A stretch of DNA of 64,000 nucleotides from Bryopsis sp. KO-2023. Lineage: Eukaryota > Chlorophyta > Ulvophyceae > Bryopsidales > Bryopsidaceae. Where the stretch lies: positions 6,572,001-6,636,000 of the forward strand of contig BSYQ01000002.1 in assembly GCA_030272585.1 (NCBI GenBank), written 5' to 3'. A model generated the notes under the pieces. It did not search any database and had not been told where the DNA came from. It saw only the letters and a list, made by a program, of their open reading frames with translations. Of this stretch, positions 1 to 64,000 are shown piece after piece. Positions within the stretch are counted from its first letter, which is position 1; each line of letters starts with the position of its first letter. The position numbers and the translations under genes are program-made.

Positions 1-565
1 AGTGACGTACATCCCACAAACTTCTCCATGTGTGACGATCCGAAAAGCGCATTCGGCGCAACTACTAACTTTTCATTCGCGCCGCGACTAAAGGTAGTGT
101 CGCACCGAACTACTGCGGAGTCTGTCTACAGCAACTGAGTCGGACTACGCCAACTTTGAATGTCATATCAAAAACTCGGTATCTAAACTGCAACGCACTG
201 AAACTATCGTCACCCAAGAAGTCGGCTAAGACCAGTCGCACAATTAAAACATCGCAATCCAACAGTGATAAGTTCGAACCCTGCCACTCACGAAAGGCCT
301 AAGACCAGGCACCTGAACGCAATACGAGTCAAAGTCGACGGAGACACCCGCTAAGAGGGCCTTGCTCCCGAGACTGAGACAGAAAGTGGAGTCCCCTGGA
401 GGGTGGTCGCTAAGAAACCATGGCCTAAGGGGACTCTGGAAACTGAGCTGGAGAAGGGAGAAACATAACAAAAGACAAGGAGACACCTCTGAGTGCAAAA
501 ACTCCTAAGGGAAGAACAGCACCTTCCCCCACTAGCTATTACTTCTGACTTCTAGGATTAAAGAC

Positions 566-1030
566 CAGAGATAGGACTTTACGGTTACGGTCACCGTAAC
601 CGGACCGTAACCACCGTAACCGGACCGTAACCGGAGTACAATTTTCGTCAGAAAATCGTACTTTTACGGCCGTAACCGTAGCACCGTACCACTCCGTACC
701 GCTCCGTACCGGACCGTAACGACCGTAACGGCCGTAACAACCGTAAACCGTAGAAAGTGACCCCCGCAGGGTCCCACGATTCCAAAGGAACCCAGGGGGA
801 TTCGAACCTGCGACCCTACTGACTGCAGCCTAACGCTTTAGCACTGAACCACGCTACTTCACGGTGATTTAGGGCCTACCGTAGTTATACCGTACCTGTT
901 CCGTACCGTAAAAACAACATATTACTCCGGTTACGGTACGGAGTTACGGCCGTAGTACGGTGACCGTAACCCGACCGTAACCGGACCGGACCGGAGTCGG
1001 ACCAAAAATTTGGCCCAAGTCCTATCTCTG
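566..1030. mobile_element. hAT-like MITE with CCGTAA-rich interior, nested in the solo LTR
   Basis: The ends are perfect 14-bp inverted repeats, CAGAGATAGGACTT (566-579) and its complement (1017-1030). They are flanked by the 8-bp direct repeat TTAAAGAC (558-565 and 1031-1038). CAG...CTG ends with 8-bp target duplications are the hAT superfamily signature. The related LTR at 43798-45187 lacks the element and shows the empty site. The interior is a degenerate array of CCGTAAC/CCGTACC units in both orientations (about 580-760 and 890-990) around a tRNA-like stretch with a B-box-like GGTTCGAATCC on the minus strand (about 796-858). No transposase, so non-autonomous. Confidence 0.85.
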
Positions 1031-1163
1031 TTAAAGACTAATCAGAAATAGCCTATTTTACTCTCAGCCACCCTACTGACTCCTCTTAACTATAAACACT
1101 TCAGAAACACTATTCTTTCTAGAATTTAGAAGGATGGAAGAAATCATCAGTGATTTCCTTATT

Positions 1164-1190
1164 CACACACACACACTCACACACACCCAC
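1164..1190. repeat. (AC)n microsatellite
   Basis: Short interrupted CA-dinucleotide run inside the solo LTR. Confidence 0.8.
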
Positions 1191-1961
1191 ATATAATTTT
1201 GCAAGGAAATGTTTACAGAAAAAGAGAAGGGATGGTGTATCCCACTTTGAAAGTGAACTGCGTAATCCTTGGGTAATCATATCCTTGGCCAGAAGTACCT
1301 CGTTAGATCCGGATTCCCGTTTAAGGTAAGTCGCGAAGCTTCCTTAAGTCCGTCACAAGTGCGAAGTCTCTTCTTTAGATAGATATCCGAGGTAAGAAGT
1401 TCACGAGGTAAGAGCCGAGGTCAGAGTTATTCTAACAGACCTCGGCGCTATTTTTATACTCGCCGCCAGTTCTAGCGCTAGCGCACATGTGTTGGCGGCG
1501 AGTTCGGCGTCACAGCTAGGGTCGCTTTAGCGACCCGACTAAAAGCTGTCTAGATCGTCTTATGGATCGGGTTTCGTAGTGGGTAGTATCCTATGCGCTG
1601 TTTTCCACCGTGTTTTCGTTGGCTCCTTGTTTTCCCAGCGGCGCTTTTCGTAGAAGTCATACCTCGGATGTCTTAATATGACAGTGCCGTCAGTATGACT
1701 CCTAGTACTCTGCGCTAGCTATGGGTTGGCATGCCAACTATTCGATATTGTCCAGCGCATCGATATACAACCATTCCTACGTCATCGACCTCGTTGGGAG
1801 TTGAACCCAACGTTCGAACCGCCAGGTCTCACATAGAGCAGCTGTAATACAACTGTTTATCAGTGCGAGTTGGCAATTCCATTCTTCCGAATTATAATCG
1901 GGATTAATGTTACATTCTGTTGGCAGTACATCTGCCATGTTCTTTCTAGCTCCGTCACACC

Positions 1962-2631
1962 ATGGACGACAGGCTACACTTGTTCGCGAAAAAAGAGAAA
2001 AGAGAAAAGTCCCACGAAAGAACCTCAACGATTGGGAGGAACTCATTATGAAAAGGCGAACGATCGAAGCTGCCATAGGTATGCTTGTCGTCAGGGAAGG
2101 AACTCTGCAAGTGGGGAGTATTTTTTTCCGATGCAACTTGGGGTTCGAGGGCTTTCTGTTGGGTGAAACTCGACCGGAATTTGCACATGTAGCCCCTAGC
2201 AATAGGGAAGGGAGCCTACGCCCTGCGATTCTGCTAATTCTTTTCGCTCTGGTTGTCTGGCGACAGCCACCATCGAGAAGCCCAGGATTGCGTGGGACCT
2301 CCCCGAAGAGCTCCTTCATCAAATTTTCGCTCCACTTCGACGCATAGATCTAGCAACGTGCTCTTGTGTGGCGAAGAATTGGAATGCGGCAAGGAGGACG
2401 GTCAAGATCCCGAAGGTTCATCGAGATTTAGATTTCGAAGAGTGGGCGCCAGAGATCGCGACGCTGGTGCTTTGTCTGATCGACAGGCACAACCAGCTCC
2501 TTCAGTGGGCCTGGCCATCGCCAGTCCTGGCACCGCCGCCTGCAAAACAAATGCGAGGTGTGGCGAAGCCGGCGACAATCGACTGTGCACTGCCGGCGGA
2601 AGTGGGTCATCAAAGGAAAGACTCTCCATGA
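1962..2631 (+). pseudogene. F-box protein, copy A (broken)
   Basis: Two exons: about 1962-2078, and 2267-2631 after a GT-AG intron (2079-2266, donor ATAG|GTATGC). Exon 2 encodes an F-box, IAWDLPEELLHQIF...CSCVAKNW, the SKP1-binding motif of SCF ubiquitin ligases, followed by an acidic DLDFEEWAPEIATLVLCL segment. The ATG is now part of the target duplication of the upstream solo LTR. Between the ATG and LNDWEEL the sequence has diverged and shifted frame relative to copy C (46106), so an ATG-initiated product would terminate early. The promoter is about 1.9 kb away across the LTR. Probably a pseudogene. Confidence 0.75.
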
Positions 2632-3375
2632 CAGACACACTGTGTGTGGACCTCTAAGGCATAAAAGAGAGGGTACCCATTTAAAGAGCAAGGGTCAATC
2701 GAATGTTGTAGAGATCTCTGCATGAAATTTCACTTGGAGAATGAGGGATTATTAGAAGAGATGTCGGTGCAGCAGCTGCAGACTTTCCTTGAAAAAAAAA
2801 ATCAGAAACCCGAATATATCCACAATATATTGGCCTTGGCAATTCTTGTGGCCACAATGCGTGTGTTCATTTTGAGATCAAAGATGTAGGTTTGGCTGGG
2901 GGGTGATGGTCGTTTCTTGTAACATGAAATACAAGTAAATGTGAACACTCTTCGAAGACCAAAAAAAAAAAAGACGAAGAAAAGAAAAATTAAAACTTCT
3001 TGATCCTCTCAGATCTTTTAAAATGTGCATGGTATATCCGGAAACAAAAAGGACATCACCAGGAAAAGAGATCACACCATCGCTACCTAGCTCTAGAAAT
3101 ATCACCATTCATCTGCTCCTCAGTAAGTAATTCGATCGAGTGAAGGCCCTGCCAAGCAGCTGAAACCCTCAAACAAAAAGAAAAAGGTTTTCAACCCAGA
3201 TCATGCGGATCCATACGGTTTCGTGCATCGGCTGATAAGCCCCGACCTATTCTCCTTGAAAAACTGTTTTTAAATTGTACTTACATTGGCCAAGTCGGTT
3301 CTGGCCGTCGACAGTCGAAGCTGTTTCTCAACAAACGAGACTCACAGACAATAGGGCCGTATTCACACCATGGCG
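2632..3375. other. Spacer between F-box and bestrophin copy A
   Basis: Non-coding 3' sequence shared with 22700-23320 (inverted) and 46864-47440 (direct). No gene, RNA or element boundary is recognised in it; the three copies simply document the block duplication. Confidence 0.6.
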
Positions 3376-5330
3376 TCAATTCCAAATGTTAGGTCTCCCG
3401 CTCTCGGACGGGCGTCGGATAACAAGAAAGGGCTTTGCATTGAAACGGCGCCTTCTAACACCACCCCGTTGTGTTTCCCGGCGGATAGAGATTTCAGAGG
3501 TGTTCACGCTTTCGTGTTGGCCGTGGTGAAATAAGTCTTGCACTCCAGCAGTGATATTCCGGCATATCGATTCCAGGGGCAAAACATCGAACGGCTTTTC
3601 CAGATGAATGGCGAATGTTTCAACATTCATTACAGCGAGGGAAAGGAAGAACATTCCCGGTATCGTACATGCTTTGCAGGAGTTTGCAACGAGCACTGGG
3701 AGAAGACTCAACCAGACTTCCAAGAAGCACGTTACATGCCTGAAAACACGCACAAAATTCAATCGGAACTGTGTTTCTCCCCACGATCACACGGGGGGGG
3801 CTACAGAAACAACCAAAACGGCGAAAGACGAAAAATTCATGTCAACTGTTTTGTTTCTTTACAAGAGGACAGTTGGGTGCACTGGCACCTTGAGAACTCG
3901 GCTGAGGCAGGTTGTCTTTTGAGTCTTTCGCATCGGTCGACTATATCAGCGAAAAACGCGATGTTGCGGTCCATGCTCTTGGACGCTTTCAGCGGCATGT
4001 TTGCCGACCTCACTGATTTCGAAGCTGCCTGAAGGCAGAAGTTTGGTAGATTCTCGCAGCTCATCTGCAATCACAAGCATCCGAAGTATTGCGTAACAGA
4101 ATCACAGCTTTTCACAAGGAAACGACACTTTCAAAAAAGTGAAAACTGAGATGAAGCTGGAACTCATGTCTCACCAGGCTCGCGAGCTCTTTGTCGGTCA
4201 ATATGATATCCAAAGGAAAAAAGTTCTTGACTCTCCTCGCCTTATATTTCACTTCTTTTTTCTTCGGCCAGGTGGATACGGAGGCTGTAAGCGAAGGCGA
4301 TGATCCATTTACCGAACTGCTCTCTCTCTTTACTATCCTCCATATACTTCTTTGCCTGAATATTCATTAAACAATTATTAAACGGCGTGGAGTTTTTTTT
4401 TTCACGCCACGATGCCTTGTGAACAATCTCCACCGAAAAAAAAAAAAGCAGCTCAGAGATCGTTTCTGAGCTCGATATGCACGTACGAGTTTTGTGACGT
4501 CTCTGGATCGGTTGAGCAATGCGGTCCAAGCGATGTGCGCCTCACGCCATCGAGCGCACATAACGCTCACTCTCAACGCCAGAATCAGTACCAGTGCGAA
4601 AGAGGCGAGAGTGGCAACAGTCCCACCCGCTGGAACACTCAGGGCGGGCAAAAAGTGCGAGAGAATGCCGTTTTCTCCGCACACTCTATAGGCCTCCACG
4701 ACTGGAAAAAACGACATCATCATCAAATGGAAGGAAAGGCGTTTTTGGCTTGCAGAGCAGATATCCTCATTGGACCCAAACTACCTGCTGCGATGAAGGT
4801 GAAGAATAAAGCTGGCGATAGTGTTTCCTTGGACGCCAGGTCCCTGCACACACGCCACGTCTCCAGTGATATGGATCCCAGTTGGAAACAAACCACAGCA
4901 CCTAAAGCATTTCCATCACTGGTTCAGTACCACAACTCACTGTGGAGGGCGTCGGAGATCGCACCATTTCCGAAGGACGTCGCCAATCTGCTACACAAAA
5001 CGATCGTCAGAAAACGCAGAATGAAACGAACACCACCAATCGTAGCGTGCACTCTATCCGCACCAGTCTTAACCTATCTCCATTTTCAAGTAGCGTGTCA
5101 GAGAACCATCTCCTGTCGTCGCACTCTTTGGGGACTTCTCCCCCATACGACACAATATCGTCGTAAGGAGTGGGCGCCGAATTGATCCTCAGTCCACGAG
5201 CATTCCTAGGAGAGAATGTCCTTTTTGGGCGTCGAAATTCGGCCGTCGACAACATCTGTCGGCGTGAAAAAGGGGCTCTCGACACGTAACGAGAAGAGGG
5301 ACACGATATAACTATGAGAGGGTGAGCCAT
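3376..5330 (-). pseudogene. Bestrophin-type channel, copy A (frameshifted)
   Basis: Minus-strand exons match the bestrophin/UPF0187 anion-channel family. About 4500-4720 encodes a membrane segment followed by the diagnostic RWREAHIAWTALLNRSRDV (family pattern: RW-E-R-W--L-N-SR). About 4250-4370 encodes GKWIIAFAYSLRIHL; 3837-4070 encodes the CERLKRQP helix; 3376-3760 encodes the last membrane region ending EKPFDVLPLESICRNI, equivalent to the family's DPFD-PLD-IC. Relative to copy B (21250-22690), a 1-bp insertion in the A-rich codons after HLAEE (near 4260) shifts the frame to an early stop. The N-terminal part (4960-5330) is uncertain. Family assignment is confident, functionality unlikely. 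Confidence 0.72.
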
Positions 5331-5808
5331 ATTCGAAAAAGTGCACCAATGCTCTCGGATTGGAAAAAGTCAAAACCAAAGATATGAGGGTAAACGCGCC
5401 GCCGAAACGGTTACAACCGTGCAATCAGTTACGAGGATGTTAAGAATTCATGAGGGAAGGCGACGTAACATGGCGGCGCATACTAATCAGGGTCGATCCT
5501 TAATTTCCAGACAAAAAAGGCAACAAGTGGATCCGAATGCCATCAAGTATCTTGGCACGAGTTGGGCACTGGGGCTCCCATAGCATCGATCGTGTAAAAT
5601 AGTCGTCGTTGAAGCCACAGATGACGTCGATCGCGCCATTACAAGTCTAGACAGGTCGGGTGTCGAGTAAAATATGATGCACACATCGCTTCTCTGTCAC
5701 GTTCGTTCGACAATTAGAACGCCACGGGCAGTCGCAGACAACCATGTGGGTGTGGTCGATGTCTTTGCAAGAAGGGTATATAAACCCAGAAACGGCCAAT
5801 CGATCGGA
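5331..5808. other. Spacer upstream of bestrophin copy A
   Basis: Holds the probable promoter side of bestrophin copy A. Similar sequence lies at 20170-20634 in inverted orientation. No motif beyond the shared sequence is recognised. Confidence 0.5.
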
Positions 5809-5888
5809 GTCAGGACCGTGGCTGGAGGCACAAGGAAGTTTGTGTTTCAAGCACGACCCGTTGACGGTTCGAATCCTTCTGTTTTGAC
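5809..5888 (+). other. tRNA-like sequence, copy A
   Basis: The first 7 nt (GTCAGGA) can pair with the last 7 (TTTTGAC) and a T-arm-like GGTTCGAATCC is present. A possible anticodon arm TTGTG-TTTCAAG-CACGA would give UCA. The 5' part before that arm is about 10 nt too long and the D arm does not fold. It is conserved, with changes, at 20085-20169. I treat it as a tRNA-derived element or decayed tRNA, not a functional tRNA. Confidence 0.4.
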
Positions 5889-6059
5889 ACACCATCGGCA
5901 GGGTGCATCCGTGGTTCGAGAGGCTGTGCCATTGAATTTCATTGCAGTGATCTCCCTCAACGATGCTGTTATTGAATCAAAATTGCATGGAATTTTTTTA
6001 TGGTTGGGACTGAGGGTCAAGGAATTATCTTGATTTTTTTTTGATTTGATCCCACAACT

Positions 6060-8070
6060 AGGGGGGGGTGGGGGGTGGCCACGTGGTGTTCACTGCATTT
6101 AGCTCTGTTGCACTCACTCATGTCCGACTCGTTTTCTTTCCCACTCTATTTTGAGGATGGATACATCCTGCCAACAGACAGTTTTGTCTCTCACTTTCCA
6201 GAAGTCCGAAATGAGATTATAATTGTACAACTTATCAACTCTCCAAATTTCCACAAAACTGTTTCAACCAATTTTATCAATTTTTTTCTTGTCTGTACAG
6301 AAGAAAGAATTTTCCACATTTCTTATTCACAAGTCTGAATTTTCAGCCAAAACAACTCCCCCCCACTATGTCTCACTACTTTTTGCTTTCTGTGACTGAC
6401 CCATTAGTCTCTCACTCTTTTTCCCTCCCCCAAACTTTACCACTGATTCAAAATACAAAATCATTCAGAATCTCAAAGGGGGGTGGCAGAAACGATACAA
6501 TCAGGTTTGCTGCTCTTGGCCCCAATTTTCAATCCACTTCTACGGTCTATTTTCAGCTTTTTTTCTGTGGAGGGGGAACCAGCCTTGGCATTTTACCCCT
6601 ACAACATGCCCAGCATTTTTTCAACTTTATTGTTCTTCAGCTTCATTTGGGCTGGCAGGTGCATGGTGGTCCATCTTTTCTTAATATTCTTGGGTTTTCT
6701 GGAGTCCACCTATTCAGCCACCGCCGCTTACTTTTTTTTTTTCTTTTTTTTAATTCTACCCAAGGGGGGGGGGGGAAGATTGGCAGAATCAGGCTTCTGG
6801 ATATCTTAACCTACATCGAGAACATAGAAAAGGGTTGCACATGTGGGGGAAGTAATAAAAAACATCCCTGTCCATGTGTGTTTTAATTAAAACTGAAAAA
6901 AGACAAATGCGTCACTGACGGCATTAGCCACAAAACCCTGCAGGAACTCTGGTGCATTTGGGCTTTTTTGTTTTGAAAGCTTTTCCTAGCCATCCCTGTT
7001 TTGCTTTCAGGGACCAACCGAAACATGCAAAATAGAAATCCCTTGCAAGGATAAATAATTCCAGAAAACTGGATTTTGAGGGGGAAAAAAGGTACCCCCA
7101 CAAGAAATCCCTCCATGTTTCTTTCCCATAATATAAACAAAGCTTCTTTTTTTTCATTTTTCTGGAATTATTTTTTCCATCACCTTGTTTTGAAAAAAGG
7201 CATCCACATTAGCTAAAAACCAATTCGATGTGACGACCCCTGTCCACAGCCCAATGCAGAATCGTAATCAATTTTGAGTGAAAAAGAGTGTTTTAATAAA
7301 ATTGTCAATGTAGGACCAGCTATTGATATTTTGTGGGTCAGTGACCCACTAAAGAAAAAGAGTCATAGGGATGCTTTTCTGCAATTTTGTTTTGTCCCTG
7401 TTCTCCCCCAACTCAAAGGAATCCCTCCCTTTAGAGGGCTGGATTATCCACTGCCACCCTTTCTCCTTCTTCTCTCTTGTTTTCTTTTTTTTTCTTCAAC
7501 AGATGGGTGGATGAAAACTAACCTGATCTAAAAAGCCCTCCGGTCATTCCTGCAGTCCTTTTGATACGGGGCTCCTGTTGCTTCTCGTTGGATTGGAGAG
7601 TCCAGTTGATTTCTTCTTTTCGTTTGTCCGCAGTCCACCCCCCTTGTCAATAATCAGAAAACCACCTCCAGGTTTCCGGCATCTGAGTTTTTAGCATTTT
7701 CAAAACGAAATTCAAATCCACCCCCACTAGATCGACATTCGTTGTAAATACACATGCACATTTGATGATTCAGACAATAGATGAGAAGAAACCTGAAATG
7801 TTGGATTTAAAAATTGATTTTCTACAATGCTTGATTTCTTGGGAAGTAGGATTTATGATGGGACGATTGGTCAGGTCAATCCAGGCCACACCAATTTTTT
7901 TCCATTGACAGAAGTTTTTCTTTTTGCTTTATTCATGAAAGAAAGCAGAAAACCGACCCCCAGGTCTACCATATTTTTGACCGGCTGGCAAGCTTCACCA
8001 CGAGCGGCTTGAGGGGGCGCTGCTCTGTCAGACTGTGTCTTCAGGAAACAGTCGCACTCTAAATCCAGCA
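6060..8070. repeat. Low-complexity non-coding repeat block, copy A
   Basis: About 2 kb of T- and G-run-rich DNA without a convincing gene. Copies lie at 48340-50400 (direct) and 17950-19930 (inverted); its right part (about 7826-7900) also recurs at 41900-41975. Between A and C, 6680-7495 and 7730-8070 look identical or nearly so, whereas 7495-7720 differs clearly. Short open frames do not survive in the inverted copy, so I read none as a gene. Confidence 0.7.
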
Positions 8071-8073
8071 ACC

Positions 8074-8436
8074 ATGGCGTCGTCCCAATCGCCTCACAAT
8101 GGAGTGGCCGAATGCAATACCGGCGTCCCGTCAGTAGAGATAAAAGTGGGCCTGGAGTCGGAGCCCCCCATTCCGAACGCGAAAGAAAATAGCCGACACC
8201 AGGCGGACGTACTCATGTTTTTTCCTGACCACATTCGGCCCACTCCAAGGAAAGTCTCAAAACAGGGGGGTCAATTGAAAGGAAAGAAAATTTGCACAGT
8301 CACTCTTCCACCCACTGCAGAGAAATTTGATCCCGACCCTCTGTCGACTTGTCGGATCATCAACGTCGATCAATCCGACAGCACCAAGTCTACCAGAAAA
8401 AACGCGCGTTCCAGCCGCTGCACCTTCGTGTGTTGA
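8074..8436 (+). CDS. Gene X, copy A (unrecognised, about 120 aa)
   Basis: Start chosen at accATGGCG, the best eukaryotic initiation context. The product begins MASSQSP and contains VTLPPTAEKF followed by PLSTCRIINVDQSDST. The frame is also open in copy C (50412) with few replacements. A diverged relative at 58041-58568 keeps the VTLP..LST..I-N-D spacing, and a broken one lies at 17400-17936 on the minus strand. No known domain is recognised. It may be one exon of a larger gene that includes conserved segments to about 9420. Confidence 0.5.
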   Translation: MASSQSPHNGVAECNTGVPSVEIKVGLESEPPIPNAKENSRHQADVLMFFPDHIRPTPRKVSKQGGQLKGKKICTVTLPPTAEKFDPDPLSTCRIINVDQSDSTKSTRKNARSSRCTFVC

Positions 8437-9475
8437 AAGGGGTCGCGCTCGAGGCCTCCATTTCAAAATCAACCCCCTGACACATTCTTTTCCTTTGGGT
8501 GCTCGGAATATTTCGAGCTCAGGCGAATTTGGGCCACACCTTTGGCAGTTTCCGCGTCTTGGCCAAGGCCGACTCCCGTGCGTCCAGGGCGTGCGCACCG
8601 CTGTATGCACCTACCAAAAAAAAGGATGAGTTTCTAAGTCACATCATGAGGGAAAAAAACGCGCTCGACGACAACTGAAATGTAAAGGAGAGAGAAATTA
8701 AAAATCAACTAACCCGGCACTAATCGGGTCAAAACATATTTTCGATCATGACGTTGATCCGCCAGAGTGGGTGGCCCCCACTCTGGCACGACACTTGGCA
8801 CCCATGATGGCAACGATGGTGCAACCAAGGTCGTCCCCCGGTTGATCCCGGGGGGTCTCGTCAACCGATCAGGATTCGCCCACCATGGGAATTTCGGCAT
8901 TTCGATCGTCGATGGGGTAGCTAACTACCTCATTGACATCGCTAATGCCGCATAATTTTTACTTCTTTTTTCTCCGTGCCACTCGCACACAAATCGACCA
9001 ACTCATACGAAAAATTTAAACTCTTGAACCCCTAAATACACCGAGTGACACTCAAGAATACGTGGAAAACATTCATATCATCACAACACTCTCCAAAAAG
9101 AGCTTTCAGAATAATCAAAGGCTGTACTTAGACCTCAACTCTTCACCCAACATGTGGAACACCACACAGAAGCTAAAATGTATCAGCTTGCCTCGAGTTT
9201 CCAGACTTCGCTTGAAACCTTTCTATGCGCTTCCAGTGAGATAATAGAGCGGTATCGCGACCAGCGCTCCCTGGTTGCACACATGGCAGGTTTGCAAAAA
9301 AAACAAAGCGGCATTCTCAGGGTCGTGTCTGACGATCGTCCAAATCTAGGTTCTTTGCCGAAAAGTATTTGCAGAGGTCAGGAGACAGAACTTTGTTACA
9401 GTAGCGACATGATAACTCCCTGATAGTACAACGATCAAGTCACTGGGGTTCTGGATATCAGTATTTTAGTTACAG
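8437..9475 (+). other. Conserved segment between genes X and Y, copy A
   Basis: Nearly identical to 50775-51813. It holds short open segments (8767-8955 and 9154-9423, the latter with a helical-looking EIIERYRDQRSLVAHMAGLQ). One-base differences between copies change the frame of the first segment, so its coding status is doubtful. No RNA gene or element seen. Confidence 0.4.
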
Positions 9476-10065
9476 CACGAGTACTTGGTCGACTTTGATG
9501 CCCACTTTGACACGCGTTTTGGAATGTTGTGGTTACGTCGTTTCGCTGGCGCTTTTCGGTGCTTTGGGAAGAGCGACGTCGACGCACCGTTGCAGATCGA
9601 GAAGACACAAGCAGAGGAACAGTTCGAGCTGGTGGTAGGACCCCCCTGGTTCGGGTTTATTCTGGTGCTGGATAGGGAACAGAAGTTATAAGTGACTTGA
9701 CAAGTGAATTTTGTGTGCATTTTTCTGTTATAGATAGAGGACGAAGAGGTGCTATTTTCTGACGATTCGGTGGAGCCCGAGTGCTTCGAGGGCGTTTTCA
9801 ACTCTCTGCTACACCAGCAGCTTAGGTAAAAGATTGAAATTTTTGATGGATGTGGTTAGATTCTTTTTAACCTCACACCGTCATTCACAAAGGGGGCTGA
9901 TACGTGTGGGCACGTGTGGGCTATTTCAGCGTGAGCTTCGAACCAACGGCGCACCTTGAACATTGGGAAAGAGACGATTGCGAAGTGCCCGAACAACTGC
10001 TACACGAAGGCTATGTGTGTGATGTTGGGCTGCGACAGAAACGTCGCAAACTTTGCAAAGTTTGA
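9476..10065 (+). CDS. Gene Y, 5' module, copy A (unrecognised, spliced)
   Basis: Three exons fit GT-AG introns in phase: 9476-9634, 9734-9825 and 9930-10065. The peptide starts HEYLVDFDAHFDTRF, has an acidic centre (DEEVLFSDDSVEPECFEGVF) and ends LRQKRRKLCKV then a stop. Copy C (51814-52392) keeps the exon structure. In the last exon both early A/C substitutions (CAA/CAG, TAT/TAC) are synonymous in this frame, supporting it over the overlapping longer frame. The true start lies further upstream and was not found. No family recognised. Confidence 0.5.
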
Positions 10066-10559
10066 TAGGGTCGCGTTTTCCCCATACAAAATGACAACGC
10101 GAGTACCGAAGCCAATGGGTGCAAAAGCGCGACGCACGAAATTGTCAAGATTTGGCATACACGTTGCCCCCGTCTTCAGCAGAAACCTAGTAGGCTTGAT
10201 ACATCGTATTCGGACGATAGAAAATTTTGATGGTGTGGGACACGCCATTGTCAGCGAAGAAGCCCAAAGTGTAAGTCTCCACACCACGATTGAAGCGATA
10301 GTCTTTACCAGGTTTTCTGTACCTTGTCTTTTATCGAAACCTCGAAGTTTACTGGAGAAACGCAAAAGCAAAGTCTGCGCAGGGACTACGGTTAGAGGTC
10401 TTCCCTGTGTGTGTGTTGCGCCAAAGGGTCGTCAGAAGTGCATCAATATCGAATTAAATACCATCAGTGTCAGCTCGAAGGCAGGATTAACTACCGTCGT
10501 TTGTGATGTTTTCGCGCAGCCGGGGGCCCAACGTCAACCTGAATACTACCCTTTTGAAG

Positions 10560-12385
10560 TTCTGCAGGGGAAAACAAAGAAGGATCATGTGGGGGCTTAC
10601 GGAGTAGATTTAAATGTTGACAAGGCAAAAGGCGTAAGAAAGAGCAGGTGCAAATGGCCATCCGCTCATGCAATGACGCTTTGGCCTTTGATCGGTCAGG
10701 ATAATGCCATGAAAGCCTTCAATAACCGTACACTGAGGGACGAGTCCAAGAAAGCCACTAAGAAATTTGCGATTGCGTTCGAACTCCAAAGCTCTGAATT
10801 TGATGGGAGGCACAAGGTGCATTTGTGTTCGTCAGCGAGCGAATCGACTATGCACCTACCCTGGCGAATCATACCGAAACACATAACCGGAACGGAGCTG
10901 AGTATAGGTATACTAAAAGCGGCGGCTCCTCATAAAAGGAGAAAATCGATTTTGCTGGGACATCAGAGATCCACACAAAATTGGAACATCCACACAGTCA
11001 TACGTTGTGAAGATGGACGGAGAGGATGCCTTGGCCTGGGAGAGATGCTCGATATTCCTCTCGAGGTTCTGCTCGTAGGAAGAGCGCCGCTCACTGTGCA
11101 CATGTCGTTCAGCGGGAAAAAACCAAAGGAGCGGGTGGAGGAGGCACTGGAACTTGGCGATTTCACCGTTTTCTCTTTCATGCATGAAATTACTGGCCGA
11201 TTCATACGGAGCCCGAGAATTGGAAACTCGCAGGGTCAGGTCCTTTAGGGATAGTGCTTTTCGCCGAGGCGCCATTCCAGAGACCACTTCTCATCGTTCG
11301 AAAGGAGGACAATGATGACTTCGTCCAGCAGGGCGTTGGGAGGCTCATAACTTTGGATTTTTTTATCCTGCCAGGAGCTGCAACAACCTGGCGAACCTCA
11401 AACGAGTTGATCGACGACTGGGGTTGCATTGATTTCAAGCCTCCAGGGGACACAAACGGAAGCACTACCTCATCAGAAATCAAGTCGGCGGTTTCGAAGC
11501 TGGAAGACAGAGGAGAGTCTATGGTCATTGTTGCGGATGGCGAACAGATCCCAGAGAGAGCCGTCGTGGCGTTGTGGGAGAAATTCAGTGGGGTCCTCAT
11601 AACGTTCGTGAAGCAAGTCTTTCAGTGTTTGCCGGGCGAAGGACTTCTAGGGGCCGCGTTCACGGATTCAAAGAAAGAGTATGGAGTTTCTTTCCGCCAC
11701 GTGACTATGGACAAAATCGTTAGGTTGCGAACCACTCATTTGACGCCCAGAATGGCGGCTGTTGGGAGCACAAACATCGCAGTTGGTATTTTTCGCGACA
11801 AGCATCCTTCGGCAAAACCTCATGAGGCTTTGGAGGACGATCTCGTTCAATTAGAGGAGAACAGGTTCGAGCAAAGGGGAAAAAGGGGGAACTCTTGGCA
11901 ATCCGCCGCATTGATCGCCACAGACGTCGTTTATGGTCTGACTCTTCCCGGCTCCCGACAGCACCAGGTGCGCAGAGTTGTTACGCCTTTTCTTCTTTTG
12001 TTTCCAGCCGCAATGCTTTATTTTGTGAACTGTATCAAAAAAAAAAAACACTCAACCACCACGGATATACATTTGACGAAAAGTTTCTAGACAATGTATT
12101 CCGAAAAGAAAACAAAAGTTCGATTATAAGACGTTTTGGCTTGTGCAGCAGCTGCATGCAAAGTTCGGGAAATATTTGACAGGCCACAGAATGGAAGCTC
12201 ATACCAAAGCGACGGCATTTCAATTTGTGAGTCAAACTTGGCTTGGTCACAGAATCGTTAGATTGCGTTGGGGTGTAGTGGCGCTGCGATGGTGCGCAAA
12301 AGAGGTGGAAAAAATATGGACTCTGGCTAGAACTGTGCGTCCTGACCACAAGGCTGTGGCCCTGACAAGCATTTTTCCGAGGTGA
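10560..12385 (+). pseudogene. Gene Y, 3' module, copy A (7-bp deletion)
   Basis: A long coding stretch continues to a GT-AG intron (11968-12148) and a last exon 12149-12385 ending ALTSIFPR. A/C differences in the 11700-11960 part fall largely at third codon positions, so the frame was once selected. Copy A has lost 7 bp near 11205 relative to copy C, splitting the reading frame. Copy C is intact there but has its own 1-bp insertion near 53480. No domain is recognised; whether this module belongs to the same gene as 9476-10065 is unresolved. Confidence 0.55.
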
Positions 12386-12819
12386 GGCTCAAGCTTAAAA
12401 AAAAAAAACAAGTGGTGCAAACAGAGACACACCCGGATGTTATTTGTCAGCGTTTTTCTGGGTCATCGTTAAACACACAAAAAAAACTTCTAATGTTTGA
12501 CATGAAAACGAGTTGACTAGCTAAAGCTAGGGCTAAGGTTTCCCCAATTATACTTAGGATATGTTTTGTGACTTACACTATTTGTTCAAGTAGAAGCACA
12601 ATAGCCTCTCGGTGTAGCACTCTAAAAGAACATTCTCTATCTGACGTTTCCCTAGTCAGGAGTAACTCTGTCTTTCAGCCCCCCGAGTTGCAAAAGGCTC
12701 TACAATCATAGAGAAGACCGGAACGTCGAATAGTCCATTCTGAAGGGCCAAGAGGGAATCTCGAAAGTCAGGAATCCCTGAACGCTCACCAAAAGTTCTA
12801 TTGCGTTTGTAGCTTTCGG

Positions 12820-14552
12820 GATAGGGAGATCCAGAGAGACAAGAAACTTGTTTCTTATGATATCGTCGACAAGAGCAAGAAGCCAAACGTGTCTGTCGAC
12901 ACCGGCGACAAGAAGAAGGTCTTCTCCCCAGAGGAGATCTCCGCCATGATTCTGAGGGAAATGAAAGACACCGCCGAAGGGTTCTTCGGTAAAATTGTTA
13001 ACCACGCTGTGATCACCGTTCCTGCTTACTTCAATGATGCTCAGCGTCAGGCTACCAAAGACACTGGTGTAATCGCTGGATTGAATGTGGCATGTATCGT
13101 CAATGAACCCACCGCGGGTGCGATCGAGTACGGTCTGGACAAGAAGGGAGAGAAGAACATTCTGGTTTTGAATCTGGGTGGCGGTACCTTCGACGTCAGC
13201 GTTCTAGCCATCGACAGCGGGGTGTTTGAAGTCATTTCCACATCTGGACACTACCATTTGGGAGGCGAAAATTTTGACCAAAGAGTCATGCAGTACTTCA
13301 TAAAATTGATCAAGAAGAAATTCAGAAAGGATATCTCTGGGGACGCCAGGGCTCTGCAAAAACTGAGGAGGGAGGCTGAGAGGGCCAAGAGAGCTCTTTC
13401 CAACCAGCATCAACTCCGTGTCGAAATCGAGAGCTTGCATGATGGAGTGGACTTGTCTGAGCCTCAAGAAGACTCTCGGACCTATTAAGAAGGTGGGTAG
13501 AAATCACCAACACTGAATTGCACTTGCTGTTGCTGTACGAATTCTAAGCTGAGAGAACGATAGCTTGCATCTCACGTGATTTTTCCGTGTTTCCAGGCCA
13601 TGGAGGACGCTGGCCTGAAGAAGAACGAGATCCACGAAATCGTGTTGGTTGGAGGCTCCACCAGAATCCGCAAAGTACAGGAGCTCATCAAGGAGTACTT
13701 CGACGGAAAGGAGCCGATTAAGGGCATCAACCCAGACGAAGCTGTTGCTTCTGGTGCTGCCGTCCAGGGATCCATTTTAGGCGGTTATGCTGATGGTGAC
13801 TTCCATGGGATTATCCTTTTGGATGTGGCGCCTTTGACTTTATATTGAGACTGTTGGTGGAGTGATGAGTATGCTCATTCCTAGGAACACTGTAGTCTCA
13901 ACCAAGAAGTCCCAGGTCTTCACCACCTACCAAGACCAACAAACTAACGTGACGATCCAGGTTTTGGAGGGTGAGAGAGCACTGAGCAAGGACAACCACA
14001 AGTTGGGTCAGTTCGAATTGAATGGAATTCCTTCCGCCGCCAAAGACATCCCCCAGATAGAAGTGACGCTCATAATCGATACCAACGGTATCCTCAATGT
14101 GTCCACTGAAGACTAGGGCACTGGAAACAAGGAAAATATCACCATCACTAAGGAAAAGGGGCGATTCAGTGCAGAGGACATCCAAACAATGGTTCAAGAG
14201 GCGGAGGAAATCGTCGAGCAAGACGAACTGATGAAAAAGAAGGTGGATGCCAGGAGTTTTCTTGAGACGTATTGCTACAACATGAAGAACACGTTTGAGG
14301 ATAAATTGGGCGGGAACCTGGAAGAGGAGAACAAAACGAAGATTGCAGAAGCTGTTCAGGAAGCCCTTGAGTAGCTCGATGACAATCCTGACGCTGATGT
14401 TGAAGAATAGAACGAGCGACTGAAAGAAGACGAGGATATCTGTCAGTCATTGCATTGACTGACAGTCAATCGTCGCAGCTGCCTATCAAGCTGGCAATGA
14501 AGAAGGTGGCGGGGATGATGAGGATCTTGGGGATTACCACTATGAGTTATAA
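12820..14552 (+). pseudogene. BiP/GRP78 (ER Hsp70), copy A, heavily decayed
   Basis: Hsp70 core with ER-type features: [10 protein letters not shown] became [10 protein letters not shown], then [13 protein letters not shown]-like sequence, [17 protein letters not shown] and a C-terminal HYEL where copy C has HDEL. Exon boundaries match copy C (exon 1 to 13492, exon 2 from 13597). Lesions: first exon absent; acceptor changed from cag to cgg at 12817-12819; 41-bp deletion near 13464; 2-bp deletion near 13843; TAG at 14114, 14373 and 14408; hairpin-shaped insertion at 14440-14465. In life BiP folds secretory proteins in the ER lumen; this copy cannot. Confidence 0.9.
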
Positions 14553-15254
14553 TCCAGCATGGGTTTCTTATCCAAGATTTCAGTAGATTTTATCATTCAT
14601 TTTTGGGGTGGGGTGTAATGAGCAAATGAAAGATGGTGAAGATAATCGGAGGTTTTTTATATCATGTGGACTCGATCGGTCCTCACTGGTAAATGTTTGT
14701 AAACGATCAGATTTTTTGTTCCTTTAGACATGATGTATCAAAAAAAGAGTTGTGATGGCAATCGTCATCTGTATGTACTTAAAAATTGGAACCCACCCAA
14801 TGATACCCAGAGAGTAAAACCTCTTCTAATTTTTTGCCCTCGACCAGATCGTCGCCACAAGATTTTCGTAAAAGAATCCTTCACCTTATTATCTCCTTCT
14901 GACAACTCACTCGAAGCAACTCATGAACGTGGTTGGCTACAGGGTTTCTATTTTAGATAGTTTCATTTAGAGGGTCGCATATTTCTCTGTGTCCTTCAGG
15001 ATCGTGGAGAAGGAAAAGAAGAACTATCAGGCCCACGATTTACTTATAATCATCGCACATTTCACCCTCTTTGATTTTAAGAAGTAGGAAACCCCACTAC
15101 TTGTGTTTTTTTATTATCGAGACTTGAAATATTGAGAAAAAACAAGCGGACACGAAATATTTTGTCGATGAATTAAAGCTAAGAGAAATCAAGAGCAACG
15201 CTCCTTTGGAATTGCACCTCCCAAGCAATGAAAAAGTGATATAACAAAATTGTA
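14553..15254. other. Spacer between BiP copy A and the F-box/WD40 gene
   Basis: Shared 3' flank of BiP for the first 200 bp or so (compare 56896-57060), then unique AT-rich sequence. Nothing recognised. Confidence 0.5.
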
Positions 15255-16811
15255 TCAAACAAGACAATGCTCATCGGAGAAATCCCACTCCCAAATCTCC
15301 CCAAGACCTTTGTTGGCCACCAACTTTTCATCATCAACACATAACACTCTCATGCTTTGCATGTAATTGCTAATGGTCCCATAATCATTGTGGTTTTTAT
15401 CGTAGAGACAATCAAAACTTCGCAACTTTAAAACCAACTTCTCTTCGGGTTTTCTATACTCGTTTTCGTTGTGGTATTCATTTCTTGGAAGTGGAAGTGG
15501 GACGATATAATGGTGTACCAAGGGAAAACAGGATTTGTCGGTTGTGTCGGTCCGCGGTGGAAGATGAACGGCATTTTCTTTTTGAATGTCCTTTTTATTC
15601 TTCCTTTCGTTCTTTGCATTCAGATGTTTTTCGATGGGCTAATCCCAAGGATCTTTTTAGTAGGGTGCCATCGGGCAAATTAGCTTTAGTTATCAGCAAA
15701 ATGGCTTCAATACGTTCAGCAGGTTTACAATCCTAAGGTTTTTTTTTTTTGTTTTTTTTTTTGTTTTTTTTTTGTTTTTCTCTTTCTTTTCTTTCCTTTT
15801 TGTCTTTGTTCCAGCATCATAGAGGGTGATGGCTCTCTTTTGCTGTGGGTTGTAATTATGATTATGATTATGAAAACTTCGCAAACACTCGCCCTTTGTT
15901 AAATCCCATATTTTTATCGTTCCATCATAAGATCCGGTGAACATCCGACCTTCTTTAAGAACGACAGAGGTCACAGTATTTGTATGACCTCGAAACGTTT
16001 GCACGTGCTGACCGCTTTCAAAGTCCCACGAGCGAATGTTGCCATCAATAGCTGCACAAAAGATGAGTTCATCAGAAACAACTATTGCTCTCACTCCCTC
16101 TTTCTGTCCACGAATCACTCTGAGACAAACGTTTCTATCCAAGCTCCATATTCGAATAGTCTCATCCTCCGACCCACTGATCAAGAGATTGCCCGGTTGG
16201 GGCAATAGACAAGTAACTTTTTTTTCGTGACCTTGAAGGGATCTTTCATGGTCCCACACCCCTTTTCTCAAAATTTGAATATTCCCATCAATATCCCCAA
16301 AGGCCACATTCTCACCAAGGTCTGCAATCGAGAACATACCGGAATAGTTAATATGGACAGAAAAAAGCTTTGTCCATGTGGATTTATCCCATCCACACAA
16401 GTCACCTCTGTAATTCACAGTCAAAAGCACCCCATCCACGAAAGAGAGACACCACAACCAAACACCCTCCTCACAGTCAAAACAAAATTCTCTTCGATTA
16501 AGATCGAACACCGTGAACCCCTTGTAGCCACCCAAGGCAATCAAATGTTCTGTCTTGGCCCAACAATATATGTGACAACGATAAGTGCCATAATATTTTC
16601 GATCCTTGTGAACAATGGGCTCTATTGGCTGATGCAACCACGCACGCTCCAAGCCGATTTTTCTTTTGAAGTCTGACTCCTCCTTTGTGACTTCTCGCCA
16701 AGCTGTGGCCACACACGAGCATCTAGCAAGCGATCGAGCAGGAATCCCTCGAAGAATATCGACCAGGATATCCCCTGGCAAGTCCCATTCGATCGGAATA
16801 CTGTCGCTCAT
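15255..16811 (-). pseudogene. F-box/WD40 protein, split by a LINE insertion
   Basis: Start MSDSIPIEWDLPGD at 16811. An F-box (residues about 5-45, ending CSCVATAWREVTKEE) is followed by WD40 blades with GSEDETIRIWSLD and GSYDGTIKIWDLT motifs. Such proteins are substrate adaptors of SCF ubiquitin ligases. The frame runs to the last blade, then enters inserted DNA (15426-15872) and reads lysine-rich nonsense to 15693. The genuine C-terminus resumes beyond the insertion (RSFDCLYDKN...WEWDFSDEHCLV, stop at 15255), as shown by the intact relative at 58742-59794. A truncated product with a basic tail could still be made. Confidence 0.9.
15426..15872 (+). mobile_element. 5'-truncated LINE (non-LTR retrotransposon) fragment
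   Basis: Flanked by the 12-bp direct repeat AAAACTTCGCAA (15414-15425 and 15873-15884). In the + strand, 15485-15736 encodes RICRLCRSAVEDERHFLFEC, the zinc-knuckle C-terminus typical of LINE reverse transcriptases (C-x2-C...H-x4-C), ending in a stop. The 3' tail is T-rich and ends in ATTATG repeats directly before the target duplication. Length about 447 bp, so severely 5'-truncated. Confidence 0.88.
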
Positions 16812-17320
16812 GACCCTTCAAGTCGAAAAAACGATCAAATGGATCAATGGCTCCTCACCAAAAAAACGATGCTCTCTTTCTCAATTCACAATATCACAAG
16901 GTCAAACAGGCGGAAAATGAGACTTCAATCGCCTTGTCGAGCGTGCGCAAGTCTTTTCAGGCGAAAAAAGAGCGGTGGGGAAACCCAGCACCAGCAAAAG
17001 CAAAACAAGGCCAAGTCCCCCCCCCCCTCTCCCGCGTTGCCGGAAAAATCAAAAGGACGGCTAAAGCCGGGCGGGGAAACGAAAAAACGTTGGTCGAACG
17101 TCCTTAATATGACCACTAAGACCAAACTTGCAGTTCCAGTAACCCACTCTGCACTTGTCAAACCGTCCGCTCCGCTAAAAATGAGAGTGTAGACGAAAAA
17201 CCTACGGCTAAGAGGTAACGCCAAGCAAACCCACCTGCGTGAGTGAGATAGTTCGATATCAAAAAGGTTTCCGGCAGAGGGAGGGACTCGATCGTCCGAG
17301 AAATCTGTTAGTGGGCTGCG
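16812..17320. other. Junction between copies A and B; basic ORF of doubtful status
   Basis: A 354-bp open frame (16839-17192, +) encodes a Lys/Pro-rich peptide with no recognisable domain. No second copy supports it. The segment separates the F-box/WD40 gene from the inverted block and may include the rearrangement joint. Confidence 0.3.
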
Positions 17321-17329
17321 ATCACACCT

Positions 17330-17936
17330 GTTTTGAACTGTGGCGGCGGTGTTGTCGGATTGATCGAAGTTGATGACAGGTGGTCAAGATCAAATTTTTA
17401 GTCCGTGAGTGGAAGAATTTTTAGTCCCTTTTTCCTTTCTTTTCAGTTGACCCCCCTTTTTCGAAGTCTTTTTTCGAGTGGGCTGAATTGCGTGGAGACG
17501 ACATATTGGTACATCGGCTTTCTGTCGGCTTTTCAATTTCACCCGCGTGCGTCGGGGGTTTTGACTCTAGCGCCGACGAATCTTTCCACTGACGAGACGT
17601 CGGTAATGCATTCAACCACTCCATTCTGAGGCGATTAGGACAAAGCCATCCAATGGCTGCCGGATTTGGAGTGCAATCGTTCGCTGCAGATCCAGTATGA
17701 CAGAGCTGCGTCCCCTTAAGGTGATCTTGGAGGGGCTTGCCACCTGGCTGGAAATATGATGAGCCTGGGGTGCGATATTCGAACGAAAGATTGTCGCAAA
17801 AAAAGGGTGTTGGGACCTGACCTTGACAATGTCGGTCATGGAAGCATTTATATTTGTAGTGAAAATGTTGGTGGAGGCTGCTGCTGACCCCCCTGTTCTG
17901 GAGATGAAGGGGTGCAATGCATTGATGTGTATGCAT
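17330..17936 (-). pseudogene. Gene X, copy B (inverted, diverged)
   Basis: The minus strand encodes a peptide alignable to gene X: LESKPPTHAGEIEKP against LESEPPIPNAKENSR, then SPRNSAHSKKDFEKGG against TPRKVSKQGG, and shared sequence around the VTLP region. Large differences and interruptions make it a relic. It marks the far end of the inverted block. Confidence 0.55.
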
Positions 17937-17949
17937 CAGGTAATTTCTT

Positions 17950-19930
17950 TATTGGCACTAAAAGGCAGAATCCCACTCTACACTCTACATTCACTTGTTA
18001 AGTTTCTCTTTCATATTTCTTCTTTTCCCTTATTAAGACAAGATACCCCCTCAGAAACTGAATGTTGAAAATCTTCTGTGGAATCGAAAAGTGATGGAAA
18101 AAAAACTCATTGGTGTGGCCTGGGTTGTCCCACCATAAACTCTACCTGCCAGGAAATCAGCCTTCATGTTAAGAAATATTGATTTTTCAATGGAACACCT
18201 CACTCTTATGAAATTCTCACTTCCAAAGGCTGAACCTGAGATTGATTTGAATTTTGTTTCGAAAATCATAAAAACTCAGATAGTGGGGAGCTGGACATGT
18301 TCTTTCAGTTCTTGATGTTTTTTTTCGGGTTGCAAAGAAAGGAAAAGAAAGAAGAAAACAGCTTGACTCTCTGATGCTGCGGGCTGTCCTTAGCGTGAAA
18401 CAGCAACAACATGAGCCCCGTCTCGATGGAAATCAGAAATTCCCAGAGGGCTTGATAGGTCAGGTTAGTTTCCACCCACCCATTCGCTTAGAAAAGAAAA
18501 AGAAAAGAAAAGTCAGCCCTCTAAAGGGAAGGCTTCCTTTTGGATGGGGGGAAATAAGGAGAAAAACAGTTGCAGAAAAATGTTGCCCATGACTTTTTTT
18601 TTTGTGGGTCAGCGACCCACAAATTATCAACATCTGCACCTGCAATAGAAAAGTCTTCGATTATATTTTTCAACTCTATTGCTCAAGATTCTGCATTGGG
18701 TTGTAGACAGGGGTTGTCACATCGGATCGATTTTCACCATTCTGGATGCTATGATCCAGAACAAGGTGAGGGAAAAAGGAAGCTTCAGAATTAGTAGAAA
18801 AGAAGCTTCGTTCATATTTTTAGAAAAAAAGGATAAAGGGATTCCTAGTGGGCAAGACTTTTTTCCTTCTCGAAATCCATTTCTTTTTTAAGTTCATGCT
18901 TGCAAGCTACTTTCACTTCTATGTGTTCCAGTGGACCCTTAAACAAAACAACGATGACTAAAAGGAATCCTTGAAAATGAAAAGAAGCCCAAATATATCA
19001 GAGTCGCTGGAATTCTTTTGAGTCCGATACCGTCAACTGGCTTTCAATTGAAACATTCACATGGACAGTGATGCGATTTTTTTTTTAATTCCTTCACATG
19101 TGGAACCCTTCTCTTTCTTTCTTTTCTTTTTTTTTTTTCTTCCTTGTTTTTTTCTCTGGATGTAGCTTCTGACATCCAGAAGACTGATTTTGCCAACCTC
19201 TCCCCCCTGAAAGGAAAGTTAAGAAGAACACAAAAAAAATCGGCGATGGTTGAATTTCTGGACTCTAGAAAAACCCAAGAGATTTTAAAAAAGGGATAGA
19301 CCCCCATGCACCTGGTAGCCCAAATGAAGCCGGAAAAAGATGAAGATTAAAAAACTCCTCCTGGTGGGAATAGGGTTCAAATGCCAATGGCTGCTTTCCC
19401 CTTCTCAGAAAAAAAATGTCAAAAAGGGACCTCAGTAGTGGATCAAGAATCGGGGCCAGTAGCAGCAAACTTGATTGTATTGTTTTTGTCACTCCCCTTT
19501 TAGATTATGAATGATTTCATATTTCGAAGCACTGGCAAATTTTTGGGGAGGGAAAAAGAGTGAGAGACTAATGGGTCAGTCACAGAAAGCGAAAAGTAGT
19601 GAGACATAATAGGGGGGAGTTGATTTGGTTTAAAACTCAGACTTGTGAATAAGGAATGTGGAAAATTCTTTCTTCTGTAGAGACAAGAAAAAAGGTGATA
19701 AAATTGGTTGAAACTTTTTTGTGGAAAGTTGGAGAGTTGATCAGTTGTACATAAGAACTCTAACTGCAGACTTCTGGAGAGTAAGAGAAAAAACTGTTCG
19801 TTGGCAGGATATATCCATCCTCTATATAGAGTGGGAAAGAAAATGAGTCGGACATGAGTGTGTGCAACAGAGCCAAATGCAGTGAACACCACCTGGCCAA
19901 CCCCCCCCCCTGAGTTGTGGGATCAAATAA
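17950..19930. repeat. Non-coding repeat block, copy B (inverted)
   Basis: Reverse-complement relative of 6060-8070 and 48340-50400. It contains the GTGGGTCAGCGACCCAC-like short palindrome (18604-18620), also present in the other copies, and the CCACACCAA-type end (about 18112-18170). More diverged than A versus C. No gene seen. Confidence 0.65.
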
Positions 19931-20084
19931 AAAAATAATTCTGGATCATTCCTTTGCCCTTAGTCGCAACCATAAAATAATTCCATGCAATTTTGATTCA
20001 ACAGCAGCATCGTTGAGGGAGATCAATGCAGTGAAATTCAATGTCACAGCCTCTCAAACGACGGATGCACCCTGCCGATGGTGT

Positions 20085-20169
20085 GTCAAAACAGAAGGAT
20101 TCGAACCCTCGACGGGTCGTGCTTGAAACACAGAAGTCGACACCTTGTACATGAAGACACGGTCCTGAC
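20085..20169 (-). other. tRNA-like sequence, copy B
   Basis: Minus-strand counterpart of 5809-5888. Both ends can pair over 7 bp, the T-arm GAGGG-TTCGAAT-CCTTC folds better than in copy A, and the anticodon-like loop TTTCAAG is unchanged. The D-arm region differs between copies, so it is unlikely to be a working tRNA. Confidence 0.4.
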
Positions 20170-20634
20170 TCCGATCGATTGGCCTCCTCTGGGTTAAAAC
20201 ACCCTTCTCGCAAAGACATCGACAACACCCACATGCTTGTCTGCGACTGCTCGTGGCCTTCTAATTGCCGAACAAACGTGACAACCGATTTGTGCATCAT
20301 ATTTTCCTCCACACCCGATCTGTGTAGACTTGTAATGGCGCGATCGACGTCATCTGTGGCCTCAACGACAACTATTTTACGCGATCGATGCTATGGGAAC
20401 CCCAGTGCCCAACTCGTGCGAGGACATTTGATGGCTTTCGGATCCACTTGTTGCCTTTCTTGTCTGGATCGACCTAGATTAGTATGCGCCGCCATGTTAC
20501 CTCGCCTTCCCTCCTGAACTCCTAACTTCCTCGCAACTGATTGCACGGTTGTAACCGTTTCTGCGGCGTGTGTGTCCTCATATCTTTGGCTTTGACTTTT
20601 TCAATTCCGAGAGCGTCGGTGCACTCTTTCGAAC

Positions 20635-22690
20635 ATGGCTCACCCTCTCATAGTTTTATCGTGTCCCTCTTCTCGTTCCGTGTCGAGAGCCCCTTCTTCA
20701 CGCCGACAGATGTTGTCGACGGCCGAATTTCGACGCCCTAACAGGACATTCTCTTTTAGGAATGCTCGTGGGCTAAGGACTAATTCGGCGCCCACTCCTT
20801 ACGACGATATTGTGTCGTATGGGGGAGAAGTCCCCAAAGAGTGCGACGGCAGGAGCTGGTTCTCTGACACGCTACTTGAGAATGGAGATAGGTTAAGAAT
20901 GGTGCGGATAGAGTGCACGCTACGATTGGTGGTGTTCGTTTCATTCTGCGTTTTCTGACGATCGTTTTGTGTAGCAGATTGGCGACGTCCTTCGGAAATG
21001 GTGCGATCTCCGACGCCCTCCACAGTGAGTTGTGGTACTGAACCAGTGATGGAAATGCTTAAGGTGCTGTGGTTTGTTTCCAACTGGGATCCATATCACT
21101 GGAGACGTGGTGTGTGTGCAGGGACCTGGCGTCCAAAGAAACACTATCGCCAGCTTTATTCTTCACCTCCATGGCAGCAGGTAGTTTGGATCCAATGAGG
21201 ATGTCTCTCTGCAAGCCAAAAAGGCCTTTCTTTCCATTTGATGATGATGTCGTTTTTTTCTACAGTCGTGGCGTCCTGTAGAGTGTGCGAACAAAACGGC
21301 ATTCTCTCGCACTTTTTGCCCGCCCTGAGTGTTCCAGCGGGTGGGACTGTTGGCACTCTCGGCTCTTTCGCACTGGCACTGATGCTGGCGTTGAGAGTGA
21401 GCGCCATGTACACTCGATGGCGTGAGGCGCACATCGCTTGGACCGTATTGCTCAACCGATCCACAGACGTCACAAAACTCGTACGTGCAAATCGAGCTCA
21501 GACACTATGTTTTCTGTGGAGATTGCTCGCAAGGCATTGTGGTGTGAAAAAAAACTCCACGCCGTTCAATAATCGTTTTATGGATATTCAGGCGAAGAAG
21601 TCTATGGAGGATGGCAAAGAGAAAGAGCAGTTCGGTAAGTGGATCATCGCCTTCGCTCACAGCCTCCGTATTCACCTGGCCGAAGGCAAAGAAGTGAAAT
21701 ATAAGGCTAAGAGAGTCAAGAACTTTTTTCCTTTGGATATCATATTGACCGACAAAGAGCTCGCGAGCCTGGTGAGACATGAGGTCCAGCTTCATCTCCA
21801 TCAGGGCTCAGTTTTTTGAAAGTGTCGTTTCCTTGTGAAAAGCTGTGATTCTGTTACGCAATACTTTGGATGCTTGTGATTGCAGATGAGCTGCGAGAAT
21901 CAACCAAACTTCTGCCTTCAGGCAGCTTCGAAATCAGTAAATTCGTCAAACATGCCGCTCAAGGCGTCCAAGAGCATGGACCGCAACATCGCGTTTTTCG
22001 CTGATATGGTCGACCGATGCGAAAGACTCAAAAAACAACCTGCCCTAGTCGAGTTCTCAAGGTACCAGCGCACCCCACTGTCTTCTTTAAGAAGTTACAA
22101 GTTTTGAATAAACAAAACAATCGACATGAACTCTTCGTCTTTCGCCGTTTTGGTTGTTCCTGTGCCTCCCCTGTGTGGCCGTGGAGAAAAAGACAGTTCC
22201 GATTGAATTTTGTGCGTGTTTTCAGGCATGCAACGTGCTTCTTGGAAGTCTGGTTGAGTCTTCTCCCAGTGCTCGTTGCAAACTCCTGCAAAGCTTGGAC
22301 GATACCGGGAATGTTCTTCCTTTCCCTCGCTGTAATGAGTGTTGAAGCATTCGCCATTCATCTGGAAAAGCCGTTCAATGTTTTGCCCCTGGAATCGATA
22401 TGCCAGAATATCACTGCTGGAGTGCAAGACTTATTCCACCACGACCAACACGAAAGCGTGAACACCTCTGAAATCTCTTTCCGCCGGGAAACACAACGGG
22501 GTGGTGTTAGAAGGCGCCGTTCCAATGCAAAGCCCTTTCTTGTTTTCCGACGCCCGTCCAAGAGTGAGAGTGGGAGACCTAACATTTGGAATAGACTGTA
22601 TTGTGAAAGCGGCCCTATTGTCTGTGAGTTTCATTTGTTGGGAAACAGCTTCGACTGTCGACGGCCAGAACCGACTTGGACAATGTGAGT
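20635..22690 (+). CDS. Bestrophin-type channel, copy B (best-preserved)
   Basis: Four core exons are legible. About 21260-21477 encodes VPAGGTVGTLGSFALALMLA and RWREAHIAWTVLLNRSTDV, ending at donor GTACGT. About 21593-21765 follows acceptor ATTCAG and encodes GKWIIAFAHSLRIHLAEGK...LTDKELASL. About 21886-22060 encodes the CERLKKQP helix. From 22227, after a TTTTCAG acceptor, come two membrane segments and EKPFNVLPLESICQNI. These are the canonical landmarks of bestrophin/UPF0187 anion channels, membrane proteins that form pentamers. The C-terminal tail is basic (RRRRSNAKPF). No frameshift was seen in these exons, unlike copy A. The N-terminal exon(s) around 20635-20960 are uncertain. Confidence 0.68.
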
Positions 22691-22699
22691 ACAATTCAA

Positions 22700-23320
22700 A
22701 AACAGTTTTTCAAGGAGAATAGGTGTGGGGTTATCAGCCGATGCACGAAAACGTATGGGGTGCGCTTGATCTAGGTTGAAAACTTTTTTATTTTTGTTTG
22801 AGGGTTTGAGTTGCTTGGCAGGGCCTGCACTCGATGGAATTACTTACTGAGGAGCAGATGAATGGTGATATTTCTAGACCCAGGTAGCGATGGTTTGATT
22901 TCTTTTCGTGGTGCTGTCGTTTTTGTTTCCGGATATACCATGCACATTTTAAAAGATCTGAGAGGATCAAGAATTTTAAATTCATTTTTTCTTCCTCTTC
23001 TTTTTTTTTCCCTCCAAGAGTGTTCACATCTACTTGTATTTCATGGACCATCACCCCACAGCCAAACCTACATCTTTGATCTCAAAATGAACACACGCAT
23101 TGTGGCCACAAGAATTGCCAAGGCCAATATATTGTAGATATATTCAGGTCTCCGATTTTTTTTTCAAGGAAGGTCTGCAGCTGCTGCACCGACACCTTCT
23201 CTAACAATCCCTCATTCTCCAAGTGAAATTCCATGCAGAGATTTCTACAGCATTCGATTGACCCTTGCTCTTTCAATGGGTACCCTCTCTTTCATGCCTC
23301 ATAGATCCACATACAGTGTG
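22700..23320. other. Spacer between bestrophin and F-box copy B
   Basis: Inverted counterpart of 2632-3375. Non-coding; nothing further recognised. Confidence 0.5.
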
Positions 23321-23324
23321 TCTA

Positions 23325-24090
23325 TCATAAAGGGTCTTTCCTCTGATGACTCAATTTCGCTGAAAATGCAGAGTCGATTGTCGCCGACTTCTCCACACCT
23401 CGCGTTTGTTTTTCAGGCAGCGTTTGCTGGGCCTGATCATCGTGCTGGCTCCCGGTTTTTGCCAGGTGCTTTATACGCTTAGCGGTCAATCTTGGATCGA
23501 TTCCTTCACCTCTACAGCTGGTTTCTGGGTTTTCTGGGTTTGTCCACTGAAGGACCCGCTGGTCGCGCCTATCGATCAGACAAAGCACCAGCGTCGCGAT
23601 CTCTGGCGCCCACTCTTCGAAATCTAAATCTGACACGACCCGATGAACCTCCGGGATATGGACCGTTATCCTTGCCGCATTCCAATCCTTCGCAACACAA
23701 GAGCACCTTGCTAGATCTATGCGTCGAAGTGGAGCGAAAATTTGATGAAGGAGCTCTTCTGGGAGGTCCCACGCAATCCTGGGCTTCTCGATGGTGGCTG
23801 TCGCCAGACAACCAGAGCGAAAAGAGTTGGCAGAATCGCAGGGCGTTTAGGATACGTTCCCCATTGTTAGGGGCTACATGTGCAAATTCCGGTCGAGTTT
23901 CACCCAACAGAAAGCCCTCAAACCCCAACTTGCATCGGAAAAGTACTCCCCACTTGGAGGGTTTTCCCCCTGACGACAAGCATACCTATGGCAGCTTCGA
24001 TCGTTCGCCTTCTCATGATGAGTTCCTGTTGAGCTTCTTTCGTGGGACTGTTCTCTTTACCCTGCCCTCTGCTCGTTTCGCCATTGATTG
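23325..24090 (-). pseudogene. F-box protein, copy B (7-bp deletion in exon 1)
   Basis: Exon 2 (23325-23797) encodes the F-box and the DLDFEEWAPEIATLVLCL segment, and is open to the same stop as copy C. The intron is 23798-23985 (donor ATAG|GTATGC). In exon 1 the stretch coding for LNDWEEL has lost 7 bp relative to copy C, so the frame from any upstream ATG reaches a stop before the splice site. Confidence 0.72.
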
Positions 24091-24159
24091 CCGAGCTGTT
24101 TTACGCAGACTTCGTTGTCTTGTCTTATATATATATAAACAATGTTGCTACCTTTGATG

Positions 24160-25490
24160 GTCAAGTCAAGCTCTTCACGAACCAAATCCGTGATGTGTGT
24201 TCCCAAGGGTGAACAAACAAACAAACATCAAATTACATTATCATAATGTAATCTTGTTGGTTGCACTTTCGAGCGTTTTTCGTGTGTGCTGCAGTCGTCC
24301 CATTGGAAATTCTACAGAATAAATCCCTCTCAACGAAGCGATTTTCTGACTGAAGTCTCTGAAGTTGGCTGAACTCCTCTGGTAAAACTGAAACCAAAAA
24401 CTGCAAATTGTCTTGTGGTGTCGACTGTCTGTCCCAGGTGAGTGTTTCGAGTTCCCTGCACTCTTTTCTTTTTTTAAACACCTCTATTTTATGTTCCTCA
24501 CTTCGATTGACCGCTCTTTCTGACGACTTTTGAAAAAATTGTTCCCACCTTCCACTGTTCTTCTTTGATTTGCTACTGGGGGAGCTCGGGGGGGGGGAAA
24601 ATCCGGTGTTGGACAGATTTGGACAGGTATATTCAAATGAGAATCCGTGTTGGTGTGCTACCCTGTGGACTAATTTTATCCTGATGAGTGCAAAAGTCGT
24701 AGGGAGTGACAGTGTTTTTAGCTTTACTTTTCGGGGTAGCAAAAAAAAAAAGGTCTCAAGCAGTTTTTCTACAAAACAAATGGAATTTTGCAAGAAGATG
24801 TTGTCCTGCAAGGAAACCATAACATGTTTTGAGAATTCTTCAAAATTCTTTGTTGTAATCACAATCCGACAGATCTGGGGAAAAGCAAGGAACGGAGAAT
24901 GTACAATTGAATGTTCCAACATGGGAAAAGCTCCCAGAAAGCCTGGTTTTCCTTATTTTTGTTGTTTCGATTTGTAGCATGATGAACAACAGCCCTGCAC
25001 ACATCATGTGGGACGTTGGATTGCACTCGCACACACGCCTCCAGACGCCGCACTGTTCTGTACAGCAAAAACGCGCGATGTTTCCCAGACCCCCTTGCAC
25101 AATACATAGAACGTCGCACAGACCCACAACAATCCCACACATGAATTCGCACACCCCAGCCACAATCGTGCACACATGCCTCTCAACGGCGCACAACTCT
25201 GTGCGGTGCTCTGGGAAGATGTGCGCGTTTTTCCCATAGCAGATAACGCCAAACAGAAAGACCTGCACGAGCCCTGCACCGGCTCTGTTTGAGTACAGTT
25301 TCCATACTATGGTAGCGAGACCTAGTAGTAGGTCTTGCCCCAATCCAGAGCCACCAACAGACACAGATGACGAGGCTGCATCTGTGGGTCAATGACAGAA
25401 ATACAGAAATGGCGGTCACTACAAAGACAGTGTCGTCGATGTGACCGCCATCTTTGGGTCGGTTTCGGATCACATTCTGGAACCTAAGGA
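24160..25490. other. Unresolved region with a 229-codon minus-strand frame
   Basis: A 690-bp open frame (24233-24922, minus) encodes a peptide with a Ser/Pro-rich centre and charged C-terminal half; no domain, splice support or duplicate was found. 24990-25240 is unusually rich in GCAC/CACA words. I cannot assign a function and the frame could be accidental. Confidence 0.25.
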
Positions 25491-25493
25491 GAT

Positions 25494-25694
25494 ATGGCAT
25501 TTTTTCGCGCGTTGCGGAAAGCTTACGCGCGAGCGGCACGAAGGCACCCATCGGCGGTGCAACCTGTGCGTCCGGCGGTTTGGAGTTCCGGCGAAGCCCT
25601 GGAAACAATTCGCTGTCCAGATCGCGCAAAAGACGTCCAAAACGATCCTCAGTTCAATGGGGATCCAAGAGATGTCCTGATCAGGGAGTTCATG
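25494..25694 (+). CDS. Chimeric motor gene exon 1: end of kinesin motor and neck
   Basis: Residues 35-67 read IRCPDRAKDVQNDPQ...DPRDVLIREFM, matching the kinesin pattern [27 protein letters not shown] at the motor/neck junction of kinesin-2-like proteins. It ends in phase 0 at donor ATG|GTTTGT. In a normal kinesin this exon lies downstream of the switch exons, but here it precedes them. The ATG at 25494 is only the first in frame; the exon could extend further 5'. Confidence 0.65.
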
Positions 25695-25786
25695 GTTTGT
25701 TGAAAACCACCTTTGGGGTAAAAACGAACGCAGATGTCTTCTCTTTTTTTTTTTTTTTCAGAGGATGTTGTTGTATTTTTTTGCAG

Positions 25787-26199
25787 GTGTACCAGGATAT
25801 GGCAAGATCGCATTCCATTGCCAAAATCATCATGGAAACCAGGAAAACAATGCACCAAATCAAGAACAGCGATGGGAAACAAGATTGTGTCCAAACACCA
25901 GCCAAAGATGGCGAAAGCCACATCCAAGGCGGGAAATCCAATGTTGTGGATTTGGCAGGAAGGCAATCAAATTCAGGGGCTACAGGTGATACAATTTCGG
26001 TGCTTCCATTTCAATGAAACAATGCAATCTGATATCTATCCCTATAATTTGCGATTGGATGATTGCAGGTCATCATCTATCAAAAGAAGGGATCACGATC
26101 GCTGTTTCCTTGGTGGCCCTCGGAAGTGTGATTTCTGCTTTGGTGGGGAAATCAGACCACATTCCTTACAGAGACACCAACCTCGCCAGACTCCTTCAG
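25787..26199 (+). CDS. Chimeric motor gene exons 2-3: kinesin switch I to alpha-5 region
   Basis: Exon 2 (25787-25985) and exon 3 (26069-26199) join in phase 1. They encode [13 protein letters not shown] (kinesin switch I SSRSHSIF-I-IE), then [20 protein letters not shown] (switch II VGKLN-VDLAGSER---TGATG), then [15 protein letters not shown] and [14 protein letters not shown], a textbook kinesin loop 12/alpha-5 motif. The essential switch II glutamate (DLAGSE) is missing, reading DLAGRQ, and SSRSHS has become MARSHS. Kinesin origin is clear; ATPase activity is improbable. Confidence 0.75.
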
Positions 26200-26397
26200 G
26201 TGTTGAGAAAACATACTGATTTTTTGAGAAAATTGTTGCGTGTTTCCCCCTCCCCCCTGGGAATTCAAGACTTGGAGAATTCCAGGTTTGGTCGAGGGAA
26301 AAGATGATCAAACACTTTGATCCCTGTTTCAAAGCGCCTCCTATGCTTTGATTGTGTGTCAATGTTGGCCAACTAAATTTTTTTTTCAATCTTCAAG

Positions 26398-26745
26398 GTG
26401 GAGGATCTGGATGTGGCATCGAAAGGAGAAAGGAGAAAGGTGTTTGTCATCTGCGTGGATGACATACACATGCCTCAAAGAGACGCATGTGTCAGCCAGC
26501 CTTTGATGATTGAAGGCTGGGACAGTCAACAGGCCCCCTGTCAATTCAGGGAACTTCTCGATACCCACTTCGACACAAGCATGGGGCGTCAAAGGGCTAA
26601 CAAAAATCCATGGAGTCAGGAACCCAGCCAAGCTTTATGCAGTCGACTCATCAAAGAAGATGATCAGGGCTTGTTCCATCAACGGGGGAATCTCCTCTTG
26701 GAAGAGCACTCCTTCACAAACGCCTTGATCGAGGCTTCTGAGGAG
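26398..26745 (+). CDS. Chimeric motor gene exon 4: dynein heavy-chain AAA3-like
   Basis: Begins in phase 0 after TTCAAG. RRKVFVICVDDIHMPQ resembles the dynein heavy-chain Walker B block of AAA3 (FVDDLNMP), followed by a DTHFDTSMG segment like the family's sensor strand (-T-F--AMG). The usual YG-Q-P-ELLRQ stretch is altered to VSQPLMIEGWD. It ends in phase 0 at GAG|GTGGGC and is joined in frame to the kinesin-derived exon 3. Confidence 0.6.
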
Positions 26746-26897
26746 GTGGGCAGCACATTCGAACTTATCAATTTTGAACATTTTGTTCATTTTCTTGTTT
26801 TCTTTTTTAAAATTCCTGTATTCACTTACTTCCCAGAACCCACATTGTCGCATGATGCCAATGCTAACAATCAAAGTCTTGCCAAAAAAAAAAACAG

Positions 26898-27183
26898 GTC
26901 CAGGAACTCAGGGCCATAGTCAGCGAAGGAAAAAAAGAGGTGGAAGAAAGGAGAAAAGCCTTTGCTCAGAAGCAACAAAAGGTTGACGAAGCTAGAAGAA
27001 TGATCATGGATGTCCAAGCTGCTTTGGATGCGGTGGATGATGCTTGGAGAAATATTTCCAGGGATGATGTGATCGAGGTCAAGTCGTTCCCGAAGCCCCC
27101 GACGCCCGCAAAGCTGACCATGACAGCGCTGGGTATATTGATAAATCTGAAGCCGGAGCGGGTCCCACACCCCAAAAAAATTG
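26898..27183 (+). CDS. Chimeric motor gene exon 5: dynein stalk coiled coil
   Basis: Charged coiled coil (EGKKEVEERRKAFAQKQQKV) leading to AALDAVDDAWRNISRDDVIE, then VKSFPKPP and ALGILINLKP. This is the dynein stalk sequence (ALE-LNK-DI-E-KS--KPP---V--AV-ILL---P) directly before the microtubule-binding domain. Phase 0 in, phase 1 out. Confidence 0.78.
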
Positions 27184-27472
27184 GTGAGGCGAATTTGTGG
27201 AGGAATTCGAGTTTTCTCAAATTACAGTTGTATATATTTTGGTATTGAATTTCGAGGCAAAAGAAATTGGCAAGTGCATCCCTTCTTATGGAATATTTTC
27301 TTGGCTGACACAAAGATTTCTATGACATGTCCCGCTAATGTTCACTTGGGCATTATCACCCGAAGCAGAAAAAAAAACAGCCCGTTGACAATCCACAGAA
27401 ATCGCTACTTGTGAATAAATAGTCATATATACATTTTCAGCTTTTGGTATAATTTGAAGAGTGCCCTTGCAG

Positions 27473-27714
27473 GTGTCGTGACTTTGGACTACTGGGGCGC
27501 CACCAAGAAGCTCGTCAACAACCCCACAAAGTTCCTCGAACTGTTGTGGGGTTTTGACAAGGAGACAATCAGCGAGACCACCATGCGAAGACTGAAGCCA
27601 TTTATAGATGGGAAGAGATTCGGCAATGACAATCTTCTGCGGGTGTCGGAATCGTGTGCACCAATTGGCGCGTGGATCAGAGCTGTATATGCGCACCACA
27701 TGGCCTGCCTTCAG
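27473..27714 (+). CDS. Chimeric motor gene exon 6: dynein microtubule-binding domain
   Basis: TLDYWGATKKLVNNPTKFLE matches the family DYW---KKLL-D--F---L. KETISETTMRRLKPFI and ACE-like SESCAPIGAWIRAVYAH match I----M-K----Y and the (A)C--L--WV-AM-VY block. This is the best-preserved part of the locus. Splice phase (1) agrees with exon 5. Confidence 0.82.
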
Positions 27715-27852
27715 GTAAATTCAACCCACACATTGACTATTTTCCACCAAGTAAAGCTCTTTGATTGTCCATTCTTCTTCACTATGAATAAACATGGATG
27801 TTCTGTTTGAATTTTGAGATATTTCAAGTGAATTTGTGGTGCAAAAAAATAG

Positions 27853-28122
27853 GCTGAAAACAGCCCATTTGAACAGGCTGCCCCGGAGAAAGCCGAGGCT
27901 GAGGTGGCTGAAGAAAAGAAGGGGCTGGAAAGGGTGGAGGGAGAACTTCGTTGCGCAAAGGAGCTTTTGAAACGGGCGGTGGAAAGAAAAGATGCCCTGG
28001 AAAGGCAAAGAATATTGATGCTGCCTGGGGGGACGGGAAAAATGGAAACCACCATGGATGTGGAGGAAGCGAAACAATGTGTGGTGTTGAACTGCTACGA
28101 TGGACTGGAGTTTTCACCAATG
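27853..28122 (+). CDS. Chimeric motor gene exon 7: coiled coil fused to dynein AAA1 P-loop
   Basis: A heptad-rich segment (EKAEAEVAEEKKGLERVEGE...) is followed in frame by LPGGTGKMETTMDV and KQCVVLNCYDGLEF. The dynein AAA1 consensus is GPAGTGKTETTKDL and KQCVVFNCSDGLDY. The Walker A threonine is replaced by Met (GKM). AAA1 normally lies more than a thousand residues before the stalk, so the order is reversed here. Confidence 0.78.
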
Positions 28123-28197
28123 GTAAGTTCCGGAACAAAGCTGTTGAAGTAATGAGTAAATTTTGCTGGTTGCTGAATGAGTGTTGTGTTCGTTTAG

Positions 28198-28695
28198 GTT
28201 GAATTCTTTGAGAGCCAAGCATCTTCTGATGCTTGCTTCAACGGGTTCGGCCGACGCCTTCGGGCGTAATTCGAATAGTACCTGCCACAGGCATACATCC
28301 CCAAACTAAGACTTTTTTGCCTGTGGCCGGGGACGTTGAGCTACAACAGAGAATCCATCATTTGAGACAAGTACGTGTTTGTAAACCCAAGAATAAAACA
28401 AATGCCACAGGTTTTTTGTTGTGTGAAATGATATTTTTGGTGTGGGTTGTGTGGGTGGATTCCTTTTTGATGGTTTGTTTTTGAGTTGGATTTGTTTGGA
28501 CGCTTTTGCGTAGAAAAATACAGCAATGTATGGATGTTAAACAAGGTTGTTGAAACATGTGTATTTCATAAATGTTTCTGCAGGAAAGAGACAATTTATC
28601 AGCTGCTACCCAAACAGGCACTCGACGGAGGGTCAAAAAAACAGGAGCTGGTTGTCGAAGGAGAGGAGCTCAAAATTTTGATGGATCCCAACTGA
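28198..28695 (+). pseudogene. Dynein AAA1 continuation, broken
   Basis: 28198-28370 starts in phase and encodes EFFESQASSDACFNGFGRR, corresponding to AAA1 GLAQSGAWACFDEFNRI with Walker B Asp-Glu lost. It then hits a stop near 28266; the homology appears to continue in another frame (GVIRIVPATGI). After an intron, 28584-28695 encodes LVVEGEELKILMDPN, like AAA1 FEG-EL-LNPTC, and stops. The chimeric frame therefore does not continue to a full motor. Confidence 0.6.
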
Positions 28696-28926
28696 GAGCA
28701 GATGAGAGGCTTGTTCGATTAATCGATCAATATTGAGGTATGATTTAAATCAGTCAGGGGAGAAAAGAAAAGAAGAAGAAAGGGAAAGCACATGTTGCCC
28801 AGAATTCGAAGAGGGGGGTGGGGGTGTTGAAAATTATTGATATTCTAATGGGATCAATTGATTGAATGACTGACTGATCAATCCATCAATCTTTCAGATG
28901 TGTAAGCTGACGAGCTTTTTCAAGAA

Positions 28927-29012
28927 ATGGACACACAAAAACAAGCAGGAATCTCAAAAAAAGAATGGAGAAATCTCATTGACTCAGGACAGATGGTCGG
29001 AATCCAAGGTAG
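28927..29012 (+). other. Possible exon, no homology
   Basis: Sequence after a CTTTCAG acceptor (28900) is open to a GTAGGC donor near 29010 and is very Lys/Gln-rich. Its place in the same transcript is an inference from position only. Confidence 0.25.
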
Positions 29013-29522
29013 GCTGGAGGTCAATCTGCCGTTCTCTCTGTTTCCTCTTTCTCAATTTCTTTGTCCTTTTGTGTTGATTATCATATTTTGTAGCTATGTG
29101 TATAGTTCATAAATATCAAGGCAAGCTTTGTTGGTCTTTTCGTAATTGTTTTGAAGTGAATAATAAAGGTTTTTCGCTTTCCCTGTTCACTCGCTTCGAG
29201 TTATTTGGAAAAGAAGAACAAAGTGAAAATAGAAAAAGACTGATAAAAAAACAAGAGAGGCTCATTTTGTTCTTCTTTGTTGGTCGCTTCATTCATTTTT
29301 TCATTTCATGTGTTGAATGGTCATGTAATGCAAAATATTGAATAAAATCAACAAAGGGAGTATTGAAACGGGGTTGTTTTTTGTTTTTTCGTTTGCCCTC
29401 AGGTAAGGGAATTGGATCAGAACAATCGAAATATCAAGTCTTCAACATCAAGAAGAGAGCTGGAGGTGGAACTCATGGAGTTGCAGCCTCCAGGAGGACA
29501 GGAAACAGTGTGACAAGAAGTT

Positions 29523-29975
29523 ATGGAGAATGGAAAAAAGTGTGACAAGGAAGTTCGACATCAAGAGGGGCTGAGGAGAATGTTTGTTGAGCTACTTGGA
29601 GATAGAGAGCTGGAGTATGGATGTTATGTTTACAAAAAAAGGCTGGGAGGTAAATTGTGTGTATTGGAAACAAGGCTGGGCGCCCTGTGTGATCAGGCCA
29701 AGCGGTTGGAGGAGAGTCTTGACGGCTCATTTCTGGAGGGGCTGTGCATGTCATCGGATCAAAATCAGCAGCCGAGCGGGTCACATCAATCTTCCCACAA
29801 CAAGCAAGGTGAGAGAATCAAATTGTGTTTTATTTCTTCGTTAACAGCAATAGAGAGGATTGCCGCAAACAAAAAAGACGTCCAATTCTTGTGTGTACAG
29901 GGGACAGGGATCGGGAAAAAGCTTTGTAGATTGCTTTTCACGCAATCTGCATGTTCACTTGTGGGGTTGAATTGA
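29523..29975 (+). other. Coiled-coil-like segment, duplicated at 33078; possible P-loop at its end
   Basis: Open frame encoding LEYGCYVYKKRLGGKLCVLE and GALCDQAKRLEESLDGS. A frameshifted direct copy lies at 33078-33325. After a TACAG at 29896-29900 comes QGTGIGKKLCRLL, which could be a relic AAA P-loop like dynein AAA4 (GVGGSGKQSL-RL), but that alignment is short. Family not established. Confidence 0.35.
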
Positions 29976-30578
29976 TGGGATTCTGAGGGAATGCCAGGAG
30001 GGATTGAAAGAAAGGACTTTTGTGGGAAGAAAAAGGAGAGTGTGAATCCTGTGGGGGATGCATAGTTCATGCCTTTCATACATTCTGGGGAGATTGGCAC
30101 TTCGTCATGGCTCCAGGAAACAAAGACAGGGATGATCCATCCGATGAAAAGGAAACAAGTCGAAACACTTCCGACTCTATTTTCAACAGAGTGTCAAAAG
30201 AAAGTGAGTTGAATCTGACCAAAAAAACAGTAACATGACAAGCTTATGAGAGCTTTTTTTTCTCTCGTAAAACTCATCCAGTTTTTGGAAAGGAGAGGGG
30301 GGCTATGCAAGTGCCTTCTTCTGTTTTGACCAATCGTTCATCTTTTTCTTCATTTTTTCGAATGATGACATTTTTTCATATCCAACAACTCCCTTGTTAC
30401 AAACGAAAGATGGATATATGTTCTGTCGATTGGTCCATGTTACATGAATCCAGTAATAAACAAACCCTTAATGATATGTTTTTCTAAAATGAATAGAAGT
30501 TCTTATACATGTGGGAAGAACTGTTGAGTCCAAATATTTCCCTTTAGGATATTACAGCCTGTCATTTTATGTTTTCAG

Positions 30579-30803
30579 GGGGGCGAAAAGAACAGTGCGG
30601 TTGGATCGACGCTGATTAATCAAGATCCTTCCAGGTGGCAGTCCATTCTCACCACCATCAAAACCAGGGAAAATCTGACACAGCATGGAAAAGAAGCCGA
30701 CCCACAAACGCCAGCAAATCATGGCGCAATTGAAGAAACAAAAACTCTCGTAAAGATTGGCGAGATTGCAAGAGCGGAAGAATCAAAAGTCATTTTCTCT
30801 TGA
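30579..30803 (+). other. Candidate exon, unrecognised
   Basis: Open from a TTTTCAG acceptor to a TGA stop, encoding GEKNSAVGSTLINQDPSRWQ and an acidic-basic C-terminus. Plausible last exon of a gene on the + strand; no family recognised. Confidence 0.35.
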
Positions 30804-30845
30804 AACCATCGAAACCATTGAAACTGTATTAAAACCAGGAAAACC

Positions 30846-31063
30846 ATGAGTCACGCGGCGTCAATGCTCAATCAATTCATTTTCAAGATCCGATCAGGGC
30901 CCAACGCTCAAGGAATCTTCGACAACGCGCTCGTCCTTCTGAGGAATCCAAGTGCTTTGAAGTTTTCTTTTGGGATGGTTGGGTTCGCTCATACAGCACC
31001 GCGGATACGCGCGTCGGTAGCATTCCTCCATCCGGTCGATGCGATACATGCTGTGGGAGAAAG
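30846..31063 (+). other. Candidate first exon, unrecognised
   Basis: accATGAGTCACG gives a good start context; the frame runs to a strong donor (AAA|GTGAGT). It encodes about 70 residues starting MSHAASMLNQFIF. It precedes the kinesin N-terminal exon at 31377 but shows no kinesin similarity. Confidence 0.35.
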
Positions 31064-31376
31064 TGAGTAACAAAAATCAATAACAAGCGTGAAGGTAGGT
31101 CGTCTCTCGGACGTCTGGCGAAAGAAAAGCACCGCGAATGAATGAAATTTTCCCTTTTCGTTCGGTTTGTGGTGCGTTCTATTTCCCAGGGGATTGATTT
31201 GATTGGTGGGTTTCACCCTCTTTTTGTCCACGCATAGTAGTTGGGTTGGCGACCCACAGAATCATGTATTTTTGGTCCAAGATGTAAAAAACCCTAGGAA
31301 AATGGCTGCCAAAATGCTTGTTTTTTTTTCTCGATTCTTTTTCTCGAACCAAGGACTAATTATCTTTTTGTCCCAG

Positions 31377-31459
31377 ATGGTAGTGCGCTGTTGTCCATTG
31401 AATTCACAAGGAATTCAAGATGGATCGCTGAAATGGATTGCTCTGGTGGACAAAGCCAG
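31377..31459 (+). CDS. Kinesin N-terminal exon fragment
   Basis: After a TTTGTCCCAG acceptor the exon reads MVVRCCPLNSQGIQDGSLKW, matching the first strand of kinesin motors (V-VVRCRPLN--E...). It ends at GCCAG|GTCTGC. In an intact kinesin it would be at the very start, yet it lies about 5.5 kb downstream of the switch II exon. Confidence 0.65.
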
Positions 31460-31863
31460 GTCTGCTTCTCTTTTCCTTCCTGCTTAATTTTTAATATGAT
31501 AGTTTGAAAAAGTCTTCCCCTTTTTTTTCTTTTTCTCGTTCTTTTTTTTGTGAATTTTAGGGACCATCCGTGTTCTGAGAAAATCTCAACACATCCATGC
31601 TGAGTTGTTTTCCCATTGCAGGGCGAAAAATCGATCTCTTTTTGGTTCTATTCTGTCATATTATCTCGCTTTCTTTTTACTTGGACCTTCGATTGTAGAT
31701 CAACAGGAGATGGTGTGTTCTTATCCTGAAGAAAGACTTACCCCTCTTCCCCACTTTTAACTCAATTGTGGTTTAACTGTAGCGTTGAAAATCTGATCCT
31801 TCGATTACAGGTTAAATACTTGCGGATGCAGCAGCTATCGTTTTTTGGGAGTCAAGTTTTTTG

Positions 31864-31941
31864 GCACTTATTGGCCAAAATGTTTTAAATAAGCGTTGAA
31901 TCAATGGGGACCCCAAAGATGCCATGCTCAGAGAATTCCAG
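31864..31941 (+). pseudogene. Second kinesin neck fragment
   Basis: The frame encodes IGQNVLNKR, a TGA, then INGDPKDAMLREFQ before a GTTTGA donor, aligning with [23 protein letters not shown]. The TGA sits where CGA (Arg) is expected. It matches the neck homology of exon 1 (25494-25694), so at least two kinesin copies contributed to the locus. Confidence 0.65.
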
Positions 31942-33077
31942 GTTTGATCACAGAGAAAAAAGGATCAGGCGGGGCTGATTCGGCCCCGTTTGTTTTTTTC
32001 TTGGAAACAAATCTTGTGTCTCTCCCTCTCCCTCTCTCTTCTCCTTCTTTGGAGAGTGGGAATTTCTGTGTGGAGTCACTGGTTCTATTTTTCTTTCTGT
32101 TGATCCGAAAATCTCAGGAAAAAGTTGCTTAGCTTTTTTTTCCCTGAAAAAAAAATCCATGTATTGCATCATCATATCATGTATGTTTTCTTTCTTTTTT
32201 TTGGGGGGGTGGGGGGGTGGGGGGTAGGGTAGTCACAACACATATAGCTGAGAATTCTGTAGGGTCCTTTTCTATTCCCTGGATGGTGTTTTTTATCACT
32301 CGATTTCCCGGTAACGTGGAATGTGTTTTGAAAGACTCTACTCAATTGCTTTTGTTTTTGCCATACTGTGTCCCTCCCCGGATACGTGTGAGAACAATGA
32401 TTGAATTTTGGCTCCTTTTTGTTTTTGAACCGCAGAACTTTCTTGCTCAGGTCGGTGCAATGAAGTCCTGCTTTGATGGAAAATGGGAGCCCTCGAAGAG
32501 CTCCTCCAGCCGTATCGGGTTCAATTTTTGAACCTTCATGACAAGAAATCACTTCACAGCGGGACAAAGTGAACGAAAATCAGAAGGAAGGACCCAAAAA
32601 TATCATGTGAAAGAACAATAAAACCCGGAAAACTAACTTTGAAGAAAGGTAAAATCAAATTCGATGTGTTCGGTGCGTCCTGATTGATTTTTATTTTATT
32701 TTTTTTTTTGGGGGGGGGGCAGTTGTCTTTTCCAAAAGCCCTTTGAAAACAGATGCAAGCTTTCATCTCGCCTCTTCGTTTCCCCCCCTTTTTTCCCGTT
32801 GTATGCTTGTATATTTCTGAACCTTGGTGAAAATGAGTGAAAAAATACGTATACAGTTCCGTTTTCTTTTCTTGTTCTCTCGAGAATGCCCACACAGATG
32901 GAAGATTTTCCCTCTTCTTTTTCGCTGTTTTTTTTTCCTTCAAGGAATATCAGTCATGGGCCTGTTTTTTTCTTTCCTTTCTTTTGTTTTTAGATTAAAT
33001 ATCAAAGACGAGGTTCACGCGTGGGACCTTGGATCGACTGCGATCGAAGTAAAAGAGGATCGGGAAAAATGTGACGA
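31942..33077. other. Unresolved region
   Basis: T-rich and G-run-rich sequence with short open segments (for example 32446-32530 after a GCTCAG) and no recognisable homology. Likely introns or intergenic DNA. Confidence 0.4.
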
Positions 33078-33325
33078 GTAGTGAAAGAGGATGGGAAAAA
33101 GTGTGAAAACAAAATTTGACATCCAGAGGAGCTGAGGAAAACAATGGCCGGGCTACTCAAGGACAGAGAGCTGGAGTACGGATGTTATTTGTGCAAGAAA
33201 AAGGCTGAAAGACAAATCGTGTGTCTTGGAAACCGTGCTGGGAGCCCTGTGTGATCAGGCCAAGCGGTTGGAGGAGAGTCTTGACGGTTCATCTCTGGAG
33301 GGGGCTGTGCATGTCATCCGATCGA
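33078..33325. repeat. Direct duplicate of 29525-29760
   Basis: About 240 bp alignable to 29525-29760, ending in the same GCCCTGTGTGATCAGGCCAAG stretch and GTGCATGTCATC. The coding frame of the earlier copy is broken here after LEYGCYLCKKKA, so this copy is the decayed one. Confidence 0.75.
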
Positions 33326-33363
33326 AAGGATTCAATATATATATATATATTGACTGGACACCT

Positions 33364-33540
33364 CGGATGTAGCGTACGATGGTTTTGGAGAAATTACGTA
33401 TGCCGGCTGGAACGTAGCGTACGATGGTTTTGGGTGAAATATCGCACATTGGCTGGAATGTAACGTACGATCTATTGAGGGAAACGTCGATATCGCGCTA
33501 CCACTGTGCGATATCGCAGTGGGTGGAGTTGTGTCGCACA
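33364..33540. repeat. GTACGAT-containing tandem repeat
   Basis: Three diverging units of about 47 bp, each beginning gta(g/a)cgtacgat, follow an (AT)n run at 33338-33352. Further on are ATATCGC / GCGATAT words and GTGTCGCACATTG. No coding frame. The TACGAT theme recurs at 35690-35910. Confidence 0.7.
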
Positions 33541-35100
33541 TTGTTTACATGGACACATATGATAATAGCAAGAATTCAATGATATCCAGGAGTCGAACTT
33601 GGTTGGACTGCCACCTGGCATATCATTTGTACAGTTTGCTTTTTTTCAAATACTCTGGAACTCACACAAGAAAAGATGCACTGCCCCCTAAGAATTCACA
33701 TGCATTTGTCTGAACCTAGTCAAGAAGGCTGTCTATATGCAGCCAGCATTGCCTCCCAGTGTTCATTGGAAGTTGTGGTGGCACAGATGGCTCTTGCTTT
33801 CTTGCAGTCCACTTCCTTAAAAGGGAACAGGGCAGGCTCTGTCAATAGTCAATACCATCCGATAGATTTGGGTTGTCCACACCAAAAAAAAATTGAATAC
33901 CTTTACCTCAACCTCCAGAGTCCCTTCGACATCAGAGTTGCCGGGTATCCACCTGAGAGCTGTGTACATTTGCGGTTCTGGTGATCCCACCCACACGCAC
34001 ACACTTCCCCAAATTTTTTTATCAACTGGTGCAGCAGCCTCGCCACACCACTCAGCAAAACAGTGCATTCATAATGTCCTTGACTCCCAAATACTGGAAA
34101 CAAAGAAAGGAAAATACAACTGTAAGGTTCACACAAAAAGAGCATATGCCGCCAAGAAAACTCACCCAGTTTTTGTTGCATTGTGTCAAGCACACGCCTT
34201 TCTCTCCCTCACTCCTCTTTTTTTTTTTGCAGAAGTCTGCGATGCCTGCTTCCCTTGTTTTCCCTTCTATCCCAAACCTCAGCAACCTCTCCTCGAATTC
34301 TTGACTACCCAACACCTTCGCCTACCCACAAAAAATAAGGATGCTCCTCATTCCTTGTGTCAGGGTGCAACATAATTCAAACAAGCAAATCAAAACGAAA
34401 AAAATCACCCAGGAACTCTTAAACAACCCTTCCCAGATTTTGAACTATGAGGAAAACATCTGTGCACTGTGTAGACTTGCCTGATTGGAGCAGAAGTTTG
34501 GGAATCTCGAAATAAACTAATTCAGCAAGAATAAACAACAATGCGATGGATCACTCTTTTGCAATAGAATGAAAAACAAGAGGAAGCCCCACCTTGCTGT
34601 CCAGCTTCCATAATACGGCGGACAATCTGAGTTGCTGGGAAACCAAATATATTTCCTTTGCCAAGTCCTAACCTACACTTCGCAAAAATTCCTCTCTGTA
34701 TCCATCAGCAGCAAACTCATGAAAAGTACTGGGAAAATCTGCCTTTCTTGCCCAGCTCGGTGGCCTACTTTTACATCCAACAAGTTTTCTATCTCCAGGT
34801 GGAGTTTATCCCTGATTGAATCAATACACTTACCAACCATCATAACCCCAAGACCACACCAAAGGGCACTGTAGACAAAACAGTCATCATTTTTCAAAGC
34901 ACAGCAATTATCGCCAACCCTGACCTGGGACCTGGGATTTCGCAGTTTCGTGACGAAACAAACCCAGCAAAGCAACTCATATCAGCACTGGGAAATTCGT
35001 ACAGGAGCGGCTTAAACCAGGTAAGACAGGGCACGGACGGGTGCGTCCCCTGGCCATACCTCACGCGGTCGCGTTTGTTTTTCTTGTTTTTTTTTTCTAC
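33541..35100. other. Unresolved region with minus-strand coding-like segments
   Basis: On the minus strand 34673-34975 encodes CGLGVMMVGKCIDSIRDKLH and 33817-34068 encodes APVDKKIWGSVCVWVGSPEP. Both look protein-like but I cannot name a family or build a splice model. Possibly one minus-strand gene. Confidence 0.3.
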
Positions 35101-35689
35101 TTCCCTACGTCAAACCTATAGAAAAAACAACGGAGCCCCCAAACCTGGAGATGCGGCACCGCACAGCAAGGGTTGGCAAACTTCGCAAAGGACCTTCATT
35201 TTTCCTTTGCTGCCGCTGGCTTGTTTGCAGCTCAAGTTTTTCGCTTGCCGCCCTGTTGGTTTCTCTCCCGCTTAGTTCCCACTCTCGACAGCAGTGGCAA
35301 GGAAAATGGTTCGAAAAATTACGGCGGAGCGATGTTACCATGAAAAATATAACATCAATCATTTCCCTCAATCATCACATCCACCACCACACCAGTGTTT
35401 CCTCGACGAGTGAGTGTGGGGGAGACTGGGACGTGCGACACGAAAAGCGGTGGAGTTGGTCCACGATACTCAGAGGGTTCGACTCCCTCGCGCTTTCCTA
35501 CCTTTTCAGCACCCGGTCCCATACTACAGACGACGACGCAGTGTGTGGACGATACGAATAGGTTGGGGATGCCGCAGTGGGGTCTTTACTGCACTGTGAG
35601 AGACATTCACAAGAGGCGCGGTATCCCCCACTCAAAAATATTGGTAAAGAAGGCAACGGCTCTGCGGCTTGGACACCTTCTGCACGCAA

Positions 35690-35910
35690 TGTTTTTCATC
35701 GTACGATACAGAATCAGCACAGAAGCAAAGGGATTTGTATCGTACGATAGGATATTTGTGTCGCACCACCGGGCTGTTCTCGTGCTTCATATCGTACCAT
35801 ATAACCGCCGCAGGTTCTTCTTATCGTACGATACAAAATCAGCTAAAATCTGGAAATTATATCGTACGATAGAATATTTTATATCGTATAGGCAGGCTGT
35901 TCTCGTAGTG
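35690..35910. repeat. Two tandem units built on the palindrome TATCGTACGATA
   Basis: TATCGTACGATA or a one- or two-base variant occurs six times (near 35699, 35738, 35798, 35824, 35861 and 35882). Two units of about 125 bp can be aligned: each has the palindrome, AATCAGC, a second palindrome, ATATTTT/G and GGCTGTTCTCG. Confidence 0.75.
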
Positions 35911-36399
35911 AATCGTTTTTCTCAATAAGTTTTGACAAATTTTGACCGGTCTGAACCGGTTCCCCGAAACCTGGTGTTTTCTGGGGTGGATTCTTGGCTT
36001 TTTTTTCACTTTTTTTTTGGCGGTCAAGAGACCTTGATTTTTCTGTATGAAAGAGTACCCACTTCTTTTTGTTGACTTCGACCTTTACTGATTCAGCCCC
36101 CAAAACTGTGATATGATTACGGAACAGGGCGCCCACGTGCTTGAGGGAAGGAAAAGAAAGAAAGCCTAGATGGATGGAAAAGTTTTTATCTAGCCATCTG
36201 GATCCTTTGCGAGAGAACAGCTCCAGGCCGAAACCATTCACCTGGACTAACCTCAAGGCCAGTTCTGCATTCAATGAGGTCTAGAGTTACATAATACGGA
36301 ACATATGCTGGATTAAAAAAACAGGGTAAAAAGTTTTACAAGAGGAGAAAGGTCACAGCTGCACCTCTAACTAATCGCTATTGCTATTGCTTTGAAAGA
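35911..36399. other. Unresolved; minus-strand frame of 131 codons
   Basis: 35879-36274 (minus) encodes a peptide with VNGFGLELFSRKGSRWLD and a Lys-rich tail. It overlaps the satellite at its 3' end. No domain recognised. Confidence 0.25.
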
Positions 36400-37060
36400 G
36401 CCTTTCCTCAATTTCCAAACTAGAAGGCTATTTGTTCTCAAGAGAAGAAAAATATGCCTTTTGGCCATGATCGTCAATAGGGCGGTATGGAAAGACAACA
36501 AAAAAATAAGGATCACTGAGACCTTGAATAGAATGGTATTAAAACATAATGGATCGACAGATTATTTTGATTGTTTGTCGATGGCAGATCCATGTCAGAC
36601 TCTGGGCATTGTCCTGCACCAATTGGTAAATGAAAAGAGGCGACCATCGCGCTCCCTTCAAGAAGAAAACTGCAGATTTCTAACTTGAACGCCAAAAGAG
36701 AAGTCCACCAATAATATCTACTGAAAAATCCGAATTAGGTAATTAACCAAAATCGCCAAAAAACATCGGCTCCACTAGTGACTTATTCAGAATTTAACTG
36801 GTGGTCTGGCGACAAGATGACCATGACTTATAGGACTTCTCCAAAAATTGCAACATCAATTCTTAAACATCACCCTAATCTGATATGGTTCAAAACAACT
36901 GCCTTTGTTTTCCTGTGCACTACAAGATGGAGGTCAAAAATCTATCATCAAAATTTTAAGAAAAATGTTGGTTGGCAGAATAGAGTGAGAAACATAATCA
37001 TCACAACCCTGAAAAACGTCCAAACCTCGATATCTCTAGACACCCAGTAAAAATCCAGCC
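36400..37060. repeat. Dispersed duplicate, inverted relative at 61985-62460
   Basis: Diverged inverted similarity to the right end of the window: shared CAACTGCCTTTG, GCACTACAAGATG, CCTAATCTGATATGG and the encoded MAFKLEI...PSTNNQ stretch (minus strand here). No functional gene inferred. Confidence 0.65.
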
Positions 37061-37750
37061 AAAAACCATCACCCCATAAATTTGCTTTGAGCCCACATTA
37101 CGATTCTCAATGACAAGGTTTAGCAGCCCGAGGAAATTGAAAAAAAACACCATCTGAGTCCCAACACACTTTCTGAATCATATGCGATACTTTGCACAAG
37201 ATTGATCCAAGCCGTCCTTAGTTGTTTCGCTGCAAGCCTACTACAGAACAGCGTTCCAGTTCTTTTCGCAACCTCTAGCTCTCCTCCTGTGTGTGGCCTG
37301 GCGTCCATTTTCCTTGTTGGTCAACTGTCGGTGACTTATCCACCTTGCATTGCCGGCGTCGGTTTTTCCTGTGAGGCGTTTAATGGCTTCTCTGGTCGTC
37401 ACGTTTGCACCGCCTCTTCCACGTTCGCTTCTCCTTTCACTTTTGCGAAACCATCCAAGTGAACAGTACAGTGGTGAGAGCACGCTTCTTTGCTATCGAC
37501 AGGGCAAGAGCACCCGCGTTCTTTAATGGACAACATACAATCTTGATCGATTTTTTTCAACTTCTGTTGCATTCTTTCTACCACTTATTTAATTTTTTTA
37601 GAAAACAAAGTGACTGAGCAATAGAACGGTCATCCCCCCCAAATTCTTAGCAAGTTAACTCTCCTCTCAGAAATTCGGTTTTTTCTTAAGAAAAACGTTC
37701 AGAATAAAAGCGGCTTATTATTATTCGGCTGGAGAAAGCGTTCAGAGAAC
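37061..37750. other. Spacer upstream of the repeat and downstream of F-box D
   Basis: Short open frames on both strands, none with homology or splice support. Nothing named. Confidence 0.35.
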
Positions 37751-38411
37751 CTACATGCGTAGGTTCACATATTGTCCAACACAAGAGAGGTATTTTCGGG
37801 CCGCTGGAAAGGGGTCGGGGAAAAAATTCACCCACGAGGGGGGAAAAATCTCTATTGGCCTTGGCTTCTCGACAATCCCTGCTGCTTCTCTCCACGTCTT
37901 GGCCACGCAACAGCACCTTGCCACAACTTTGGGAGGAAGAAGGGCTAAAATTACGCCGATGATTCCGTCGGGCAGCCGCCACTCGCTCCTTGGGTTTTCG
38001 ACAGTTGCTGTCACAGCAGACGTGAGCGAAACCACTAAGTCCGCGGAAATGAAACTGTTCCATTTGAGACTCGAGCGATCACGCACAACGAAACGAGAGA
38101 GTCAGCTGCAAGCACGATTTCGTTTCACCTATGGCAGCTTCGATCGTTAACCTTTTCATCCGGAGCGTCTTGCGACCACGGGAAGTTTTCCTCATCGCCT
38201 GAAGCTTCTTTTTTTCTTCGAGCGAGTCAAAGCCACGGTCAATCCCAAATGCTCGCATGACCGTCCTCATATCATCTTCTCTTTCCCTCACTGACATCGC
38301 CGCTTGTTTTGGATCTTGCCGCAGCATCGAATTTTCGAAAATTTGGCTCCAGGTTTCAACACCAAGGCTGCCGAAAACAAAATTTGTAATGAGCGCGAAA
38401 AAAACAGCCAA
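37751..38411 (-). CDS. F-box protein D (divergent paralogue)
   Basis: Two exons on the minus strand: 38411-38130 (last base pair 38129) and 38007-37751. The intron sits after TIEAAI in phase 1, exactly as in F-box copies A-C. Exon 1 starts MAVFFALITNFVF and includes a basic stretch (GRKTLRMKRLTIEAAI). Exon 2 begins with the F-box ENPRSEWRLPDGIIGVILAL...CCCVAKTWREA and ends 35-40 residues later. Both frames are open, giving about 180 residues, F-box only with no substrate-binding repeat. Start codon choice is tentative. Confidence 0.6.
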
Positions 38412-39146
38412 CGATCGAAAAGCGACAAAAGAGAAACTCTCCAGCGATCCAGCGAGCGCTCTCTTTTAAAAACATCCGTCGGAAAACGGAGGGCAACGTG
38501 GGATTGGTGCCAGTTGATATCGAACGCAATCCGCAGCGGTCACTTTTTGCACTTTACCTTTTGGGGAGGAGCCAAGCTGGTAGGCTCAGCCAGTCTGTAG
38601 GCCAGGGTTTTTTTCTCAGTTGCCGCCCAACGTTGTACATGTCCACCATCATGTCGGACAGTGTGCGTTTTCCACGAGAAAAGACTTTGAACAGATGCTT
38701 CCCTCTCCAATGACCACAGGAATACAGGAAAATGAAGATAAAGGGCCAAACTCCGAAACAATACCGAGTGTGGAACAGGGCGCACACACACTGACTTGCA
38801 TACTTTTTGCTTGAAAGAACGTAGAAACAAATTATTTTGTATGCGTGAATGTTTTCTGATTTCTTTTGTTCTTTCTTGGTGTGGGGGCACTGGTTATTCA
38901 GGCTTTCTGTGAGGTACTGATATCTTGAGCACATGCCAATCCCAAGCGGACCATCACAGTGATGGAGCTTGGTACAATTACATAATTACACATAATAAGT
39001 CCCGTACTTTGGTGATGTAAACCTGTCAAGTTTTCTCACAGTTGGTGGAAAATCAAAACAAGTGGGATCGTCTTATTTGTGGAAAATGAGTAAAAAGTTA
39101 ACATGAAAACGTTAACATCAAAATAAGTGCCGTCAAAATAAGTGCC
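38412..39146. other. Spacer
   Basis: No gene recognised; short opposing open frames only. Confidence 0.4.
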
Positions 39147-39218
39147 GTCCACGGCAGGACTCGAACCTGCAGTCTTCTGCTCCGGGGGCAGACGCCTTCT
39201 CCATTAGGCCACGTGGAC
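39147..39218 (-). tRNA. tRNA-Arg (anticodon CCG)
   Basis: A perfect 72-nt cloverleaf: acceptor GTCCACG/CGTGGAC, D stem GCCT/AGGC, anticodon stem TCTGC/GCAGA, T stem GCAGG/CCTGC with loop TTCGAGT. The anticodon loop is CCCCGGA, giving CCG (Arg, CGG codons). Position 33 is C instead of the almost universal U. No intron. Confidence 0.93.
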
Positions 39219-39433
39219 ACTCAACAATGCCGTACTTCATCAGGTTTTTGGCTGAGATCCTTAAGTATTGAGTTCAGGGTGCTGAAACCAAAGCGTCGCG
39301 ACTAGAAAAGAACGTTTTACTGGCGGGTGCTGATTCCACAGGAAATCGATGGCCTCCTCGATGCTGAACAACTTGGCGCGACTTCAGCGCACCTTAACAG
39401 AGCAATCGAGCCTTTGTCGGGCTGCTAAGACGC

Positions 39434-39455
39434 CTCTCTCTCTCTCTCTCTCTAT
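39434..39455. repeat. (CT)n microsatellite
   Basis: Uninterrupted CT dinucleotide run. Confidence 0.9.
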
Positions 39456-39459
39456 TATA

Positions 39460-41880
39460 TATCCTTTCCAAAATTATGGAATATTTAAATATGCTTGAAA
39501 CACTTCTGCACTTTTCCGTTCTTCTTCTCGTCCCTGCATTCTCCTGTTTTCACTGGAGCCAAAAATCCACAAAACAAAAACGGACGACAATTTTTTGAAG
39601 GTACTCTGGAGAACAGGCTTGAGGCAGTCGAGTATGCATTTGTTGAAGAGGCTTACCGTTGGCGTTCTTTCTTCGCAGTCCTTTTGGATTAGAGAAGCGC
39701 GTGCAGGAAGCTTCTCTCATTCTCCTGTCGTTCACTACTTCCATCCTCCTCCCCCTCTTCTCCCTGTAGATGCAAACGACGGTTTTAAGCTGTCAAGAAA
39801 ACATCACAGCAGTTGCGCTAACTTTGACCACACGTGAAATCTCACCGAGCTTCGGCTGTGAGTGTCGTCGTCCGATGACGACGAGTCACTGGTGTCATCG
39901 TCAACTGTGACAGTATTTCAAACGCCTTCTGCTGAAGCCATCATCAAGACTGCCATCGCCAATGTATTCGACGCATGAACTGCCAGAGCGTGCAGCATTC
40001 AGGCTCGAATCTTGCTGTGGATGCACAAGAGATGCAGCAAGAAAGGCTCGTGCACTCTTTGAGCTGTGACATATCGAGCAAGAGGTGATGCATAAGTTCG
40101 CTAACATGTTTGGAACGGGTTGAAAAGATGGTCGGATTTGCGTGGACTCGTTGCGAGAGTGAGGGAGGAGGTGAACTTTTTTTTCGATATCTGTATTGCG
40201 TTTGGGAGAGCACGAGGCCGGACGTGTGGTGATGGCTCAGCTGGTTGCCAAAGGGGTGCTGTTCTTGTTGTTGATTGCCATTTAAATGCTGGTACATGTA
40301 GGTATTAAAATAGTTAGTTGTGCAGTTGGAGTGCATTGCCGAGTGTGAATCTCCCTGAACCTCAAATCTTAATTCCTTGTCCCAGTTGCGTTTCGTTTCT
40401 CTTCAGAAAGCAGAGTCGACCTGCCACATTCATTTTGGCAGCAGATCACCCGGCATAACGTTTAGTACCATCTGTATAGTGTAATAGAGCTATTGTTAAA
40501 GGATTACTGTAGTAATTTTTTATTTTTGTTGAACGCAGAGCACTTGACACCAGGTATTTGATTCATGAAACATGCACACATTCCAGGGGTTCAATGGGTT
40601 TCTTTTTTTTTCACGACATTGAAAGGGCAGATTGTTCAGGTTTTGTCCTCCCCCCCCCCCCCCCCTAAAGAAGGGAAAAAAAAACAAAGTGGAGGGACTG
40701 GTGCAATCTAATATCATCAGGAGCAAAAATATAATGACACTGAAACCCTGATCTGGCAGTGAGGGGTTTGTTTGGAACACTTGTTGAAAAAAAATCCAAA
40801 GAGAAACACCTGCATTTTTAATCCAAATTCAGTTCAGTTTCTGATTTTAATTTAGCGAAACAAATAAAGGACATTATCTTTCAAATGGTTTTTCCCTCCG
40901 GGTTGATTTACTCAAGGTCTTTCACCAATCAATGCCAGCTTAGCGACAAACTCCAAAAAACACTTGACTGATTCTTTCCAGAACTATTTCCCTTTTCTTT
41001 TTTCTAACACTTTCCATTTTCTTAAAATGCCTTCTTCTCCACCTGTTGGGTGCAGTTTTCTTGTTACTGATGCCCCTCCTCCTCCTCAAAAGCCCTAAAT
41101 GTTTGTCGATACAGGAGCTAGCCCCAGCCATTGAAATCAAAGTCAGTCAACCTCATGAAAAAGCCCAAAATGAATCTCAGGGGGTTGCTCAAATGGAGAC
41201 TGGCCTCGTGCAACCTTCCACCCTGCTTGATGGAGCGCTAAAAATTCAAAGGCAATTCCCTTGAGTGTCGAAGGGCAGCATTTAACCCAACGCTGTAGAA
41301 TACATATAAAGACAAGCCTGCTTGAGGAAATGTAAAAAATGAATCATTACAGCAATGTTATATGACACTGATATTTCACAGCCCAAGGACACCCGAGCAA
41401 AAACGAAAAAAAATTAATGTCAGACTCCTGATCCTGTTGCGGAGATCAGAGAGGCCTGAGCCCACCTGGTGATGTACAAATCCACCTTGACATTCTAGAA
41501 ATCAGGGAATGGACAGCACATGTGCCTATCATTTAACAACGTGCAAAAGGGGGTCGAGTTGCTGGCAGTGGCGATGCACAGGACGGGGGATTTTGCAACC
41601 CTCAGTTTTGAACGATAGAAAATTGAACGGCGGAAACAGCCCTAAGGGATGGCTCAGAAGAGTGCATTAAAAGGGTGCATGCACCAGAATCTGTTGTTAC
41701 GCCATCCACTCCACTATCGCAAATAGAAAAAACCATGTCCAGAGATTCGCTACCTGAGTTTGCATGTATTCGAAACAGAATTCACATCCACGTTCGCTGA
41801 ATCAACGAAATTGCAGGTGCACATTCAATGATTTGGACAAAGAGTGTGTGTGTTTTTTTTTGGGGGGGGGGGACTGAGGC
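39460..41880. other. Gene-poor stretch
   Basis: Only short unsupported frames (for example 39944-40336 minus, His/Gln-rich). Contains a 16-base C run at 40650-40665. I see no RNA gene or element boundary. Confidence 0.4.
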
Positions 41881-42300
41881 GTTCAATTCAAAATTTCCAC
41901 AATGGATGATTTCTTGGTAGATAGAGTTTATGGTGGGACAATTGATCAGGTCAATCCAGGCCACACCAGGTTTTGTTTTTTTCTGATTTCATGGATATTT
42001 TTTCCTTTCTGTTTTTGGTTTCACGAAGGTAGAAAAAAATCGAGAAATTCAAACGACCAATCATTCCATTCAGGTGTAGATTGGCATTTTGGTTTCGTTC
42101 TTGATGGCTTACCTCATGCATACACATCAATAATGCATTCCACCCATCCCATCTCCAGAACGGGGGGAGGTCAGAAAATGGCCTCCACCGATATTTTCAC
42201 CACATATAAATGCTGGTTGGCTGGTTCATTTTGACCACATATGGAAATACTGGTTGGCTGGCTAGCTTTCACCACATGTGAATAGATATGCAAATGTTGG
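41881..42300. repeat. Fourth copy of the dispersed repeat, plus short tandem units
   Basis: 41900-41975 matches 7826-7900 (TGGTGGGACAATTGATCAGGT...CCAGGCCACACC), and 42115-42215 matches the inverted 17850-17935. It is followed at 42190-42305 by three diverging units of about 40 bp carrying ACCACATATG / TGGTTGGCTGG. This copy stands alone, without the neighbouring genes, so the repeat can move or be copied independently. Confidence 0.65.
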
Positions 42301-43780
42301 CTGGATGGTTTCCAGCGCCCCACACAGCCTGTGATTCAAAGCTGAGAATTTAAAAAGGTAATTTCCACCACCTGCAGGCAGTGCTTGCTTGACATCAAAG
42401 TGTGAACTAAAAAATAGGAAAAGAACATACTGAACAGGGGGTGTCAAACTTCTTAAAAGACAAATAAAAAAGAAAAAGAAAATATGGTATATAAATTGAA
42501 TGGAACTTAAAAATAATAAACGAAATGAGATGAATAAAAGCATGCAATCGTTTTAAGAACAGCACCTGCCCCTGTACCATTAGTAAGACAATATTTCTTC
42601 CAAAATCTATGTGGAAAAGAAGATTGAAAAAATAAAAAAGTAATCAAGGCAAACAGAAAACAGCAGACTATTCTCTCCTTTTTTTTTCCGAGGAAAAAGA
42701 ACACATGATATTAAAAAAAAACACACACACGCAAGAAAAAGAAAAAGAAAATTTTCTTATCAAAGGAGCACAGGGGAATCGAACCCCTGCTGTCCCAATT
42801 TCCACCAATTTATCTGAAATATAATTAAATTCTAAAAATACTTTTGAAATGTAGGTCAGTTGCTTGAGCCTGTGGGTACCAACAATCGCTGACACATGCG
42901 GCTTTATTTTTCCAAAAAACAAATAATTCTTCCAGAATTGAACTAAAAAAAAAGGTTTAAAAAGAAAAGAACACAGGTGAGAAGCAAAGGTTTTCTTATT
43001 CACTCTTTTTTTCTTAATCTTGGAAAAAACACCACTGGTAAAAAATATCCTCACAGCATCTTTCATCGTTCAAAGGGTGTTTTTTTATTGTTTTTTTTTT
43101 TTTTTTTTTCGGGGGGAAATGATTTATTTCAATATTTTTTCATTTCCTTTCTTACCTTCACACCTGAATTTATTATCCCCAAAAAAGAAGCCTGTTTCTG
43201 TTGTGAAAGAAGAAAAAAAGAGTGTTCAGGTTTTCTCATCTTTAATTTTCTGGCTGTTTTTAGTTTTAATTTATTTACTTGTTTCCAAAAAGGTCTGGAG
43301 TTTTTTGCCAGTTGAGAGCCTTGGGGTTCCCTTCTCAAAAAAAAATTTACCGCCCCCCTTGAAAAAACACTATCCAAATTTTAAGGAAGACATCCACAGG
43401 CCGATTCTTCGCCAGGAAAAGAAAAATAACGGAACAAGTCGTACCGTGGTGAATATTTTGCCCCAGTGAGAAAAGAGAAAGAGAAATAACGCGGCGTACC
43501 CTGGCTTTTTTTCCTACAGCGAGTCATCGCTGTCGCAGAAAATCTGCCGTCTGACCCTTGTCTCGACGATTTTACTCGTTCCAGAATATAGTTCCCCAGT
43601 TTCGCCAGAGCGAAAAAAGGCGACGGGGCTCGAAAAATAAATACGCAGCGTTCTCTTTTCCACGACTCAGAAGGACGAAAAAACCGTCGAAAACAGGAAA
43701 CTCTCTTTTCGATAGGTTTACGGGAAAACTGAAAATCATTTACTTGATCGGAAAAAAAGAAATGTCTTCACTGGTGTGAG
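42301..43780. other. Low-complexity spacer
   Basis: A/T-run-rich DNA. 42769-42800 holds a perfect T-arm-like minus-strand hairpin (CAGGGG-TTCGATT-CCCCTG) ending GTGCTCC but no matching 5' half, so no tRNA is called. No gene supported. Confidence 0.4.
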
Positions 43781-43787
43781 AAAGATC

Positions 43788-46043
43788 TGTGAAGGGGTGT
43801 GACGGAGCTAGAAAGAACATGGCAGATGTACTGCCACCAGATGTAATGATTATTCCGATGATAATTCGGAAGAATGGAATTGCCAACTCACACTGATAAA
43901 CAGTCGTATTTTACGCTGCTCTATGTGAGACCTGGTGGTTCGTACGTCGGGTTCAATTCCTGACGAGGTCGATGACGTAGGAAAAGTTGTATATTGATAC
44001 GTTGGAAGATATCGAATAGCTGGCACGCCAACCCATGGCTAGCGCAGAGTACTAGGAGTCTTACTGCCGGCACTGTTGTTTTATGACATCCGAGGTATGA
44101 CTTCTACGAAACGTGCGGCTGGGAACACAAGGAGCCAGCGAAAACACTATGGATTCCAGCGAAACGGATACAACTCCCTACGAAAAACGATCTCTTAGGC
44201 GATACGCACGACTGGCAGTCGGGTCGCTAGTCGACCCCTGTCGTGACGCCGAACTCGCGGCCAGCACACATGCGCTAGCGCTAGAACCGGCCGCGAGTAT
44301 AAATATCCCACAGAATTCTGATTAAGAACAGACAGAACTCGGTGAATACCTCGTTTACTTCTTACTTCGGACATCTATCTATAGGAGGACTCTCTTATCG
44401 TGACGGACTTAAGGAAAGCTTCGCGACTTACCTTAAACGGGAATCCCGACCGGACGAGGTACTTCTGGCCAAAGATAGCATCATCCAAGGTTTTCTGAAG
44501 TACACTTTTGAAATGGGATACACCATCCCTTCTCTTTCTGTAAAAATATTCTCTTGCTATTATTCTTGTGTCTCTGAGTGTCTTTATTCAAAATAAGATT
44601 GTTTCTGATCAAACTTTGATTCTAGAGGAAATAGGAGAGAAGTCAGAATAATAAGAGAAGGTGCTGCCCTTTTCTTAGGAGGTTTTTCTCCACTCAGAGG
44701 AGCCGACCTCTCCTCTGAGTTTCTCCTTTCATTTTTGGTGTTTGCGTTTTGTGTTTTCTCTCTTTCTCCAGCTCAGTTTCCAGAGTCCTCTTAAGCCATG
44801 GTCTCTTAGCGACCATCCTCCAGGGGACTCCACTTTCTGTCTCACTCTCGGGAGCAAGGCCCTCTTAGCGGGTGTCTCCGTCGACTTTGACTCGTGTTGC
44901 GTTCAGATGCCTGGTCTTAGGCTTTTCGTTGTTATGGGGAATCGAGACTGTGACTCTCGGATGGTGATGATTGTTAGCGCGACTGGTCTTAGCCGACTTC
45001 TTAGGTGACGATAGTTTCAGTGCGTCGCAGTTTAGATACCAAGTTTTTGGATAAGACATTCAACGTCGGCGTAGTCCGACTCAGTTGCCGTAGACAGACT
45101 CTGCGGTAATTCAGTGCGACTCTATCTTCAGTCGCTGCGCGAATGAAGAATTAGTAGTTGTGCCGAATGCGTTTTCGGAGCGTCACAAGGGGTATTCACC
45201 AAGTCGTGTATAGGACACCAATACCAAGAGATATTACATTCACCTCAGTCCTCCCTTAAGTAACCATTCACGTGAGAACCGTACCGCCAACCAATAATAC
45301 CCAACTGCCGGTCTGACTCACTACAGTATTTCCCCCCAAGGTTGGATCGCGTCCTCGCGTCCTACAAACTTATCCACACCCAATTCTATATCAACAAAGA
45401 AACACCAACAAGGCCACGATCCATCCCTCGTTCGACCCAAAACCTTGGCAACACTGTCGAAAATCACTCTCACATTCCACAAATCTCTGCACAAAAATGG
45501 TCTCCAGCTCTTCCTTCGCTTCATGGTCGTACTGCCGTGGTTCACGCTGCACCGCCACCGTCGTGTCGAAAACCCCTCCCTGGGCCCACCGCGCTCGTCG
45601 TGCCAGCGCCACCGTACTCGCCACCATCCCTCGCTCCTCGGAACTCTCTGTAGACATCATTAATAATAATTGCGGAATCCATCATCTCCGTTGACCTTTC
45701 TGCTTCGAACTCGACGCCTGTAGACGGGGTCACTGAAGCCGCGCCAACACACGCCAGCGTCCATTCGCAGCTCTCTCTGTGGTCCTGAGGTAACCTCCCT
45801 CACCCACTCTGTCTTCACGCCGCTTATATCACAACCGTTCCTTCCCCCTGACTCTGGTTGGCTCCTTTCGGACCACGACTCCCCTTCTTGGCCACCAAAC
45901 TGTGAAGGGGTATTCACCAAGTCGTGTATAGGACACCAATACCAAGAGATATTACATTCACCTCAGTCCTCCCTTAAGTAACCATTCACGTGAGAACCGT
46001 ACCGCCAACCAATAATACCCAACTGCCGGTCTGACTCACTACA
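43788..46043 (-). mobile_element. TRIM-like miniature LTR retrotransposon upstream of F-box copy C
   Basis: Two direct terminal repeats of 143 bp (first: 43788-43797 plus 45193-45325; second: 45901-46043) have TG...CA ends on either strand and enclose 575 bp. The whole is flanked by the 5-bp duplication AGATC (43783-43787 and 46044-46048). Read on the minus strand, a purine tract (GGGGGGAAATAC) precedes the 3' repeat and TGGTGGCCAAG, a primer-binding-site-like sequence, follows the 5' repeat within 3 nt. The interior carries minus-strand frames (45391-45660, 45660-45920) without recognisable protease or polymerase. The first repeat is interrupted by a solo LTR. Confidence 0.85.
43798..45187. 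mobile_element. Solo LTR nested in a TRIM terminal repeat
   Basis: Starts TGTGACGGAGC, ends GGAGCGTCACA, flanked by the 5-bp duplication AGGGG (43793-43797 and 45188-45192). It is a relative, in opposite orientation, of the element at 31-1959 and lacks the hAT-like insert. The second terminal repeat of the TRIM (45901-46043) is the uninterrupted target, so the boundaries are exact. Confidence 0.88.
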
Positions 46044-46105
46044 AGATCTCGAACAAAAGTGACGTAATCAAAAGAAGTTTCGATCGCACATCCCACAAAC
46101 TCTCC

Positions 46106-46863
46106 ATGGACGACAGCGTAAAGAGAAGAGTCTTCTTACGGAAGAAGCTCAACGATTGGGAGGAACTCATTGTGAGAAGGCGAACGATCGAAGCTGCCAT
46201 AGGTGTCCTTGTCGTCAGGGAAGGAACTCTGCAAGTGGGGAGGAGTTTTTTCCGATGCAACTTGGGGTTCGAGGGCTTTCTGTTGGGTGAAACTCGACCG
46301 GAATTTGCACATGTAGCCCCTAGCAATAGGGAAGGGAGCCTACGCCCTGCGATTCTGCTAATTCTTTTCGCTCTGGTTGTCTGGCGACAGCCACCATCGA
46401 GAAGCCCAGGATTGCTTGGGACCTCCCCGAAGAGCTCCTTCATCAAATTTTCGCTCCACTTCGACGCATAGATCTAGCAAGGTGCTCTTGTGTTGCGAAG
46501 GATTGGAATGCGGCAAAGAGGACGGTCGATATGCCGGAGGTTCATCAGGTCGTGTCAGATTTAGATTTCGAAGAGTGGGCGCCAGAGATCGCGACGCTGG
46601 TGCTTTGTCTGATCGATAGGCGCGACCAGCTGCTCCTTCAGTGGACAAACCCAGAAAACCCAGAAACCAGCTGTAGAGGTGAAGGAATCGATCCAAGATT
46701 GACCGCTAAGCGTATAAAGCACCTTGCGAAAACCGGGAGCCAGCACGATGGCCAGGCCCAGCAAACGCTGCCTGAAAATCAAATGCGAGGTGTGGAGAAG
46801 TCGGCGACAATCGACTGTGCATTTTCAGCGAAATTGAGTCATCAGAGGAAAGACTCTTCATGA
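46106..46863 (+). CDS. F-box protein, copy C (apparently intact)
   Basis: Exon 1 46106-46202 (MDDSVKRRVFLRKKLNDWEE...TIEAAI), GT-AG intron 46203-46390 in phase 1, exon 2 46391-46863. The joined product is 189 residues. F-box at about residues 38-75 (IAWDLPEELLHQIFAPL...RCSCVAKDWNAA), then DLDFEEWAPEIATLVLCLID and a Gln-rich tail ending RKDSS. The F-box would bind SKP1; no substrate-binding repeat is seen, so the partner is unknown. The promoter is squeezed between the TRIM target duplication (ends 46048) and the ATG, 57 bp, unless the TRIM supplies one. Confidence 0.7.
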
Positions 46864-47439
46864 CAGACACACTGTATGTGGACCTATAAGGCATGAAAGA
46901 GAGGGCACCCATTGAAAGAGCAAGGATCAATCGAGTTCTGTGGAAGTCCCTGCATAAAATCTCACGTGGAGAATGAGGGATTATTAAAAGAGATGTCGGT
47001 GCAATAGCTGCAGATTTTCCTTGAGAAAAAAATCAGAGACCCGAATATATCCACAATATATTGGCCTTGGCAATTCTTGTGGCCACAATGCGTATGTTCA
47101 TTTTAAGATCAAAGATGTAGGTTTGGCTGTGGGGTGATGGTCGCTTTTTGTAATATGGAATACAAGTAAATGTGAATACTCTCTCTTGGAAGAACAAAAA
47201 AGAAGAGGGAGGAAAGAAAAATTAAAAGTTCTTGATCCTCTCAGACATCTAGACCTTTTAAAAGGTGCTTGATATGTCCGGAAACAAAAAGGACAGCACC
47301 ACGAAAAGAGATCACACCATCGCTACCTAGGTCTAGAAATATGACCGTTCATCTGCTCCTCAGTAAGTAATTCGATCGAGTGAAGGCCCTGCCAAGCAGC
47401 TGAAACCCTCAAACAAGAAGAAAAAGGTTTTCAACCCAG
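46864..47439. other. Spacer downstream of F-box copy C
   Basis: Direct counterpart of 2632-3230; non-coding. Confidence 0.5.
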
Positions 47440-47575
47440 ATGAAGCGCACCCTATACGGTTTCGTGCATCGTCTTTCGAAAGAACTTTTTTTGAATTGTA
47501 CTAACATTAGCCCAATCGTTTCTGGACTGTCGACAGTCCAAGCTGTTTCCCAACAAACTTCTAACAGAACCATGA
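47440..47575 (-). pseudogene. Bestrophin 3'-end remnant, copy C
   Basis: Only the last 135 bp or so of the bestrophin gene region (compare 3220-3350 and 22610-22770 inverted) is present before similarity stops near 47575. The rest of the channel gene is deleted from this block copy. Confidence 0.55.
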
Positions 47576-48339
47576 ACATTCAGGATTCAACAAACACGCA
47601 CGCACACAAGAGCACCGAAAACAACAGCAGTTTTTTTTCCCCAACATGCATGAAAATCCCCCCAAAAAAGATAAAAGTAAAATAAAAAACGAAAACCCCG
47701 CCGGCGGTTTCAGCACCGGCGGCTACGACCTCTCTGGCGCATGACAATTCGAGAGTGAAGGTTCGAACCCGGGACCTGGTGGCCAGGGATCCTCTAGCAG
47801 ATCCCCTTGACCAGCGGGCGAACGATGACATGCAGCGATGTCGCACTCAAGTACCCCCCCCCTCCAAGGATGATTCACCCAACCGCCAGAAACTCGAGCG
47901 ATGCTCTTCGAAGACGTCCCCGGTCCAAACCAGCTGTCAATCTGAATCGCTGTCCTCGCGATGCTCACGCGTGGTGACTAAAGCCACCAAAGAGTCAGGT
48001 GGGGGACGACTGACACCCTTGCACCGAGACTGAATGTCGATAAGGAATGCGGGGCGCTGGAGGTCTCACAAACAACCGATCCAAATTCTCGGCTGGGGTG
48101 CTCGCTGCAAGAAGAAAATGTCGTGAGCGCATCGCCAAAGATCAGATGAGGGACTTTCATTGCGCAAACTAAAATACGCGCTGTAACACCGTCGCGCGTG
48201 GACGAGGCTGGTGGGGGATCATTCTGTGTTGCTTTTTTGTGATGAGAGTTGACATCGAATTGAATGCTGCTTCTTCTGCGGATTTGTGTAATCAGCTTCT
48301 TCTGCATACTATCCATCAACTATCGAGTTGATGGCTTCA
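47576..48339. other. Deletion-replacement segment in copy C with a tRNA-derived-looking motif pair
   Basis: This sequence takes the place of the bestrophin gene. On the minus strand about 47757-47820 has an A-box-like TGGTCAAGGGG and a B-box-like GGTTCGAACC about 45 nt apart, as in tRNA-derived SINEs, but no cloverleaf folds. No protein gene recognised. Confidence 0.4.
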
Positions 48340-50400
48340 TGCGTGATCGAACAGGGCTTGGACTGAGGGCCAAGGAATTGTATCGATTCAAATTGAAATT
48401 TTATCCCAAGAATCAACTCAGGGGGGTGTTGGCCAGGTGATGTTCACTGCAGTTGGCTCTATTGCACACACTCATGTCACACTTTTTTTTTGTTTCTCAC
48501 TCTGTGATGACAACGAACATTTTTTCCTCCCACTTTCCAAAAGTGCGCTAATAGAACTCTTCTGTACAACCTATCAAGTCTCCAACTCTCCACAAAGCTC
48601 TTTCAACCAATTTTTTATACCTGATTGTTGTCTCTATAGAAGAAAGATTTTTCCATATTTCTTTTTCACAGGTCTATATTTTGGACCAAATTAATCCCCC
48701 CTTCGATGTCTCACTTCTTTTTTCTTTCTGTGACTGACCTATTACTCTCTCTCACTCTTTTTCCGTCCCCCCCACTTTGCCACTGATTCGAAATACAAAA
48801 TGATTCAGAATCTCAAATGGGGGTGACAGAAACGATACAATCAAGTTTGCTGCTGTTGGCCCCAATTTTCAATCCACTGCTGAGGTTTATTTTCATCCTT
48901 TTTATGTGGAGGGGGAACCAGCTATTGGCATTTTACCCCTATAACATGCCCAGCATTTTTTCAACTTTATTGTTCTCCAGCTTCATTTGGGCTGGCAGGT
49001 GCATGGTGGTCCATCTTTTCCTTTCATTCTTGGGTTTTCTGGAGTCCACCTATTCAGCCACCGCCGCTTACTTTTTTTTTTTCTTTTTTTTAATTCTACC
49101 CAAGGGGGGGGGGGGAAGATTGGCAGAATCAGGCTTCTGGATATCTTAACCTACATCGAGAACATAGAAAAGGGTTGCACATGTGGGGGAAGTAATAAAA
49201 AACATCCCTGTCCATGTGTGTTTTAATTAAAACTGAAAAAAGACAAATGCGTCACTGACGGCATTAGCCACAAAACCCTGCAGGAACTCTGGTGCATTTG
49301 GGCTTTTTTGTTTTGAAAGCTTTTCCTAGCCATCCCTGTTTTGCTTTCAGGGACCAACCGAAACATGCAAAATAGAAATCCCTTGCAAGGATAAATAATT
49401 CCAGAAAACTGGATTTTGAGGGGGAAAAAAGGTACCCCCACAAGAAATCCCTCCATGTTTCTTTCCCATAATATAAACAAAGCTTCTTTTTTTTCATTTT
49501 TCTGGAATTATTTTTTCCATCACCTTGTTTTGAAAAAAGGCATCCACATTAGCTAAAAACCAATTCGATGTGACGACCCCTGTCCACAGCCCAATGCAGA
49601 ATCGTAATCAATTTTGAGTGAAAAAGAGTGTTTTAATAAAATTGTCAATGTAGGACCAGCTATTGATATTTTGTGGGTCAGTGACCCACTAAAGAAAAAG
49701 AGTCATAGGGATGCTTTTCTGCAATTTTGTTTTGTCCCTGTTCTCCCCCAACTCAAAGGAATCCCTCCCTTTAGAGGGCTGGATTATCCACTGCCACCCT
49801 TTCTCCTTCTTCTCTCTTGTTTTCTTTTTTTTTCTTTGGCAGATGGGAGGGTGAAAACTAACATGATCAGAAATCCCGCTGGCTGTTCCTGCAGTCCTTT
49901 TGATACAGGGCACCTGTTGCTGCTTGTTGAATTGGAGAGTCCAATTGATTTCGGCTTTTCGTTTGTCCGCAGTCCCCCCCCTTGTGAATAATCAGAAAAC
50001 CACCTCCAGGTTTTCGCCACCTGAGATTTTAGCATTTTCAAAACAAAATTCAAATCCACCCCCACTAGATCGACATTCGTTGTAAATACACATGCACATT
50101 TGATGATTCAGACAATAGATGAGGGGAAACCTGAAATGTTGAATTTAAAAATTGATTTTCTACAATGCTTGATTTCTTGGGAAGTAGGATTTATGATGGG
50201 ACGATTGGTCAGGTCAATCCAGGCCACACCAATTTTTTTCCATTGACAGAAGTTTTTCTTTTTGCTTTATTCATGAAAGAAAGCAGAAAACCGACCCCCA
50301 GGTCTATCATATTTTTGACCGGCTGGCAAGCTTCACCACGAGCGGCTTGAGGGGGCGGTGCTCTGTCAGACTGTGTCTTCAGGAAACAGTCGCACTCTAA
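48340..50400. repeat. Non-coding repeat block, copy C
   Basis: Direct counterpart of 6000-8070. 49020-49835 appears essentially identical to 6680-7495 including homopolymer lengths, while 48430-48900 and 49836-50060 are clearly diverged. Confidence 0.7.
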
Positions 50401-50411
50401 ATCCAGCAACC

Positions 50412-50774
50412 ATGGCGTCGTCCCAATCGCCTCGCAATGGAGTGGCCGAATGCAATACCGGCGTCCCGTCAGTAGAGATAAAAGTGGGCCTGGAGTCGGA
50501 GCCCCCCATTCCGCACGCGAAAGAAAATAGCCGACACCAGGCGGACGTACCCATGTTTTTTCCTGACCACATTCGGCCCACTCCAAGGAAAGTCTCAAAA
50601 CAGGGGGGTCAATTGAAAGGAAAGAAAATTTGCACAGTCACTCTTCCACCCACTGCAGAGAAATTTTATCCCAACCCTCTGTCGACTTGTCGGATCATCA
50701 ACGTCGATCAATCCGACAGCACCAAGTCTACCAGAAAAAACGCGCGTTCCAGCCGCTGCACCTTCGTGTGCTGA
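50412..50774 (+). CDS. Gene X, copy C
   Basis: Same start context and length as copy A (8074-8436), with few amino-acid differences (for example FDPDP to FYPNP). See copy A for features. Function unknown. Confidence 0.5.
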   Translation: MASSQSPRNGVAECNTGVPSVEIKVGLESEPPIPHAKENSRHQADVPMFFPDHIRPTPRKVSKQGGQLKGKKICTVTLPPTAEKFYPNPLSTCRIINVDQSDSTKSTRKNARSSRCTFVC

Positions 50775-51813
50775 AAGGGGTCGCGCTCGAGGCCTCCATT
50801 TCAAAATCAACCCCCTGACACATTCTTTTCCTTTGGGTGCTCGGAATATTTCGAGCTCAGGCGAATTTGGGCCACACCTTTGGCAGTTTCCGCGTCTTGG
50901 CCGTGGCTGACTCTTGTGCGTCCAGGGCGTGCGCACCGCTGTATGTACATACCAAAAAAAAAGGATGAGTTTCTAAGTCACATCATGAGGGAAAAAAACG
51001 CGCTCGACGACAACTTAAATGTACAGGAGAGAGAAATTAAAAATCAACTAACCCGGCACTAATCGGGTCAAAACATATTTTCGATCATGACGTTGATCCG
51101 CCAGAGTGGGTGGCCCCACTCTGTCACGACACTTGGCACCCATGATGGCAACGATGGTGCAACCAAGGTCGTCCCCCGGTTGATCCCGGGGGGTCTCGTC
51201 AACCGATCAGGATTCGCCCACCATGGGAATTTCGGCATTTCGATCGTCGATGGGGTAGCTAACTACCTCATTGACATCGCTAATGCCGCATAATTTTTAC
51301 TTCTTTTTTCTCCGTGCCACTCGCACACAAATCGACCAACTCATACGAAAAATTTAAACTCTTGAACCCCTAAATACACCGAGTGACACTCAAGAATACG
51401 TGGAAAACATTCATATCATCACAACACTCTCCAAAAAGAGCTTTCAGAATAATCAAAGGCTGTACTTAGACCTCAACTCTTCACCCAACATGTGGAACAC
51501 CACACAGAAGCTAAAATGTATCAGCTTGCCTCGAGTTTCCAGACTTCGCTTGAAACCTTTCTATGCGCTTCCAGTGAGATAATAGAGCGGTATCGCGACC
51601 AGCGCTCCCTGGTTGCACACATGGCAGGTTTGCAAAAAAAACAAAGCGGCATTCTCAGGGTCGTGTCTTACGATCGTCCAAATCTAGGTTCTTTGCCGAA
51701 AAGTATTTGCAGAGGTCAGGAGACAGAACTTTGTTACAGTAGCGACATGATAACTCCCTGATAGTACAACGATCAAGTCACTGGGGTTCTGGATATCAGT
51801 ATTTTAGTTACAG
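50775..51813 (+). other. Conserved segment between genes X and Y, copy C
   Basis: Counterpart of 8437-9475, nearly identical. One base fewer in the GGTGGCCCCAC stretch (51109-51119) changes the frame of the first open segment relative to copy A. Confidence 0.4.
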
Positions 51814-52392
51814 CACGAGTACTTGGTCGACTTTGATGCCCTCTTTGACACGCGTTTTGGAATGTTGTGGTTACGTCGTTTCGCTGACGCTTTTCGGTGC
51901 TGTGGGAAGAGCGACGTCGACGCCCCGGTGCAGATCGAGAAGATTCAAGCAGAGGAAGAGTTCGAGCTGGTGGTAGGACTCCTCTGGTTCAGGTGTATTC
52001 TGGTGCTGGAGAGGGAATGGGAGAAAGAATTGCCTTAACAAGTCGATTTCGTGCGAACTTCTCTGTTACAGATAGCGGACGAAGACGTGCCTTTTTCTGA
52101 CGAGTCAGTGGAGCCAGAGTGCTTTGAGGGCGTCTTCAACTTCCTGCTACACGAGCAGCTTAGGTAAGAAATTGAAGTTTTTGGTGAATGTGGTGGGAGT
52201 TTCTTCACCTTACACTGTCATTCACTGAGGGGGCTGATACGTGTGGGCTATTTCAGCGTGAGCTTCGAACCAACGGCGCATTTTGAGTTCCAAGAAAGAG
52301 ATGCTAGTGAAGTGCCCGAACAGCTGCTACACGAAGGCTACGTGTGTGATGTTGGGCTGCGACAGAAACGTCGCAAACTTTGCAAAGTTTGA
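51814..52392 (+). CDS. Gene Y, 5' module, copy C
   Basis: Exons 51814-51972, 52072-52163 and 52257-52392 reproduce the copy A structure, splice sites and phases. The acidic segment reads DEDVPFSDESVEPECFEG; the C-terminus LRQKRRKLCKV is unchanged. Family unknown. Confidence 0.5.
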
Positions 52393-52879
52393 TAGGGTCG
52401 CGTTTTCCCCATACAAAATGACAACGCGAGTACCGAAGCCAATGGGTGCAAAAGCGCGACGCACGAAATTGTCAAGATTTGGCATACACGTTGCCCCCGT
52501 CTTCAGCAGAAACCTGGTAGGCTTGATACATCGTATTCGGGCGATAGAAGATTTTGATGGTGTGGGACACGCCATTGTCAGCGAAGAAGCCCAAAGTGTA
52601 AGTCTCCACACCACGATTGAAGCGATAGTCTTTACCAGGTTTTCTGTGCCTTGTCTTTTATCGAAACCTCGAAGTTTACTGGAGAAACGCAAAAGCGAAG
52701 TCTGCGCAGGGACTACGGTTAGAGGTCCTCCCTGTGTGTGTGTTGCGCCAAAGGGTCGTCAGAAGTGCATCAATATCGAATTAAATGCCATCAGTGTCAG
52801 CTCGAAGGCAGGATTAACTACCGTCGTTTGTGATGTTTTCGCGCAGCCGTGGGCTCAACGTCAACCTGAATACTTCCCT

Positions 52880-54754
52880 TTTGAAATTCTAGAAGGGGAA
52901 ATCATAAAGAAGAATCATGTGGGGGCTTACGAAGTAGATTCAAATGTTTACAAGGCAAAAGGCGCAAGAAAGAGCAGGTGCAACTGGAGATCCGCACATG
53001 CAATGATGCTTCGGCCTTTGATCCGCCAGGATAATGCGATGGAAGCCTTCAGTGAACAAGCACTGAGGGACGAGTGCAAAAAAGGCACTGGATTGAGAGA
53101 CGGGGGTGCGAAAATCGGGAAATCTGGGATCGCGTTTGAACTTCAAAGCTCCGAATTTGGTGGGAGGCACAAGATGCATTGGTGTTCCGAAGCGAGCGAA
53201 TCGACTTTACACCTACCCTGGCGAATCATACCGAAATGCATAACCGGAACGGAGCTAAGTATAGGTATACTAAAAGCGGCGGCTCCTCACAAAAGGAGAA
53301 AATCGATTTTGCTGGAAGAACAGAGATCCACCGAAAATGGGAACATCCACACAGTCACACATTGTGAAGATGGATGGAGAGTATGCCTTGGCCTGGAAGA
53401 GATGCTCGATATTCCACTCGAAGCTCTGCATGTAGGAAGAGTGCCGCTCACTGTACACACGTCGTTCAGCGGGAAAAAATCCAAAGGAGCGTGTGAAGGA
53501 CGCACTGGAACTTGGCGATATCACCCTTTTCTCTTTCATGCATGAAATTACTGGCCCACTCATGGTATCCACGGAGCCCGAGAATTGGAAACTCGCAGGG
53601 CCAGGTCGTTTAGGGATAGTGCTTTTCGCCGAGGCGCCATTCCAGAGACCACTTCTCATCGTTCGAAAGGAGGACAATGATGACTTCGTCCAGCAGGGCG
53701 TTGGGAGGCTCATAACTTTGGATTTTTTTATCCTGCCAGGAGCTGCAACAACCTGGCGAACCTCAAACGGGTTGATCGACGACTGGGGTTGCATTGATTT
53801 CAAGCCTCCAGGGGACACAAACGGAAGTACTACCTCATCAGAAATCAAGTCGGCGGTTTCGAAGCTGGAAGACAGAGGAGAGTCTGTGGTCATAGTTGCG
53901 GATGGCGAACAGATCCCAGAGAACGCCGTCATGGCGTTGTGGGAGAAATTCAGCGGCGTCCTCATAATGTTCGTGAAGCAAGTCACTCAGTGCTCGTTGC
54001 GCGAAGGACTTCTATGGGCCACGTCCACGGATTCAAAGAAAGAGTATGGGCTGCTAGACTTGACACGCGCCGGAGTTTCTGTTCGCCACGTGATTATGGA
54101 CAAAATTGTTAGGATGCGAACCACTCATTTGACGCCTGGAATGGCGGCTGTTGGGAGGACAAATATCGCAGCTGATATTTTCCGCGACAGGCATCCTTCG
54201 GCAGAACCCCGTGAGGCTTTGGAGGATGATCTCGTCAAATTAGAACAGAACCTGTTTGGGCAAAGGGAAAAAGGGGGGAATTCCTGGCAATCCGCCGCAT
54301 TGGTCGCTACGGACGTCGTTTATGTTCTGACTCTTCCCGCCTCTCGACAGCACCAGGTGCGCAGAGTCGTAACGCTTTTTCCAGTCGCAATGCTTTTGTA
54401 GTGAACTGTATCACAAAATCGCTGGGAAGAACTTTCAACCACCCCGGATACATTTGACGAAAAGTTTTTGGACAATGTATTCCGAAAGAAAGACAAATGT
54501 TCGATTTTAAAACGTCTTGCCTTGTGCAGCAGCTGCGTGCAAAGTTGGGGAAATATTTGACGGGCGACAGAATGGAAGCTCATACCACAGCGACGGCATT
54601 GCAATTTGTGAGTCAACACAAAATCGTTAGATTGCGTTGGGGTGTAGTTGCGCTGCGATGGTGCGTAAGGGAGGTGGGAAAAATATGGACTCTGGCTAGA
54701 GCTAAGCATCCTGACCAGAAGGCTGTGGCCCTGACGAGCATTTTTCCGAGGTGA
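52880..54754 (+). pseudogene. Gene Y, 3' module, copy C (1-bp insertion)
   Basis: Long frame to about 53477, then a 1-bp insertion in the run after SGKKS (near 53480) moves the frame to 53493-54356. Intron 54357-54529 (CAG|GTGCGC ... TGTGCAG) and last exon 54530-54754 follow in phase. It has a 10-codon in-frame insertion near 53090 relative to copy A. Unlike copy A it keeps the 7 bp around 53567. Many third-position differences from A in the last 300 bp argue for past coding constraint. Confidence 0.55.
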
Positions 54755-55111
54755 GGTCCAAGCTTTTGAAAGAAACCAAGTGGTGAGAAGCTCAGTGCCA
54801 AACAGAGACACACCCGGATGTTGCTTGTCAGCGTTCTTCTGGGTCATCGTTAAACACAAAAAAAAAAACGCCTATCGTTTGACATGAAAACGAGCTGACT
54901 AGCTAAGGCTAAGGCGAAGGCTTTCTCAGTGTATGAACGTGGATATGTCTGGTGACTTACATTAATTGGTCACGTAAAAGCACAATAGCCTCTCAATGTA
55001 GCACTCTAAAAGAAAATTTTCTATCTGACGATTACATAGACAGGAGGGAATCGCGAAAGTCAGGAATCCCTGAACGCTTACCAAAATTTCTGTTGCGTTT
55101 GTAGCTTTCAG

Positions 55112-56895
55112 GATAGGAAGGTCCAGAGAGACAAAAAACTCGTTTCTTATGATATCGTCGACAAGAACAAGAGCCCATACGTGTCTGTCGACATCGGAGA
55201 CAAGAAGAAGGTGTTCTCCCCAGAGCAGAACTCCGCAACTATCCTGACGAAGATGAAAGACACCGCCGAAGGGTTTCTTGGTAAAACTGTTCAACACGCT
55301 GTGATCACTATCCCTGCTTACTTCAACGATGCTCAGCGTCAGGCTACCAAGGACGCTGGTGTGATCGCTGGGTTGAATGTCGCGCGTATCGTCAATGAGC
55401 CCACTTCGGCTGCGATTGCGTGCGGTCTGGACACAAAGGGAGAGAAGAACATTCTGGTTTTCGATTTGGGTGGCGGCACCTTCGACGTCAGCGTTCTCGC
55501 AATCGACAGTGGGGTGTTTGAGGTCATGTCCACATCTGGAGACACTCATTTGGGAGGAGAAGATTTTGACCAAAGAGTCATGCAGTACTTCATTAAATTA
55601 ATCAAGAAGAAATTCAAAAAGGATATCTCTGAGGACGCCAGGGCTCTGCAAAAACTGAGGAGGGAGGCTGAGAGGGCCAAGAGAGCTCTTTCCAACCAGC
55701 ATCAACTCCGTTTCGAAATCAAGAGCTTGCATAATGGAGTGGACTTGTCTGAGCCTCTCACCCGTGCACGATTCGAGGAGCTCAATAGTGATCTCTTCAA
55801 GAAGACTCTCAGACCTGTCAGGAAGGTGGGTAGATATCACAAACACTGCATTGCACTTGCTGTGGGTGTGCACGAATTTTAATATGAGAGAATGAAGGCA
55901 TGCATCTCACGTGATTTTGCCGTGTTTCCAGGCCATGGAGCACGCTGGCCTGAAGAAGAACGGGATCCACGAAATCGTGTTGGTTGCAGGCTCCACCAGA
56001 ATCCTGAAGGTACAGGAGCTCATCAAGGAGCACTTCGACAGAAAGGAGCCGAACAAGGGTATCAACCCAGACGAGGCTGTTGTCTATGGTGCTGCCGTCC
56101 AGGGATCCATTTCGGGCGGCGATGCTGAGAGTGACTTAGATGGGGTTATCCTTTCGGATGTGGCTCCTTTGACGTTGGGTATCGAGACTGTTGGTGAAGT
56201 GATGAGTAAACTCATTCCCAGGAATACTGTAGTTTCAACCAAGAAGTCCCAGGTCTTCACCACCTACCAAGACCAACAGACCAACGTGACGATTCAGGTC
56301 TTGGAGGGTGAGAGAGCACTGAGCAAGGACAACCACATGCTGGGTCAGTTCGACTTGAACGGAATTCCTTCCGCCGCCAGAGGCGTCCCCCAGATAGAAG
56401 TGACGCTCGGAATCGACACCAACGGTATCCTCAAATTGAGGATAACTTGAGGACCTCAATGTGTCCGCTGAAGACAAGGGCACTGGAAAGAAGGGAAATA
56501 TCACCATCGCTAAGGACAAGGGGCGATTGAGTCCGGCGGACATCCAAGGAATGGTTCAAGAGGGGGAGGAATTCGCCGAGCAAGACAAACTGAAGAAAAA
56601 GAAGGTGGAAACCAGGAGTTCTTTTGAGACGTCCTGCTACAACATGAAGAACACGTTTGAGGACAAATTGGGCGGGAACCTGAAGGAGGGGGACAAAACG
56701 AAGGTTACAGAAGCTGTTCAGGAAGTCCTCGAGTGGATTGATGAGAATCCTGACGCTGATGCTGAAGAATACAACGAGCGACTGAAAGAAGACGAGGATA
56801 TCTGTCAGTGAATCGTCGCAGCTGCCTATCAAGCTGGTGGTGGAGAAGGTGGCGCTGATGATGAGGATCTTGGGGGTGGCCACGATGAATTATAA
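55112..56895 (+). pseudogene. BiP/GRP78 (ER Hsp70), copy C, less decayed
   Basis: Exon 1 55112-55825 follows an intact TTTCAG acceptor and encodes [63 protein letters not shown] and [14 protein letters not shown]. Exon 2 55932-56895 has [29 protein letters not shown] and ends HDEL, the ER-retention signal that identifies BiP. Lesions: no upstream exon encoding the N-terminal phosphate-binding loop within the block; a 25-bp insertion at 56434-56458 that brings a stop; TGA at about 56809. Hence a truncated duplicate, not the cell's working BiP. Confidence 0.92.
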
Positions 56896-58040
56896 GTCTA
56901 ACATTCGGGTATACTTTTTTATCATATATGGGGCGGGGTTGTGAGCACAGAAAAGAGGGTAAGAAGATAGGGGAGGCTTTCGCATATCGTGTGGCCTCGA
57001 TCGGTTCAGAGTTTGGCCCTTGATTCTTGTGAACCGTCAGTTTTTCGTTTCTTCAAATATGATCTGTCAAACGAGGAGCTGTGATAGCAATCACCATCTG
57101 TGTCTGCACTTCAAAGCTAAGCACTGGAACCTATCCAGTGATAGCATACTCACTCTCTTGTTAGAGAATAAAAACTCTTTTCCGACTTTTTGTCCCATGA
57201 CCACATCATCGGCACAGATTTCTGTTAAAATTCTATACCTGATCCTGTTTCCGCTCAACCCCTCCTTCTCCGCACTCGAAGCAACTCGTCAACATCCATG
57301 TCTGACAACTTGGCATCTCTAGAACGGGCAACGGAGGAATGCAATCGTGATAGATTGCCAGCATTTTTGAGTGCACTCAGTTAGTGTCACTGATCATGTG
57401 GGAGTTGGAAAGTTCTAGGGCTGGGTGTTTATACTGAAGACGTCTTCTTTGCTGATAGCGGAGGGGGGGGGATTGAGTCTTGCTTGATTCAGTGTTCAGT
57501 GCCAGGCAAGATGTTGAGCAAGGATGATGCCACCCTTTCTTTTGGGGAAGAGTGATTCGACACTTGGACAAGGAAGAGTTTAATCCAAACAAAAGTTTAA
57601 ATTTTTTCCTGCTCATGTCTCAAACATTTGAACAAAGTCTACTCTTCCTGAAAAGCAGGGGAAGAAACCACCGGGAGTATTTTATTTTTTTTGCCTGCAG
57701 ATTCTGCTTTTTTTTTCCCTTGCTGAACTTCACTGGAGTACCAAGTCCAACCCCATTTTCTTCACTTCAATTTTTTTCTAGTTACGTCTTGTTATGTTGA
57801 TCGTTTTCCTGCATAGGGAGAAGGAGTGGGGAGGGGTGCTTTTCTTTCTGATTGATATTTGGGAAAGGGTTGCCAGAACAACCATCAATGACTGGGGCCA
57901 AAACGATAATCCATTTTTACAAAGTATCCGGAGTTTTCTTGCTCTGACTGACTCAACTTAGCAGGCTTTTCAATATCGCTCGCCATTCGGGTAGTGTTAT
58001 GATTTTCACTATAACATAAGATTATATTTACAAGCTGAAA
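56896..58040. other. 3' flank of BiP copy C and unique spacer
   Basis: The first part resembles 14553-14900. The remainder is T-rich and unique to this copy. Short frames only; no gene supported. Confidence 0.45.
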
Positions 58041-58568
58041 TTGAAATTGAACGAAGCATGTTCACTAAGGCTAACGATTCTCCGTCTCGACGCCCTTCAC
58101 CCAAATCCAAAAGAAAAGTCGAAAAAAAAGGGGGGGTTGCCTGAAAGAATGGTCGTCACTCTTCCACTCTCCGACTCACTGCAGAAAAGCTTGACCTGGG
58201 ACACCCTGTCAACACGCCAGATCTTCAACTCCGACACCACTGTAGTTCAAAAGAGGTGTGATTCCACCCCACATACGACTTTGGCGGACGACCGTTGTTT
58301 TTTCTTTCGGAGTCCCTCTACCGGAAACCCTTTTGATTTCGGCCACCTGCACAGAGGTGGGTTGTCTCGGCGTCAAGGTTTCTGTTTCGCTTTTTTAGAT
58401 TGTATCGGAGAATGCTCGACTGGAAAGGGGCTGAGTGAGACAGTCGGTTTTGTCTATGCGACGTCGGGGGGTGGTCTTGGGGAAGTTCGACCAGAGTCGT
58501 TTTCTCGTCCTGTTGCCCACTGTCTATCCGTTTTCCTCGTCATGTTTCCGGAATACTTTTTTTTTTAA
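58041..58568 (+). CDS. Gene X-like paralogue (unrecognised)
   Basis: An open frame of 175 codons. Residues about 30-70 (GGLPERMVVTLPLSDSLQKS ... LSTRQIFNSDTT) align with gene X GGQLKGKKICTVTLPPTAEK ... LSTCRIINVDQSDST. The C-terminal half is hydrophobic near its end and not shared. Coding status inferred from this conservation only. Confidence 0.45.
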   Translation: MKLNEACSLRLTILRLDALHPNPKEKSKKKGGLPERMVVTLPLSDSLQKSLTWDTLSTRQIFNSDTTVVQKRCDSTPHTTLADDRCFFFRSPSTGNPFDFGHLHRGGLSRRQGFCFAFLDCIGECSTGKGLSETVGFVYATSGGGLGEVRPESFSRPVAHCLSVFLVMFPEYFFF

Positions 58569-58741
58569 TTGGGGGCATGTCGGGATGGCGTCCCCACAGC
58601 TCTTTTTCCGTAAGTCGATAAAAGCCTCACGTGATAATGTGAATCGAGGAAGGGCATGGTTTCTTTGAGAGCGCACAGCTCCGTGTCATTGCAAGGACTG
58701 ATCGGTTGATAAATTTTTTGAATTCAAGGGGGGGAGCTACA

Positions 58742-59794
58742 ATGAGTGACTACATTCCGATCGAATGGGACTTGCCCAGGGATATCCTAGTCGAAATTCT
58801 TGGAAGGCTTCCTGGTTTATCCCTTGCTAGATGCTCTTGTGTAGCACCACATTGGAGAGAAGTTACAAAGGAGGAGTCAGATTTGAAAAGGAAAATCGGT
58901 TTGGAGCGTGCGTGGTTGCAAGAACCAATAGAGCCTCTTATCCACAAGGATCAATACCAATTTCCTGTCTTTCGAGGTGTCAAGATGAAAAATCTCATTG
59001 CTTTGGGTGGTCGGGACGGGTTGAAAGTGTTTGATTCCGATCAAAAAAAGTTTGTTTTTGCTTGCGAGGAGATAGGCTTTGTGATGAGTCTTTCCTTCAT
59101 GGATGGGATGCTTTTTACTGGGAGTTTCACAGGTAGCTTGTGTGGATGGGGGATATCCACATGGGAAAAGCTTGTATGTTCCCCAATTCTCGCTTCCGGT
59201 ATCTTATCGATTGCGAACCTTGGCGACAACGTGGCCATTGGGGGCAAAGGTGGGGATCTTCAAATTTGGAAAAAGGGGGTTTGGGGGTTAAAAGGATCCC
59301 TTCAAGGTCATGAGGGTGATGTGACTTGTCTCTTGCCCCAATCAAACAATATCTTGATTAGTGGGTCGGGGGATGGGAGTATTCGAATATGGAACTTAGA
59401 TGATAATGTTTGCCTCCGAGTGATTTGTGGGCAAAAATGGGGAGTATGCTCCCTGAGTGTTTCCGGTGGACTCATTTTTTGTGGCGCCTTTGATGGCCAG
59501 ATTCGCTCATGGGAATTCGAAAGCGGTCAACACATGCAAACCTTTCGAGGTCACAAAAGATATGTGACCTCCGTTTTTGTCAAAGGAGGTCAGATATTCA
59601 CCGGATCTTATGACAAAACGATAAAAATTTGGGATTCAATGAAGGGCGAGTGTTTGAGGAGTTTTGATTGCTCGCACAATCGGAACCAGGATGTATGGCA
59701 AAGGATGCATGTATTATCGGTTGATAATGAAAAGTTAGTGGCCGTTCGTGGTAATTGGGAGATTAGGGAGTGGGATTTTTCCAAGGGGTTGTGA
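58742..59794 (+). CDS. F-box/WD40 protein (intact)
   Basis: Single exon, 350 residues, start MSDYIPIEWDLPRD chosen because its relatives at 16811 and 60239 start identically; an in-frame ATG lies 12 codons upstream. F-box at residues 5-45 (DILVEILGRLPG...RCSCVAPHWREV). About seven WD40 blades follow, with GSGDGSIRIWNLD, SYDKTIKIWD and WEIREWDF motifs, forming a beta-propeller. Such proteins act as substrate receptors of SCF E3 ligases. It is intact at the position where the copy at 15255-16811 carries a LINE. Confidence 0.88.
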   Translation: MSDYIPIEWDLPRDILVEILGRLPGLSLARCSCVAPHWREVTKEESDLKRKIGLERAWLQEPIEPLIHKDQYQFPVFRGVKMKNLIALGGRDGLKVFDSDQKKFVFACEEIGFVMSLSFMDGMLFTGSFTGSLCGWGISTWEKLVCSPILASGILSIANLGDNVAIGGKGGDLQIWKKGVWGLKGSLQGHEGDVTCLLPQSNNILISGSGDGSIRIWNLDDNVCLRVICGQKWGVCSLSVSGGLIFCGAFDGQIRSWEFESGQHMQTFRGHKRYVTSVFVKGGQIFTGSYDKTIKIWDSMKGECLRSFDCSHNRNQDVWQRMHVLSVDNEKLVAVRGNWEIREWDFSKGL

Positions 59795-60070
59795 CTCACA
59801 ATTTGTGAGCATTCTTTCATTTGTTGATTCTTTATTCTTTTTTTGTTATAGCACGGGTTTATCGATTGGGAAGCATAATTTGAAAGAAGAGTGGTCTTTT
59901 TTGACAACGAACAGAAGCTATCGTTTTCTTCGACGAAAAGATAGTGTCAGAAAGCTATCCCAAGGGTCCAGTTCTAAAGATTATAAGAAATTAGTTCACG
60001 CCCTAGCTCATGCCTCACTTTCATCTACGTTCTTGAAAAGGGACGGCAACAAATTCGTGGAGTGAATATT
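59795..60070 (+). other. Open segment downstream of the F-box/WD40 gene
   Basis: From a TTATAG at 59846-59851 to a TGA near 60065 the frame encodes a basic peptide (EEWSFLTTNRSYRFLRRKDS). It could be an alternative 3' exon or an unrelated fragment; no domain. Confidence 0.3.
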
Positions 60071-60238
60071 CATGACTATTACTCTTGCTAGTATATTTTC
60101 AGACAGCACCCGATCCAAAATCTGCCCAATCTAAGATGAAAATCGCTTTCTCAAAATTGGCAGAGCATCAAAAATAGTTTGCTCAGATGGTAATCATGTT
60201 TCATCGATCGTTTCTTTTCACTGCAGGGATGTACCACG

Positions 60239-60384
60239 ATGAGTGACTATATTCCGGTCGAATGGGACTTGCCTAGGGATATCCGTACTATTCTAGAAAA
60301 GTATGGGTCGGTGGGACCTCCCTTTCTGACGACCCAAAGAAACAAAGAGAAAAAAGATCAATTTTGTGCAAAAAGAAACCAGTA
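60239..60384 (+). pseudogene. F-box/WD40 N-terminal fragment
   Basis: ATGAGTGACTATATTCC encodes MSDYIPVEWDLPRDI, almost identical to the start of the gene at 58742, then diverges abruptly at DIR and ends after 48 codons. A truncated duplicate of the same family; the break point is near 60285. Confidence 0.8.
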
Positions 60385-60674
60385 ACTCTGAGTCACATCA
60401 AAAATTTCTCTTTCGTTGCCCAACTCACAGATATCCCCCCATACCCCCCCAAACAGGCAAGCGAAATCCAATAGAGAAGTCAAAAAATCCGAAATTGTAT
60501 TTCTTCTCAGGTCTTTGATTTGTGGATATTTTATCAGCACAGTTTTGCATCTTGTACATGGGTAGGAGGGAAAAATAGAGGGGGAAACGAAAGACTGAGA
60601 AAAGATTGAACTTGCTTTGTTTGCATAAATCTTTTCTTTCCCTTCTAATGACAATAAAGATAAGAAATATCCTT

Positions 60675-60758
60675 GCACAAGGTGGGGTTCGAACCCACGT
60701 GGAGACTAGCTCCATCAAGTCTTAAGTCTAACGCCTTGGACCACTCGGCCACTTGTGC
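60675..60758 (-). tRNA. tRNA-Leu (anticodon UAA)
   Basis: 84 nt. Acceptor GCACAAG/CTTGTGC, D region TGGCCGAGTGGTCCAAGGC, anticodon loop CTTAAGA (UAA), long variable arm TGGAG/CTCCA as in Leu tRNAs, T arm GTGGG-TTCGAAC-CCCAC. The anticodon stem TTAGA/CTTGA is weak: two G-U pairs and an A-C mismatch next to the loop. No CCA encoded. Confidence 0.9.
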
Positions 60759-60933
60759 CCACAAAAATTCTCGAACAAATTTGTCTTTTGATTGTGAACA
60801 TAAATGAAGTATTGGGACAAAATAAGTAGCAAACGAGGCGCAGAATGATTCCAAAAGTGGTGAAAAAAAAACAAAAAACAATTGAGCCGTCCCTCTGGAT
60901 GTCTGTCACTGGTGAATCCTGTGCTCAGCTCTA

Positions 60934-61431
60934 ATGCATTGTCCTCCCACCGAGGCAGGCGGTCAACGATCGCTGCTCGGTTCCCCGCCTGGTACTTTGC
61001 CTAACATTTCATCTATTCCGCCACCAACTCCTCAGAGAAAGCACCAGAACAGACCCACCCGTTGGAAAGGATGCACCATCAACGCTCGGCACAAGACCAA
61101 GAACAGACACCTTCGATCCACGCTCAACAGTCCCCACTTGGGTGATAAACAGGCGCTACACTGCTCGACACTCTACAATATGGATTTAGGTTACGTCGTT
61201 TCCAGATATTGGGGCGGAGCTCGAGCACACGCAACAAAACCCACAGATAATTCTGGTAGGCTCCAGCACATCCTGATAAGTGGGAGGGAAGCGCACAGAG
61301 TGGAACGTTGTGTCAAAGTCATAGAAATTGCCAGGATCACCCAAGCCGATGCTCAATTTGGGTCGGCCTCCAGATGGCGTGGTGGGACACCTCGTCAAAC
61401 TGATGTATCGTTACCAAGGAACACACCCTAA
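60934..61431 (+). other. 165-codon open frame, unrecognised
   Basis: Encodes a basic, Pro-rich N-terminal half and a C-terminal half with HRVERCVKVIEIARITQADA. No second copy or known domain. ACACCCTAAGACTGA is repeated at 61425 and 61455 just beyond it. May be accidental. Confidence 0.3.
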
Positions 61432-61645
61432 GACTGAACAAATCAAATCATGATTACACCCTAAGACTGAGCTGCGTTCTGGGCACCCCCCTCCAGACGT
61501 CCTTGGAAACACCGAACCTCGTGCATAGGAACAGGCGTTTGCAAGGCCCATCTCAATCGTTCTCAAGCGCTTTTCTCACAAAAGCGAAAACGGAGGAGGG
61601 CAGGAGTTTCCTGCTACCAATGCAGGTGACTTTCCCCTCAATTTC

Positions 61646-61800
61646 ATACCTTTCTCGGCCTTTTGGCTAAGATCAAGTGTAGTATCTGTTCTTATCAGTT
61701 TAATCGCTGGTATGGGATCTATTCGACCCCTTTTGACGATTAAGCCGATTTTTCATGGGGTGCGGGGGCTAACAGGTGCTTGCATCTGCCCTGCACGGCA
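61646..61800 (+). ncRNA. U2 spliceosomal snRNA
   Basis: Begins ATACCTTTCTCGGCCTTTTGG, the conserved U2 5' end with stem-loop I, followed by CTAAGATCAAGTGTAGTATCTGTTCTTATCAG. The branch-site recognition sequence GTAGTA is at 61679-61684. Then TTAATCG (61700-61706) can pair with CGATTAA (61737-61743) around a GGG...CCC hairpin, followed by an Sm-like GATTTTTC (about 61747) and a 3' hairpin GGTGCGGGGG...CCCTGCAC. The 3' end is approximate. This RNA pairs with intron branch sites during splicing. Confidence 0.95.
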
Positions 61801-61984
61801 TGGTCGTGGTCTTACACTGCAACTGTGATCGTGCACCCATGACAAGACTTGCAGCGTTGTGGTTTTGTTCGGGTTCGACTCCTGAGACGCTGAATGAAAC
61901 TGCTTTTTCAGAAGAGGTAGTGAATCAGGCCCATTCTCTGTATATAGACATTTTCGGATTCTGACTTTTTCGTATCAGAAATAT
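61801..61984. other. 3' flank of U2
   Basis: No recognised feature. Confidence 0.4.
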
Positions 61985-62460
61985 ATATTTTTTGGATGTT
62001 TCGCAAGGCAATAAAGGACTCCTTTTTTTGAAGATTCTGATGATAGATTTCTGACCTACATCTTGTGGTGCACATGAAAACAACAAATGCAGTTGCTGTA
62101 AACCATATCAGATTAGGGTGATCTTTCTAAATTATTTGTGGAGCCTATTGCATGTTTTTTTGGCGGTTGCTAAATCACCTAATTCGGATCGTTCGGTAGA
62201 GATCAGTGTTGGATATTTTTTTTGGCTTTTAAACTAGAAATCTATAGTTTTCCTGACGAGGAAAAATTGATGCAGGTCATTGTTCCAGAGTCTGGCACGA
62301 ATCCACCATCGACAAACAATCAAAGCGACCTCTCATTCTATTATGTTTTAATGCCTTTCTTCTTTACGTCTCAGCAATCCTTCTTTTATTCTTTTGTTTC
62401 CGCACCGACACATTCACAATCATGGCCAGAAAACAGAACATGCTTATCGTGAGCAAAAGT
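61985..62460. repeat. Inverted relative of 36400-37060
   Basis: Shares, in reverse orientation, CATATCAGATTAGGGTGAT, AAATGCAGTTG and CACCTAATTCGGAT-type stretches, and the encoded MAFKLEI...PSTNNQ peptide. Diverged; no function inferred. Confidence 0.6.
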
Positions 62461-62725
62461 GGCTTTTCAGGTTTGAAACTGAGAAAAGACTCTTTAAAAG
62501 CAAGAGCAGTCGTTATTGTTAGAGGTGGAGTTGTGACCAGAAACTTCCAGGAAACGAAATCTTCTCGTTATGCGGACTAAGCACTCCACAAGCAACAAAA
62601 CCGCTGAGAGACAGTTACAAAGGATAAAACCTAGTAAGCAAGTGGTGTAAGCAGGTGACTCACCGGTGATTGTGCAGATTGGATTATTTGTCGAAAGCAG
62701 CCTCTCTACGCGTGCCTACTCACCG

Positions 62726-62802
62726 TACGGTGGCCCGGACAGGAGCGTACGTTCCGCGAGACAGCAGCAGGCGGAGGTTCGAATCCCACCTCCCACATTT
62801 TT
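62726..62802 (+). other. tRNA-derived-looking element
   Basis: B-box-like GGTTCGAATCC (62776-62786), an A-box-like TGGCCCGGACAGG about 45 nt before it, and a T6 run (62798-62803) that could terminate RNA polymerase III. No cloverleaf forms. Confidence 0.35.
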
Positions 62803-62917
62803 TACATTTTGTTTTGGATCAGTATCCTTGGTTACTATTCTTTTTTTGACCACTTTTGTGGGGTTGGTGGGGGGGCTTTCGTTTTGATCGGAAGGAGAGG
62901 AATGCAAGTGTATTCCA

Positions 62918-63157
62918 TTGAACTGGGATAAGTGGGCAGACGCCAGACCCATTGCAGGGGTTGTGATGAAGCGCAAGGGAGATCAATTTGCGGTGTGTTT
63001 TGAGAGCGAACGGAGAGCGATTCAACAGAAAAGTTGGGATCGTGGGGGTTATTTGGGTGCAACTTTTGGATTCACTGGGTCGGTCACCCGGTGTGTGGAC
63101 AGCTGGGAGTGGTCTCAGCGTCTGAGAGAATACAAATTTGTATTCTCGTTCGTTTAA
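62918..63157 (+). other. 79-codon open frame, unrecognised
   Basis: Encodes MNWDKWADARPIAGVVMKRK and GGYLGATFGFTGSVTRCVDS. Protein-like composition but no domain, splice support or copy. Confidence 0.3.
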
Positions 63158-63159
63158 AC

Positions 63160-64000
63160 GAACGCAGCTTACTTCGCTGTGGAAGTGAATGCGGCCAAGA
63201 ATGAACGCTCTATGCAAAAGGCTCGTTCCAGCAGACAACGAGCATCAAATCTTCCCAGCGTGCATTGCCAACGACTGATTCAGCCCACAAAATACTTGGC
63301 TCTTCCATCAGCCAGTTTCGTGCGTGTTTACAGAAACATAGGAGAGCGCTGATGCAGATTTGTGGACACATCATAACAGATCAATGCAACCACACACAAT
63401 AAAACAAGCCAGACTCAGCCAAAAGCAATCCTGTCATGAGCAATAAAGATTATCCCTGGACATTTTCCCGACCCGCACCCAACCGAATCCACGATAATTC
63501 CCTAGCAAATAAACGACTGGGAATGGAGAAGGCAGCAAAGCCTCAAGTTTTCTCTTCAAACCGACATTGATGAATCCACACACCCATGCATTCCAGCACA
63601 ATTTTATTCCATTTCCTTTTCAGAACTCGACACGGACGAAGGACACCTTTCATTGTTCTTTTCTGTTTTTGGCCCCCAATTTTTTGATTTCACCCTTTTC
63701 CCCAGTTTCACAACAATAGCTGACGAATCCCCAATCAACAAATCAATCGACCCTCGCAATGAAATGATCTTTCTTTTTCTTCTAATTTTTTTTAATACCG
63801 TAGTAAACACCCTTCACTTTTTTCTTCGGTTTTTTACGCCCCTCCCTAATTCATTTGCCCCTGAAACTTCCACACCAATCTGACTCGTTCAGTCGAAGGG
63901 ACGTTGGGTATTAACACTTCATTTCTTCTCAGCCTTGGGTGATCCACCTCCAGACGTTGGGCTGAACAACACAACACAAGAGAGGCGTTTCTGAGGTGGG
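63160..64000. other. Right edge, nothing recognised
   Basis: T-rich 63600-63860; no gene, RNA or element boundary identified. Confidence 0.4.

Follow-up and report, generated by a model that had tools for sequence, protein, structure and literature searches.

Relation to kinesin-2 and inner-arm dynein

The systems closest to the locus described here are two cilia motor proteins of the same genome (C1, C2 and so on are its contigs). One is a kinesin-2 of the KIF3B/OSM-3 type (BSKO_05759; best PDB match KIF3B, 2.3e-146), which is the source of exons 1-3 and of debris further downstream and with which these share splice sites. The other is an inner-arm dynein of the DHC2/DNAH1 type at C1:2826-2834 kb, from the same family as exons 4-8, whose stalk matches Chlamydomonas DHC2 at 8.4e-126 and DNAH1, the next PDB sequence, at 2.6e-84. 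Chimeric pseudogenes and young chimeric genes arising by segmental duplication form the more general class. A search of open-licence full texts turned up no paper that names a fusion or chimera of kinesin and dynein.

Within the window (a 64,000-nucleotide stretch of Bryopsis sp. KO-2023 DNA, to which coordinates without a contig refer), exons 1–3 derive from the kinesin-2 gene (C5:255–266 kb) and exons 4–8 from the DHC2 family of axonemal dyneins. The two sets of pieces lie in non-parental order with their catalytic motifs lost. Compared with kinesin-2, the product BSKO_02773 has no P-loop, a truncated switch II and its neck first, and in place of a complete motor domain only donor aa ~208-321 and ~336-377 were found. 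Compared with DHC2, it holds AAA3, stalk-MTBD (microtubule-binding domain) and AAA1 pieces only, with AAA1 behind the stalk and the motifs GKM and CFNGF, in place of a ring of six AAA modules whose AAA1 has intact Walker A and B motifs. As in segmental-duplication chimeras, partial copies of neighbouring genes have been joined and re-spliced; unlike that general class, the locus draws on two microtubule motors and keeps a long open frame.

A kinesin–dynein frame of eight exons

The original prediction, that kinesin and dynein exons share one frame ending at about 28266, was confirmed: eight GT–AG exons on the + strand (25494-28269) give a 582-codon frame without a stop, closed by TAA at 28267-28269. 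All seven exon ends proposed earlier (25694, 25985, 26199, 26745, 27183, 27714 and 28122) carry a GT donor, and the matching AG acceptors stand before 25787, 26069, 26398, 26898, 27473, 27853 and 28198, and no stop or frameshift was found in 25494-28269 as spliced.

25494..25694, + strand: exon 1, ATG, ~24 residues without a recognised kinesin match, then kinesin-2 motor end and neck
25787..25985, + strand: exon 2, kinesin-2 switch I to switch II, donor aa ~208-279
26069..26199, + strand: exon 3, kinesin-2 elements that we take to be alpha4-L12-alpha5, donor aa 279-321
26398..26745, + strand: exon 4, three DHC2-family pieces joined in frame
26898..27183, + strand: exon 5, dynein stalk helix CC1 to the start of the MTBD
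27473..27714, + strand: exon 6, dynein MTBD
27853..28122, + strand: exon 7, stalk helix CC2 joined within the exon to the AAA1 P-loop
28198..28269, + strand: exon 8, AAA1 Walker B region and stop codon TAA

The spliced 582-aa product is letter for letter the annotated protein BSKO_02773, a hypothetical protein in NCBI, so the deposited annotation arrived at the same product. At the seven junctions, 11 of 14 exon ends coincide with splice sites of the donor genes (judged by eye). Profile searches of each exon frame, the check proposed earlier, returned both families: kinesin for exon 3 (4.6e-10) was the sole match above the curated Pfam cut-off, and below it came PF12777 (stalk) for exons 5 and 6 (6.6e-4 and 1.4e-4), AAA_6 for exon 7 (7.1e-4), AAA_7 for exon 4 (0.0085) and kinesin for exon 2 (0.038), with zero matches for exons 1 and 8. 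Against the PDB, the whole product matched dynein DHC2 (3.5e-48) and kinesin KIF3B (3.1e-23). By these sequence comparisons the exon homologies, taken together, exceed chance. No second protein with both kinesin and dynein domains stood among the 59 matches listed in a protein search, and the dynein part as query matched solely BSKO_02773 itself; both searches scored the ~8,000 candidates sharing most words. Genome searches likewise scored best candidates, and the copy counts given below are lower bounds.

Kinesin-derived exons

Exon 1 had been read as kinesin neck, which holds for its later part (BSKO_05759 aa ~336-377, ending at the splice site of the donor neck exon) and not for its first residues. 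Exon 2 starts within a donor exon and is 68% identical in DNA to C5:262229-262427. In it DLAGSE is cut to DLAG by a 2-aa deletion; the reported loss of this motif is thus real, although DLAGSERQ to DLAGRQ is a deletion and not a substitution. Exon 3 is 83% identical to C5:261880-262030, intron edges included. Descent from kinesin is supported by the exon 3 Pfam match and by this 68-83% DNA identity of exons 2-3 to the C5 kinesin-2 gene.

Dynein-derived exons

Exon 4, originally assigned to AAA3, contains the AAA3 Walker B region as one of three dynein pieces, between an exon start (VEDLDVAS) and a later segment (W..EEH); by blastn these correspond to C1 DHC2 gene positions 3312-3341, 4310-4347 and 4399-4484, and 4999-5101, and the sequence between the three has been lost. 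Exons 5 and 6 have donor splice sites at both edges, and exon 6 is 42% identical in amino acids to C1 DHC2. In exon 7 the P-loop GTGKT has become GTGKM in a piece that aligns with DHC2 AAA1, and in exon 8 the Walker B CFDEF has become CFNGF, both as predicted. The non-parental exon order also stood, with one amendment: the AAA1 exon begins with CC2, so CC1, MTBD and CC2 are collinear across exons 5-7 (with PF12777 below the Pfam cut-off per exon). CC1 and CC2 are shorter than in C1 DHC2 by 11 and 12 aa, nearly equal amounts, as a folded hairpin would require.

A whole-genome DNA search with the dynein exons gave zero matches, and a local short-word comparison with C1 did match. In a tree of the MTBD, the chimera groups with C1 DHC2 and eight C5/C14 copies (91/91), on a branch of 0.92 against 0.068 for C1. 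The tree leaves the exact sister of the chimera's dynein part ambiguous. A 4-aa shortening of CC1, approximate because it comes from a coil alignment and also present as a gap in a partial C4 row where the exon begins, is common to the chimera and 8/8 C5/C14 copies and was not seen in C1, C13, C1:5297 kb or C11. Because of this common shortening, direct origin from C1 DHC2 appears less likely than origin from the C5/C14 DHC2-like copies. Three other dynein genes beat C1 DHC2 by E-value for the AAA1 piece.

AlphaFold2 confined blocks with pLDDT of 88 or more to residues ~281-520, and the dynein stalk with its MTBD is the only part predicted to fold. The top Foldseek match was a human inner-arm dynein d stalk (3.7e-13), and the TM score to the DNAH7 MTBD solved on microtubules was 0.81 (target). 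The prediction was supplied with dynein rows and therefore presupposes a dynein fold to some extent.

Downstream debris

The limit originally set at about 28.27 kb did not hold, as the mosaic runs on to about 33.3 kb with further scrambled kinesin-2 pieces.

19502..24064, + strand: repeated segment, left boundary of the mosaic, copies mostly 80-95%
24257-24783: second left-hand repeat
28579..29490, + strand: pieces in common with C13:1881-1885 kb (28579-29062 at 67%, 29376-29490 at 75%)
29494..29764, + strand: ~270-bp direct duplicate, copy 1, 81% to copy 2, no Pfam match
30123..30217, + strand: second kinesin set, part of the donor exon for aa 88-133, 81% DNA identity to the C5 kinesin gene, with amino-acid match
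30566..30724, + strand: second kinesin set, donor aa ~195-252, 78-80% DNA identity, with amino-acid match
30900..31815, + strand: kinesin-2 5' end including the first coding exons, downstream of later exons
31876..31968, + strand: second copy of the kinesin neck exon, 61% aa identity, 82% DNA identity over 31877-31948
33055..33327, + strand: ~270-bp direct duplicate, copy 2
33367..34500, + strand: dispersed repeat, right boundary of the mosaic, continuing to the end of the stretch tested

The piece at 30123..30217 begins past the P-loop, and 30900..31815 carries positions 285-519, 767-1076 and 1276-1306 of the donor gene in their original order. The second neck copy has one stop within the exon and another just beyond the donor exon end. 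This kinesin debris (30.1-32.0 kb) is visible solely by comparison with the C5 kinesin gene: among 10 ORFs scanned at 28.4-33.4 kb none had a convincing Pfam match to kinesin, dynein or anything else (lowest E-value 0.078), and the ORFs tested in 28579..29490 gave nothing convincing.

Sister loci in the same genome

In all four stretches read, which had been picked because they had matches, kinesin-2 sequence lies behind a DHC2-like copy and on its strand.

C5:284-266 kb: DHC2-like copy upstream of the kinesin-2 gene, about 14 kb apart
C5:333.8-341.5 kb: DHC2-like/kinesin-2 stretch
C5:557-564.5 kb: DHC2-like/kinesin-2 stretch
C2:7005.5-7014.5 kb: DHC2-like/kinesin-2 stretch, one 42-bp kinesin piece inverted

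Eight DHC2-like loci that carry a stalk were read at 3.2 kb; kinesin sequence lay downstream in three of them and not in the other five. The stalk-plus-kinesin units at C5:560 kb and C5:508 kb are 80-86% alike, which indicates that the compound itself was copied. The sister loci (C5:334, C5:508, C5:557 and C2:7006 kb) resemble the chimera in their source families, single strand and internal deletions, but have dynein ahead of kinesin and pieces mostly in donor order; the exception is C5:334 kb, where a kinesin 5' piece comes after a later one. Stops occur in the kinesin parts at C5:508, C5:557 and C2:7006 kb, and the stalk exon pieces of five tested C5/C14 copies are without a stop. Of the compound copies read, the locus at 25.5-33.3 kb is the most scrambled.

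Codon constraint

On the branch leading to exons 1-3, changes at codon positions 1, 2 and 3 numbered 19/95, 20/102 and 17/44 (0.20, 0.20 and 0.39), versus 1/77, 0/82 and 13/40 (0.01, 0.00 and 0.33) on the kinesin donor branch; outgroup sequence was available for 108/150 aligned codons, and the third-position rates are rough, as the C16 outgroup has diverged there. Constraint on the kinesin-derived codons is strongly relaxed. In exons 1-3, change at positions 1+2 remains rarer than at position 3 (p = 0.010), so constraint is relaxed and not shown to be absent. In exon 3 and E4b, positions 1+2 change about as much as position 3. The codon test on the debris (p = 0.20) was too small to differ from either extreme.

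The 466 homologous codons contain 0 stops versus 12.1 expected under drift at the rates of positions 1+2 (0/4000 simulations were stop-free), and indels and within-exon joins preserve the frame. The absence of stops may partly date from before the scrambling, because the five C5/C14 stalk copies are stop-free as well. Within the MTBD, 7/19 sites conserved in other dyneins have changed versus 41/58 variable sites (p = 0.013, one of several comparisons made); no such advantage of conserved sites was seen for CC1 (p = 0.59) or for the kinesin-derived part (p = 0.16).

Origin of the locus

We consider the locus to be a relic of a duplicated DHC2–kinesin-2 gene pair, with a probability of about 0.74. 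The starting state would have been the arrangement present on contig C5, where a kinesin-2 gene is preceded, on one strand, by an axonemal dynein copy of the DHC2 family; this pair or parts of it would have been copied repeatedly as genomic DNA with introns, within C5 and to C2. For the C2 copy we infer several partial kinesin and dynein copies arranged head to tail, between and within which deletions, in whatever order they occurred, could have left kinesin neck, kinesin switches, dynein stalk, dynein AAA1 and more kinesin. The non-parental order would then reflect parts of successive copies and not a purposeful fusion. Donor splice sites were mostly retained, which leaves one 582-aa frame readable. 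A retrocopy origin is ruled out by these splice sites and some retained intron edges, and two separate capture events are unneeded, both sources already lying in line on C5. The genome appears to show successive stages (a neighbouring pair, copied pairs and a scrambled pair), which illustrate how duplicated neighbours can give a long chimeric frame, and it warns that relics of motor genes may be annotated as genes.

Partial parent copies, loss of catalytic motifs and relaxed constraint all mark a relic, presumably without function, and its sequence indicates that BSKO_02773, if made, is not a motor, because the kinesin P-loop is absent and the dynein AAA1 Walker motifs are altered. The frame in 25494-28269 is itself unbroken, the stop lying in the downstream neck copy at 31876-31968. 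Also counting against a relic are the unexplained first ~24 residues of exon 1, the matched CC1/CC2 shortening, the better-kept conserved MTBD sites, the residual codon-position bias of exons 1-3, AAA1 E-values that favour other dyneins and the dynein exons unmatched in the whole-genome DNA search.

The original prediction had left the choice between a new non-motor fusion and a graveyard of motor exons. The graveyard is better supported, by the downstream debris, the C5/C2 sister loci and the relaxed kinesin codons, while the fusion retains support from the open frame with none of the about 12 stops expected, the predicted stalk-MTBD fold, the nearly matched coil lengths and the retained MTBD sites. 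It seems unlikely to us that BSKO_02773 is a genuine young chimeric gene, whose translated non-motor protein would bind microtubules through an orphan dynein stalk (CC1, MTBD, CC2) with the kinesin and AAA residues as disordered tails: the MTBD branch is long, codon positions in exon 3 and E4b evolve about alike, conserved sites are not favoured in CC1 or the kinesin part, debris of the same type 2-4 kb away bears a stop, the fold prediction was given dynein rows, and no further protein of this two-domain type appeared among the 59 listed matches. We hold it quite improbable that BSKO_02773 is translated as a headless dynein, whose free stalk-MTBD hairpin arose when a dynein-kinesin pair of genes was scrambled and has been selected as a non-motor binder of microtubules, perhaps of the axoneme; if so, the whole C5/C2 set would be a rapidly evolving motor-derived protein family that was amplified in one giant-celled alga. 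Were the frame translated, it would demonstrate that a dynein stalk can exist without its motor.

That two unrelated gene families meet at 26.2-26.4 kb could point to unrelated reads joined in assembly, an explanation we find scarcely credible and reject on DNA divergence: such a chimera would carry near-identical donor sequence on both sides, but the pieces differ by ~10–32% from the closest relatives that this assembly offers (identity 68-84% for kinesin, and about 68-90% over short stretches for dynein). The whole-genome DNA search returned no closer source for them, and the same gene pair occurs at several other loci. Capture by Helitrons or Pack-type elements is a known route to chimeras of this sort, and intron-bearing pieces of two genes in a single orientation, with dispersed repeats on both sides of the mosaic, would fit a transposon that captured and shuffled motor exons. 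We regard this as very improbable, given that a DHC2-like copy and a kinesin-2 gene are already in line at C5:284-255 kb, making capture unneeded, that inverted repeats within 18-36 kb are short ones only, and that no common ends were noticed among the compound copies in an inspection short of an end-by-end comparison. The repeats on either flank, moreover, sit outside the mosaic. The longest copies of the right-hand one (80-85%) lie on C2, C4 and C6, with shorter or more diverged copies on C2, C3, C4, C5, C7, C9 and C13, and copies of the left-hand segment were all on C2 among those scored, the best 40 of 153 candidates. An ORF in this left-hand repeat (22005-22685) matches Bestrophin_2 at 2.1e-9.

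Gene model of the kinesin–dynein chimera

Bryopsis sp. KO-2023 is described as a coenocytic ulvophycean green alga, and the assembly containing the window (C2:6572001–6636000) comprises 91.1 Mb in 28 contigs (C1, C2 and so on). The predicted gene BSKO_02773 (the chimera) combines three kinesin-2-derived exons with five derived from a DHC2-family axonemal dynein. When spliced, these give 582 codons and a stop through seven of seven junctions with a GT donor, an AG acceptor and compatible phase, in line with the single long frame of the original prediction, whose exon ends were all exact.

Exons of the chimera in the GT–AG splice model (window coordinates)
25494–25694, +, E1, kinesin-derived (neck)
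25787–25985, +, E2, kinesin-derived
26069–26199, +, E3, kinesin-derived
26398–26745, +, E4, dynein-derived
26898–27183, +, E5, dynein-derived
27473–27714, +, E6, dynein-derived
27853–28122, +, E7, dynein-derived
28198–28269, +, E8, dynein-derived

Homology to both kinesin and dynein was significant for the full product. Profile searches bore out the exon-by-exon assignment in part, with E3 as the sole exon above the Pfam curated cut-off and E1 and E8 having no Pfam match. The top hit of a protein search was the product itself (BSKO_02773, Bryopsis sp. KO-2023), and among 59 protein matches to the chimera (7,994 candidates scored) dynein domains occurred only in BSKO_02773; open-licence literature yielded no paper that names a fusion or chimera of kinesin and dynein. 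A perfect short inverted repeat, ATGGCGGTCAC / GTGACCGCCAT, was spotted by eye immediately 5' of E1 (25409-25451).

The locus is more than a fusion. Three dynein segments from separate places meet within the single exon E4, E7 likewise holds a join of the second stalk helix (CC2) to the AAA1 P-loop, and the scrambled mosaic, flanked on left and right by dispersed repeats, extends past the annotated gene into further kinesin pieces (debris).

Kinesin pieces downstream of the chimera, by comparison with the donor gene
30.1 kb, +, kinesin aa 108–133
30.6 kb, +, kinesin aa 195–252
30.9–31.8 kb, +, kinesin 5' end, placed after the aa 195–252 piece
31.9 kb, +, second kinesin neck, with a stop

The kinesin-2 5' segment (31125-31821) recurs at C8:3771 kb, C16:989 kb, C2:7012 kb and C10:553 kb, and a dynein AAA1 match lies <10 kb from three of these four other sites. 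There is also a ~270-bp direct duplicate (29494-29764 / 33055-33327), one piece of which recurs at C5:6223 kb.

Donors and ancestry of the exons

E2 and E3 match the kinesin-2 gene BSKO_05759 (C5:255–266 kb) with 68% and 83% DNA identity, respectively, the E3 match extending into introns on both sides. Their donor exons adjoin each other, and E1 corresponds to the neck exon that comes next (50% amino acid identity over 42 residues). Among the genome's dynein genes, the stalk, microtubule-binding domain (MTBD) and AAA3 pieces best match C1:2826–2834 kb, whose stalk matches DHC2 (8.4e-126) far better than the second PDB sequence (2.6e-84). For the AAA1 piece, three genes with no intron at that site (C8:4431 kb, C1:5291 kb and C13:1395 kb) give better E-values than C1:2833 kb; its top identity is with C1:2833 kb (63% over a shorter stretch), and the intron position is common to both. 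Donor splice sites coincide with 11 of 14 exon ends at the chimera junctions, the exceptions being the starts of E2 and E7 and the end of E4.

In an MTBD tree (14 of 19 rows kept, five dropped for insufficient length or lack of a match), the chimera and C1 DHC2 form one group with eight copies, five from C5 and three from C14 (support 91/91); the branch leading to the chimera is long. A four-residue shortening of the first stalk helix (CC1) is common to the chimera and all eight copies and absent in C1 in an approximate coil alignment; because of this shared shortening, the dynein part probably came from DHC2-like copies rather than directly from C1.

Probable origin by copying and deletion

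In stretches picked for having both dynein and kinesin matches, a DHC2-like copy is followed by kinesin-2 pieces on the same strand at C5:333.8–341.5 kb, C5:557–564.5 kb and C2:7005.5–7014.5 kb (the last except for one inverted 42-bp kinesin piece), and at C5:284–280.6 kb a copy without a stalk lies ~14 kb upstream of the kinesin-2 gene, also on the same strand. The C5:334 kb locus has a kinesin 5' piece placed after a later kinesin piece. Among eight DHC2-like loci with a stalk, of which C5 holds five and C14 three, kinesin lies downstream at three, with none in range (~3.2 kb each) at the other five. The C5:560 kb and C5:508 kb units are 80–86% identical across stalk and kinesin.

Most likely, copying of a dynein–kinesin pair and later deletions in head-to-tail copies made the locus. 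A DHC2-like copy and the kinesin-2 gene stand in line on C5, and the pair, or parts of it, would have been copied many times at the DNA level; several partial copies would have come to lie head to tail, a tandem stage that we infer, and deletions between and within them would have left the present order. Such an origin would explain why both parental orders are permuted, why kinesin is present as two partial sets, why some exons are fused and why splice sites survive.

Many partial dynein and kinesin copies lie within C5:255-570 kb, and inverted pairs on C5 are centred near 360 kb (two compared arms 97.6% identical over 2.8 kb); the region appears to resemble an ampliconic or poorly recombining one.

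Selection on the open frame

With C16 kinesin-2 as outgroup (covering 108 of 150 codons), changes at codon positions 1, 2 and 3 were 19/95, 20/102 and 17/44 on the chimera branch for E1–E3 (positions 1+2 versus 3, p = 0.010) and 1/77, 0/82 and 13/40 on the donor branch. Constraint on E1–E3 is therefore strongly relaxed, though some possibly remains. Two debris pieces gave a similar ratio (5/30, 4/32 and 6/22) from counts too small to test (p = 0.20). For E5 and E6 together, the chimera branch showed change rates of 0.32–0.35, 0.19–0.27 and 0.39–0.49 at the three positions against five reference copies. Conserved sites were retained no better than variable ones in the kinesin part (65/96 versus 20/37, p = 0.16) or CC1 (8/18 versus 25/72, p = 0.59), and better in the MTBD (12/19 versus 17/58, p = 0.013).

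Set against the relaxed constraint is the absence of stops: 466 homologous codons contain none where 12.1 are expected under drift. Part of this openness may predate the scramble, because stalk exon pieces are open in all five C5/C14 copies tested; gene prediction is also presumably biased to open exons.

Predicted fold and function

The dynein catalytic losses originally reported were confirmed, the AAA1 Walker A and B motifs being altered, and the kinesin P-loop is absent altogether. Because of these losses, the chimera would most likely do nothing as a motor. Its AlphaFold2 model (27 rows) has a mean pLDDT of 61; residues ~281–525 (CC1, MTBD, CC2) reach 88–95 in most ten-residue blocks (lower blocks: 74 at 471–480, 73 at 521–530), and residues 18–252 and 529–582 are mostly <50. 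In Foldseek, the well-predicted part matched dynein stalks (8i3j, 3.7e-13, yet with rmsd 9.7) and the microtubule-bound DNAH7 MTBD (6rza, target TM 0.81, rmsd 2.5). This is compatibility with a stalk fold rather than proof, because the input alignment held dynein rows. CC1 and CC2 are 11 and 12 residues shorter, respectively, than in C1 DHC2, a near-equal shortening that would hold the hairpin almost in register and may be chance. If the chimera is expressed, the dynein stalk is likely the sole part to fold, and this predicted stalk might bind microtubules.

Other duplications in the window

A direct ~9-kb segmental duplication (6007-14805 / 48360-57143; 91% identity over 6.7 kb, 82% over 2.1 kb) flanks the mosaic on both sides and carries HSP70-like ORFs at 12712-13485 and 55040-55879. 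An inverted duplicate (2534-7580 / 18407-23422) is 85% identical. Its copy at 19502-24064, with a Bestrophin_2-like ORF at 22005-22685, recurs in more places, all on C2 among 40 scored of 153 candidates. WD40-repeat ORFs lie in opposite orientation at 15696-16817 (-) and 58643-59791 (+), with 76% DNA identity over 0.9 kb, the latter also having an F-box match.
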